Shown here: positions 1 to 42,987 of the stretch, piece by piece
Layout of the letters: each line of letters starts with the position of its first letter
How positions within the stretch are numbered: position 1 is the first letter of the stretch
Assembly: GCA_017883205.1 (NCBI GenBank)
Contig: JADGNZ010000053.1
Coordinates: 1-42,987, forward strand
Source of the DNA: Thermoanaerobaculia bacterium
Lineage (GTDB): Bacteria; Acidobacteriota; Thermoanaerobaculia; Gp7-AA8
Length of the DNA: 42,987 nucleotides
Direction: 5' to 3'
Notes under the pieces: generated by a model
What the model was told of the DNA's origin: nothing
Database searches by the model: none
What the model saw: the letters and a program-made list of their open reading frames with translations, nothing else
Made by a program: the position numbers and the translations under genes

Positions 1-302
1 CTCAGCACTTTCATCGATTGAATGGTGGGGGCCGTCCGCTCTTACATCCACTCGCCAGTTACCATTCTCTTACCACTCGATTCCCGGATGCCCCAAAGAG
101 TTTACGCCAGAGGTGCGGCCGCGACGTGCCGCATGTGTTCGTATTTTCAGTCCGCCCCATCCCCTCGGCGACGTGGCGCACGAGAGCGGTGCCGATGAAC
201 TGGTCGCGTGGCTATTTGCCGTTGGGGCAAAGAGGGCCGATGAGACGCGATCATGAGGTGTAAAGCCGGGACCGGACGCTAAACTACCTCCCCGAATCTC
301 AC
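1..302. other. Leading intergenic region
   Basis: No convincing gene is seen here. Open frames on both strands lack ribosome binding sites and have arginine- and proline-rich compositions typical of shadow frames in GC-rich DNA. A TAAACT hexamer at 280-285 lies 17 bases before the ATG at 303 and could be the -10 box of the following membrane-protein gene. The left edge may hold the end of a gene lying outside the window, but no coding end is recognisable. Confidence 0.4.
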
Positions 303-824
303 ATGCGCTACATCGCGATCGTCGCAATGGCAGTCTTCGCGGGCATCGTCTACGGTGTGCTGCACGATCAGGTGACGGCGCGCGTTTGCGTCGAGTACTT
401 CACCATCGGTCATCCGCCAATCATCCCCAGCGAATCGCCAACGCTTCTCGCGCTTGCCTGGGGAGTCGTCGCTACGTGGTGGTTCGCATTGCCCCTTGGC
501 GTGGCGCTGGCCTCGTCGGCGCAGCTCGGCGACCGGCCGCGACTCTCCGCGTCGCAGCTCATCAAGCCGGTACTCTCGCTACTCGGCGCAATGGGCACCG
601 TGGCACTCCTCTCCGGAATCACCGGCTACATTCTCGCGATTCGCCATTCCCTCGTACCCAACGACTGGGTGCTTCTGCACATCCCTTCCGCCAGGCAGCC
701 AGCCTTCATCGCCGACCTGTGGGCTCACTCTGCAAGCTACCTGTCCGGTTTTCTTGGCGCGATCGTTCTCTGTCTCTACGTGTGGCGATCGCGCGCGCAC
801 CTGTCGTCCGGAGCCCGATCGTGA
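303..824 (+). CDS. Four-helix membrane protein of unknown function
   Basis: A 173-residue protein with about four hydrophobic segments (roughly residues 2-20, 46-73, 88-112 and 141-162), so it is most likely an integral inner-membrane protein. A short motif C-V-E-Y-F-T-I-G-H-P-P follows the first helix. I have a vague memory of similar motifs in uncharacterised membrane proteins of soil and planctomycete-type bacteria, but assign no function. The stop codon overlaps the GTG start of the next gene (GTGA), so the two are probably translationally coupled. The start ATG has no strong Shine-Dalgarno sequence. Confidence 0.7.
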   Translation: MRYIAIVAMAVFAGIVYGVLHDQVTARVCVEYFTIGHPPIIPSESPTLLALAWGVVATWWFALPLGVALASSAQLGDRPRLSASQLIKPVLSLLGAMGTVALLSGITGYILAIRHSLVPNDWVLLHIPSARQPAFIADLWAHSASYLSGFLGAIVLCLYVWRSRAHLSSGARS

Positions 825-1267
825 ATCGACGCACAGCAGATAGGTGGGCGGCGCGCGTCATCCTGGGTCTGGTCGGCATCGTGGTCATCGGTTTCGGATA
901 TGGACTCTGGAGAATGGTCGCGGGAGCCTTCACTGGACCAGGAGACATCCACGTGGACCAACCCGCAGCCGCAGTTCGAGACGCTCGCTCTTTGATTGCA
1001 AGGAAAGCTGCCGATCCCCAGGCTTTCGGACCCTTCACAGAACCCGAACAGCTCCCATCATCGCTTCGCCTCGACGGTCTGCGGTACGCGAAAATCCATA
1101 CAGACCATATCGACCTGGTGATCGCTCGGAATCCTGACGTTTCCGTTGGGGCGCGAATATGGGCGGAGCACCATCGGAATCACGCCGACCGGCCAACGAA
1201 GTACCCGGCGATCTTCTTCTTTCGGTACGCCAATAAATCGCCTGCCAGCGACAGCAATATCCAGTAA
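821..1267 (+). CDS. Single-pass membrane-anchored hypothetical protein
   Basis: The GTG start at 821 is chosen because it overlaps the stop of the upstream gene (GTGA). The same frame stays open upstream to 386, but that part is a shadow of the preceding gene. The 148-residue product has one membrane segment at about residues 15-35, and the rest appears soluble and probably lies outside the inner membrane. No family is recognised. The overlap suggests a two-gene unit with the four-helix protein. Confidence 0.6.
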   Translation: MNRRTADRWAARVILGLVGIVVIGFGYGLWRMVAGAFTGPGDIHVDQPAAAVRDARSLIARKAADPQAFGPFTEPEQLPSSLRLDGLRYAKIHTDHIDLVIARNPDVSVGARIWAEHHRNHADRPTKYPAIFFFRYANKSPASDSNIQ

Positions 1268-1370
1268 GCCTGCCCTACTCTGCCTCGGCTGGATGGAACC
1301 GGCGCGCGCGGTACTCCGAGGGCTATACTCTTTCCCTGAGGAGAAGGGCGTAGCACACGTCTGTCCACCA

Positions 1371-1652
1371 ATGAAATCCACCGTAACAACTTTCGGGATC
1401 GCGTGGTTCCGGCCGGAACAATGGCAGCGGTTGAGGGATGTGTCCGATGACGTTGATGTATTGGAAGCGACTCACGCGGAATGGCTTCTTCAAGCCATAC
1501 GCATGCTCAAGAAACTGCGACGGAAAGGGCTTGCCGTTCAGAAAGTAGACGTCGACGTGGAAGACCTCGTCGCCTGGTGCAACGCGGCCGGACGGAGCGT
1601 CGATGGCTCGGCACGCGCAGACTACGCCGCACATCAAATGCGACAGCGCTAA
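1371..1652 (+). CDS. Small soluble hypothetical protein
   Basis: A 93-residue protein beginning M-K-S-T-V-T-T-F-G-I-A-W-F-R. ATG 1371 is preferred over upstream in-frame starts because the earlier frame is a shadow of the preceding gene, and because a TATACT hexamer at 1324-1329 suggests a promoter in between. The sequence is charged, helical and cytoplasmic, with no signal peptide. I do not recognise the family. The next gene begins 9 bases after the stop, so they may be co-transcribed. Confidence 0.6.
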   Translation: MKSTVTTFGIAWFRPEQWQRLRDVSDDVDVLEATHAEWLLQAIRMLKKLRRKGLAVQKVDVDVEDLVAWCNAAGRSVDGSARADYAAHQMRQR

Positions 1653-1661
1653 GGAGCACTC

Positions 1662-2111
1662 GTGTCACCGCGAACTTTGCATGCACTGCTGCTCCTTGCC
1701 TTGTGTCTCGGCTGTGGCCCTTCAGGTGGGTATCGCCAACCCACTTCCGAGCATCGCCTCTCGTCCGGCAGGCTGATCAAAGTCACCTCATGCCTTCTCG
1801 TCTGGGGCGCCGACCACGAGGAACGGCATCCCAATCAGGATTCCTTCGCCCTCGAGTATGTCTCCTCTCTCCCTAGGCCGGCATCGAAAGAGCTCGACAA
1901 GGAAGCGGTCGAGGTGTTCGAGTTGATCCGCCCAATCTCCGAACAATGGGGCTTCACTACTGCGTCGGTTGCCGCGTTTCCTTCCGCCCAGCGTACAGGG
2001 CCCTATGACATATTCTTCTTTTCGCGCTCGCCCGACGGGCATTGGTCATTCGTCCGGCACTCTGCAAAGGTCTACAACACCAAATCCGGCCGCGACGCAG
2101 AAGGTTCTTGA
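1662..2111 (+). CDS. Putative lipoprotein
   Basis: A 149-residue protein starting with GTG; an AAGGAG ribosome binding site at 1651-1656 fixes the start. The N-terminus is a typical lipoprotein signal: a hydrophobic stretch ending L-C-L-G-C, so the cysteine near residue 18 is the expected lipidation site. The mature part has no recognised domain. It is predicted to be anchored to the inner or outer membrane. It follows the small gene at 1371-1652 closely. Confidence 0.65.
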   Translation: MSPRTLHALLLLALCLGCGPSGGYRQPTSEHRLSSGRLIKVTSCLLVWGADHEERHPNQDSFALEYVSSLPRPASKELDKEAVEVFELIRPISEQWGFTTASVAAFPSAQRTGPYDIFFFSRSPDGHWSFVRHSAKVYNTKSGRDAEGS

Positions 2112-2175
2112 GAGGCACGCAGACTGACTAATGCTACGGAACCGGCGCACGAATCATCAGTCATCGTTAGGCCAG

Positions 2176-2303
2176 CACTCGGGCGAGGACGCCCGACTGC
2201 CCGCGGCCGAGACGCCCGCACTCCTTTTGCTGACCGGAGCGACGAACCCCGCGCAAGGAGTGTGGGCGTCTCGCCCGCGGCCGACGGGGCGTCTCGCCTC
2301 GTT
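2176..2303. repeat. GC-rich palindromic element, copy 1
   Basis: An imperfect inverted repeat of about 128 bases. Its left arm reads GGGCGAGGACGCCCG, then a CCGCGGCCGAGACGCCCGCA-type core and CTCCTT. The right arm begins AAGGAGTG and reverses the same core. Related copies lie at 28156-28257, 34752-34860 and, partly, 41601-41660. It behaves like a REP or MITE-type non-coding repeat. It fills most of the gap between two lipoprotein genes. Confidence 0.75.
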
Positions 2304-2358
2304 GGTAAGATTTCGGCTGGCCGTTGCAAATAGCTGAACCGGTCAGGCCTGCAATCGA

Positions 2359-2904
2359 ATGATCCGACAATGCCTCGCGCTTGTACTCCTCGCCGCATGC
2401 GCGGCACCGCAGACGCCGTCGCATCCGCCGCGTCAGCTCGCACGGAAGCCTTCTTCACCACTCCCCGACAGAGCGCCGCCTCCTCCACCTCCTCCGGACT
2501 CTTCCTACGCGGCCGTTCCGGAAGCCATTGCCACGATCTTGAATGATCCAGCGGCCACGATCGAGATCCTGGTACTCACGAGTGATCGCCGGCCCGGTGA
2601 GACCTTCCGAGGTTTTTCGATCGTGCGCAGGGAAAGCCTTCGCGGTCTCCAACGCGATCGCGTCGCGGTCGTACTCACGAGCGCCGTGACGTACGGTCAC
2701 GTCTCCAATCTCTGTTCATCGGCCGGCATCGGCTTTCACCTATCGAGCCCTCGGGCCGGCACCGTCAACGTCTGGATCGATCCATCGGAGGGACGCGTAG
2801 AGATCCTCGGCAGTTCCCCGCAATCGTTCGCGCTGAGCATGTCCGGCGTCCGCCTCTTCTCAGACCTCAGTCATCAGTTCCAAGGCGAAGGGGGTTGCGG
2901 CTAG
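2359..2904 (+). CDS. Proline-rich lipoprotein, unknown function
   Basis: A 181-residue protein with a short lipoprotein signal peptide (hydrophobic stretch ending L-L-A-A-C, lipidated cysteine near residue 14). A proline-rich linker with a run of seven prolines follows at about residues 18-47, then a globular domain. The linker would hold the globular part away from the membrane. No enzymatic motif is visible and the family is not recognised. No clear ribosome binding site precedes ATG 2359. Confidence 0.65.
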   Translation: MIRQCLALVLLAACAAPQTPSHPPRQLARKPSSPLPDRAPPPPPPPDSSYAAVPEAIATILNDPAATIEILVLTSDRRPGETFRGFSIVRRESLRGLQRDRVAVVLTSAVTYGHVSNLCSSAGIGFHLSSPRAGTVNVWIDPSEGRVEILGSSPQSFALSMSGVRLFSDLSHQFQGEGGCG

Positions 2905-3032
2905 CCCAGCCGGCTCACGGACGGCGCGACGCCAACAACGACGAACATAGAATGCGCGCCACGACGCTCGGCCGCGATCCAACGTACTACAACGCGCCGC
3001 CGCAGATATGACCTGGCGGACTCGGGACAAAC

Positions 3033-3770
3033 ATGCTCATCGAAATCGGACACATTGAGGCCATCTTCCGCTATCCCGTGAAGTCCATGGGCGGAGAACG
3101 ACTAGACGCTGCGAATCTCGGCTGGCACGGACTCGATGGTGACAGGCGCCTGGCATTCCGGAAGATGGATGACCGCAGCGGATTCCCATGGCTGACTGCT
3201 GGCAAGCTTCCCGATCTGCTCCTGTTTGCTCCGCACCGCCGTGAAGATGCTGCGCAAGGAGACCTTCCGACGCATGTTCGCACGCCGGACGGCGAAGAGA
3301 TGCCTCTCTTCGGAGAGGAGTTGGCCGCGGAGGTCGGACGCCGGCACGGAGCTCCCGTGCAGATGATGCAGATGAAACATGGCATCTTCGATGACGCGAG
3401 TATCTCCGTGATTGCCTCCGATACGGTGAACGAGATCAGCCGGCTCGCAGGGCGGAGCCCGGACATACGGCGATTCCGTCCGAATATCGTGGCTCGTTTG
3501 CTGCGATCGGGTCCTTTTCAGGAGGATGCGTGGGTAGGCGGCGTGCTCTCGTTCGGCGAGGGGGACGACGCCCCCGCCGTCACCGTCACGATGCGCGACC
3601 TTCGCTGCTCGATGGTGAACCTAGATCCCGACTCCGCGGCCTCTGCACCGGAAATGATGAAGGCAGTCGTCCGCGCGAACCAGAACACCGCCGGAATCTA
3701 CGGCACGGTCACCCGCATCGGCCGGCTTGCGGTCGGACAGCCCATACTCTTCCGCGCGGCTGAGCCTTGA
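3033..3770 (+). CDS. MOSC domain protein (YcbX/mARC-like)
   Basis: A 245-residue protein with the MOSC N-terminal beta-barrel (I-x-x-I-F-R-Y-P-V-K-S-M-G at residues 8-20) followed by a MOSC domain. In the mARC/YcbX group a conserved cysteine of the MOSC domain binds the molybdenum cofactor. Here Cys192, in L-R-C-S-M-V-N-L-D-P-D-S, fits that position. Members reduce N-hydroxylated compounds or carry sulfur-bonded cofactor, but the substrate cannot be told from sequence. No C-terminal ferredoxin domain is present, so an external electron donor would be needed. Confidence 0.85.
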   Translation: MLIEIGHIEAIFRYPVKSMGGERLDAANLGWHGLDGDRRLAFRKMDDRSGFPWLTAGKLPDLLLFAPHRREDAAQGDLPTHVRTPDGEEMPLFGEELAAEVGRRHGAPVQMMQMKHGIFDDASISVIASDTVNEISRLAGRSPDIRRFRPNIVARLLRSGPFQEDAWVGGVLSFGEGDDAPAVTVTMRDLRCSMVNLDPDSAASAPEMMKAVVRANQNTAGIYGTVTRIGRLAVGQPILFRAAEP

Positions 3771-3820
3771 ACCGTCAGGCCGGCATCATTGAGGTCGGAT
3801 ATGTCATCAGGAGGTTGGCA

Positions 3821-4177
3821 ATGAAGAAGCTGGTACTCGTGCTCGGGTTGTTGGTGCTTTCGTCCCAGGCCGTATTCGCGCAGGATCCACTCGTCGTCAA
3901 CGCAAAGACCTTGCGTCTCAAATTCGAGAACGCGCGGGTGCGCGTGCTGGAGGCGACGCTGAAACCGGGAGCGAAGGAGAACCTTCACTCCCACCCGAGC
4001 TATCTCTTCTACGTCATCGACGGCGGCAAGGTCCGCAATCACGCTGTAGACGGGAAGGTCAGCGAATCGGAATTCAAAGCCGGCGACGTGATCTACCGCG
4101 ACCCGCTCACACACTGGTCGGAGAACATCGGTACCACCACAATCCACCTCATCCTGGTCGAACTGAAGGAGAAATGA
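3821..4177 (+). CDS. Secreted cupin-domain protein
   Basis: A 118-residue protein starting at ATG 3821, fixed by an AGGAGG ribosome binding site at 3809-3814. A Sec signal peptide (M-K-K, hydrophobic core, cleavage after A-F-A-Q) precedes a single small cupin domain. The histidines of L-H-S-H-P and the later G-D-V-I-Y and T-H-W-S motifs fit metal-binding positions of a cupin barrel. It is probably periplasmic and may bind a small ligand; the reaction is unknown. The MOSC gene lies 50 bases upstream on the same strand. Confidence 0.75.
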   Translation: MKKLVLVLGLLVLSSQAVFAQDPLVVNAKTLRLKFENARVRVLEATLKPGAKENLHSHPSYLFYVIDGGKVRNHAVDGKVSESEFKAGDVIYRDPLTHWSENIGTTTIHLILVELKEK

Positions 4178-4202
4178 CGTTCAAACGGCCGGACAAGACT
4201 GA

Positions 4203-4264
4203 ACCACAGAGACACTGAGGACACAGAGTTGAACGCTTACTCTGCGACCTCTGGGTCTCCGTGG
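4203..4264. repeat. CCACAGAGACAC inverted repeat, copy 1
   Basis: ACCACAGAGACACTGAGG on the left is mirrored by CCTCTGGGTCTCCGTGG on the right, an imperfect inverted repeat of about 62 bases just upstream of the gene at 4296. Two further copies occur at 5185-5238 and 39023-39091. This is a dispersed intergenic palindrome of unknown function. Confidence 0.75.
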
Positions 4265-4295
4265 CGACAAGGGCTCAAATTGCTCTGGGGGAACT

Positions 4296-5114
4296 ATGGT
4301 TCGCAAAATCTGGTGTCTGGCCGCCGGCGTCACCGTCGTTCTCCTCGGCGTGACGACCTCCTCAGCGCGGTCGCGAGCCGTTCAGCCTCCGGCTTTCGAA
4401 CGCGTACTCATGCCCTTCGTCGGAGAAGGATCGGTCGCGAATCAATACTGGCTGAGTCAGTTCTGGGCGAAGAACGAAAGCGACACCCCGATCCCAATCT
4501 TCTTCCCGTACCCATGTCAGCTCGGTGAGGGGTGTTCGCCAAATCGCCCTGGCGAGCTCGTGGCCCACGGACTCCTCGTCATCAATCCGACGAACCGAGG
4601 AGCCTCGGGCGTGTTTCTCAACATGGGCAAAGGCCGGCTGCGCGATCTCGCCTACACGCTTCGGGTGGAAGATGTCTCGGGGTTGGATGTCGCCTTCGTT
4701 ACGCTGGGAGGGACGGAACTTCCTCTCGTGCCTGTGGACCGCTTCTCTTCCACGGTAACCTTGCTCAACATACCTGCCAGCAGCGGCACCCTGAAACTCC
4801 TCCGTGTGTACGGCTGGACTGGCGAGCCCGCGAACGTTACGGTCCGTATCTACTCATCCCAAGACAACGCGGAGGTTCTCCTAAGAACGCAAACGCTCGC
4901 TTTGCAGGCCGGTGCCACCGAAAGCGGCTTCGAGGCATACCCAGCGTTCGGCATGGTGGACCTGACCTTCACGATCACGACATTGGCCAGTCAGGCAACC
5001 GAAGGCAGATTGAATATCGAGATCACGGCTGACTCAGGCCATCAGATCTGGTCCTTCCTGGCGCTCCTCCAGCAAGGCGATCGTTCGTTTACGGCAATCA
5101 CGCCTGGGCGGTAA
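4296..5114 (+). CDS. Exported hypothetical protein
   Basis: A 272-residue protein with an N-terminal Sec signal peptide (M-V-R-K-I-W, hydrophobic core, cleavage probably after S-S-A-R-S near residue 25). The mature part has a beta-rich pattern with many short alternating hydrophobic stretches and no catalytic motif that I recognise. It is predicted to be periplasmic or extracellular. It starts about 30 bases after the CCACAGAG-type palindrome, which may therefore lie in its leader or promoter region. Confidence 0.65.
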   Translation: MVRKIWCLAAGVTVVLLGVTTSSARSRAVQPPAFERVLMPFVGEGSVANQYWLSQFWAKNESDTPIPIFFPYPCQLGEGCSPNRPGELVAHGLLVINPTNRGASGVFLNMGKGRLRDLAYTLRVEDVSGLDVAFVTLGGTELPLVPVDRFSSTVTLLNIPASSGTLKLLRVYGWTGEPANVTVRIYSSQDNAEVLLRTQTLALQAGATESGFEAYPAFGMVDLTFTITTLASQATEGRLNIEITADSGHQIWSFLALLQQGDRSFTAITPGR

Positions 5115-5184
5115 GAGGCGAGCCCGCCCAACTGGCCGGTCGTGTCAATTTGGATGGCTTATCGTGGTCGACGAAGCAAAGGCA

Positions 5185-5238
5185 ACCACAGAGACGCAGA
5201 GAACACGGAGGTCTCTGTGATCTCTGTGCCTCTGTGGT
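5185..5238. repeat. CCACAGAGACAC inverted repeat, copy 2
   Basis: ACCACAGAGACGCAGAGAAC on the left mirrors GATCTCTGTGCCTCTGTGGT on the right: a 54-base near-palindrome of the same family as 4203-4264 and 39023-39091. It sits in the gap between the exported protein and the Imm42-like gene. Confidence 0.8.
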
Positions 5239-5324
5239 AATCGGTTCTCCGTCGCGCACATACGTCGTTACCATCCGCGTAATGAACATGCGCGCCCCCT
5301 TGGCCCGTAGCGCTACGCGAAAAC

Positions 5325-5426
5325 GGACTTGGAGCCGCACGTTGCCGCGCCGCCAGTGCATTACAATTTCGCGTGCGGCTCCGAGCCGGTGAGCTTGGAT
5401 CCGATGGGCGGCATGATTGACACAGT
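5325..5426. repeat. Imm42-flanking repeat, left copy
   Basis: About 100 bases alignable with 6021-6120. Shared landmarks are CGGACTTGGAGCC/CGGACCTGGAGCC, then ATTTCGCGTGCGG, GAAGCCGGT/GAGCCGGT, ATCCG and GGGCG. The left copy folds into a stem-loop: GGAGCCGCACG at 5331-5341 pairs with CGTGCGGCTCC at 5372-5382. The TTG start of the immunity gene lies inside its right end. Confidence 0.7.
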
Positions 5427-6010
5427 CCACACACACAGTTCTGGGGGACAAGAGCAGGTTTGCGATCGAAGCCGAGCTCGCGGCGATCGAAGGGAAATGG
5501 TACTTCGGGCACCTCCGCTTCTGGGCAGGCACGCAACCGTTCGGTGACTACGACGACACCACCGACTTGGCGACGAGCGTTCGTTACGCGAAGACGTTCC
5601 TGGCCGCGTCGGCACGAAGGGCCCGTCCGGACCTCGACTCTCTTCCTCCGGACAAGATCTTTTGGCTCCTGTACGGCCGCTTCGTCGACAGCGTTCCCCC
5701 TCCTCTTTCGCCGCGGGAAGATCGCGTCATTGCCGACGTCCTGCAAGGGTGGGGCGACATCGCACCGTTCCTTCTGGATGATGTGGGCGAGTCGTCCCTG
5801 CGTGACAAATGGTCCGTCCTCGTTGTCCGCGGGCAGGATGGCAGCGACCGAATCATCATCTATGACTGGAAGATCGGCACGTCGGCTGAATTCGTGGTCG
5901 GACCGGGCATATGTGATCAGGTGCTGACCAGGTACTGCGAGTGGCTTGAAGCATCTGCGGGCATCCAGTTCATACCCGTTTCGTCGCTGCCTGCCACTCA
6001 TTTGAACTAG
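5417..6010 (+). CDS. Imm42-family immunity protein
   Basis: A 197-residue protein. Its N-terminus, G-D-K-S-R-F-A-I-E-A-E-L then G-K-W-Y-F-G-H-L and G-D-Y-D-D-T-T-D-L, matches the Imm42 immunity family, whose members protect against polymorphic toxins of contact-dependent or secreted systems. It would act in the cytoplasm by binding the toxin. No toxin gene is adjacent, so it looks like an orphan. The TTG start is the best available but lies inside the upstream repeat; the true start could be slightly later. Imperfect repeats flank it on both sides, suggesting arrival as a small module. Confidence 0.7.
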   Translation: MTQSTHTVLGDKSRFAIEAELAAIEGKWYFGHLRFWAGTQPFGDYDDTTDLATSVRYAKTFLAASARRARPDLDSLPPDKIFWLLYGRFVDSVPPPLSPREDRVIADVLQGWGDIAPFLLDDVGESSLRDKWSVLVVRGQDGSDRIIIYDWKIGTSAEFVVGPGICDQVLTRYCEWLEASAGIQFIPVSSLPATHLN

Positions 6011-6020
6011 GACACTGCCC

Positions 6021-6120
6021 CGGACCTGGAGCCGTGCGTTGCAGCATCCCAAGTGCGATACCATTTCGCGTGCGGATCGAAGCCGGTCAGTTTCAATCCG
6101 TTGGGCGCCTGACGACAGTG
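6021..6120. repeat. Imm42-flanking repeat, right copy
   Basis: Direct imperfect copy of 5325-5426, directly after the stop codon of the Imm42-like gene. The central stem is weaker than in the left copy (GGAGCCGTGCG against CGTGCGGATC). It ends with GTTGGGCGCC at 6100-6109, which fits the GTTRRRY core of integron attC sites; the equivalent in the left copy is GATGGGCGGC. A convincing partner core at the other end was not found. Confidence 0.65.
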
Positions 6121-6180
6121 ATGAGACTACGGGTCGTATCAATTCTCTGTGACGCAGGTTAAGTGAGAGACTCAGGCCGC

Positions 6181-6786
6181 ATGACCTCCCCAAACTCGTT
6201 GTCACGCCGGGTATTCGCAGCCGATGCGTACGAAGCGGTAGAGTTGGCTGAGGAAGATCTGCCGGCCCTTCAGGCCTTCTTCGACGGCAATCCCGAGTAC
6301 TTCCTGGCGGTGACTGGAGCGCCGCCTCGACCCGATGAGGCAAAGCAGGAACTTGATTCCCGGCCGCCTCCGGGCCTGCCATACGACAAGGTGTACGTCC
6401 TCGGCTTCCTGGACTCCAGCGGTCAGATGGTGGGAATGGCCTCCGTGCTGACCGACCTCCTGGCACCCCGCGTGTGGCACATCAGCTTATTCATCGTCGC
6501 CACGGCCCTTCATGGCACGGGCATGGCCGGCCTGTTGTACGGGCGGCTCGAGAGCTGGGCGAAAGAGCAGGGCGCCTCCTGGCTCCGGCTTGATGTCGTG
6601 GTGGGCAACCTGAAGGCTGAACGCTTCTGGGAAAAGGCCGGCTACAGTGAGGTTCAGCGCCTGCCCGCGCAGATTGGCAGTATGAGCCACACTGTGCGAG
6701 TCATGGTCAAGCCACTCGGAAACTCGAACATCGACGAGTACTTGCGGGAAGTTCCCCGCGATCGGCCGAAGCAAAGTCTTGCCTGA
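6181..6786 (+). CDS. GNAT-family N-acetyltransferase
   Basis: A 201-residue protein counted from ATG 6181; an in-frame GTG at 6163 would add six residues. It carries the GNAT fold: a beta strand followed by the acetyl-CoA pyrophosphate-binding turn L-H-G-T-G-M-A-G-L-L-Y and, later, a motif R-L-D-V-V-V-G-N-L-K-A-E-R-F-W-E-K-A-G-Y typical of the C-terminal half. It should transfer an acetyl group to an amine; the substrate (small molecule, antibiotic or protein) is unknown. A small membrane protein starts 3 bases after its stop. Confidence 0.8.
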   Translation: MTSPNSLSRRVFAADAYEAVELAEEDLPALQAFFDGNPEYFLAVTGAPPRPDEAKQELDSRPPPGLPYDKVYVLGFLDSSGQMVGMASVLTDLLAPRVWHISLFIVATALHGTGMAGLLYGRLESWAKEQGASWLRLDVVVGNLKAERFWEKAGYSEVQRLPAQIGSMSHTVRVMVKPLGNSNIDEYLREVPRDRPKQSLA

Positions 6787-6789
6787 GAG

Positions 6790-7089
6790 ATGACCAAATC
6801 ATCGTTGCGAACTGCGTCAATATCCTGCCTGGCGATCTGGGCGGCCGTCTGGGTTTTGTTTCTCTTGATGCGCTTCTCGCCTCTCGATTACAGGGGTCTT
6901 CCTGGTATCGGCATGATCCTGCTTGGTTCGCTCGGAGTTGCCCTACTGGCTCCGATCGTGGCCGGGGCGCTCGCGGGCGCTGCGTTAGTTCGACAGCCTC
7001 GGGTGCCACTGAACTGGATCACACTTGGATGCGCGATCGCTGCTTTCTTTGGCCAGGGCCTTCTGCTCCTCATCACAAGGTGGCTGTGA
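6790..7089 (+). CDS. Small three-helix membrane protein
   Basis: A 99-residue protein with three hydrophobic segments (about residues 8-28, 38-66 and 75-96). It starts 3 bases after the acetyltransferase stop, with a weak GAGAGATG start context, so it is probably translated from the same mRNA. Family and function are not recognised. Its codon use matches the neighbours. Confidence 0.5.
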   Translation: MTKSSLRTASISCLAIWAAVWVLFLLMRFSPLDYRGLPGIGMILLGSLGVALLAPIVAGALAGAALVRQPRVPLNWITLGCAIAAFFGQGLLLLITRWL

Positions 7090-7161
7090 TTCGCAGGCGG
7101 TTCCTCCGACTGATGCTACCCTCGTCGATCGCGAGCATCCTTAGCGCCCGCAAGGAGCCTG

Positions 7162-8726
<1,565 letters not shown>

Positions 8727-8730
<4 letters not shown>

Positions 8731-9020
8731 TGACTGCTTCCGAGATTGTGACGACACGCCGGAACGAGATTCTCGCCGTAGCGGCAAAGCATGGCGCCAG
8801 AAATGTCCGCCTTTTCGGCTCGGTCGCTCGCGGTGCCGACGACGAACGTAGCGATATCGATCTCGTCGTCGACTTCGATCCGGAACGTAGCCTGCTCGAC
8901 CACGCCGCACTCTCTCTGGAGTTGCAGGAGCTCCTCGGACGCAGGGTGGACGTCGTGAGCGGCCGTGGGCTGAAGCCGCGCATCCGGGAGCGTGTCCTGA
9001 CGGAAGCAGTGCCGCTTTGA
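8727..9020 (+). CDS. mntA: MntA-like nucleotidyltransferase antitoxin
   Basis: A 97-residue minimal nucleotidyltransferase. The GSx10DxD active-site pattern is complete: Gly31-Ser32, Asp43 and Asp45 in G-S-V-A-R-G and S-D-I-D-L. In studied MntA/HepT systems this protein attaches AMP groups to a tyrosine of the HEPN toxin and so silences it. It overlaps hsdM (ATGA) and the hepT gene (TTGA), so it is translated with both. Its position inside an RM operon suggests a guard role. A plain non-antitoxin nucleotidyltransferase is less likely given the adjacent HEPN gene. Confidence 0.9.
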
Positions 9021-9364
9021 GGGATCCGGGCGAGCGGCTTCGCGACATCCTCGACGCGATCTCGCAGATCGAACGCTACGCCGCGCGAGGGCCGGAGGTA
9101 TTCGAACAGGATGAGTTGATCCAAGTCTGGATCTTCCATCACATTCAGATCATCGGTGAGGCGGCATCTCAGCTCGGCCGCGACTTCCACGAGAGTCATC
9201 CGAACATTCCCTGGGCGCAGATCGTGGCCATGCGAAATCTTCTCATCCACGAATATTTCGGAGTCGATCTTCACGAGGTCTGGCAAACCGTCGAGCACGA
9301 CCTGCCGTTGCTCCGATTGGCGATCCAGGAGCTCCTCGACGCGCCGCCGGAGACGCAGCAATGA
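9017..9364 (+). CDS. hepT: HepT-like HEPN ribonuclease toxin (DUF86)
   Basis: A 115-residue HEPN protein of the DUF86/HepT family. The RNase motif RxxxxHxY is intact: Arg73, His78 and Tyr80 in R-N-L-L-I-H-E-Y. The tyrosine of this motif is the residue modified by MntA in studied pairs. It starts at TTG 9017, overlapping the mntA stop (TTGA); no better start exists. It would cleave RNA when released from its antitoxin. The next frame begins within its stop codon (ATGA). Confidence 0.9.
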   Translation: MRDPGERLRDILDAISQIERYAARGPEVFEQDELIQVWIFHHIQIIGEAASQLGRDFHESHPNIPWAQIVAMRNLLIHEYFGVDLHEVWQTVEHDLPLLRLAIQELLDAPPETQQ

Positions 9365-9687
9365 TCTCTTCGGTGCGAGCGTGGCGATCTCTCTCGATCC
9401 AGCTGACCGCCGACGAGTTCGCCAACTTGAAGTTCCAGTTCGGAACATCAAGTTGCGGGGCACTCGAGAGCGGCATCGTGCAAGAGACGCTTGCACTAAT
9501 CACCTGGCCCGACATCATGTCGCTGAGGCCGGAGGAGATCGGAGACTTGAAGACACAACCCGTTCCTGAGGAGATCTCCGATTTGAGGTCACAAACTGTG
9601 ACCTCAAATTCAGGAACGAATTGCCGCTCATCCCCGACGTTCGCTGCCGTCGCTGCGAACCTGATGGAGCTTCGGTATGGTTGGTGA
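9361..9687 (+). pseudogene. Degenerate ORF6N-domain remnant
   Basis: An open frame of 108 codons overlapping the hepT stop. It contains pieces of the ORF6N DNA-binding domain core (family pattern F-Q-L-T-x-E-E-F-x-N-L-x-S-Q-x-x-T-S-S): Q-L-T-A-D-E-F-A-N-L-K-F-Q-F-G-T-S-S, then L-R-P-E-E-I-G-D-L-K-T-Q, then P-E-E-I-S-D-L-R-S-Q-T-V-T-S-N-S. Complete ORF6N genes often sit between hsdM and hsdS. Here the N-terminal part and the conserved downstream G-G-R-R-x-x-P-x-A-F-T-E-x-G region are missing, so I read it as a decayed, internally repeated gene. It could still be translated. Confidence 0.55.
9561..9618. repeat. Long palindrome inside ORF6N remnant
   Basis: ATTTGAGGTCACA at 9581-9593 and TGTGACCTCAAAT at 9597-9609 are perfectly complementary around an AAC loop. 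Outside this, CGTTCCTGA at 9561-9569 pairs with TCAGGAACG at 9610-9618, leaving an 11-base self-complementary bulge (GGAGATCTCCG). The whole forms a strong cruciform or RNA hairpin shortly before hsdS. Confidence 0.85.
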
Positions 9688-10966
9688 ATGGCATGAGTAC
9701 TCGTTAGGCGAGTTGACCGACAATTTCGACGGCATCCGCGTGCCAGTGAAAGAAGCGGACCGACGCGCCGGGCCATATCCGTACTATGGTGCTTCCGGCA
9801 TCGTGGACCACGTCGACGACTATCTCTTCGAAGGCGAATACCTGCTCGTCGCTGAGGATGGGGAGAACCTGCGAACACGAAAGACACCGGTCGCGTTTAT
9901 CGCGCGTGGAAAGTTTTGGGTGAACAACCACGCCCATATCGTACGCGGCAACAGCGAAGCGGATACGCGCTTCCTGATGTATGCGCTCTCGTCGACCGAC
10001 ATCAGCGGATATCTGACCGGCTCGACGATGCCGAAGCTAACTCAAGGGAACTTGAACCAGATTCCGCTGCTAACACCACCGATCACCGAGCAACGTGCCA
10101 TCGCCCACATCCTCGGCGCTCTTGACGACAAGATCGAGCTGAATCGGCGGATGAACGAGACGCTGGAGGCGATGGCGCGGGCACTCTTCAAGTCGTGGTT
10201 CGTCGACTTTGACCCCGTTCGTGCCAAGGCCGAAGGCCGCGACACCGGCCTGCCCAAACCCCTCGCCGGCCTCTTCCCGCACTCATTTGAAGAATCCGCA
10301 CTGGGAGAGATCCCGAAAGGCTGGAGGGAAAGTGTTCTTGGTGATGAAGTAACACGCTGCGGCGGCCGAATTCAAACCGGCCCCTTTGGAAGTCAGCTCC
10401 ATGCATCGGACTACGTCATCGATGGAGTGCCCGTAGTGATGCCGAAAAACCTATCGCAGCGGAGGATCTCCACGCTGAGCATCGCAAGAGTGAAACCGAG
10501 TGACGTTGAACGTCTCTCCCGCCACAGGTTGGAGGAAGGCGATATTGTCTATAGCCGTCGCGGAGATGTTGAGCAACACGGTCGGGTGCGCAGCCGCGAA
10601 ACAGGATGGCTCTGCGGAACGGGATGTCTTCTCGTCCGTCTCGGCTCCGAGTGGCCCTCACCACTTTTCGCGTCCTTTGCGCTGGATCTCCCTGACACTC
10701 GTGGATGGATCGTCCGTCATGCGATCGGCGCAACCATGCCTAATCTCAACACTGGCATCCTCGCTCGCGTACCGATGGTCGTTCCACCGGACGATTTGCT
10801 GCGTGCGTTCAACCACTCCGCTCAGCCTCTCGCGGACGGTGTGATAGCTGGAGATGCCCAGACAGAGACGCTCTTGGGACTCCGCGACACCCTCCTCCCC
10901 AAACTCATCTCCGGCCAGCTGCGCGTCAAGGACGCCGAGCGCGTCATCGCAGGGGTCGTCTCATGA
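9677..10966 (+). CDS. hsdS: Type I restriction-modification specificity subunit
   Basis: A 429-residue HsdS with the usual two target recognition domains (about residues 1-140 and 215-385), each followed by a conserved helical spacer. The first spacer includes L-D-D-K-I-E-L-N-R-R-M-N-E-T-L near 148-162 and F-K-S-W-F-V-D-F-D-P-V near 172-182; the second ends L-R-D-T-L-L-P-K-L-I-S-G-Q-L near 402-415. It selects the bipartite DNA site for HsdM and HsdR. It starts at ATG 9677 inside the end of the ORF6N remnant, and its stop overlaps the ATPase start (ATGA). Full length and intact. Confidence 0.95.
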   Translation: MVGEWHEYSLGELTDNFDGIRVPVKEADRRAGPYPYYGASGIVDHVDDYLFEGEYLLVAEDGENLRTRKTPVAFIARGKFWVNNHAHIVRGNSEADTRFLMYALSSTDISGYLTGSTMPKLTQGNLNQIPLLTPPITEQRAIAHILGALDDKIELNRRMNETLEAMARALFKSWFVDFDPVRAKAEGRDTGLPKPLAGLFPHSFEESALGEIPKGWRESVLGDEVTRCGGRIQTGPFGSQLHASDYVIDGVPVVMPKNLSQRRISTLSIARVKPSDVERLSRHRLEEGDIVYSRRGDVEQHGRVRSRETGWLCGTGCLLVRLGSEWPSPLFASFALDLPDTRGWIVRHAIGATMPNLNTGILARVPMVVPPDDLLRAFNHSAQPLADGVIAGDAQTETLLGLRDTLLPKLISGQLRVKDAERVIAGVVS

Positions 10967-13272
10967 TCAACAGACTTAAGCTGCTGAGGAACATCGGGCA
11001 GTTCGATTCGGTAGACAGCGCAGCGAACATCCCCCTCGCACGGCTTACCGTCGTCTACTCGGAGAACGGAAGGGGCAAGACGACACTCGCGGCGGTGCTG
11101 CGTTCGCTTGCCACTGGCAATCCCGTGCCAATCGCTGAGCGAAAACGCCTGGCTTCCCAGCATCCGCCCCACGTCGTCCTTGAATGCAGCGGCGGTCCGC
11201 CACCGGCGATCTTCGAGAACAACGCGTGGAACCGGACCCTGCCAGACCTCGCGGTGTTCGATGATGTCTTCATCGACGAGAACGTTCACTCCGGTCTGGT
11301 GGTGCAGGCGCACCACCGGCAGAACCTGCACGAGCTGATTCTCGGCGCGCAAGCCGTGGCCCTAAGCAGGCGGCTCCAGGCGCTGGTCGCACAAATCGAG
11401 ACCCACAATACGACATTGAGGGCTAAGGAGCGTGCCATCCCGACCGCAGACAGAGGTGCGTTCTCCGTAGATGACTTCTGTTCGTTGCCTGCGCGGCCCG
11501 ACATTGAGAAGGCCATTCAGGAGGCGGAGCGCAATCTGGCCGCAGCCCACGATCAAGATGCCATTCGCACGACGCTCCCCTTTGAGTCACTCAGTCTGCC
11601 CTCGTTCAATCTCGCCGCGATCGCGCAAGTTCTCGAGCAAGACCTACCAGCCTTAGATGCCGCAACGCTTGCCCGCGTCCAGACTCACCTGGCCGGGCTC
11701 GGCCAGGGCGGCGAGCCGTGGGTTGCCGATGGTGTGCACCGCATCCAGTCGGGGCACGGTAGCGCGGCAACGGGAGCGTGCCCATTCTGCGCACAGGATC
11801 TGCAAGGTTCGCCCGTCATCCAACACTACAGGGCGTATTTCAGCGACTTATACGCGGTTTTGAAGCGGACGGTATCGGACGCACTCGGAGCGGTCATCCG
11901 AGCGCATGGCGGGGACGTGCCGGCGGGATTTGAGCGGGCGGTGAGAGTTGGCGTCGAGCGACGCCAGTTTTGGTCACGATTCTGCGAAGTGGCGGAATTC
12001 ACACTCGATACGGCCGCGATTGTGCGCGACTGGAGAGCTGCGCGGGAAGCAGTCCAAGCGCAACTAGCCGGAAAGCAAGTCGCGCCGCTGGAGCGCCTAG
12101 ACCTTTCTGATGAGACTCGCGTAGCAGTGGCGACCTACGAAGCTCACAGTCACACGATTGCCACCATCAACCTGCGATTTCAGGAAGCAAACGAGGCGAT
12201 CGGCGTCGCGAAGGAGCGGGCGGCAACGGCTAACTCAACGGTCCTCGGGACCGATCTTGTCCGACTCAAGGCAGTTAAGGCTCGGTACACACCGGCGACC
12301 GCGGCTTTGTGCGACGAGTACCTGCTGGAACGCACGGCTAAGGAGGCGACCGAACAGCTACGCGATCAAGCCAAGGGTGAACTGGATCTGCAGAAGACAA
12401 CCGTTTTCCAAGCGTACCAAACCGCCATCAATGTCTACCTGCCGAAGTTCAACGCGGACTTTCGACTCGACAGCGTGGTGTCTACGAACACGCGGGGCGG
12501 CCCAACCTGCACGTACAACGTCGTCATCAACAACACGCCGGTACCCATCGGCGGAGCTGACCTCGCGCTGGGCGAAGCGTCCTTTCGCAATACCCTCAGC
12601 GCGGGTGATCGCAATACGCTTGCCTTGGCCTTTTTCTTCGCCTCGCTCGATCAGGACACGAAGCTGGCTAACAAAGTCGTCGTCATTGACGACCCAATCT
12701 CGAGCCTGGACGATCATCGGGCCTTGACTACTGTTCAGGAGATTCGCCGCCTTGCCGAACACGCCGCCCAGGTGCACGCAGCCCAGGTGATTGTCCTCTC
12801 TCACAACAAGACTTTTCTCTGCCGACTCTGGGAGGGAGCGGATTCTACCGCGCGCGCTGCTCTCGAAGTGGTCCGTGACGGTGCCGGCTCTACGCTGCGG
12901 GCGTGGGATGTAGCTCAGGACTCGATCACGGAGCATGATCGCCGCCATGCCATGCTGCGCGGGTACGTCGCGAGCAGCTCAGGAAACAAACAAGAGGTTG
13001 CCCGATCGATCCGGCCGCTTCTCGAAGCGTTCCTTCGCGTGGCACGTCCAGAACATTTCAAGCCTGGGGCGGCGTTGCTCGGACCGTTCATCGGCGTCTG
13101 CGAACAACGAGTAGGGACCGCAGGGGAAATCCTGGACTCAGTATCACTCCAGGAACTGCGCGACCTCAACGAGTACGCGAGCAGGTATCACCATCCGGGA
13201 TGGGAGACAGAACCAATCAACGATGGCCAGCTTTGCGGTTTTGTCGAAAGAGCGCTGAGGTTTGCTCGGTGA
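10963..13272 (+). CDS. AAA_13 ATPase, PrrC/RloC-like
   Basis: A 769-residue protein with a split ABC/SMC-like ATPase: Walker A S-E-N-G-R-G-K-T-T at residues 33-41 and Walker B/D-loop V-V-I-D-D-P-I-S-S-L-D near 571-582. A long helical middle holds a C-P-F-C pair (Cys273, Cys276), resembling the zinc hook of RloC. This is the AAA_13 pattern of anticodon nucleases PrrC and RloC, which sit in type I RM loci and cut tRNA when the RM complex is disabled. Near the C-terminus R-P-L-L-E (Arg684, Glu688) and His743/744 could be an R-x3-E...H nuclease triad, but spacing differs from PrrC. It overlaps hsdS by ATGA. Confidence 0.75.
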   Translation: MINRLKLLRNIGQFDSVDSAANIPLARLTVVYSENGRGKTTLAAVLRSLATGNPVPIAERKRLASQHPPHVVLECSGGPPPAIFENNAWNRTLPDLAVFDDVFIDENVHSGLVVQAHHRQNLHELILGAQAVALSRRLQALVAQIETHNTTLRAKERAIPTADRGAFSVDDFCSLPARPDIEKAIQEAERNLAAAHDQDAIRTTLPFESLSLPSFNLAAIAQVLEQDLPALDAATLARVQTHLAGLGQGGEPWVADGVHRIQSGHGSAATGACPFCAQDLQGSPVIQHYRAYFSDLYAVLKRTVSDALGAVIRAHGGDVPAGFERAVRVGVERRQFWSRFCEVAEFTLDTAAIVRDWRAAREAVQAQLAGKQVAPLERLDLSDETRVAVATYEAHSHTIATINLRFQEANEAIGVAKERAATANSTVLGTDLVRLKAVKARYTPATAALCDEYLLERTAKEATEQLRDQAKGELDLQKTTVFQAYQTAINVYLPKFNADFRLDSVVSTNTRGGPTCTYNVVINNTPVPIGGADLALGEASFRNTLSAGDRNTLALAFFFASLDQDTKLANKVVVIDDPISSLDDHRALTTVQEIRRLAEHAAQVHAAQVIVLSHNKTFLCRLWEGADSTARAALEVVRDGAGSTLRAWDVAQDSITEHDRRHAMLRGYVASSSGNKQEVARSIRPLLEAFLRVARPEHFKPGAALLGPFIGVCEQRVGTAGEILDSVSLQELRDLNEYASRYHHPGWETEPINDGQLCGFVERALRFAR

Positions 13273-13323
13273 TGAGACAACCAGCCTGTTTGTGCGCGGC
13301 GGTGCAGGGCTTCACCACGCAAC

Positions 13324-13351
13324 TTGCCCCTATACGCAAGTTGCGTATAAT
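13324..13351 (+). promoter_or_regulatory. RelE/XRE promoter with palindromic operator
   Basis: TTGCCC at 13324-13329 and TATAAT at 13346-13351, 16 bases apart, form a good sigma-70 type promoter. A perfect palindrome, TATACGCAA-G-TTGCGTATA at 13331-13349, fills the spacer and overlaps the -10 box, as expected of an operator bound by the antitoxin. The toxin ATG at 13358 is 6 bases past the -10 box, so the message would be leaderless. Confidence 0.7.
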
Positions 13352-13357
13352 CCATTC

Positions 13358-13702
13358 ATGAAGGGTGTCTTTGTCGAGCTGCCGGCCTTTGAGCGATATC
13401 GGCCGGCCTATCTTGACGATGACGCATTTCTGGCACTTCAGAATCTGCTGATGGAACGTCCCGACGCGGGTGACCTGATCCCGGACGCAGGAGGTCTTCG
13501 CAAACTACGTTTCGCCGACGAGCGGCGCGGCAAGGGCAAACGCGGCGGTCTACGGATCATCTACTACTGGTGGGTCGCAGGTTTCGAGTTCTGGCTCTTC
13601 ACGCTTTACGACAAGGACGAGATGGCTGATCTGACACCGCAGCAGCGCAAGGCGCTCAAAGCAATGATCAAGACGGAATTGCAAGCAAGGAAACGCACAT
13701 GA
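13358..13702 (+). CDS. RelE/HigB-like toxin
   Basis: A 114-residue basic protein of the RelE/HigB type: an N-terminal strand and helices, then beta strands R-G-K-G-K-R-G-G-L-R-I-I-Y-Y-W and F-W-L-F-T-L-Y-D-K-D-E, the usual core of these ribosome-dependent mRNA interferases. ATG 13358 is chosen because the upstream open frame contains the promoter. Toxin first, antitoxin second is the HigBA order. The stop overlaps the antitoxin start (ATGA). It lies between the guard-like ATPase and hsdR. Confidence 0.85.
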   Translation: MKGVFVELPAFERYRPAYLDDDAFLALQNLLMERPDAGDLIPDAGGLRKLRFADERRGKGKRGGLRIIYYWWVAGFEFWLFTLYDKDEMADLTPQQRKALKAMIKTELQARKRT

Positions 13703-14046
13703 AGACAATCGCCAAAGCAAACCCAAAACGCCAAAGGACGCGCGATCTGTTCGATGAATTGAGCGAAGGCGTAGCCGCCCTTGCAGATTCGAGGCACGGC
13801 AAGCGGACACTGCGCACGCATGCGCTCACGTACAAGGCAGCGCCGAAGGTCACGCCGAAGCAACTGATACGCCTGCGTGAAGGCCTCAAGCTTTCGCGCG
13901 CACTGTTTGCCGCCTATCTTCGGACAAATGCTCGCACGCTCGAGAATTGGGAGCAGGGTCGCGCCAAGCCAAATGCGCAGGCCGCGCTGCTGATCAATCT
14001 CGTCAAGCGGTATCCGGATACGATCGAGCGGCTAGCGGCGATCTGA
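13699..14046 (+). CDS. XRE/HigA-like antitoxin
   Basis: A 115-residue protein with a C-terminal helix-turn-helix (about residues 55-108), containing L-R-E-G-L-K-L-S-R-A-L-F-A-A-Y-L-R-T-N-A-R-T-L-E-N-W-E, the XRE pattern with R-T-L-E-N-W-E in the recognition-helix region. The basic N-terminus probably wraps the toxin. It should neutralise the upstream RelE-like protein and repress the pair through the palindrome at 13331-13349. It starts inside the toxin stop (ATGA). Confidence 0.85.
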   Translation: MKTIAKANPKRQRTRDLFDELSEGVAALADSRHGKRTLRTHALTYKAAPKVTPKQLIRLREGLKLSRALFAAYLRTNARTLENWEQGRAKPNAQAALLINLVKRYPDTIERLAAI

Positions 14047-14080
14047 ACTATCAAGTATGACGACATCGGCCGCGCGATCC

Positions 14081-14195
14081 AGCGATGAGCCGCCGGACGA
14101 ACTAGCAATCAGCCGGTACCTAAACTAGCGATTAGCCGGTACCATACCTAGCGATCAGCCGAAGTCATCCATTGCAATCAGCCGAGCGAGATCAA
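14081..14195 (+). repeat. Five 23-bp tandem iterons before hsdR
   Basis: Copies of a core AGCRATYAGCCG begin at 14081, 14104, 14127, 14150 and 14173, exactly 23 bases apart. The first 12 bases are conserved and the other 11 vary, though GGTACC follows the core in copies 2 and 3. The last unit ends about 60 bases before the hsdR ATG. The two-turn spacing puts every core on the same DNA face, as for cooperatively bound repressor sites or iterons. Confidence 0.8.
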
Positions 14196-14253
14196 CGCGA
14201 GCCTTCGGCGATGGACGCTACGGCGTACCGCTTCGCGCCTTGTGGGAGACGAG

Positions 14254-17400
<3,147 letters not shown>

Positions 17401-17498
17401 AGATCGGATGCAGATCTTCACGGAGGAACGCTATCTGGCAACCAGCAAAACGGCTCATCAATTGGGCAGCACGAAGCACCGTCAACAATGCAGGAGCA

Positions 17499-17597
17499 AT
17501 GGATGTGCGGCCCCGGCCGTTCATCAGTTACGCTAAAGAGGATCGCAACACTGCGATGCAACTGTGACGGGATCTTCGCCAAAACGGAGCGCGGCCG
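17499..17597 (+). pseudogene. Truncated TIR-domain gene fragment
   Basis: The start of a TIR gene, M-D-V-R-P-R-P-F-I-S-Y-A-K-E-D-R-N-T-A-M-Q-L, ends at a TGA where the intact copy at 18711 has TGG. DNA similarity to that copy continues past the stop to about 17597, and upstream for about 25 bases into the promoter region. It is a 5' duplicate broken by a nonsense change and truncation. It follows hsdR by 98 bases. Confidence 0.8.
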
Positions 17598-17725
17598 CTA
17601 GCCCGGCAGAGGTACGAAGGCCTGTTTCGCAGGCTCTTTCTTTCGGCTACGGCGACGCTGTTGCCTACGCGGCGACAAACGTTCTTGGTTCCGGCTCCGG
17701 CGGGGTAGGGAAGATCAGGGTTGCG

Positions 17726-17746
17726 ACACTCCTATTACAGGAGTGT
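17726..17746 (+). other. Hairpin before membrane-protein gene
   Basis: ACACTCCT at 17726-17733 pairs perfectly with AGGAGTGT at 17739-17746 around a five-base loop, followed by TTTAAAC. It could be a weak terminator or a structure that hides the AGGAG ribosome binding site (17739-17743) of the gene at 17757. Confidence 0.5.
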
Positions 17747-17756
17747 TTAAACTTCA

Positions 17757-18562
17757 TGATCGGATCATTTGCTCCCTTTCGCATAAATGCTTCGCCGGCT
17801 TTTTCCGCTGCGCCGGCTCCAACTCCACCGGCTTCCGCTTCATTGGCTCCCCTACCCTCGGCTCCGGCCGGGCCGGCTCCCGACGCGTACGCTGCTGTTC
17901 CGTGCGACACGTGGGAAACACCTACGAACGCCTCGCCCGCTAGTACGGAAGGTATGCCAACACTCTCGCCAAACGATTGGGGTGAGCCTTCAGCAAAAGA
18001 TGGTGAGAGTCCGACCAAGCTGACCGAGGATAACTGGGCCCTGGGTGGCCAAAACGACATTCGAGAGATTCCCCAGACTCTCATGCCGGATCGTGAGCTG
18101 CCAAGTGGGCGAACGGGGATCGAGCCGGCTCCGATACCGCGACGCGCTCGGCGTGTTTCGCCGCGGCGGGCCCGCGCTCGCTCGCCGCAAACAACTGCAG
18201 TGGAGACGCCTTACAACTCGCAGGTGGGAGACCCTTACCTCTCCCGCCTGCTTAAGTTAGTGCCGGCGGAGGTTCTCGCTCTCTATCTCACGTTCAAGGA
18301 GGTTGCGGCTGGCTTTCTTGGAGTCTGGGCGACGATTTGTCTGGTGCTTGTTGTTGTGGTTCGGACGATCGGTAACCGCCAAGCCGGCAAACCAATTCAA
18401 ATCGCGGCCATTATCATCGCGACTGTTTCATTTGTATTGTGGCTCTACGCCTCGGGCGGTTACCTGCTGAACGTCAAGCTTCCAGTAAACAGCTCGGGTG
18501 TCGTGTCGGTGGCGATTGGTGTGTGGACATTCCTGCTACCTTACTTGTACAAGGGCGACTAG
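17757..18562 (+). CDS. Proline-rich protein with C-terminal membrane domain
   Basis: A 268-residue protein from ATG 17757, preceded by AGGAG 13 bases upstream. The frame is open back to a GTG at 17564, but that part runs through the broken TIR copy out of phase, so it is unlikely to be coding. Residues ~1-60 are alanine/proline-rich and ~60-170 are polar and disordered. The C-terminal 100 residues carry a conserved-looking L-L-K-L-V-P-A-E-V-L-A-L-Y-L-T-F-K segment and three hydrophobic helices. It may be a membrane effector or anchor working with the TIR protein; that is inference from position only. Confidence 0.55.
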
Positions 18563-18672
18563 AATCTGAAAAAGGGCGTCCGTTTCGTGAACAGGCGCCG
18601 TCCTAAAAGCGTAGGCGTAGGTCACGAAGCAGCCGCTTGGCGTCCTCCCGAAGGGTGGGATCGATCATCGAT

Positions 18673-18700
18673 AGGACAGTTCGCAGCACCGTCATACAAT
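18673..18700 (+). promoter_or_regulatory. Probable promoter of the TIR gene
   Basis: AGGACA at 18673-18678 and TACAAT at 18695-18700 are 16 bases apart. Ten bases separate the -10 box from ATG 18711, giving an almost leaderless message and disfavouring the in-frame ATG at 18699, which overlaps the -10 box. The region right before the broken TIR copy is similar (GTCAACAATG). Confidence 0.45.
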
Positions 18701-18710
18701 GTCCAGAGCA

Positions 18711-19568
18711 ATGCATGTGCGGCCGTTCATCAGTTACGCCAGAGAGGATCGCGACACTGCGATGCAACTGTGGCGGGACTTGCGCCAAAACGGGGCGCGA
18801 CCGTGGATCGACAAGGAAGATATCCTTGGGGGCGCCGAGTGGAAACTCGAGATAGCCCAGGCGATCCTTAAATCGTCGCATTTCATTGCGCTCATTTCGG
18901 ACCGGTCGGTCAACAAGCAGGGATTCGTGCAGAAGGAACTGCGGCAAGCTGTCGATCTGCTCGACACATTTCCGCCTGGCGAGGTCTTTGTGATTCCCGT
19001 GCGGTTAGACGGATCCGAACCTCGTCACAGCCGCCTCGCTGAGCTTCATTGGATTGATCTCTTCCCTGATTATGGCGAGGGCTTTCGCAAACTACTCCGG
19101 AGCCTGCGTTTGGAAACAGCCACTCCTGAGCCGGTTGAATATCAATCACATGAGCCTGCGTCCCGACAAGCACCGTCAATCCGGGCAGGCGCAATCGCGA
19201 GGGACGATGAAGGGTTTCTAACCTCCGCTTCCGTTGCGGAACTGGTGCTAGGCCGTGTTCAAGGGCGCCAACAGCTGCGGACAGCTCCGATACTCCTATT
19301 CGTGAACAGCTACCAGCGCACGTGGCTGGTCGTAACCGAGCGCGTCGTCGCGTGCGTTTTGGATGACATCGAAAAGCCAGGTGCGTACGACCCACTGCGG
19401 TGGCAGTGCCGGCACCGATTCGCTCTCCCTGTCGAAGTAGAGCCATACAAGAAGACCGTGGGATTGATCCACCTCGGTCCCGAACATCGAGAGTGGTTGT
19501 ATTCGATACACCTTCATCCTGATCCCGAGCGTCTTTCGGACGAGATCGAAATGCTGCTCCGCCCGTGA
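18711..19568 (+). CDS. TIR-domain protein
   Basis: A 285-residue protein from ATG 18711 (ATG 18699 would add four residues). Residues ~1-130 are a bacterial TIR domain: V-R-P-F-I-S-Y-A-R-E-D-R-D-T-A, then R-P-W-I-D-K-E-D-I, and the region around Glu76 (G-F-V-Q-K-E-L) that fits the catalytic glutamate of NAD-cleaving TIRs; the usual tryptophan before it is phenylalanine. The C-terminal 140 residues form an unrecognised domain with strands such as L-L-F-V-N-S-Y-Q-R-T-W-L-V-V-T. It probably consumes NAD or makes a nucleotide signal in defence; partners may be the membrane protein upstream. Confidence 0.85.
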   Translation: MHVRPFISYAREDRDTAMQLWRDLRQNGARPWIDKEDILGGAEWKLEIAQAILKSSHFIALISDRSVNKQGFVQKELRQAVDLLDTFPPGEVFVIPVRLDGSEPRHSRLAELHWIDLFPDYGEGFRKLLRSLRLETATPEPVEYQSHEPASRQAPSIRAGAIARDDEGFLTSASVAELVLGRVQGRQQLRTAPILLFVNSYQRTWLVVTERVVACVLDDIEKPGAYDPLRWQCRHRFALPVEVEPYKKTVGLIHLGPEHREWLYSIHLHPDPERLSDEIEMLLRP

Positions 19569-19896
19569 GTCGCGAAGCGGTCCTGACTGTTGCGGATGAG
19601 GCTCTTATTCGGGCAACCGAAGGTGATCGCGCAACGATCGAAACACTCTGAGGCTTTGCGTCCCGCACTAGACGTGATCAAAGTGAACGGGAGGACGAAT
19701 CGATCTGCCGGCCACCTGATTCCAGTCTCGCCACTTTCACTCTCGACCTGACCGCCTCGGCCCAGCAAGCTTCCTGGCCGAGTTGTCCTGATCGAAAGGG
19801 ATAGAATACCCGAACGCCACAGTTCGCCACGCTTGCGGAGGTCTCTGCGCCGCTGCTTACGTACGAGTCGGTCCCCTTGAAACGGGAGGATGTCGC
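19569..19896. other. Intergenic region with a dispersed repeat
   Basis: No gene is seen. The stretch 19675-19752 is a diverged copy of the palindromic-ended element at 22317-22400: both contain CACTTTCACTYTCGASCTGACC-like sequence preceded by ATTCCAGT/GTTCCAGT. A GGGAGGA ribosome binding site at 19884-19890 belongs to the next gene. Confidence 0.55.
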
Positions 19897-21363
19897 ATGG
19901 GGTCTCACAAGAGTAGGGATGACGAGATCTACGAGCAGGGCGTCCATGACGGCCAGCAGGCCGGTGCTCTGGACCAGTTCAGTCACTCTCTGGTGAAGGG
20001 CTACTCGACGAACCCCCGTGAGAACGAAATCTACAATCGCGGGTACGAGTACGGTGTCAGCCACCGGCCAGCCGCCGCCGAGCCGCCCCCCACGCCTCCC
20101 GAACGGTTTCGCGACCGGACTGTTCGCAGCGACACGGACTCCTCCTCGGAAAACTCCAGCGGTTGCGGTCAGGTGATCGCCATTCTGATCGGCGTTGGCA
20201 TTGCCATCGCTGTCGCTCTTTGGCTGCTCGCCAATGTCGTCCTTCCGGTCGGGCTGCTCAACTCAGCGGTGATCTTCACGATCCTGGCTGTGGTCTACAA
20301 AGAACGGAAGACTCTCTTCGCCTGCCTGGCGCTCGCCGGTGCGGGCTACATGCTTGTCGACATCTCCAACGGTTGGCTCTCGGCGAACTTTGTCAGTCAC
20401 GTCGTGCATGACGCATCGTGGCTGACCGGCTTTGTGTACCTGAACGCGGCCGCGGCGGGTGCGAGTACCTGGATATTGGTTGTGCCACTGGTCATGAAGG
20501 CCTCCTCGGAGGCCGACCAGCTCAAGACAAGGCTCCTCACCGGCGGAGCGATCGCGGCCATTGTTGTGGTGGCGTTCATCCCGCCCCTCGTCTACGCATT
20601 CACTCCAAACCCGTTTCGCACGCCACCTTTGGAGTCCACAACCGCCTCCGCGACACATACCCCGGGTGACGAAGGGCCGTCGCTCGCCTCGGTCGTGCCG
20701 TCTCCCGGCGCGGCAGGCGAGACGGTTTCACAGTTTGTAGGAACCTGGCGGCGGCCAAAGAGGGAGGGCATGGAGACCGGTTACCTCGGTATTGCCAAGC
20801 GCTCCGACGGCACGTTCAGCGTTGCATCGATGAGCATCGTCGACGGGCATTTCAAGCCGGATGGTCCGCCGATACTCGTGGAGGGAAGGCGTGTTGGTGG
20901 GGCCTTTTCGAACGTGCGGTTTAAGAAGGGGCACCTGTACGCGAAATACCGTTACCGCGGTATCGACTCGAACTGGGAGGAGAATTACGACCTGACGCTC
21001 GAAGGGATCCAGACGATTGTCTGTACGATCACGGGGAAAGAAGGCAAGGTCGTCCAACTGCTTCACCGAGAGGACGCAACATCTCCAGACACACCTTCCG
21101 CCCCTGCCACAACCAGTCCCGATCCCTCGATAAGCCCGCCCACCTCCGTGGAAAACGTCCTGGCAGATCAAGCCGTCATTGACGACCCTGACGGATACAC
21201 CAATGTCCGCTCGGGACGATCCAGCTCGAGCCCCATAGTCGCCGTCGTTCGCGCAGGCGAGGTATTCTCAACGTCCCGGCAAGCGGGAAACTGGTGGCAA
21301 GTCAAGACAGCGTCTGGTCAGGTTGGGTTCATGTACGCGTCGAAGATTCGTCTCAAACAGTAG
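19897..21363 (+). CDS. Membrane protein with C-terminal SH3b domain
   Basis: A 488-residue protein with an excellent GGGAGGA ribosome binding site. The N-terminus has two related short motifs, D-E-I-Y-E-Q-G-V-H-D-G and N-E-I-Y-N-R-G-Y-E-Y-G. About five or six membrane helices lie at roughly residues 90-235, followed by a proline/serine linker, a beta-rich region (~270-390) and a bacterial SH3 domain (~420-488, starting V-I-D-D-P-D-G-Y-T-N-V-R-S-G). SH3b domains usually bind cell-wall peptides, so the tail is probably periplasmic. Function unknown. Confidence 0.7.
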   Translation: MGSHKSRDDEIYEQGVHDGQQAGALDQFSHSLVKGYSTNPRENEIYNRGYEYGVSHRPAAAEPPPTPPERFRDRTVRSDTDSSSENSSGCGQVIAILIGVGIAIAVALWLLANVVLPVGLLNSAVIFTILAVVYKERKTLFACLALAGAGYMLVDISNGWLSANFVSHVVHDASWLTGFVYLNAAAAGASTWILVVPLVMKASSEADQLKTRLLTGGAIAAIVVVAFIPPLVYAFTPNPFRTPPLESTTASATHTPGDEGPSLASVVPSPGAAGETVSQFVGTWRRPKREGMETGYLGIAKRSDGTFSVASMSIVDGHFKPDGPPILVEGRRVGGAFSNVRFKKGHLYAKYRYRGIDSNWEENYDLTLEGIQTIVCTITGKEGKVVQLLHREDATSPDTPSAPATTSPDPSISPPTSVENVLADQAVIDDPDGYTNVRSGRSSSSPIVAVVRAGEVFSTSRQAGNWWQVKTASGQVGFMYASKIRLKQ

Positions 21364-21427
21364 CGCCACAGTGTCCCCGACGCCGCTCATCTTCATCTCT
21401 CCGTAGTGCTGCTTCCTCCTCCGACTC

Positions 21428-21803
21428 CTACGCTCTTCTTGATTTCTTCACGATGGTTAGCCCGCTGCCATCCGAGTTGTGCAGGTCCAGGAAGACTTCG
21501 TCTTTGCTTTTTAGAACCGCGCGGATCGTACCGCTCGGATCAAGGAACGGGATGACTTGACTCCCCGGCTTCTTTCGGAGCGCCCGGGCGGCAATCGACC
21601 ATACCGCTCCGAGCAGGATCATCCCGAGCGGAGAGGGATGCGCCAGTTCTCGGACCGCAGAGAACACTCCCGAGGTATGAGCAATCTCGCATATGTAGGT
21701 CCAGTTGTGGGCGGCTTCGAATGGTCTCCCACAGGGAACCCACCGCAATCGAAAAGTAGCCGCCCCCTTGTTGTTGCGCCACCGCAATCAGGCGATCTCT
21801 CAT
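21428..21803 (-). pseudogene. Frameshifted small membrane protein gene
   Basis: On the minus strand a GGAGG ribosome binding site precedes ATG 21803 and M-R-D-R-L-I-A-V-A-Q-Q-Q-G-G-G-Y. Near 21725 the coding signal seems to move to another frame, which continues through a hydrophobic segment M-I-L-L-G-A-V-W-S-I-A-A-R-A-L and ends at 21428. Neither frame alone has both a good start and a sensible end. It may be a real frameshift, a sequencing error, or two shadow frames. Confidence 0.4.
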
Positions 21804-22508
21804 GATGGCCTCCGCTCGGCTAGTTGACGCTGGCCGATGAGTGAACGCACCTTGACGCGTAGAGTTGGAACAGGTGCGCTCGCCGATCGGCAACCGTCGC
21901 GGGGAGGGTTAGAGCTAAGCTGGCTACAGCGGAGCCCTATGATCTGAGCGAGACATCAACTCTCAGCTTTCTGCAGAGAGGACGTCATGCGTCATCAGAG
22001 ACCTTGGCGACTTAGGCGGATGGTCTAAGTTTTCGGATACGCATACTTCACCTGGGCTGGTGCAAGCGCGATCTGTAAATGCTCCGGCGATGATAGCACA
22101 GGTCAAAACCAACACAGGCGCTCAGGTCTTTCTCCGCACTTAGTCGCAGATGGAAACCTCAGCCTTCGACCTTCGGAGAAAGCCGCGCCAAGCAAGTACC
22201 TCATGCTTGAAAAAGCGGATGCCGCCGATGAGGCACTCGCCGAAGAATCTGCCCTCATGCATCCACCCGAGAAGCAGGGGACCCCTGCGAAGATCAGTAC
22301 GGATAGGATCAACGTTGGGGTCAGGTGGAAAGTGACGACGAACGGATCCTGCCAGCTACCCGGTTCCAGTTTCGTCACTTTCACTTTCGAGCTGACCCCC
22401 CACTCGGGACTAGGAGTCAGCCGCCGACTTTCCCGCTGATCTCCGGGTGGGAAAGAACGAGGCTTGGCCGTCAAAAAGAGAAACAACCTAGGCTCAAAGG
22501 AGGCGTTT
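21804..22508. other. Gene-poor intergenic region
   Basis: About 700 bases without a supported gene; open frames here have no ribosome binding sites. The only structure seen is the palindromic-ended repeat at 22317-22400, listed separately. The AAAGGAGG at 22496-22503 belongs to the following gene. Confidence 0.5.
22317..22400. repeat. Dispersed palindromic-ended element
   Basis: The left end GGGGTCAGGTGGAAAGTGAC is mirrored by the right end GTCACTTTC...GAGCTGACCCCC, with a central CCAGCTACCCGGTTCCAGTT. A diverged copy lies at 19675-19752. It is a short non-coding repeat of about 84 bases with MITE-like ends. Confidence 0.7.
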
Positions 22509-23495
22509 GTGTTCCGCTCATTCCGCTCGATCTTACTCGCCCTCATCACTTCGCTGGCGGCTTCGCTGCTTGCGACCGTGAGCGCGGCACCAATCTGCGC
22601 CTACAGCGGGCCCGCGAAGAGTCTGCCCTTGACGAAAGCGGGCAACCTGAACCTCAAAGCCCTCGGAACACCCGAATACCTCCGCATCATCGGCTGCGGT
22701 GGCGGAGGCGGTGGCGCCGGCGCTCGGCGCGCTCCCAACACAGGTCTTGCAGCCTCTGGAGCAGGCGGTGCCGGGACTACTGTGATCTCCTATTTCTACG
22801 GTCCCACGGATGCAACTACGCTATTGCCGGTTACGTTCACATCCGACGGCATGGGTGGTTGCGGTGGCGCGCAGGATCACAACCACTGTCCGCATATACC
22901 GCCCGGAGGAGGCGTCCCGGACGCCGGGGAATCGGGCCGTCCCGGCATGACCGTCACGATTGGCGATTACAACTTCCCAGGAGGAGATCCAGGCACCTGG
23001 CCTGACGCGGTCGGCGTTTCCCTAGGCGGAAAGCACACCTTCGCAGGCGGTGGTGGTGGTGCCTCCGGTATCGCCGGCGCGAGACCGGGAAGCGACGCGG
23101 GCAGTCATAAAGGCGGCGCAGCAGGCACGAGCGGCGCGGGACCGGGAGGCAACGGCGGCAATCCCGGAGGCGGAGGTGGCGCTTCCTCCGCGAGTGATGG
23201 AGGTCAAGGTGGAAGGGCCGGTGCCGGTGACGGGAACCCCCAAGGCGCTGCTAACAACGCCGAAGACGGCAAGAGCGGCGGAGCCTGCGCGGGCGGTGGC
23301 GGAGGTGGCGGAGCCGCTGGCGGAACGTTCCAAGGCGCCAACGGTGGAGATGGCGGCGAATCGTGGATCGTGATCTACAACATTGGCAACAAGGTGGAGT
23401 ACGAGGCAAAGTCGACGGAATCTGCCGCCGCCGAAGTTGCCATGCTCGGGCATCCGTGCGGGTACCTCAATATCACGACGCCAGAACACCCATAG
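22509..23495 (+). CDS. Glycine-rich exported protein
   Basis: A 328-residue protein from GTG 22509, fixed by AAAGGAGG at 22496-22503; a TTG at 22464 is less likely. A Sec signal peptide (M-F-R-S-F-R, hydrophobic core, cleavage near T-V-S-A-A, residue 27) is followed by long glycine-rich stretches with G-G-A-G, G-G-N-G-G and poly-Gly runs, a few cysteines, and a C-terminal strand E-S-W-I-V-I-Y-N-I. The pattern resembles glycine-rich surface proteins with polyglycine-II-like folding. It is probably extracellular; function unknown. A strong hairpin follows at 23560. Confidence 0.75.
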   Translation: MFRSFRSILLALITSLAASLLATVSAAPICAYSGPAKSLPLTKAGNLNLKALGTPEYLRIIGCGGGGGGAGARRAPNTGLAASGAGGAGTTVISYFYGPTDATTLLPVTFTSDGMGGCGGAQDHNHCPHIPPGGGVPDAGESGRPGMTVTIGDYNFPGGDPGTWPDAVGVSLGGKHTFAGGGGGASGIAGARPGSDAGSHKGGAAGTSGAGPGGNGGNPGGGGGASSASDGGQGGRAGAGDGNPQGAANNAEDGKSGGACAGGGGGGGAAGGTFQGANGGDGGESWIVIYNIGNKVEYEAKSTESAAAEVAMLGHPCGYLNITTPEHP

Positions 23496-23559
23496 GGCAA
23501 CAATTGAGTGTCGCAGGTAACTCTGGAGATCGGATCAACCGCAACTTTCCAAAAGCACA

Positions 23560-23585
23560 CCGGAGCCCGCTTGCGCGGGCTCCGG
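23560..23585. terminator. Strong hairpin between convergent genes
   Basis: CCGGAGCCCGC and GCGGGCTCCGG form an 11-bp perfect stem around a TTGC loop. No clean T-run follows on either strand (CTTGCTGCTTG on plus). It lies between the converging glycine-rich protein gene and the protease operon, so a bidirectional terminator is likely. Confidence 0.7.
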
Positions 23586-23736
23586 CTTGCTGCTTGTGGA
23601 TATCGCCGGCGGCATTGCGGCACGTGGATCGTCTCGATTACGGTTGGCCGTGAGTAACGGCGGGTACGTTTGTGTGACGATACGGCCGGTGCCGGCGGGT
23701 GGGGCTGCTTCATGGTGTTGCTCCTCGGCACTCCGG

Positions 23737-24117
23737 TCAGCCGGCTGGGAGCTTTGGCTCCATCGCGACTGACGGGGGGACATCGCCGGCGAGTTGGTCC
23801 TTCCCTGCTTTGAAGCTTGCGTGCACGTCGTCGAGCGTGATGACGAACGTCGTCACGATCGTGCTCCACGTGCCCGGGATGAACGGAATGGCTGCGATGG
23901 CCACCAGAATCGGACGGACTGCCGCGTAGCTCTTGACGAACCGCTCCGTACGGCTGACCGGGGGCTCGTCGTCGCAGGCGGTTACCTCCACCTCGGGACT
24001 CCACGGCTCCCTGATGGGCGACGTGAGTGCGTCCATATAGACGTCGTTGATGTGGGCGTTGATGCTCTCGAACGAGAGCGCGTTGTTTTCCTTGCGGTGC
24101 TGTTGACCTGTGCTCAT
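23737..24117 (-). CDS. Hypothetical protein downstream of M4 protease
   Basis: A 126-residue protein from ATG 24117 with AAAGGAA upstream. The first 70 residues are polar and acidic; a hydrophobic stretch R-P-I-L-V-A-I-A-A-I-P-F-I-P-G near residues 73-90 could be a membrane segment or an amphipathic helix. Emfourin-type inhibitors often follow protealysin-like protease genes, but I see no emfourin similarity here. It is the last gene of a three-gene minus-strand unit. Confidence 0.55.
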   Translation of the reverse strand: MSTGQQHRKENNALSFESINAHINDVYMDALTSPIREPWSPEVEVTACDDEPPVSRTERFVKSYAAVRPILVAIAAIPFIPGTWSTIVTTFVITLDDVHASFKAGKDQLAGDVPPSVAMEPKLPAG

Positions 24118-24197
24118 TAATTGTTCCTTTTCGTATCGGTTAGGCGCGGGCGTGTCGCCACGCTGCGCGGGTTGGTTGTTGGTGGACTGGAAACGGG

Positions 24198-25325
24198 TCA
24201 TGGGTGCATCCAGGGCGCGGGACGGCTGCGCCACCTGATCCAGCTTCGCTCTTTTGAGGTCTTCCGCATCAGCGCTTTCGGCGCTGGCAATCCGACCTGC
24301 GACCACGCGTCGTACACGGCGATTTGCACCGCGCCGCCGAAACCGAACAGGCTCCCGGCGGCCTTGACTGTGGCATTAGCAAAATCCTGGAAACCGGCGC
24401 CCGGGAACAACTGCACCGTCAGAACGAGGTACCAGATTTGGCCGAGAACCAGCCAGACGTCACCGCCGATGGCGATCGCGGCGAGATAGAAGGCGTGATT
24501 CGGGATCCCCGAGTTGATGTGCACGCCTCCGTTGTCCTGGGGTGAGTTGACGTAGCCGCGCATGTGCGCCGGCTGCGGATCGCGCCCGAGGGCGGGGTCG
24601 TCGTAGGCGGTGCCAGGCGCTTTCATGGAGCGGATGGCGTCGCCGTGGACGTCAGGCCCGAGGAGACCCTTGCCGATGAGCCAGTCGGACTGCGATGCGG
24701 TCTGGCCAAGCGCCCATTGCTTGACCATGATCCCGAACGCATCCGAGATGTGCTCGTTGAGGGCCCCGGACTGATTGAGATACTCGAGCCTTGCCGTGTT
24801 CTGCGTGATGCCGTGGGTCAGCTCGTGAGCGATCACGTCGACGTCGATCGTGAAGCGGTTGAAGATCTTCCCGTCGCCGTCGCCGTAGATCATCTGCTTT
24901 CCGTCCCACATGGCGTTCTCGAACTGCTCGCCGTAGTGGATCGTCGAGATGAGCGGCATGCCCTTGCCATCGATCGAGTTGCGACGGAAGACCCGGGAGT
25001 AGAAGTCATAGGTGATGCCGGAGCCGTCGAATGCTTCGTTGGCCTCGATATCGGTACTGCCTGTGTGGCGCTCGTCCAGGACCAATTTGCCCGGGAGCGT
25101 GTGGTTGTGATTGGCGTCGTAGACGTAGCGGCGCCTTCTGCTGCTGAGTACGGCCGCACCGTTTGGCACGGGGGCGGCGGCGTGGGAACGGTACTGCACG
25201 ATCTGAACGGATTGCCGTAGTGTGGCGGAGACGTTCACCCGCACGTCGTGGTCCCCATGCCGGGCCAGGTGCCGCAACATATGCGGCGGAATGGCCGTAC
25301 AAGCCTGGTGATGTATGTTTTGCAT
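24198..25325 (-). CDS. Protealysin-like M4 metalloprotease
   Basis: A 375-residue thermolysin-family (M4) zinc protease. Zinc ligands and catalytic residues are intact: H-E-L-T-H at 167-171, G-A-L-N-E-H-I-S-D at 187-195 with Glu191 as third ligand, and G-G-V-H-I-N-S-G-I with His269. There is no signal peptide; the short prosequence holds I-P-P-H-M-L at 12-17, the motif of protealysin-like enzymes. It may act inside the cell or be exported in a non-classical way. AAGGAG precedes ATG 25325. The last ~25 residues are unusually basic. It is flanked by two unknown genes in the same direction. Confidence 0.9.
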   Translation of the reverse strand: MQNIHHQACTAIPPHMLRHLARHGDHDVRVNVSATLRQSVQIVQYRSHAAAPVPNGAAVLSSRRRRYVYDANHNHTLPGKLVLDERHTGSTDIEANEAFDGSGITYDFYSRVFRRNSIDGKGMPLISTIHYGEQFENAMWDGKQMIYGDGDGKIFNRFTIDVDVIAHELTHGITQNTARLEYLNQSGALNEHISDAFGIMVKQWALGQTASQSDWLIGKGLLGPDVHGDAIRSMKAPGTAYDDPALGRDPQPAHMRGYVNSPQDNGGVHINSGIPNHAFYLAAIAIGGDVWLVLGQIWYLVLTVQLFPGAGFQDFANATVKAAGSLFGFGGAVQIAVYDAWSQVGLPAPKALMRKTSKERSWIRWRSRPAPWMHP

Positions 25326-25371
25326 GACACGAAACTCCTTTTCTTAGCGGTTTAGGTGGTTGGCGTGTTGC

Positions 25372-25399
25372 GCACGGCCGCGTTCTCGCGCGGCCGTGC
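25372..25399 (-). other. Strong intercistronic hairpin
   Basis: GCACGGCCGCG at 25372-25382 pairs with CGCGGCCGTGC at 25389-25399 (11 bp, six-base loop). It lies between the 178-residue protein gene and the protease gene. There is no T-run on the minus strand, so it may limit or process the shared transcript rather than end it. Confidence 0.65.
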
Positions 25400-25419
25400 G
25401 GGTTTCTACTGCACGCGTG

Positions 25420-25956
25420 TTACTGGTTGGTGGGCGGGGGCACCTCCTTCTTCTTCAGAGGCCGGCCCGGACGACCCAGGTCGCGCTTCATGATCTTCGC
25501 GAGCGACGCGACGGAAGCGCTGCTGGCATCGCGGCCGAGACCTTTGGCGACTGCATAGACTTGCAGACCCTGGAAGACGGCTTTCGCCTTCCGGGTGGCG
25601 CAACTGAACTTGAGATTCGTCAGAAAGAGCTCCACCTGGTCGATGACCGAACGGAAGGCGTCCAGGTACTGCAGCGTGTCGCGGGCTTCGACGACGTCGA
25701 ACTTGTTGATGACCTGCAGTTGCGGATCCTTCTCGACCGAGGTGAGCACCGTGGAGACGAAGTCGTTCGGAAACCGCGAATGGGTTTCAACGAATACCGC
25801 CGTGGATGCATGCTTTTCCTCGAGCATGGGGATCTGGGCAATGGCAGCGACGAAGGCATCGAGAAACTGCTTCGCTACCTCCTGATAGTGTGTGGTGGTC
25901 GGCGTGACGGGCTCCTGGCCCGGCGACGTCACACCACTGGCAATGGTGTCAGACAT
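25420..25956 (-). CDS. Hypothetical protein upstream of M4 protease
   Basis: A 178-residue soluble protein from ATG 25956, preceded by AAGGAGAAC. Residues ~25-120 are mostly helical (F-L-D-A-F-V-A-A-I-A-Q-I-P-M-L, then Y-L-D-A-F-R-S-V-I-D-Q-V-E-L-F-L), and the tail is basic and proline-rich (R-P-G-R-P-L-K-K-K-E-V-P-P-P). No family is recognised. As the first gene of the protease unit it could be a regulator, substrate or inhibitor. Confidence 0.6.
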   Translation of the reverse strand: MSDTIASGVTSPGQEPVTPTTTHYQEVAKQFLDAFVAAIAQIPMLEEKHASTAVFVETHSRFPNDFVSTVLTSVEKDPQLQVINKFDVVEARDTLQYLDAFRSVIDQVELFLTNLKFSCATRKAKAVFQGLQVYAVAKGLGRDASSASVASLAKIMKRDLGRPGRPLKKKEVPPPTNQ

Positions 25957-26355
25957 GATTTGTTCTCCTTATCCTTGGTAAAACCGGACGTAAGACGCTA
26001 CGCGCGCTTACGGCGGCGGGTGGCACCGCGGAGCAATGGCCGTTGCGCCGCGGGCGTTGGGGCAATGGTGCGCACATGCCCTGAAAAATCGAGTCGATAC
26101 TGTGTATACGAAGAGGGTTTCGCGAAAGTGTCGGTACAATTGTTAAACTATCGCTACAGGCACGAATCTCATTACTTAGGGAATTGTGCGTAAGAACGCA
26201 CCGCGAGGCCTGGCTGGAGGGAAAGTTCGGGCGCTGAAGCTGGACGACGCTCTCTCGCGGAGAGGTCTGCACCCGCCGGAATCCGGGTTGTCCTCTCGAA
26301 AGATGGTCCGCACGTGTTTCGGGATGGGTCTTACGTATTTCAAAAATGGGGCCGG
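25957..26355. other. Upstream region of the protease operon
   Basis: No gene is supported here. The region between the 42-bp array and the protease operon should hold the operon's promoter on the minus strand, but no clear -10/-35 pair is visible. The AT-rich stretch at 26090-26190 is the best place for it. Short open frames on the plus strand lack ribosome binding sites. Confidence 0.4.
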
Positions 26356-26770
26356 ATCGATTTCGGTGGGGTTTCCACTCGTGAAATAGTGTCGAAACCA
26401 ATTTCGGTAGTCGTATTGGCTCCTGAAACTGAGTCGGGACCAATTTCGGTAGTCGTTTTGACTACTGAAATTAGGTCGGGACCAATTTCGGTAGTCGTTT
26501 TGACTACTGAATTTAGGTCGCGACCAATTTCGGTAGTCGTTTTGACTACTGAAATTAGGTCGGGACCAATTTCAGTAGTCGTTTTGACTCCTGAAATTAG
26601 GTCGGGACCAATTTCAGTAGTCGTTTTGACTACTGAAATTAGGTCGGGACCAATTTCGGTAGTCGTTTTGACTACTGAAATTGGGTCGGGACCAATTTCG
26701 GTAGTGGTTTTGACTCGTGAAATGGGGTGGAGACCAACTTCGGCAGTGATTTTCGCCTTATTGAAATAGC
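26356..26770. repeat. Tandem array of ~10 hairpin units, 42 bp each
   Basis: Units start at 26356 and then every 42 bases from 26397 to 26733. The typical unit is ACCAATTTCGGTAGTC-GTTTT-GACTACTGAAATTAGGTCGG. Within it AATTTCRGTAGTC pairs with GACTACTGAAATT, a 13-bp stem with a five-base loop; the unit at 26607 is perfect. End units are more diverged. Because the period is a multiple of three and each unit is near-palindromic, both strands are open and encode similar 14-residue repeats (P-I-S-V-V-V-L-T-T-E-I-R-S-G on plus, L-I-S-V-V-K-T-T-T-E-I-G-P-D on minus). There is no spacer, so it is not a CRISPR array. Confidence 0.9.
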
Positions 26771-26998
26771 GTCCGGACCTTTTTCGGCAGGAGTTGACCT
26801 TTTTTGAGGACGGCTGAAGGTTCGGCCCCTCCACCCGGGGGCGCGGACGCGCAGTCGAAGGGCGCGCGGTTCCTGACGCGCGCGTCGGGCTCGCGCTCGC
26901 AGCGGCGGGACGCCGCCCGGCCAGCCGCCGGGACGGCGGCGTTCCACTCGTGATGGCCATGAGTGTGGCAACCTTGCCGGCCACTTACGGATCGCGTC

Positions 26999-27277
26999 TC
27001 ATTCCCCGGCACTCCCCTCGGCTCCTCCCCCCGCATCCGAGAGCGCTGCGGTTTGCAGCGACGCTTCAATGATGGCGGTGAGGATTCCCGAGCGGGTGAT
27101 CCATTTGCCTTGCTGCGCGCGTATCTCGACGGCCAAGTGATCAAGCTGCTCGAGTTGGCCCTTCACGAGGGAGACCGTGATCGAGAGGTACGGCCCCGGC
27201 AGAACGGATCGCCCACCCTCCTTCGCGCGGCGCGACGCACCATCCCGTTTCTCCCTCCCCCGCTTTTTCGTGACCAT
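26999..27277 (-). CDS. Ribbon-helix-helix-like DNA-binding protein
   Basis: A 92-residue basic protein from ATG 27277, with a very good AAGGAGGG ribosome binding site. The central part, L-S-I-T-V-S-L then K-G-Q-L-E-Q-L-D-H-L-A and T-R-S-G-I-L-T-A-I-I-E-A-S-L, has the strand-helix-helix pattern of RHH/CopG regulators; the N-terminus is strongly basic. Such proteins repress promoters or bind centromere-like repeats. It lies directly beside the 42-bp array. Family assignment is by pattern only. Confidence 0.5.
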   Translation of the reverse strand: MVTKKRGREKRDGASRRAKEGGRSVLPGPYLSITVSLVKGQLEQLDHLAVEIRAQQGKWITRSGILTAIIEASLQTAALSDAGGGAEGSAGE

Positions 27278-27306
27278 CGGCCCTCCTTCCCTTCGCGCAC
27301 GCGATC

Positions 27307-27645
27307 TCAATCCGTGAGATGCGCATGACGAAGCTCACTTCCTGGCTGGTCTGCACGCGCGCCTCGATCCGTCGCAGCGCATCGGCGTTCGTTGCGCCGA
27401 GGCTCGGTCGGTTCGCGCGTCACCAGAAGAATCTGTGTGAGCAGCTTCACGAGAGGGGCGTGCGGCGGCGCCCGGCCGTGGCGGCGGAACGTGCGCGAGG
27501 CGCGATCGGTGCCGAACAGCTCTACGACTTCCGAGCCCTCGGCCCGGCCGCCTTCGCGGTAGCCGGCGTCAAGACAGGACTCCACTCCCCGCCTGCACCA
27601 CTCACGCTTACCGCCGGTGAATCCGTTCTCGATTCGATCGAGCAC
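27307..27645 (-). pseudogene. Possible second RHH gene, decayed
   Basis: The frame upstream of and into this ORF reads E-R-V-S-I-G-R-G-T-S-V-L-D-R-I-E-N-G-F, then K-R-E-W-C-R-R-G-V-E-S-C-L-D-A, again an RHH-like strand-helix-helix pattern. The strand part lies before the only usable start (GTG 27645), and no start codon exists between it and an upstream TGA, so the 5' end seems lost. The tail is arginine-rich and may be non-native. The frame ends 29 bases before the intact RHH-like gene. Confidence 0.3.
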
Positions 27646-27773
27646 GCTCGTCCCCCTGCCAATTGAGACGCGCTCAGCCAGGAGGAAGTTACTCGGAAGA
27701 GAAGATCGGTTGCGGCAGGCAACAAAACTGCCTCACCACATTGGCGATAAAATCGCTTTGGTAAGGAGGCCGC

Positions 27774-28040
27774 TTGCGTACCACGACCCTGACATCCAAA
27801 GGGCAGATCACGCTCCCGAAAGACATCCGCGACCGTCTGGCCCTCAAGCAGGGTGACCGATTCCAGGTGGCTATCGGAAGGAATGGGCTGCTGACCCTGG
27901 AGCGCGACCAGACATCGTCAATCGAGCAGGTCCTCGGGATGTTGCATCGGCTCGCGAAGCGCAAACCGGTAACGATCGCCGAGATGGGGGCTGCCGTTCA
28001 CCGGCGCGCGAAGACGAAATACCCAGTGAAGCCCGCTTGA
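27774..28040 (+). CDS. AbrB/MazE-type antitoxin
   Basis: An 88-residue protein from TTG 27774; TAAGGAGG at 27761-27768 fixes the start. The N-terminal 45 residues are a SpoVT/AbrB swapped-hairpin DNA-binding domain: T-L-T-S-K-G-Q-I-T-L-P-K-D-I-R-D-R-L-A-L and G-D-R-F. The C-terminal part (R-K-P-V-T-I-A-E-M) resembles the toxin-wrapping tail of VapB-like antitoxins. The VapC (PIN) toxin expected right downstream is absent; a palindromic element begins about 115 bases later. Confidence 0.85.
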   Translation: MRTTTLTSKGQITLPKDIRDRLALKQGDRFQVAIGRNGLLTLERDQTSSIEQVLGMLHRLAKRKPVTIAEMGAAVHRRAKTKYPVKPA

Positions 28041-28155
28041 TCGATGCCGAATGCCTGCACGTTTCAGGGCGGTCCAGGCTCGGCGTTCGATCTGCGACGA
28101 CGTACTTCACCCAAGCCTTGAACATTGACGAATATCGACCTCCGCCCCGGCTGCA

Positions 28156-28257
28156 CTCGGGCGAGGACGCCCGAGTGCCCGCGGTCGAGACGACCGCACT
28201 CCTTACGACGGAGGAGTGTGGGCGTCTCGCCCGCGGCCATCGGGGCGTCCCGCCTCG
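28156..28257. repeat. GC-rich palindromic element, copy 2
   Basis: Same family as 2176-2303: GGGCGAGGACGCCCGAGTGC, a CCGCGGTCGAGACGACCGCA core and CTCCTTACGACGGAGGAGTG, then GGGCGTCTCGCCCGCGGCC in reverse. A 24-base stretch, 28181-28204, is identical to 41626-41649 inside the permease gene. Confidence 0.8.
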
Positions 28258-28375
28258 GTGGTTGGACCAAGGGCGGCGAGCAGATGTTGCAGTTGGTGCT
28301 GAATCCCGTACCCGCGTGCATGCCGGGGGTAGGGAAAATCGCTGTTTCGGCCTCTCCTATGAAGATCGCTCGAAA

Positions 28376-28843
28376 TTGAGGGAGATCTACCGTCAGCTCT
28401 ATTCCATGCGCTCTCGCCTGAACGGTTCGCTCATTGCGTTCCGCTTTGCGGCAATTGAACTGAGTTACATGGAGGCAACTCGAGCGACGGCATCGCCAGC
28501 CACACCCTCCCAGATCGAAGAGCAAAGAAAGGTCGTAGAGGTGGCAACACTGCGAGTGGTCCACGACCGCACTGAGCTCGAATCGCTCCTTGGATGGATC
28601 GATCTGTCAGCTCCGCCAGACGATCATCGCTGGGGGCATGCGATCCAAAGCCTCATACGACTCGATCGGTGGAGTCCAGCGCCGACCGGAACAACAAACA
28701 GCCTGCCCGCCTGGAAAGAAGCAGAGAGAATGAGGGCGTACCAGCTTTGCACAACAGAGATCAACGCGAAGTTCGCAGAGCTTCTTATCCTGCTGCGCGA
28801 GAATCGCCGAGAACTTGCCCGCCAAGCCGCAGGCCCGCAGTGA
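28376..28843 (+). CDS. Helical hypothetical protein
   Basis: About 155 residues from a TTG at 28376; ATG 28406 is an alternative and the frame is open far upstream through the palindromic element. The part after 28376 looks coding: long amphipathic helices (L-R-E-I-Y-R-Q-L-Y-S-M-R-S-R-L, V-E-V-A-T-L-R-V-V-H-D-R-T-E-L-E-S-L-L) suggest a coiled-coil-like protein. No family is recognised. The start is uncertain and no good ribosome binding site is seen. Confidence 0.45.
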   Translation: MREIYRQLYSMRSRLNGSLIAFRFAAIELSYMEATRATASPATPSQIEEQRKVVEVATLRVVHDRTELESLLGWIDLSAPPDDHRWGHAIQSLIRLDRWSPAPTGTTNSLPAWKEAERMRAYQLCTTEINAKFAELLILLRENRRELARQAAGPQ

Positions 28844-28944
28844 AGCACCACGACAGTGCCATCGAGGCATCGAGAACAAACTCCCATACGGCGAGCATTG
28901 GTCGCCGCCGGGCCGGCGGCGGTCCAGCCGGCGAGCCGCCGGCG

Positions 28945-29637
28945 CTACGCTGCGGCGCCTTCCGGCGCCGCTCCCCTATCGATCATCCACCACGTTTCTG
29001 CCCCGCTCGTTACTTGGGCGATTGGGTAGTCCGTGCCGGACTGGAGGGCTTCGAGTACTGGCTTCTTCTTTGCGCCGGGGGCGAGGACGAGGCGGAGGGT
29101 GGCGGCGCGGAGGATGGGTTTGGTCAGGGTGACGCGCCAGGAGTCGAGGCGGGGCACATAGACCTCGGCGGCGATGCGGTCTTCGACTTCGAGGACCGGG
29201 GTGCCGGGAAAGAGGGAGGCGGTGTGGCCGTCGTCGCCCATGCCGAGGAGGACGAGGTCGAGGGTGGTGATGCCGAGGGTGCGCCATTCGTCTTCGAAGG
29301 CGCGGGCGGTGGCGGCGGGGTCGTTCAGCTCGGTGCGGAATCTCAGGAAGCGATGGCTCGGTGAGAGACCGTTGGCGAAGAGCGTCTTCTGCATCATGCC
29401 GGCGTTGGAGTCGGGATGCTCGATCGGGACGTAGCGCTCGTCGACGACGACCCAGGTGATCGGCAGCTCGGCCAACTCTTCGCGAATCGGCGTGGCCCCG
29501 AGCGCGGCGTAGAGAGGTTTGGGCGTTTCACCACCTGACAGCGCGATGGTTCGGGCGCCGGCGTTTACGCGCTGGATGATCGTTCGCGCGGTCGCGGCGA
29601 GGGCGTCTTGCGGCGTGTCGAAGATGCGAAGGTTCAT
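28945..29637 (-). CDS. pgl: 6-phosphogluconolactonase
   Basis: A 230-residue DevB-type lactonase that hydrolyses 6-phosphogluconolactone in the oxidative pentose phosphate pathway. Family signatures are present: S-G-G-E-T-P at 34-39 and G-M-G-D-D-G-H-T-A-S-L-F-P-G near 131-144. ATG 29637 is the start; the open frame continues upstream but that part is a shadow of opcA. It is the third gene of the minus-strand zwf-opcA-pgl unit. A short GC hairpin overlaps its last codons. Confidence 0.95.
   Translation of the reverse strand: MNLRIFDTPQDALAATARTIIQRVNAGARTIALSGGETPKPLYAALGATPIREELAELPITWVVVDERYVPIEHPDSNAGMMQKTLFANGLSPSHRFLRFRTELNDPAATARAFEDEWRTLGITTLDLVLLGMGDDGHTASLFPGTPVLEVEDRIAAEVYVPRLDSWRVTLTKPILRAATLRLVLAPGAKKKPVLEALQSGTDYPIAQVTSGAETWWMIDRGAAPEGAAA
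28952..28971. terminator. GC hairpin at the end of pgl
   Basis: GCGGCGCC and GGCGCCGC form an 8-bp stem with a four-base loop (GGAA on the minus strand), inside the last codons of pgl. Two further GC-rich palindromes lie just beyond it (28900-28942). Together they could end transcription of the zwf operon and of the converging gene at 28376-28843; no T-run is present. Confidence 0.45.
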
Positions 29638-29693
29638 GATTTGTTTGGACTCTCTCGACTGGTATCGCTTCGCGTCTTCGCGTGAGAAGGGTC

Positions 29694-30767
29694 TCACGCC
29701 ACGCGCTTCGCCAGCTTGATCGCGATTGGCAACACGCGGCGCAGCACGCGGTCGCCGTCGATGCGTTTGAGCTGGCGGACGATCAGTTTCTCCATCTGCT
29801 GGTCGAGCGTGCGGGTGACGGATTGGACCGTTACGCTGCCGTCGACGTTGGCGACGAGTACTCCCCGATCGCGGTCGCGGGTGATGCTGGCGCAAGCGCC
29901 GTCTTCGAACGAGATCTCGACGAGGGTGATGCCCCCGACGTCCGTCGACTGGTGCCGGCGCTCGAAGGCGTAATCGATCGAGCCGGCCGCGCCTTCCACT
30001 TTTCCGTTCGCGTCGACGGCGTGTCCGACCTGCGCGCTCAGCCACGACGCGTAGAGCAGCGACTCCACCGACTCGCCGAAGAACTCGTGGTCGGAACTGC
30101 CGGCGATGACGCGCACGCGGCGGATGGCGTTGAGGCGGGTGCGCATCGGCGGAGGATCGAAGATCGACGCGGTGGCCGCCCGCCACTCCTCGAGGCGGAC
30201 CCAGTTCAGATCCGCGGGCGAGGTCGAAGTCTGCTCGGCGATGCGGGAGACGAGCGCCAGGTCGGCGGGCGAATCGAAATAGACCGAGTCAACGATCAGC
30301 CGATCGGCCGGCTCGAGCAGCAGCTCGACATACTCCTCATGCTCGTTCGGCAGATCGCCGATCCACCAGAAGGCCACCGGCATGTCGGGAATGAGCAGCG
30401 CGCTGACGACGGGGGGCACGCGATGAATCCTGTCTCCCCCGGCGACGATGTTGATCTCCTCGGAGCAGACCTGCTTGCCGCCGCCGACGAGGTGACAGTT
30501 CGCGCTGATCCACGACGTCAGCTCCGCCTCGGCCGCAGGATTCGAGCGGACGACGATCGTGCGCTGCGGCACGACGGCGCTGGCGCGCCCGAGGGTCTCG
30601 GCAGCCTGGACATGCGCCTCGCTCGTCGATGTGTGCGCGACCACGTTCCAGAGCGCCGCGCGTGTGACGGCATCCTCCCCGTCCTGCTGCCCGCGCCACA
30701 GCTCGGAGAGGCTCTTCTCGATCGCGTTTACGTCGACGCGAACATCGGCATCGGTGAGGTCGGTCAT
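29694..30767 (-). CDS. opcA: Glucose-6-phosphate dehydrogenase assembly protein OpcA
   Basis: A 357-residue OpcA-family protein, placed between zwf and pgl. OpcA is an allosteric activator and assembly factor of glucose-6-phosphate dehydrogenase, best known from cyanobacteria and actinobacteria. Family-like segments include N-L-V-V-type V-V-P-Q-R-T-I-V-V and A-L-L-I-P-D-M-P-V-A-F-W-W-I-G-D-L-P near residue 125-142. It starts 103 bases after the zwf stop, with a long inverted repeat in between. Confidence 0.9.
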   Translation of the reverse strand: MTDLTDADVRVDVNAIEKSLSELWRGQQDGEDAVTRAALWNVVAHTSTSEAHVQAAETLGRASAVVPQRTIVVRSNPAAEAELTSWISANCHLVGGGKQVCSEEINIVAGGDRIHRVPPVVSALLIPDMPVAFWWIGDLPNEHEEYVELLLEPADRLIVDSVYFDSPADLALVSRIAEQTSTSPADLNWVRLEEWRAATASIFDPPPMRTRLNAIRRVRVIAGSSDHEFFGESVESLLYASWLSAQVGHAVDANGKVEGAAGSIDYAFERRHQSTDVGGITLVEISFEDGACASITRDRDRGVLVANVDGSVTVQSVTRTLDQQMEKLIVRQLKRIDGDRVLRRVLPIAIKLAKRVA

Positions 30768-30784
30768 ATGCGCAGGTGTCGGCG

Positions 30785-30855
30785 TTTTACGTAGGTCGGA
30801 CTCTCCAGTCCGACACCACGAACAAGTCGGACTAGAGAGTCCGACCTACGTAAAA
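30785..30855. repeat. GTAGGTCGGACT inverted repeat between zwf and opcA
   Basis: Two 30-base arms, 30785-30814 and 30826-30855, are reverse complements with a single mismatch, around an 11-base loop. The arms read TTTTACGTAGGTCGGACTCT... A further copy of the same arm begins at 42974 at the right edge of the window. It forms a very stable hairpin in the zwf-opcA message. Confidence 0.9.
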
Positions 30856-30870
30856 ACTGGTAAATCGACA

Positions 30871-32424
30871 TCACGGCCTTCTCCACTTGCGTCCGTCGCG
30901 CTCGATGAGTTTGTCCGCCGCCTCGGGACCCCAGGTTCCGCTGGGGTAGAGCTCGGGACCGATCGGATCGGCGGACCAGGCGTTGAGCAGCGGATCGAGC
31001 CAGGCCCAGGCGGTCTCCACTTCGTCGCGGCGCGCGAAAAGCGTGGAGTCGCCGAGCATCGTTTCGAGCAGGAGCCGTTCGTAGGCCTCGGGAGGCTCGG
31101 CGCCGAACGACGTTGCGTAGCGAAACTCCATCGTCACCGGAGACGTGCGCACCGTTGGGCCGGGAACCTTCGAATCGAACTTCAGGGAGATGCCTTCATC
31201 GGGCTGGATGCGAATGGCCAGCACGTTCGGCTGCATCGTCACGTTCGTGAGCTTGTTGAAGAGCGGATACGGGGCCGGACGGAAGTGGATGGAGATGTCG
31301 GTGACGCGCTTTGGCAGGCGCTTTCCGGCGCGAAGGTAGAACGGCACGTCCGCCCAGCGCCAGTTGTCGATGAAGATCTTCAACGCCGCGTACGTCTCGA
31401 CGTTCGAATTCGGATCGACCTTCACTTCCTTGCGGTAGGCGATGGCCTTCTCGCCGAGGACGGAGCCGTCGATGTACTGGCCGCGCACCGAAACGTCGGT
31501 CTCGTGCCCGCGCGGGAACTCGCGAAGCGCGCGAAGCACTTTCACCTTCTCGTCGCGCACGGCATTGGCTTCGAAGGCCACCGGTGGCTCCATCCCGATC
31601 AGCGAGACGAGCTGCAGCATGTGATTCTGGATGATGTCGCGGGAGATGCCGGAGGTCTCGAAATAGGGACCCCGCTTCTCCACGCCGATCGACTCCGCCA
31701 CGGTGATCTGCACATGGTCAATGTATTGGCGGTTCCAGAACGGCTCGAAGATCCCGTTGGCGAAGCGGAGAACGAGGAGGTTCTGGACGGTCTCTTTGCC
31801 GAGGTAGTGATCGATGCGGAAGACCTGGCGCTCGCGGAAGGTCGTCACGGCGACGCGGTTCAGCTCCTTCGCCGACGCCAGGTCGTGGCCGAACGGCTTC
31901 TCGATGATGGCGCGCGTGAACGGACCACCCTGCTCGGGATCCGAGACCATCTTCTCGCGCCCCAGCAGCTCGGTGACTGTCGGAAAGAATTGGGGCGGGA
32001 CGGCGAGGTAGTAGATCCGCCTGCCGCCGGTGCCGCGCGATTCGTCGAACTCCTTCATCCTGGCGTTCAGGCGGAGGATGCCCTCCGGCTCGCTGAATTC
32101 GCCGCGGACGTAGAAGAGGCCTTTGGCGAAGTTGTCCCAGACCGCTTCGTCGACCGGACGGGTACGTGCGAATTTGTCGCACGACTCGCGCATGGCCATG
32201 CGAAAGGCGTCGTCGGTGTAGTCCGGACGGGCGTATCCGATGATGGTCTGGCCCGGCGGAAGAAGGCCGTCGTGCGCCAGGGAGTAGAGCGCCGGGATCA
32301 GCTTGCGCTGCGTCAGATCACCCGAGGCACCGAAAATGACGAGACAGGACGCATCGGGCACGCGTTCCTGCTCCAGACCTTCCCGAAGAGGATTTGCTTC
32401 GATCGCGGGAGCCACCACCGACAT
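30871..32424 (-). CDS. zwf: Glucose-6-phosphate 1-dehydrogenase
   Basis: A 517-residue enzyme of normal length that oxidises glucose 6-phosphate to 6-phosphogluconolactone with NADP or NAD. Motifs: nucleotide-binding G-A-S-G-D-L-T at 32-38, E-K-P-F-G-H-D at 175-181, and the catalytic R-I-D-H-Y-L-G-K-E at 203-211. A GGAGGAG ribosome binding site precedes ATG 32424. It is the first gene of the zwf-opcA-pgl unit. Confidence 0.97.
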   Translation of the reverse strand: MSVVAPAIEANPLREGLEQERVPDASCLVIFGASGDLTQRKLIPALYSLAHDGLLPPGQTIIGYARPDYTDDAFRMAMRESCDKFARTRPVDEAVWDNFAKGLFYVRGEFSEPEGILRLNARMKEFDESRGTGGRRIYYLAVPPQFFPTVTELLGREKMVSDPEQGGPFTRAIIEKPFGHDLASAKELNRVAVTTFRERQVFRIDHYLGKETVQNLLVLRFANGIFEPFWNRQYIDHVQITVAESIGVEKRGPYFETSGISRDIIQNHMLQLVSLIGMEPPVAFEANAVRDEKVKVLRALREFPRGHETDVSVRGQYIDGSVLGEKAIAYRKEVKVDPNSNVETYAALKIFIDNWRWADVPFYLRAGKRLPKRVTDISIHFRPAPYPLFNKLTNVTMQPNVLAIRIQPDEGISLKFDSKVPGPTVRTSPVTMEFRYATSFGAEPPEAYERLLLETMLGDSTLFARRDEVETAWAWLDPLLNAWSADPIGPELYPSGTWGPEAADKLIERDGRKWRRP

Positions 32425-32446
32425 GTTTGCTCCTCCGTACGGCGCG

Positions 32447-32452
32447 ATTGTA
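32447..32452 (-). promoter_or_regulatory. Possible -10 box of the zwf operon
   Basis: TACAAT on the minus strand, 22 bases before the zwf ATG, fits a -10 box. No strong -35 match is seen at the usual distance (CTGACC is the nearest candidate, about 15 bases upstream). Confidence 0.4.
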
Positions 32453-32492
32453 TGCGAAGGAGTTGCCGGTCAGGCGCGGAGGAGACGCGGGG

Positions 32493-32601
32493 GATCAGAG
32501 ACAAGCGATCAGGAGATCGAAGACAAGGGATCGGTCTGATCGGTCTGATCAGACTGATCGGCCTGAGCGGCCCTGATCTCTGATCGCTAGTCTCTGATCT
32601 C
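32493..32601. repeat. GATC-dense inverted repeat
   Basis: GGATCAGAGACAAGCGATCA at the left is mirrored by GATCGCTAGTCTCTGATC at the right, with an inner run of GATCGGTCTGATCGGTCTGA units. Ten GATC sites fall in this 109-base stretch and two more in the hairpin at 32615-32648. It lies between the divergent zwf and sigma-factor genes. Confidence 0.75.
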
Positions 32602-32614
32602 TGCCTCACCACGA

Positions 32615-32648
32615 ATCAGGGATCGGAGACGCGCCCCCGATCCCTGAT
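32615..32648 (-). terminator. Hairpin after the 19-residue ORF
   Basis: ATCAGGGATCGG and CCGATCCCTGAT form a 12-bp stem with a 10-base loop, 15 bases after the stop of the small minus-strand ORF. It could end that transcript, although no T-run follows. Confidence 0.5.
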
Positions 32649-32663
32649 GCGGCGAAGACCTGA

Positions 32664-32723
32664 CTAGCCGTCCGGAACAGAAAGCCGGCTATCCAGCCAG
32701 AGATTGATGAGAAAATCGAGCAT
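32664..32723 (-). CDS. Candidate small protein, 19 residues
   Basis: M-L-D-F-L-I-N-L-W-L-D-S-R-L-S-V-P-D-G, preceded by GGGAGGGG seven bases before ATG 32723 and followed by a strong hairpin. The first ten residues are hydrophobic with acidic breaks, so it could be an amphipathic membrane peptide or a leader peptide. It lies between the divergent zwf and sigma-factor genes, on the same strand as zwf and upstream of it. No homologue is known to me; evidence is the start, the stop and the hairpin only. Confidence 0.35.
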   Translation of the reverse strand: MLDFLINLWLDSRLSVPDG

Positions 32724-32797
32724 AGACCCCTCCCTTCCGCCCACCGGACAAGCCGGGCGAACGTTCGTTCGGAGAGGCCTCTCGTCTTTGGGATCAG

Positions 32798-32819
32798 AAC
32801 CGGCAGCGCCGGTTTTGTT
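32798..32819 (+). terminator. Terminator-like hairpin before the sigma gene
   Basis: AACCGGC and GCCGGTT form a 7-bp stem around AGC, followed by TTTTGTT: an intrinsic terminator shape on the plus strand. It lies just upstream of the sigma-factor gene and could attenuate it or end an unseen short transcript. Confidence 0.6.
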
Positions 32820-32878
32820 ATCAATTGGGGATTGCCATCCGAGGAGTGGACGGCGATACTTCGCGCATCCTCCAATCC

Positions 32879-33370
32879 ATGCTTAAGGATTTCGATGCCG
32901 CACTCACCGATCGGGTCGCGGACTCCTACGAGGCCTACTACGATCTTCTTCGGTTCATCGCGCGGCGGCGCTTCCGGATCCCGGCGCCCGACATCCAGCC
33001 TCTCATCCACGACGTGTTCGTGTCGTTCATGAGGCACGAGAAAGTGATCGGCGAGGATCGTCGATGGCTCATCGCAGCCATCGGAAACGCCTGCCGCAAC
33101 TACTGGCGGAACATACGGCCGGGGCAACAGCTCGACAATGAGCTGCTCGATCCGCGAACACCTGTCGACGAAGTGCTTGCACGGCACGATGTGGCGCTAC
33201 TTTTCGCAAAGCTGCCCGTCGCCTGCCGGTCGATCCTGCGCCTGCGCTATGTCGAGGGATTGAATCCCCGCGAGATCGCCGCGCGCTACGGAACGTCGCC
33301 GGGATACATCCGGCTGAAGGTGCATCGCTGTCTGGCGGCAGCGAGACGCGCACTTGGGGAGCGCTCATGA
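32879..33370 (+). CDS. ECF-like RNA polymerase sigma factor
   Basis: A 163-residue protein from ATG 32879; in-frame TTG 32825 and GTG 32846 are alternatives. Region 2 covers about residues 15-80 (Y-D-L-L-R-F-I-A-R-R, H-D-V-F-V-S-F, R-R-W-L-I-A-A-I-G-N-A-C-R-N-Y-W) and region 4 about 115-160 (R-L-R-Y-V-E-G-L-N-P-R-E-I-A-A-R-Y-G-T-S-P-G-Y-I). It should direct RNA polymerase to a small regulon. Its stop overlaps the next gene (ATGA), a zinc-finger protein that is the likely regulator. Confidence 0.85.
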   Translation: MLKDFDAALTDRVADSYEAYYDLLRFIARRRFRIPAPDIQPLIHDVFVSFMRHEKVIGEDRRWLIAAIGNACRNYWRNIRPGQQLDNELLDPRTPVDEVLARHDVALLFAKLPVACRSILRLRYVEGLNPREIAARYGTSPGYIRLKVHRCLAAARRALGERS

Positions 33371-34689
33371 GCGAGCATCCCGATCGCACGACGCTGGCGA
33401 AGTACCTCGAAGGCGAGCCTGTCGACGACCGGCTGGCGATTGCGACGCATCTCGCCGACTGCGCCGATTGCCAGAACGAACTGGACGCCCTCGAGGCAAC
33501 GTTTCGTCTGCACGACAACGTGCTCGACTTCATCGAGTCGCGAAGAAGCGACCGCGAACGGCCACTGGAGCAATTCGACATCCTGGCCACGAGGCAGAGA
33601 ATGGGAGCGGAAGCGGCGCGCGCCGAATCCTTCTTCGGCGATCTGATGCGCCTGCCGATCGAGGAGTGGCCGTCCGCCTTCGAGGCGAACCCGCAGCACT
33701 GCACCGAAGGGATGGTCCTTCGCCTGCTGACCGAGGTGGAACTCGAGGTCAAACGGCGTCCGCAGCACGCGTTGCTGCTGATCAACGTCGCGGAGACCGT
33801 CACCGGCTCGCTCGACATTCCGGCGATCCACGTCTGCGCGGGAGATTGCTGGAAGCAGCGCGCGAACGCGCTCCGTCACCTCGGCCGCTATGCGGAGTCG
33901 CTCGAAGCGGCGGATCTCGCAGCCGCCTTCTATCGCCTGCTTCCCCTCGGCGATTTCGAGATCGGGCAGGCGCTCTACACCCGCGCCATCACCCTCTTCA
34001 AGATGACGCACTACGAGGAGGCGCTCTCCGCCCTCCAATCCGCCAAAGAGCTGCTGCGCGAATTCGGAGACACCATGCCGCTGGCGAAGACGCTCATCCT
34101 CGAAGCCTGCGTCCGCTTCGAGCAGGGTGAAATCGACTGGGCCGAGAAAACCTGGCTCGAGGTCGTACCGATGCTCAAGCGTTTCGATGACCGCATCGAG
34201 CTGGCCCGCGTTCGCGCGAACCTTGCCGAATGCAGCCTCAAACGCGGACGGCCGGCCAGCGCGCTGGCGCAAGCGCAGGCGGCCGCAACCGGCTTCGCGG
34301 AGCTGCAAATGGACGCGGAGCGGATCCGATCGGAATGGATGGTCGCCGCAATCCTCCGCGCACTGGGCGAACACGACCGAGCGCTCGAGCTTCTCTACAG
34401 CGCCTCCGCCTCCTTCCGCGCGCTCGGCATGACCTCGGACGCCGGCTTCGTCAACCTAGACATCACCGAAGAGCTCCTCCGCCGCAACGAGTGGAGCGAA
34501 GCAGCCAACATCGCCCGCGAACTGGCGGGGCTGTTCACAGCCGCCGGCGTAACCCTCGCCAGCGTGACCGCACTCTCCTACCTCCGCACCGCCGTCGAAG
34601 GCGAACGCGCCACGCCGGCACTCGTTCGCTACGTTCGAGACTACGTCGCCGCCGATGATCCGGCGCGCGCGTTTTCGGCGCCGTCGTAG
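33367..34689 (+). CDS. Zinc-finger (anti-sigma-like) TPR protein
   Basis: A 440-residue protein. The N-terminus has the zf-HC2 pattern His28-x3-Cys32-x2-Cys35 (T-H-L-A-D-C-A-D-C-Q) of zinc-binding anti-sigma factors. The rest (about 130-420) is made of TPR-like helical pairs, such as A-L-R-H-L-G-R-Y-A-E-S-L-E-A-A and A-L-Y-T-R-A-I-T-L-F. No membrane helix is seen, so unlike most anti-sigma factors it is soluble and would sense a cytoplasmic partner through the TPRs. It is coupled to the sigma factor by ATGA. Confidence 0.85.
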   Translation: MSEHPDRTTLAKYLEGEPVDDRLAIATHLADCADCQNELDALEATFRLHDNVLDFIESRRSDRERPLEQFDILATRQRMGAEAARAESFFGDLMRLPIEEWPSAFEANPQHCTEGMVLRLLTEVELEVKRRPQHALLLINVAETVTGSLDIPAIHVCAGDCWKQRANALRHLGRYAESLEAADLAAAFYRLLPLGDFEIGQALYTRAITLFKMTHYEEALSALQSAKELLREFGDTMPLAKTLILEACVRFEQGEIDWAEKTWLEVVPMLKRFDDRIELARVRANLAECSLKRGRPASALAQAQAAATGFAELQMDAERIRSEWMVAAILRALGEHDRALELLYSASASFRALGMTSDAGFVNLDITEELLRRNEWSEAANIARELAGLFTAAGVTLASVTALSYLRTAVEGERATPALVRYVRDYVAADDPARAFSAPS

Positions 34690-34751
34690 AGATCGAGTAC
34701 CCGGAATCGACCCCGCGCTCGAAGCGGGGCGGTACCGCTGACAAGACATCA

Positions 34752-34860
34752 CCGTCGGGCGAGGACGCCCAACGGGAGCAGGCAAGGACGCCTGCACTAC
34801 GTCGCCGGAACGTAGTGCGGGCATTCCTGCCTGCTCCCGACGGGCGTCCCTGCCCGGCGG
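34752..34860. repeat. GC-rich palindromic element, copy 3
   Basis: Outer ends GTCGGGCGAGGACGCCC and GGGCGTCCCTGCCCGGC mirror each other; inside, GGGAGCAGGCAAGGACGCCT...ACTACGT pairs with ACGTAGT...CCTGCCTGCTCCC around CGCCGGA. The outer part matches the family at 2176 and 28156; the inner part differs. It lies between the converging TPR protein and dipeptidase genes and may terminate both. Confidence 0.8.
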
Positions 34861-34885
34861 TGTCGACGTGCCGGAAGTCGTACGC

Positions 34886-36127
34886 CTACTTCGCCGCGCT
34901 TGGTATCACCGGAGCCGCCGCGGGCTCCTTCGTCTGCAGCTCCTTGGCGATCTTCTCCACTTCCCCAAACACGCGCATGAAGTTTTCGCCCATGATTTTG
35001 CGGACGTCGTCATCGGCGTAGCCGCGGCGTTTCAACTCGGCGCGAATCGCGGGGAGTTTGCTGATGTCTTCCATCCCTTCGGGCACTTCGGGGATGCCGT
35101 CGAAGTCTGAGCCGATGCCGACGTGATCGATGCCGGCGACCTTCACCATGTGGTCGATGTGATCGACGATCACGGTCCACGACACCTTCGGCAGAGGATT
35201 GGCCGCCATCAACGCGCGCAGACCCTCCTCGTACACCGCTCCTTCCGAGGGATCTTTCGCTTTCAACGCGGCGATCTCGGGCTTGAGCTTTTCTTCCCGC
35301 GCCTTCGAGGCCTTGGCCACCTCGTCGGAGAGAAAGGCGGGATAGAAGTTCACCATCGCCACGCCGCCGTTTTTCGAGAGCGCGGCGAGCATCTCGTCCG
35401 TCATGTTGCGCGGTGCGCTGGCCAGCGCGCGCGAGGAGGAGTGCGAGGCAATCACCGGCGCCTTCGACACTTCGATGACATCGTAGAAGGTCTTGTCACT
35501 GACGTGCGAGACGTCGACGAGCATGCCGAGGCGGTTCATCTCCAGGACAACGTCTTTGCCGAATGGCGTAAGGCCGTTGTGCGTCGGTTCATCTCCCGAC
35601 GAGTCGGCCCAGTTGTTCGTGTTCGTGTGTGTCAGGGTCATGTAGCGCGCGCCGAAGCGGTAAAAGGCGCGAAGAACGTCGAGGGAGTCTTCGATGGCAT
35701 GACCGCCTTCGATACCGATGAGGATGGCGCGGCGGTTGCCGGCGACTGCGGCCTTGATCCCGGCCGTCGACGTCGCGAAGCGGACCCATGTCGGACAGGC
35801 GTCCGCCATCTCATGGATGGTCTCCATGATCTTCAGACAGAACGCGGCCGCTCCTTTGTTGGCGTATTTGGCGGGAACGTATGCGGCGAAGAACTCCGCG
35901 TCGAGACCGCCCGCTTTCATGCGCGGATAGTCGAAGTGCCCGCGGGTGTTGAGCGCGCCGAGGTCGAAGGGATGATCGAGGAACTGGGTGGGAGTGTCGG
36001 CATGGGTGTCGACCGTGATGCCGGCAGGAGCCGCCGCCACCTTCGGAACCGGTTTGACGACGCGGCGCGCGGCATAGATCGGCGTGACGGCGACGAGAAG
36101 GAGAGCAAGCGCAACGCGTTTCGGCAT
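34886..36127 (-). CDS. Exported membrane dipeptidase (M19)
   Basis: A 413-residue renal-dipeptidase-type zinc hydrolase with a Sec signal peptide (residues ~1-20). Metal ligands expected for the family are present: D-T-H-A-D-T at 40-45, Glu in G-I-E-G-G-H, and the histidines of V-S-H-V-S-D and I-A-S-H-S-S-S. It should hydrolyse dipeptides, possibly with D-residues or from peptidoglycan, in the periplasm. The C-terminus ends E-P-A-A-A-P-V-I-P-S-A-A-K, a disordered tail. Confidence 0.92.
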   Translation of the reverse strand: MPKRVALALLLVAVTPIYAARRVVKPVPKVAAAPAGITVDTHADTPTQFLDHPFDLGALNTRGHFDYPRMKAGGLDAEFFAAYVPAKYANKGAAAFCLKIMETIHEMADACPTWVRFATSTAGIKAAVAGNRRAILIGIEGGHAIEDSLDVLRAFYRFGARYMTLTHTNTNNWADSSGDEPTHNGLTPFGKDVVLEMNRLGMLVDVSHVSDKTFYDVIEVSKAPVIASHSSSRALASAPRNMTDEMLAALSKNGGVAMVNFYPAFLSDEVAKASKAREEKLKPEIAALKAKDPSEGAVYEEGLRALMAANPLPKVSWTVIVDHIDHMVKVAGIDHVGIGSDFDGIPEVPEGMEDISKLPAIRAELKRRGYADDDVRKIMGENFMRVFGEVEKIAKELQTKEPAAAPVIPSAAK

Positions 36128-36216
36128 CGCGCTAGGTTAGCAGGAGGTTGCTGGGTTGCTGGGGGTTCATTCGGAACACCCCAGCGTGAGAGCTCAGCAA
36201 CCGAGCAACTCAGTCG

Positions 36217-36771
36217 TCAGAACGCGAAGCGAATACCCACGCTGACCGCGCCGTAGCGCGGCTTCGGACTGTAGAAATGAGCCCAGTGGTACGACCCCTC
36301 CGCAACGAGGCCGATGCTTCGCGAGATGGGGAAGATCCCGTTGACGCCACCGACGAAGCCGTAATCGCTCTCCTGCCGGCTGCCGCTGCTCTGGCGGTAA
36401 AGACCAGTTCCCGCGAAAAGGCCGGTGTACCCGAACGGCTCCGAGAATCGGTACTCGATCACGGCGTCCGCGTATTCGACTTGTCCTTTGGGATCGACGA
36501 CGTCGGCGATCGGTTTGCCGGTGGTGGGATCTGGCTTCACGAAGACGGTTCTGGCATCCATGCGCCCAACCTTGATCTTGAAGATCGTGTCCTGCTCCAT
36601 GTCGATTCCATACGAGATCTCCTCGAACCCGTGCTGGAAGTCGGACTTGCCGCCATCGAACGACTTCAGCGCCTTCGCTCCTCCTGCGAGGATCGTGAGC
36701 TCATGGTTCTGGGCGAGAACGGGAAGTGCAGCAACGAAGAGAAAGCCGAGAAGTATCAGAGTCTTTTTCAT
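36217..36771 (-). CDS. Outer-membrane beta-barrel protein
   Basis: A 184-residue protein from ATG 36771 with GAGGA upstream. A signal peptide (M-K-K-T-L-I-L-L-G-F-L-F-V-A-A-L-P-V-L-A) is followed by alternating strands such as A-D-A-V-I-E-Y-R-F and T-G-L-F-A-G-T-G-L-Y, and a C-terminal strand ending in G-I-R-F-A-F, the terminal phenylalanine typical of BAM-inserted barrels. It is a small OmpA/OmpW-like barrel of unknown role. Confidence 0.8.
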   Translation of the reverse strand: MKKTLILLGFLFVAALPVLAQNHELTILAGGAKALKSFDGGKSDFQHGFEEISYGIDMEQDTIFKIKVGRMDARTVFVKPDPTTGKPIADVVDPKGQVEYADAVIEYRFSEPFGYTGLFAGTGLYRQSSGSRQESDYGFVGGVNGIFPISRSIGLVAEGSYHWAHFYSPKPRYGAVSVGIRFAF

Positions 36772-36793
36772 GCAGTCCTCACTATATCGAAGT

Positions 36794-36898
36794 TGGGGGG
36801 GTGGGGAGTGGGGTGTGGGGTGTGGGAGTAGAAGAGTCGTGTTTGAAACAACCTTCGAGGATAAAACTCCCACTCCCCACACCCCACCCCCCACTCCC
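36794..36898. repeat. G-run/C-run inverted repeat
   Basis: The left arm on plus consists of G-runs of 7, 4, 4, 4 and 3 separated by one to three bases; the right arm, 36865-36898, is its C-rich complement. Between them is a ~35-base loop. It lies between the divergent outer-membrane and comF genes. Either strand could form a G-quadruplex or a long hairpin. Confidence 0.85.
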
Positions 36899-36899
36899 G

Positions 36900-36905
36900 T
36901 ACAAT
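36900..36905 (+). promoter_or_regulatory. -10 box of comF, leaderless
   Basis: TACAAT ends 6 bases before the comF ATG at 36912, the same spacing as at the RelE-like toxin (TATAAT, 6 bases, ATG). No ribosome binding site is present. Transcription would begin at or next to the ATG. The -35 region would fall in the C-rich arm of the inverted repeat. Confidence 0.5.
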
Positions 36906-36911
36906 CACACC

Positions 36912-37637
36912 ATGTTGCAAACACTGTCCTCTATAGGACGGGAGACGGCGAGAATAGTTCTTCACGCCTCGTGCGTGGTGTGCGATGGCGAGCTGCCGTG
37001 GCGGGCGCGGAAGGCTTCGTGCTGCGCGGCGTGCTGGGCGTCGCTGCCGCAGATTCCGGCAACGCGATGCCGTTACTGCGCGGCGCCGTGGAGCGGTAAC
37101 GATCCCGGTTACGTCTGCGGATCGTGTCTCGTCACGCCGCCGCCGGTGGTCTGGACCGAGGCGTGGGGCTGCTACCGGGGCTCGCTCGAAAAGGTCCTGC
37201 ACGCGTTCAAGTTCAAGCGACATGATTTCTTCGCAGCGCCGCTGGCCGAGCTGGTCGAGAGTGTCATCCGCGAGCGCGGCGATCTGGACTTCGACGCTGT
37301 CGTCCCCGTTCCGATGCATCGCGCCAAGCTGCGAAGGCGCGGGTACAACCAGGCCGAGCTCCTCGCCCGCGCACTGGCCCGCCGCCTCGGACTCCGCTGC
37401 GAGACGGCGCTCCTGGCGAAGACGCGCGACAGCAGCGCGCAATCGCGGCTGGCCCGCAACGAACGAGCGGCGAATGTGCACGATGCCTTCCGAGCCTCGC
37501 CGCGCGCGGCATCGCGGCGCATCCTTCTCGTCGACGATGTGATCACGACCGGCGAGACGATCCGCGCCTGCGCACGCGCCCTCACGGATGCCGGCGCGAA
37601 ACGCATCGCAGCGGCGGTGGTTGCGAAGACAGAATGA
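36912..37637 (+). CDS. comF: ComF family phosphoribosyltransferase-like protein
   Basis: A 241-residue ComF protein. The N-terminal half has the double zinc-finger cysteines (C-V-V-C, C-C-A-A-C, C-R-Y-C, C-G-S-C), and the C-terminal half a phosphoribosyltransferase fold with I-L-L-V-D-D-V-I-T-T-G-E-T at 204-216. ComF is needed for uptake of single-stranded DNA in natural competence and has other roles in species that are not competent. A 30-bp palindrome follows 10 bases after its stop. Confidence 0.93.
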   Translation: MLQTLSSIGRETARIVLHASCVVCDGELPWRARKASCCAACWASLPQIPATRCRYCAAPWSGNDPGYVCGSCLVTPPPVVWTEAWGCYRGSLEKVLHAFKFKRHDFFAAPLAELVESVIRERGDLDFDAVVPVPMHRAKLRRRGYNQAELLARALARRLGLRCETALLAKTRDSSAQSRLARNERAANVHDAFRASPRAASRRILLVDDVITTGETIRACARALTDAGAKRIAAAVVAKTE

Positions 37638-37647
37638 GTATCGAGGT

Positions 37648-37765
37648 CTATCCTGCGGCGAAGCGCGCAGGATCTCTCGCGACACCGCGCGAATGCAGCC
37701 TTTGTGCATTCAGGTTGTCTCCGCTCGGTGTTACCAGAGATCCTGCGCGCTTCGCCGCAGGATAG
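37648..37765. repeat. Long perfect inverted repeat after comF
   Basis: Arms 37648-37677 and 37736-37765 are perfectly complementary over 30 bases (CTATCCTGCGGCGAAGCGCG...). The inner region has a smaller stem, GAATGCA with TGCATTC. The length, perfection and position between genes suggest a recent MITE-type insertion or a strong terminator. Confidence 0.9.
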
Positions 37766-37787
37766 AGTGAGAAGAACGAGAGTACCA

Positions 37788-39011
37788 ATGCCCAATTACG
37801 ACCTGATCATCATCGGCGGCGGGATTATCGGCGGGAGCACGCTGTACCACCTGGCGCAACTCGGCTACGGCGGGCGCGTGCTCGTGCTCGAGCGCGAAGA
37901 CGCGCTGTCGAAAGGCTCGACCGCACTCTCCGCCGGCGGTTTCCGCAACATCTGGACGACGCCGATCAACATGCGGCTCACGAGCTACTCGATCGGGAAG
38001 CTGAAGTCGTTTCAGGATGAGCTTCAGTTTCCGATCGGATTCGATCAGCGCGGTTACCTCTTCTGCCAGTACGAAGAGAATTTCGAGAGCGCCAGGGCCT
38101 ACGGCAGCGAGTGGGCGAAGAACGGCGTGACGATCGAGTTCCTCGACGCGAAGGAAGTCGAAGCGAAGGTGCCGGGACTGCGCGCCGGGATCGGACATAT
38201 CGATCCCGAGGTGAACGAGATCCTGCAGATGAAACCGATCGCAGGAGGAGTGTTCGGACCGGACTGCGGCAGCTTCGATCCCTCGGCGGCGGCGCAGGGA
38301 TACTTCGAGCGCGGATTGGAGGGATTCGCGGGACGCGCCGAGCTGCGTCTGAACGCGACCGTCAAGAAGCTGCGCATCATGGACCGCGCCTATCGCGGCG
38401 TAGAGATGGAGGATGGCTCCTTCATCGAGAGCGAAAAGATCTTGGTCGCCGCGGGCGCGTGGACGAACGCGCTCATGGAAGCGTCCGGGCTGACTGGAGC
38501 GGACTTGCCGCCGGTGATCCCGCTCAATCGCATGCTGTTCATCACGAACATGCCGCCGATCGAGGGCTTCGAGCAGATTCCGATGACGATCATCGACAAC
38601 GGCATCTATTTCCGTCCCGAGGGACCGAACTTGATGATCGGGCGCGCGGACCCCGATACGCCTAAGGGCTTCGACACGACCGCCGACGCGAAGTACTACG
38701 AGGAGCAGATCAACTACTACATGCAGGAGCGCATCCCGGGGATGGAACGCTGCCGGCTGATGTCGATGTGGGGCGGCCTTTACGACACGAACGCGGTCGA
38801 TCACAACGCCGTCTTCGGCGAGCATCCGCACGTTGCCGGCCTGCTCTTCGCCACCGGGTTTTCAGGCCACGGTGCGATGGAGTCGCCGGCTGCGGGCCTG
38901 GCACTCTCCGAACTGTTGCAGTACGGCCAGTACCGCACACTCGATTGCACGCCGCTGTCGATCGCGCGATTCTGGGAGAACAAGCCGATTCACGAGACGA
39001 TCGTGATTTAG
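37788..39011 (+). CDS. FAD-dependent oxidoreductase (DAO family)
   Basis: A 407-residue protein of the D-amino-acid oxidase/sarcosine oxidase family. The FAD-binding Rossmann motif I-I-I-G-G-G-I-I-G-G is at 7-16; a later L-V-A-A-G-A-W-T-N-A-L and the C-terminal G-L-L-F-A-T-G-F-S-G-H-G complete the flavin site. It should oxidise an amine or amino acid (for example sarcosine, dimethylglycine or a D-amino acid); the substrate is not clear. No partner subunit is adjacent. ATG 37788 starts after the inverted repeat. Confidence 0.9.
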   Translation: MPNYDLIIIGGGIIGGSTLYHLAQLGYGGRVLVLEREDALSKGSTALSAGGFRNIWTTPINMRLTSYSIGKLKSFQDELQFPIGFDQRGYLFCQYEENFESARAYGSEWAKNGVTIEFLDAKEVEAKVPGLRAGIGHIDPEVNEILQMKPIAGGVFGPDCGSFDPSAAAQGYFERGLEGFAGRAELRLNATVKKLRIMDRAYRGVEMEDGSFIESEKILVAAGAWTNALMEASGLTGADLPPVIPLNRMLFITNMPPIEGFEQIPMTIIDNGIYFRPEGPNLMIGRADPDTPKGFDTTADAKYYEEQINYYMQERIPGMERCRLMSMWGGLYDTNAVDHNAVFGEHPHVAGLLFATGFSGHGAMESPAAGLALSELLQYGQYRTLDCTPLSIARFWENKPIHETIVI

Positions 39012-39022
39012 AAACCGGTATC

Positions 39023-39091
39023 ACCACAGAGACACAGAGGACACAGAGGACACAGAGATCGGTTTCTCTGTGTCCTCAGTGTCTCTGTGGT
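39023..39091. repeat. CCACAGAGACAC inverted repeat, copy 3
   Basis: ACCACAGAGACACAGAGGAC then ACAGAGGACACAGAGATC on the left, and TTTCTCTGTGTCCTCAGTGT then CTCTGTGGT on the right. It lies between converging genes and its right end encodes the last codons of the acyltransferase (N-Q-P-Q-R-H-stop). Confidence 0.85.
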
Positions 39092-40047
39092 TGGTTCTTC
39101 TCTCTCGCCTTTCTCCGTTTCCGCTCCCTCTTCACCTTTCTCCCCTCCGCCTTCTCATTCCCGAACACCTCCCATTTCGAGCGGATCCTCCAGCGGCCGT
39201 GCATCCACACCCACTGCTCCGGCACGCGGCGGATCTGCTCCTCGATGTCCGCGGTGAGCCGGGCTGTGATCGACGCTGCATCATCGTCGGGACCGGCAAG
39301 AATCGGCTCGAGGATGCGGATGTGCAGCTTGTCGCCGCGGCGCTCGCAAAACATGCGGATGATCGGCATACCTGTCGTGATCGCCAGTCTGGCTGGACCG
39401 AGCGGGGCCAGCGCCGGCCGCCCGAAGAAGGTCACGCGCACGCTCTCGGAGCGGATGCTTTGATCGATCAGAAATCCGAGAAGACTGCCGCGCCTCAACG
39501 CGCGGATCATTTCCCGACCGGCGGCGGTCGAGCCTCTGTCGATCGTCGAGATCCCGCTGCTGTGCCGCAACTCGGTCGCGAAGTCGTTCATCTCCACTTC
39601 GTCGCGTTCGCGATGAAGAACCGTGAGTGGCGTATGACGGGCGATGGCATGGGCCAGCCACTCCCAGTTGCCGCAGTGTCCCGTAATCCCGATCGCTCCC
39701 TCACCTGTTGGAAGATTCTCGAGGCCTTCAAACGTCGTGGTCCGCGCCAGTGTTTCCGCGTTGAGGTTCGGCAACCAGAGAATCTCGGCCAGTGTCTTGC
39801 CGAGGTGATGAAACATCGCCCGGGCCGTTCTGAGGCAGCGCCTGCGAGACCAGTCCGGGAACGCGGCGGTGATGTTTGCGATGGCACGCCCGCGATCGGG
39901 CCACAGCAGAAGCCATCCCAGTTGTCCGATGAAAACGCCGATGCCTCGGGCAGTGGGAAGAGAGAGACGGCGCACGACGCCACTCACAGCGCGCAGGCCG
40001 ATGGTCAGCACGCGACCGCGAATCACGCGTCGGGTAGGGATGGTCAC
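39076..40047 (-). CDS. LpxL/HtrB-type lipid acyltransferase
   Basis: A 323-residue protein of the lysophospholipid/lipid A acyltransferase family. The catalytic H-x4-E is present as G-H-C-G-N-W-E (His124, Glu129). An N-terminal hydrophobic segment (about 34-50) anchors it to the inner membrane, where it would add a secondary fatty acid to a lipid A precursor. The C-terminal 35 residues are very basic (K-R-E-R-K-R-R-K-A-R-E-K) and its last six codons come from a dispersed repeat. It is divergent from the kdsC-like gene, which also belongs to LPS synthesis. Confidence 0.9.
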   Translation of the reverse strand: MTIPTRRVIRGRVLTIGLRAVSGVVRRLSLPTARGIGVFIGQLGWLLLWPDRGRAIANITAAFPDWSRRRCLRTARAMFHHLGKTLAEILWLPNLNAETLARTTTFEGLENLPTGEGAIGITGHCGNWEWLAHAIARHTPLTVLHRERDEVEMNDFATELRHSSGISTIDRGSTAAGREMIRALRRGSLLGFLIDQSIRSESVRVTFFGRPALAPLGPARLAITTGMPIIRMFCERRGDKLHIRILEPILAGPDDDAASITARLTADIEEQIRRVPEQWVWMHGRWRIRSKWEVFGNEKAEGRKVKRERKRRKAREKNQPQRH

Positions 40048-40088
40048 AGGATGGATTCTATGTTGCGGCTGCTATCCTTCGCGCACAC

Positions 40089-40598
40089 ATGGCTCACGCG
40101 CGCGACATTCGCGTCATCGTCTCCGACGTCGACGGCGTCTGGACGGACGGGAAAATCATCTACGCCGGCGACCGCTCCGAGCTCAAGAACTTCAACGTCC
40201 GCGACGGGCTCGGCGCGAAGCTGGCCCAACGCGTCGGCATCCGGATCGTGCTTCTCACATCGCGACGCTCGGCCGCGCTCACGCGCCGCGCGCGCGAGCT
40301 CGGCATCACCGAGCTTCATCAGGGCGCAACGAACAAGGCTGTTGCCTGCGCGGAGATCCTCGAGTCGATGGCCCTCTCGTTCGATCAGGCCCTCTACATC
40401 GGCGACGATCTTCCGGACCTGGCGCCGATGCTGCGCGCAGGACTCTCCGCTGCACCCGCCGATGCCGCGCCAGAAGTCTACGCTGCCGCTGCCTGGAAAC
40501 TGCAGTCGGCCGGAGGTAACGGCGCATTCCGCGAGCTGGTCGAGCGGCTCCTGCGCGAGCGCGGCGAGTGGGAGGCAGTTCTTCAGGGTTACCGCTAG
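40089..40598 (+). CDS. kdsC: KdsC-like HAD phosphatase
   Basis: A 169-residue HAD-superfamily phosphatase of the KdsC type, which removes phosphate from Kdo 8-phosphate in LPS core synthesis. The nucleophile motif is D-V-D-G-V-W-T-D-G (Asp13, Asp15), with Trp where Leu is usual; the later G-D-D-L-P-D-L is the metal-binding motif III. A CMP-sialic-acid-type or other sugar phosphatase cannot be excluded. A TATCCT hexamer at 40073-40078 suggests a short-leader promoter. Confidence 0.88.
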   Translation: MAHARDIRVIVSDVDGVWTDGKIIYAGDRSELKNFNVRDGLGAKLAQRVGIRIVLLTSRRSAALTRRARELGITELHQGATNKAVACAEILESMALSFDQALYIGDDLPDLAPMLRAGLSAAPADAAPEVYAAAAWKLQSAGGNGAFRELVERLLRERGEWEAVLQGYR

Positions 40599-40639
40599 TT
40601 GTTTTATGATCCGCTCGCACCACAACAACTGAGGTCACG

Positions 40640-41569
40640 ATGTCTGAGCAGGCGTGCGTCCTGATCGTCGAAGATAGCGAAGCCGATCGTGCTCTGCTCG
40701 ATACCCACCTGAGCCGCGACGGGTTCGAGACCGAGTTCGCGTGCGATGGCGTCGAAGCGTGGCAGATGCTCGACGCGAGTCCCGACCGCTACGATCTCGT
40801 CCTTCTCGACCGCTCCATGCCGCGCATGAACGGGATGGACCTGCTCAAGCGCATCAAGAGCGATCACCGCTTCCTCATCATTCCGGTCATCCTCCAGAGC
40901 GCGCTCGTCGCGCGGGACGAAGTGATCGAGGGCATCCGCGGCGGCGCCTACTACTACCTGACCAAACCATACGACGTCGAGATGTTGATGAGTGTCGTGC
41001 GCACGGCCGCCGCCGACAGTGCCGCCGCGCGCGAGCTGCAGCGGCGCGTGCGCCGAGGGTTGCAGGTTCTGCAATTGCTCGACGATGCCCACTTCACGTT
41101 TCGCACGATCGAAGAGGCGCGCGGTCTGGCTGCGGTTCTTGCCAACGCCTGTCCCGATGCCGAGGCGACGGTCATCGGGCTCACGGAGCTCCTCGTCAAC
41201 GCCGTCGAGCACGGCAACCTCGGCATCACGTACGACGACAAGAGCGCGCTGCTGTCCGACGGGACCTGGGCTGCCGAGGTTGAGCGAAGGCTCACGCTGC
41301 CGGAGAATGTCAGCAAGCGCGTCGACGTCGGATTCCACCGCAACGACACCGAGTTGCGCTTCACGATCGCCGACCGCGGCAACGGCTTCGAGTGGACGCG
41401 CTATCTCGACATCGATCCGCGCAGAGCCTTCGATCGTCACGGCCGCGGCATCCTCATGGCCCGCCACGTCAGCTTCTCATCGATCGAGTACCGCGGTTGC
41501 GGGAACGAGGTGGTGGCAACGGTGGTTTGTTGTGTGCCCGAGGCTGCGGCTGGAAGCGGAGCGGCGTGA
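40640..41569 (+). CDS. Response regulator fused to RsbW-like ATPase
   Basis: A 309-residue protein. Residues 1-125 are a receiver domain: acidic pocket Glu11/Asp12, phospho-acceptor Asp57 (L-L-D-R-S-M-P) and Lys109 (L-T-K-P-Y-D). Residues ~150-300 are a GHKL ATPase of the RsbW/anti-sigma type with E-L-L-V-N-A-V-E-H-G-N at 183-193, D-R-G-N-G-F-E-W at 245-252 and G-R-G-I-L at 268-272. No histidine for autophosphorylation is seen, so the ATPase is more likely a serine kinase or anti-sigma module than a sensor kinase. Its stop overlaps the permease start (GTGA). Confidence 0.88.
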   Translation: MSEQACVLIVEDSEADRALLDTHLSRDGFETEFACDGVEAWQMLDASPDRYDLVLLDRSMPRMNGMDLLKRIKSDHRFLIIPVILQSALVARDEVIEGIRGGAYYYLTKPYDVEMLMSVVRTAAADSAAARELQRRVRRGLQVLQLLDDAHFTFRTIEEARGLAAVLANACPDAEATVIGLTELLVNAVEHGNLGITYDDKSALLSDGTWAAEVERRLTLPENVSKRVDVGFHRNDTELRFTIADRGNGFEWTRYLDIDPRRAFDRHGRGILMARHVSFSSIEYRGCGNEVVATVVCCVPEAAAGSGAA

Positions 41570-42942
41570 TTTTGCGCGGGAGTCGGGATTCACTACACCA
41601 CGCCGAGGCGGGACGCCTCGACGCCGCGGTCGAGACGACCGCACTCCTTCGCCGCCTCGGCGCGTTCGACGCCACGATGATCGTGATGGGCGGCATCATC
41701 GGCTCGGGCATCTTTCTCAATCCCACCGTCGTGGCCAAGCAGGTTCACACACCGGCGCTGATCCTAGGCGCGTGGATTACCGGCGGCGTGATCGCGCTCC
41801 TCGGCGCATTCGCCTACGCGGAGCTGGCAGCGCTGCGTCCCGAGGTGGGTGGTCAGTACGCGTACCTTCGCGACGCCTACCATCCGTCGGTCGCCTTCAT
41901 GTACGGCTGGGCGCTGCTGCTCATCGTGCAGAGCGGCGGGATGGCGGCGGTCGCCGCGACGTTCGCGCGCTACGCGCTCAGTTTGATCGGCATCGCCGTC
42001 CCGGAGTGGACGGTCGCCGTCGGTGCGCTGCTCATCCTCACACTCATCAACTGTCTCGGCGTGCGCAGCGGCAGCAACACGCAAAACGCGCTCATGCTGC
42101 TGAAGCTCGCAGCGATCGCCATGCTCCTCGTGGCCGGAGCGACCGTCGTCGCGCCACATGCCGCGCCACGCGCGATGTTCGACGCTCCCCTCTCCACCGA
42201 TCTCTTCCTCCGCTTCGGCGCGGCAATGACTCCCGTGATGTTCGCGTATGGCGGATGGCAGACCGCGAGCTTCGTGTCCGGCGAGCTTGCGCGCCCGCGT
42301 CGCGACCTTCCCATCGGCTTGCTCGTCGGCATCATCGGCGTCATCGCCATCTACGTCGGTGTCAGTTACGTCTGCGTGCGCGCCCTCGGTGCCGCCGGAC
42401 TGGCGAACGCCGCCACTCCCGCCTCCGCCGTGATGCGCCTCGCCCTCGGCGAGCGCGGCGCGCGGCTGATCGCTGCCGGCATCGCTATCTCCACGCTCGG
42501 CTTTCTCAGCCAGAGCATGCTCACCGCGCCCCGTGTCTACTACGCGATGGCTGCCGACGGACTCTTCTTCAAGAGCGTCGGACGCATCAGCGCGAAGACG
42601 CACGTGCCGGTCGTCGCGATCGCGTTGCAGGGCATCGTGGCGATCATCATCACAGTGTCCGGCACGTACGAACAGATCCTCAGCTACGTCGTCTCGACCG
42701 ATTTCATCTTCTTCGGCCTGACCGGCCTGGCGCTCTTCATCTTCCGCCGCCGCCAACCCGCCGCCGGTTTCCGAACGCCGGGCCATCCGTTCACGACCGG
42801 CATCTTCACGATCTCCTGCTGGATCGTCGTCATCGCCACGATCGTGAAGTCGCCCGTCAACAGTTTGATTGGATTCGCGATCCTCGCCGCGGGATTGCCG
42901 GCGTACGCGTGGTGGAGAAGGGCGAAGCAGCGGTCATCGTGA
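41566..42942 (+). CDS. APC-family amino-acid permease
   Basis: A 458-residue APC-superfamily transporter with about twelve membrane helices. The conserved first helix contains G-G-I-I-G-S-G-I-F-L-N-P. It should import or exchange an amino acid across the inner membrane; the substrate is unknown. GTG 41566 overlaps the stop of the regulator gene (GTGA). The first ~30 codons are formed by a copy of the GC-rich palindrome family, giving A-V-E-T-T-A-L-L at residues 21-28. No later ATG precedes helix 1, so this unusual start is needed. Confidence 0.92.
   Translation: MILRGSRDSLHHAEAGRLDAAVETTALLRRLGAFDATMIVMGGIIGSGIFLNPTVVAKQVHTPALILGAWITGGVIALLGAFAYAELAALRPEVGGQYAYLRDAYHPSVAFMYGWALLLIVQSGGMAAVAATFARYALSLIGIAVPEWTVAVGALLILTLINCLGVRSGSNTQNALMLLKLAAIAMLLVAGATVVAPHAAPRAMFDAPLSTDLFLRFGAAMTPVMFAYGGWQTASFVSGELARPRRDLPIGLLVGIIGVIAIYVGVSYVCVRALGAAGLANAATPASAVMRLALGERGARLIAAGIAISTLGFLSQSMLTAPRVYYAMAADGLFFKSVGRISAKTHVPVVAIALQGIVAIIITVSGTYEQILSYVVSTDFIFFGLTGLALFIFRRRQPAAGFRTPGHPFTTGIFTISCWIVVIATIVKSPVNSLIGFAILAAGLPAYAWWRRAKQRSS
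41601..41660. repeat. GC-rich palindromic element, partial copy 4
   Basis: CGCCGAGGCGGGACGCCTCG followed by the GCGGTCGAGACGACC-type core. The 24 bases at 41626-41649 are identical to 28181-28204. The right part ends CGCCGCCTCGG, complementary to the left end. It lies in frame within the start of the permease gene. Confidence 0.8.
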
Positions 42943-42973
42943 AACCGTCATCCGATAGGTGCCGGAGGAACGA

Positions 42974-42987
42974 ACGTAGGTCGGACT
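42974..42987. repeat. Start of a GTAGGTCGGACT repeat, cut by the window
   Basis: ACGTAGGTCGGACT at the end of the window is identical to the left arm of the inverted repeat at 30785-30855. It follows the permease stop by 31 bases and probably continues beyond the window. Confidence 0.7.

What the first reader, a model, noticed from the sequence alone, without database searches (positions are those of the whole stretch)
5325..6120. Orphan Imm42 gene framed by ~100 bp imperfect repeats
The two flanks align over about 100 bases and the left one folds around an 11-bp stem. The right copy ends with GTTGGGC, which fits the integron attC core. This looks like a small mobile module carrying one immunity gene without its toxin. 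The attC reading is inference: the second core site is not convincing, and the left copy has GATGGGC.
Basis: partly seen in the sequence, partly recalled or inferred. Interest (0 to 1): 0.6.

Follow-up and report, generated by a model that had tools for sequence, protein, structure and literature searches.

The report
Worn integron cassette, immunity-like gene
The gene sits between two worn copies of the recombination site (attC) of this bacterium's own integron, a known gene-shuffling system, so it looks like a stranded gene cassette carrying what may be a lone protective gene without its toxin.

Summary
The repeat is real and is an integron attC site. The copies (5305-5409, 6001-6106) are 78% identical over 87 ungapped bases. 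A covariance model from 29 other sites of this genome, window left out, finds them at E 2.4e-17 and 2.2e-18. The genome has 44 matches at E <= 1e-3, many in one-strand arrays, and one integron integrase above cut-off on another contig (476 bits, cut-off 265), with a site of the family downstream. The model also finds sites in 4 of 9 integron-integrase loci of other bacteria. The gene's stop follows the AAC of its site's first core, as in 5 of 28 array rows: cassette anatomy.

Both window sites look decayed. The left cleavage core reads GATGGGC, whereas 40 of 41 other sites keep GTT; neither window hairpin folds better than shuffles. Probably stranded, not mobile now.

The Imm42 label is marginal: 28.2 bits against 27.2, N-terminal half only. 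No toxin was recognised among the neighbours scanned. No relative of the gene was found in 395 other phylum genomes. Verdict: a two-site CALIN relic of a chromosomal integron, probably Acidobacteriota; a new member of a known kind.

The parts
5305..5409 (+). Left attC site, degraded
   Evidence: R2 match 65.2 bits, E 2.4e-17, model built without the window; bottom-strand fold z -0.03 and -0.76
5303..5309 (+). Remains of the left first core: GCCCGTA where the family has RYYYAAC
   Evidence: Sequence; no AAC in this region
5403..5409 (+). Left cleavage core, GATGGGC instead of GTTRRRY
   Evidence: Sequence; GTT is present in the tail of 40 of 41 other own-genome sites
5404..6100 (+). Inserted cassette unit of 697 bases, from after the first base of the left core to the first base of the right core
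   Evidence: Copy spacing 697; crossover point between first and second base of the core as stated in PMC12901181 (passage)
5417..6010 (+). Cassette gene, 197 aa, Imm42-like; TTG start, TAG stop directly after the AAC of the right first core
   Evidence: ORF; PF15593 28.2 bits, cut-off 27.2, residues 9-88; stop geometry
6001..6106 (+). Right attC site, belonging to the cassette gene
   Evidence: R2 match 68.7 bits, E 2.2e-18; bottom-strand fold z -0.21 and -0.14
6001..6007 (+). Right first core, TTTGAAC (AAC kept, the preceding bases depart from RYYY)
   Evidence: Sequence, alignment to R2
6100..6106 (+). Right cleavage core, GTTGGGC, fits GTTRRRY
   Evidence: Sequence

Best explanation
The two repeats are attC sites of the genome's own chromosomal integron family, and the gene between them is a gene cassette. 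In integrons the integrase takes up a circular unit of one gene plus one attC and inserts it by recombining the folded bottom strand of attC. This outpost lies on a contig without an integrase match, so by anatomy it is a minimal CALIN (cluster of attC sites lacking an integron integrase), and probably a relic: the left site has lost its cleavage core and both hairpins are degraded, so excision as a cassette is unlikely now. The gene most likely encodes an Imm42-like immunity protein that would neutralise a toxin delivered by a neighbour, carried without that toxin. Shown here: the attC family, the integrase, the cassette geometry, the sequence decay. Inferred: past mobility, present immobility, and the protective role.
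For: Held-out model R2 finds both copies at E about 1e-17 to 1e-18. 44 matches of the family in the genome at E <= 1e-3, 11 of which trained R1; C24 has 14 sites on one strand. Hairpin kept by compensation: 142 cells changed on both sides against 54.4 in shuffles, 0 of 500. Integron integrase 476.3 bits, cut-off 265, best solved relative IntI4 2a3v, with a site of the family downstream. R2 finds sites in 4 of 9 integrase loci of other bacteria. Stop geometry AACTAG/AACTGA shared with 5 of 28 array rows. 15 of 18 family genomes, own included, hold sites. Decay. Gene patchy: 0 of 395 other phylum genomes.
Against: The window sites have poor cores and do not fold better than shuffles, so taken alone they would not pass as functional attC. 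No recombination was tested. R2's training rows were aligned with R1, to which the window gave 2 of 11 rows. Imm42 is met by one bit over the N-terminal half; NCBIfam finds no family, and the Pfam family search of the genome missed this very gene. 6 of 42 other own-genome sites also have fold z above -1, so z alone does not prove decay.
Confidence: 0.85

Rival explanations
1. The cassette is still mobile: the integrase on C52 acts in trans on these sites and excises the gene.
For: An intact integrase frame exists in the genome. The right cleavage core GTTGGGC is intact, and in the model alignment 21 to 22 of the 25 modelled pairs still form.
Against: Excision needs two working sites; the left core has lost GTT and both bottom strands fold no better than shuffles.
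Confidence: 0.1
2. It got here as a single cassette inserted by the integrase into a genomic attG-type site, rather than as a fragment of a larger array.
For: Insertion at attG sites is described (Loot et al. 2024, seen only as a citation and in passages of PMC12901181). Lone sites lie on other contigs too, such as C54 and C18, and congener G002 has a lone, also decayed site on the other side of the same MOSC-cupin pair.
Against: One insertion should leave one attC; here the left copy is a full-length family member too. The upstream ORF 4296-5114 is weakly related (27%) to a C45 cassette protein, which hints at a longer lost array, though such proteins are widespread.
Confidence: 0.3
3. The cassette protein is not an immunity protein; it is one more cassette protein of unknown function with a partial resemblance to Imm42.
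For: The Pfam score is one bit over cut-off and covers residues 9-88 of 197; NCBIfam and PADLOC find nothing; no toxin recognised among the neighbours scanned; the structure prediction was too poor to use.
Against: Two Rhizobium proteins annotated Imm42 are distant relatives (E 8e-4 and 2e-3), one covering residues 9-169, and that gene starts 2 bases after a large hemagglutinin-repeat gene. Alignment gives 27% identity to it.
Confidence: 0.35
4. The repeats are an ordinary dispersed intergenic repeat (REP or MITE-like) with no link to integrons.
For: Copies are scattered over many contigs, and the genome has other dispersed repeats, one of them next to the left copy.
Against: One-strand arrays with genes between, attC cores, compensatory hairpin, an integrase with a site downstream, and matches beside integrases of other bacteria.
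Confidence: 0.02

Closest known systems
Sedentary chromosomal integrons and their gene cassettes
   Same: IntI of the TIGR02249 subfamily, attC-like sites after single genes on one strand, many cassettes of unknown function. Acidobacteriota are already listed among phyla with integrons (PMC8618304, passage).
   Different: The window part has no integrase on its contig and its sites are degraded. On C52 the integrase and the downstream site are on the same strand, not divergent.
[quoted passage not shown]
   Same: Two attC sites without an integrase on the contig; [quoted passage not shown]
   Different: The same genome still has an integrase and long arrays elsewhere; IntegronFinder itself was not run.
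CDI-type toxin-immunity pairs with Imm42
   Same: Distant relative of an Imm42 protein encoded 2 bases after a hemagglutinin-repeat gene in Rhizobium leguminosarum. Imm42 is tabulated as alpha+beta, partner Ntox18 (PMC3482391, passage).
   Different: No toxin gene recognised beside it, and the carrier is an integron cassette.
Orphan immunity gene arrays of Vibrio cholerae T6SS clusters
   Same: Immunity genes kept without their toxin.
   Different: The authors compare them to integrons but state that there is no evidence for an integrase in their insertion (PMC5361080, passages). Here the integron link is direct.

Membership tests
Integron attC site | Cores RYYYAAC and GTTRRRY at the ends | tested here: inconclusive
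   Array sites meet it. Window right: cleavage core GTTGGGC met, first core TTTGAAC only partly. Window left: GCCCGTA and GATGGGC, not met.
Integron attC site | Conserved hairpin with compensatory changes | tested here: met
   Family of 29 sites without the window: 91.7% of cells paired, 142 both-sided changes against 54.4 in shuffles. Window copies match the model but do not fold better than shuffles.
Integron attC site | Extrahelical base(s) on one arm | tested here: inconclusive
   The family structure has an unpaired base on one side only between pairs 18-113 and 20-112. Its role was not tested, and it was not checked by itself in the window copies.
Integron attC site | Model made from the family also finds sites beside integrases of unrelated bacteria | tested here: met
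   4 of 9 loci at E <= 0.01; 5 of 9 without a match.
Integron attC site | Recombined by an integron integrase as folded bottom strand | not testable with these tools
   Needs an assay.
Integron gene cassette | One gene between attC sites, same orientation, stop at or near the first core | tested here: met
   Stop directly after AAC as in 5 of 28 array rows; start 7 bases after the left site, array genes -6 to 40 bases in 21 of 27 rows.
CALIN | At least two attC sites, no integron integrase in the cluster | tested here: met
   Two sites in the window; no match of TIGR02249 on C95 among 21 in the genome. IntegronFinder was not run.
Complete integron (elsewhere in the genome) | Intact integron integrase with attC downstream | tested here: met
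   C52:17671-18615, 476.3 bits, no stops; site at C52:19921-20026. attI was not tested.
Imm42 (PF15593) | Score above the curated cut-off | tested here: met
   28.2 bits against 27.2, narrowly.
Imm42 (PF15593) | Match over the whole domain | tested here: not met
   Profile positions 3-85 of 162 only.
Imm42 (PF15593) | Gene next to a polymorphic toxin gene | tested here: not met
   Neighbours scanned by Pfam: ORF 4296-5114 none, GNAT 6163-6786, ORF 6790-7089 none, HsdM. TPS domain not found in the genome, but that search rang in no control genome, so it shows little.

The most novel reading that the evidence does not exclude
Chromosomal integrons of this Acidobacteriota family collect stand-alone immunity genes against toxins delivered by neighbours as cassettes, a shuffled shield library, and this locus is one that dropped out of the library and became fixed in the chromosome.
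Probability: 0.15. Interest if true: 0.6.

Novelty: new member of a known kind. Interest (0 to 1): 0.35.

Why it matters
It turns a tentative reading into a firm one and brings to light a large integron family in a little-studied group (sites in 15 of 18 genomes of the family, own included), with outposts on many contigs. If the cassette gene is an immunity gene, integrons would be one route by which bacteria gain protection from a toxin without carrying the toxin.

Tried and rejected
Rfam over 5200-6250: no match up to E 1. Structure of the cassette protein from its single sequence: mean pLDDT 40.6, so no fold search was made. Close relatives of the cassette protein in genome contigs by peptide patterns: 23 stretches matched a pattern, none encodes a relative. 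R-box pairing count: dropped as uninformative, since 1505 of 5000 random head and tail pairs reach 6 or 7 of 7; only its GTT and AAC counts are used. Sigma-70 promoter scan of 5050-6250: none found, 0.3 expected in shuffles; it says little.

A longer lost array upstream was considered, because ORF 4296-5114 resembles a C45 cassette protein (27%, E 2e-9 in a one-against-one comparison). Left open: relatives of this protein occur in 8 of the 9 genomes searched, own included, and the C45 protein is not among the two own-genome places that search listed. The GNAT gene 6163-6786 as a further cassette: left open; no attC follows it in the window, and in G002 an 87% identical copy lies on another contig, with only an 18.1-bit partial attC match about 570 bases from its start.

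Limits: the PF15593 search over 396 phylum genomes found 2 genomes and missed the window's own gene, so it undercounts distant members. One search scored 150 of 7310 first-look candidates, so the site count is a lower bound.

Rows dropped before counts: one search left out the contig-end site L029:1-101; one search left out that one, the contig-end site L104:3465-3565 and the two G002 sites L100 and L101. One search used 9 of the 80 loci. Searches scanned 20 of the 28 array intervals.

Full report
Observation. The two flanks align over 87 bases without gaps at 78% identity, start-to-start spacing 697. The left copy contains the stated 11-pair stem. The core letters GATGGGC (5403-5409) and GTTGGGC (6100-6106) are as read. 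The gene between is a 197-codon frame, TTG 5417 to TAG 6010.

The repeat is a family. BLAST with the left copy gives 8 places in the own genome, itself included; the right copy gives 26 at E <= 10, most of them weak. On contigs C24 and C45 some sites of 105-106 bases begin with RYYYAAC and end with GTTRRRY. Model R1, from 11 sites including both window copies, gave 50 matches in the genome at E <= 1, 44 of them at E <= 1e-3 (150 of 7310 first-look candidates were scored). C24 (8.9 kb) carries 14 sites, all on one strand; C45 carries 15 at E <= 1e-4 on one strand (a weak opposite-strand match, 18.7 bits, lies on one of them). Between neighbours the longest frame runs in the direction of the sites in 26 of 28 intervals, and 24 of 28 intervals are under 1 kb. 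Further sites lie on C42, C52, C47, C68, C54, C18, C103, C44, C38 and others.

Held-out test. R2 was built from 29 sites without the window; its rows were aligned with R1, so the window had a small indirect part. R2 scores the window copies at 68.7 bits (E 2.2e-18) and 65.2 bits (E 2.4e-17); the next match in the window has 8.7 bits, E 2.1. In the 29 sites 91.7% of cells pair and 142 cells show changes on both sides, against 54.4 in shuffles (0 of 500) and 8 to 29 in the slid controls. Two other measures of that call, pairs with a both-sided change and further pair types, do not stand out from the shuffles (43 and 124 of 500 reach them).

Integrase. TIGR02249 has 21 matches in the genome at E <= 10, one place above its cut-off: C52:17671-18615, 476.3 bits against 265; the open frame is 347 aa. 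NCBIfam agrees, and the best solved relative is IntI4, 2a3v, 318 bits. A site of the family lies downstream at C52:19921-20026. The closest named integrase, 84% identical, is in an Acidobacteria MAG, 'gp7 AA10', so the host is probably Acidobacteriota (inference). R2 also matches in 4 of 9 loci chosen from the 80 returned: Lampropedia L111 (three sites), Stutzerimonas L129, an Actinomycetes MAG L133 and a Thermoanaerobaculales MAG L167; L110, L115, L116, L117 and L141 had none. In the family, 15 of 18 genomes, own included, hold sites at E <= 1e-4.

Cassette anatomy. The gene's stop follows the AAC of the right first core directly (AACTAG). 5 of 28 array rows do the same (four AACTAG, one AACTGA), and in 6 more the stop overlaps the AAC. 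The start lies 7 bases after the left site; in the arrays 21 of 27 rows have it between -6 and 40 bases. This explains the C-terminal '...LN' of the protein as read-through of the core. An ATG at 5413 lies in another frame.

Decay. The left cleavage core has lost GTT; 40 of 41 other own-genome sites have GTT in the tail and 35 of 41 have AAC at the head (a lenient test, anywhere in a short stretch). Bottom-strand folds of the window sites are no better than shuffles (z -0.03 and -0.21), while three array sites gave -3.3, -4.4 and -5.0. In a second run the window gave -0.76 and -0.14; of 42 other own-genome sites 26 lie at -3 or below, and 6 lie above -1. In the model alignment 22 (left) and 21 (right) of 25 pairs still form. 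I read this as old but recognisable sites. Other lone sites, C49 and C44, look similarly worn.

The gene. Pfam Imm42 is met by one bit over residues 9-88; NCBIfam and PADLOC find nothing. Two Rhizobium plasmid proteins annotated Imm42 are distant relatives (E 8e-4 and 2e-3). One of the genes starts 2 bases after a large hemagglutinin-repeat gene, the order expected of a toxin-immunity pair. An alignment with that protein and two phylum members gives 27, 18 and 17% identity. In 396 phylum genomes, own included, the protein was found only in its own, and the Pfam family in two others, while that family search missed the window gene itself. A 27-base DNA match in G005 falls inside the gene and was not followed. 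Of 20 array cassette proteins scanned, none matched an immunity family; matches above cut-off were ankyrin, peptidase S51, CHAT, PNPOx-like, glyoxalase, HXXEE and TIG.

Locus in relatives. In 59 other genomes the DNA of 4296-7162 gave only single attC copies, the neighbouring dispersed repeat, the G005 match and, in G002, the GNAT gene. In congener G002 the MOSC and cupin genes (window 3019-4181) lie on one contig, about 2 kb apart, and a lone, also decayed attC (61.8 bits, no AAC, no GTT) lies upstream of MOSC, not downstream of the cupin. So neither a conserved locus nor a clean empty site was found.

Literature. The attC core, bottom-strand folding and crossover are from passages of PMC12901181; CALIN usage from passages of PMC9024848; integrons in Acidobacteriota are already listed in PMC8618304 (passage). 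Cassette-encoded 'immunity proteins' are mentioned once in a plant microbiome survey (PMC11089894, passage); a metagenome survey of integron genes has no occurrence of 'immunity' in its main text (PMC7370490). Searches for integron with immunity protein, polymorphic toxin, orphan immunity and immunity genes gave 4, 5, 2 and 1 papers; from listings and the passages read, none describes an Imm42 cassette. Two papers hold the word Imm42: one read in passages, the other seen only in the listing. This is a limited search of open papers.

Verdict. A real and well-explained feature: a stranded integron cassette with decayed attC sites. New member of a known kind. The attC part is firm; the immunity role is a moderate inference.

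Noticed in passing
L045:9615-10658 and L046:921-1026 (G000:C52): The integron integrase gene and the attC site downstream of it are on the same strand, whereas the usual arrangement (recalled) is divergent; in Lampropedia L111 the sites are on the strand opposite to the integrase.
   Followed up: partly
window 7162-14046: Defence-like block: type I methyltransferase and specificity genes with a PDC-S09 match (8727-9020) between them, and a large PDC-S06/PrrC-like ATPase (10963-13272); two small genes at 13262-14046 look like a toxin-antitoxin pair (recalled, not tested).
   Followed up: partly
window 5164-5259: Imperfect inverted repeat just left of the left attC; similar sequence has many matches in congeners G001 and G002, so it is a separate dispersed repeat of the genus.
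   Followed up: partly
L209:11449-11551 (G002:C226): A lone attC without AAC or GTT cores upstream of the MOSC gene in the congener, on the other side of the MOSC-cupin pair from the window's sites.
   Followed up: partly
L031 about 2882-4912 (G000:C45): A 2-kb array interval encodes a 443-aa CHAT (caspase-like) protein, possibly a defence protein carried as a cassette.
   Followed up: no
window 26329-26790: Tandem array of a 42-base unit, neighbouring copies 67-88% like the reference.
   Followed up: no
window 2175-2306, 28153-28262, 34750-34862, 41598-41649: A GC-rich dispersed repeat family with partly palindromic copies.
   Followed up: no
window 17514-17597 and 18720-18803: Two 84-base copies 89% identical, 1.2 kb apart, perhaps a duplicated gene start.
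   Followed up: no
window 1308-1334: Short match to the middle of the attC model, 8.7 bits, E 2.1; by itself not above chance.
   Followed up: no
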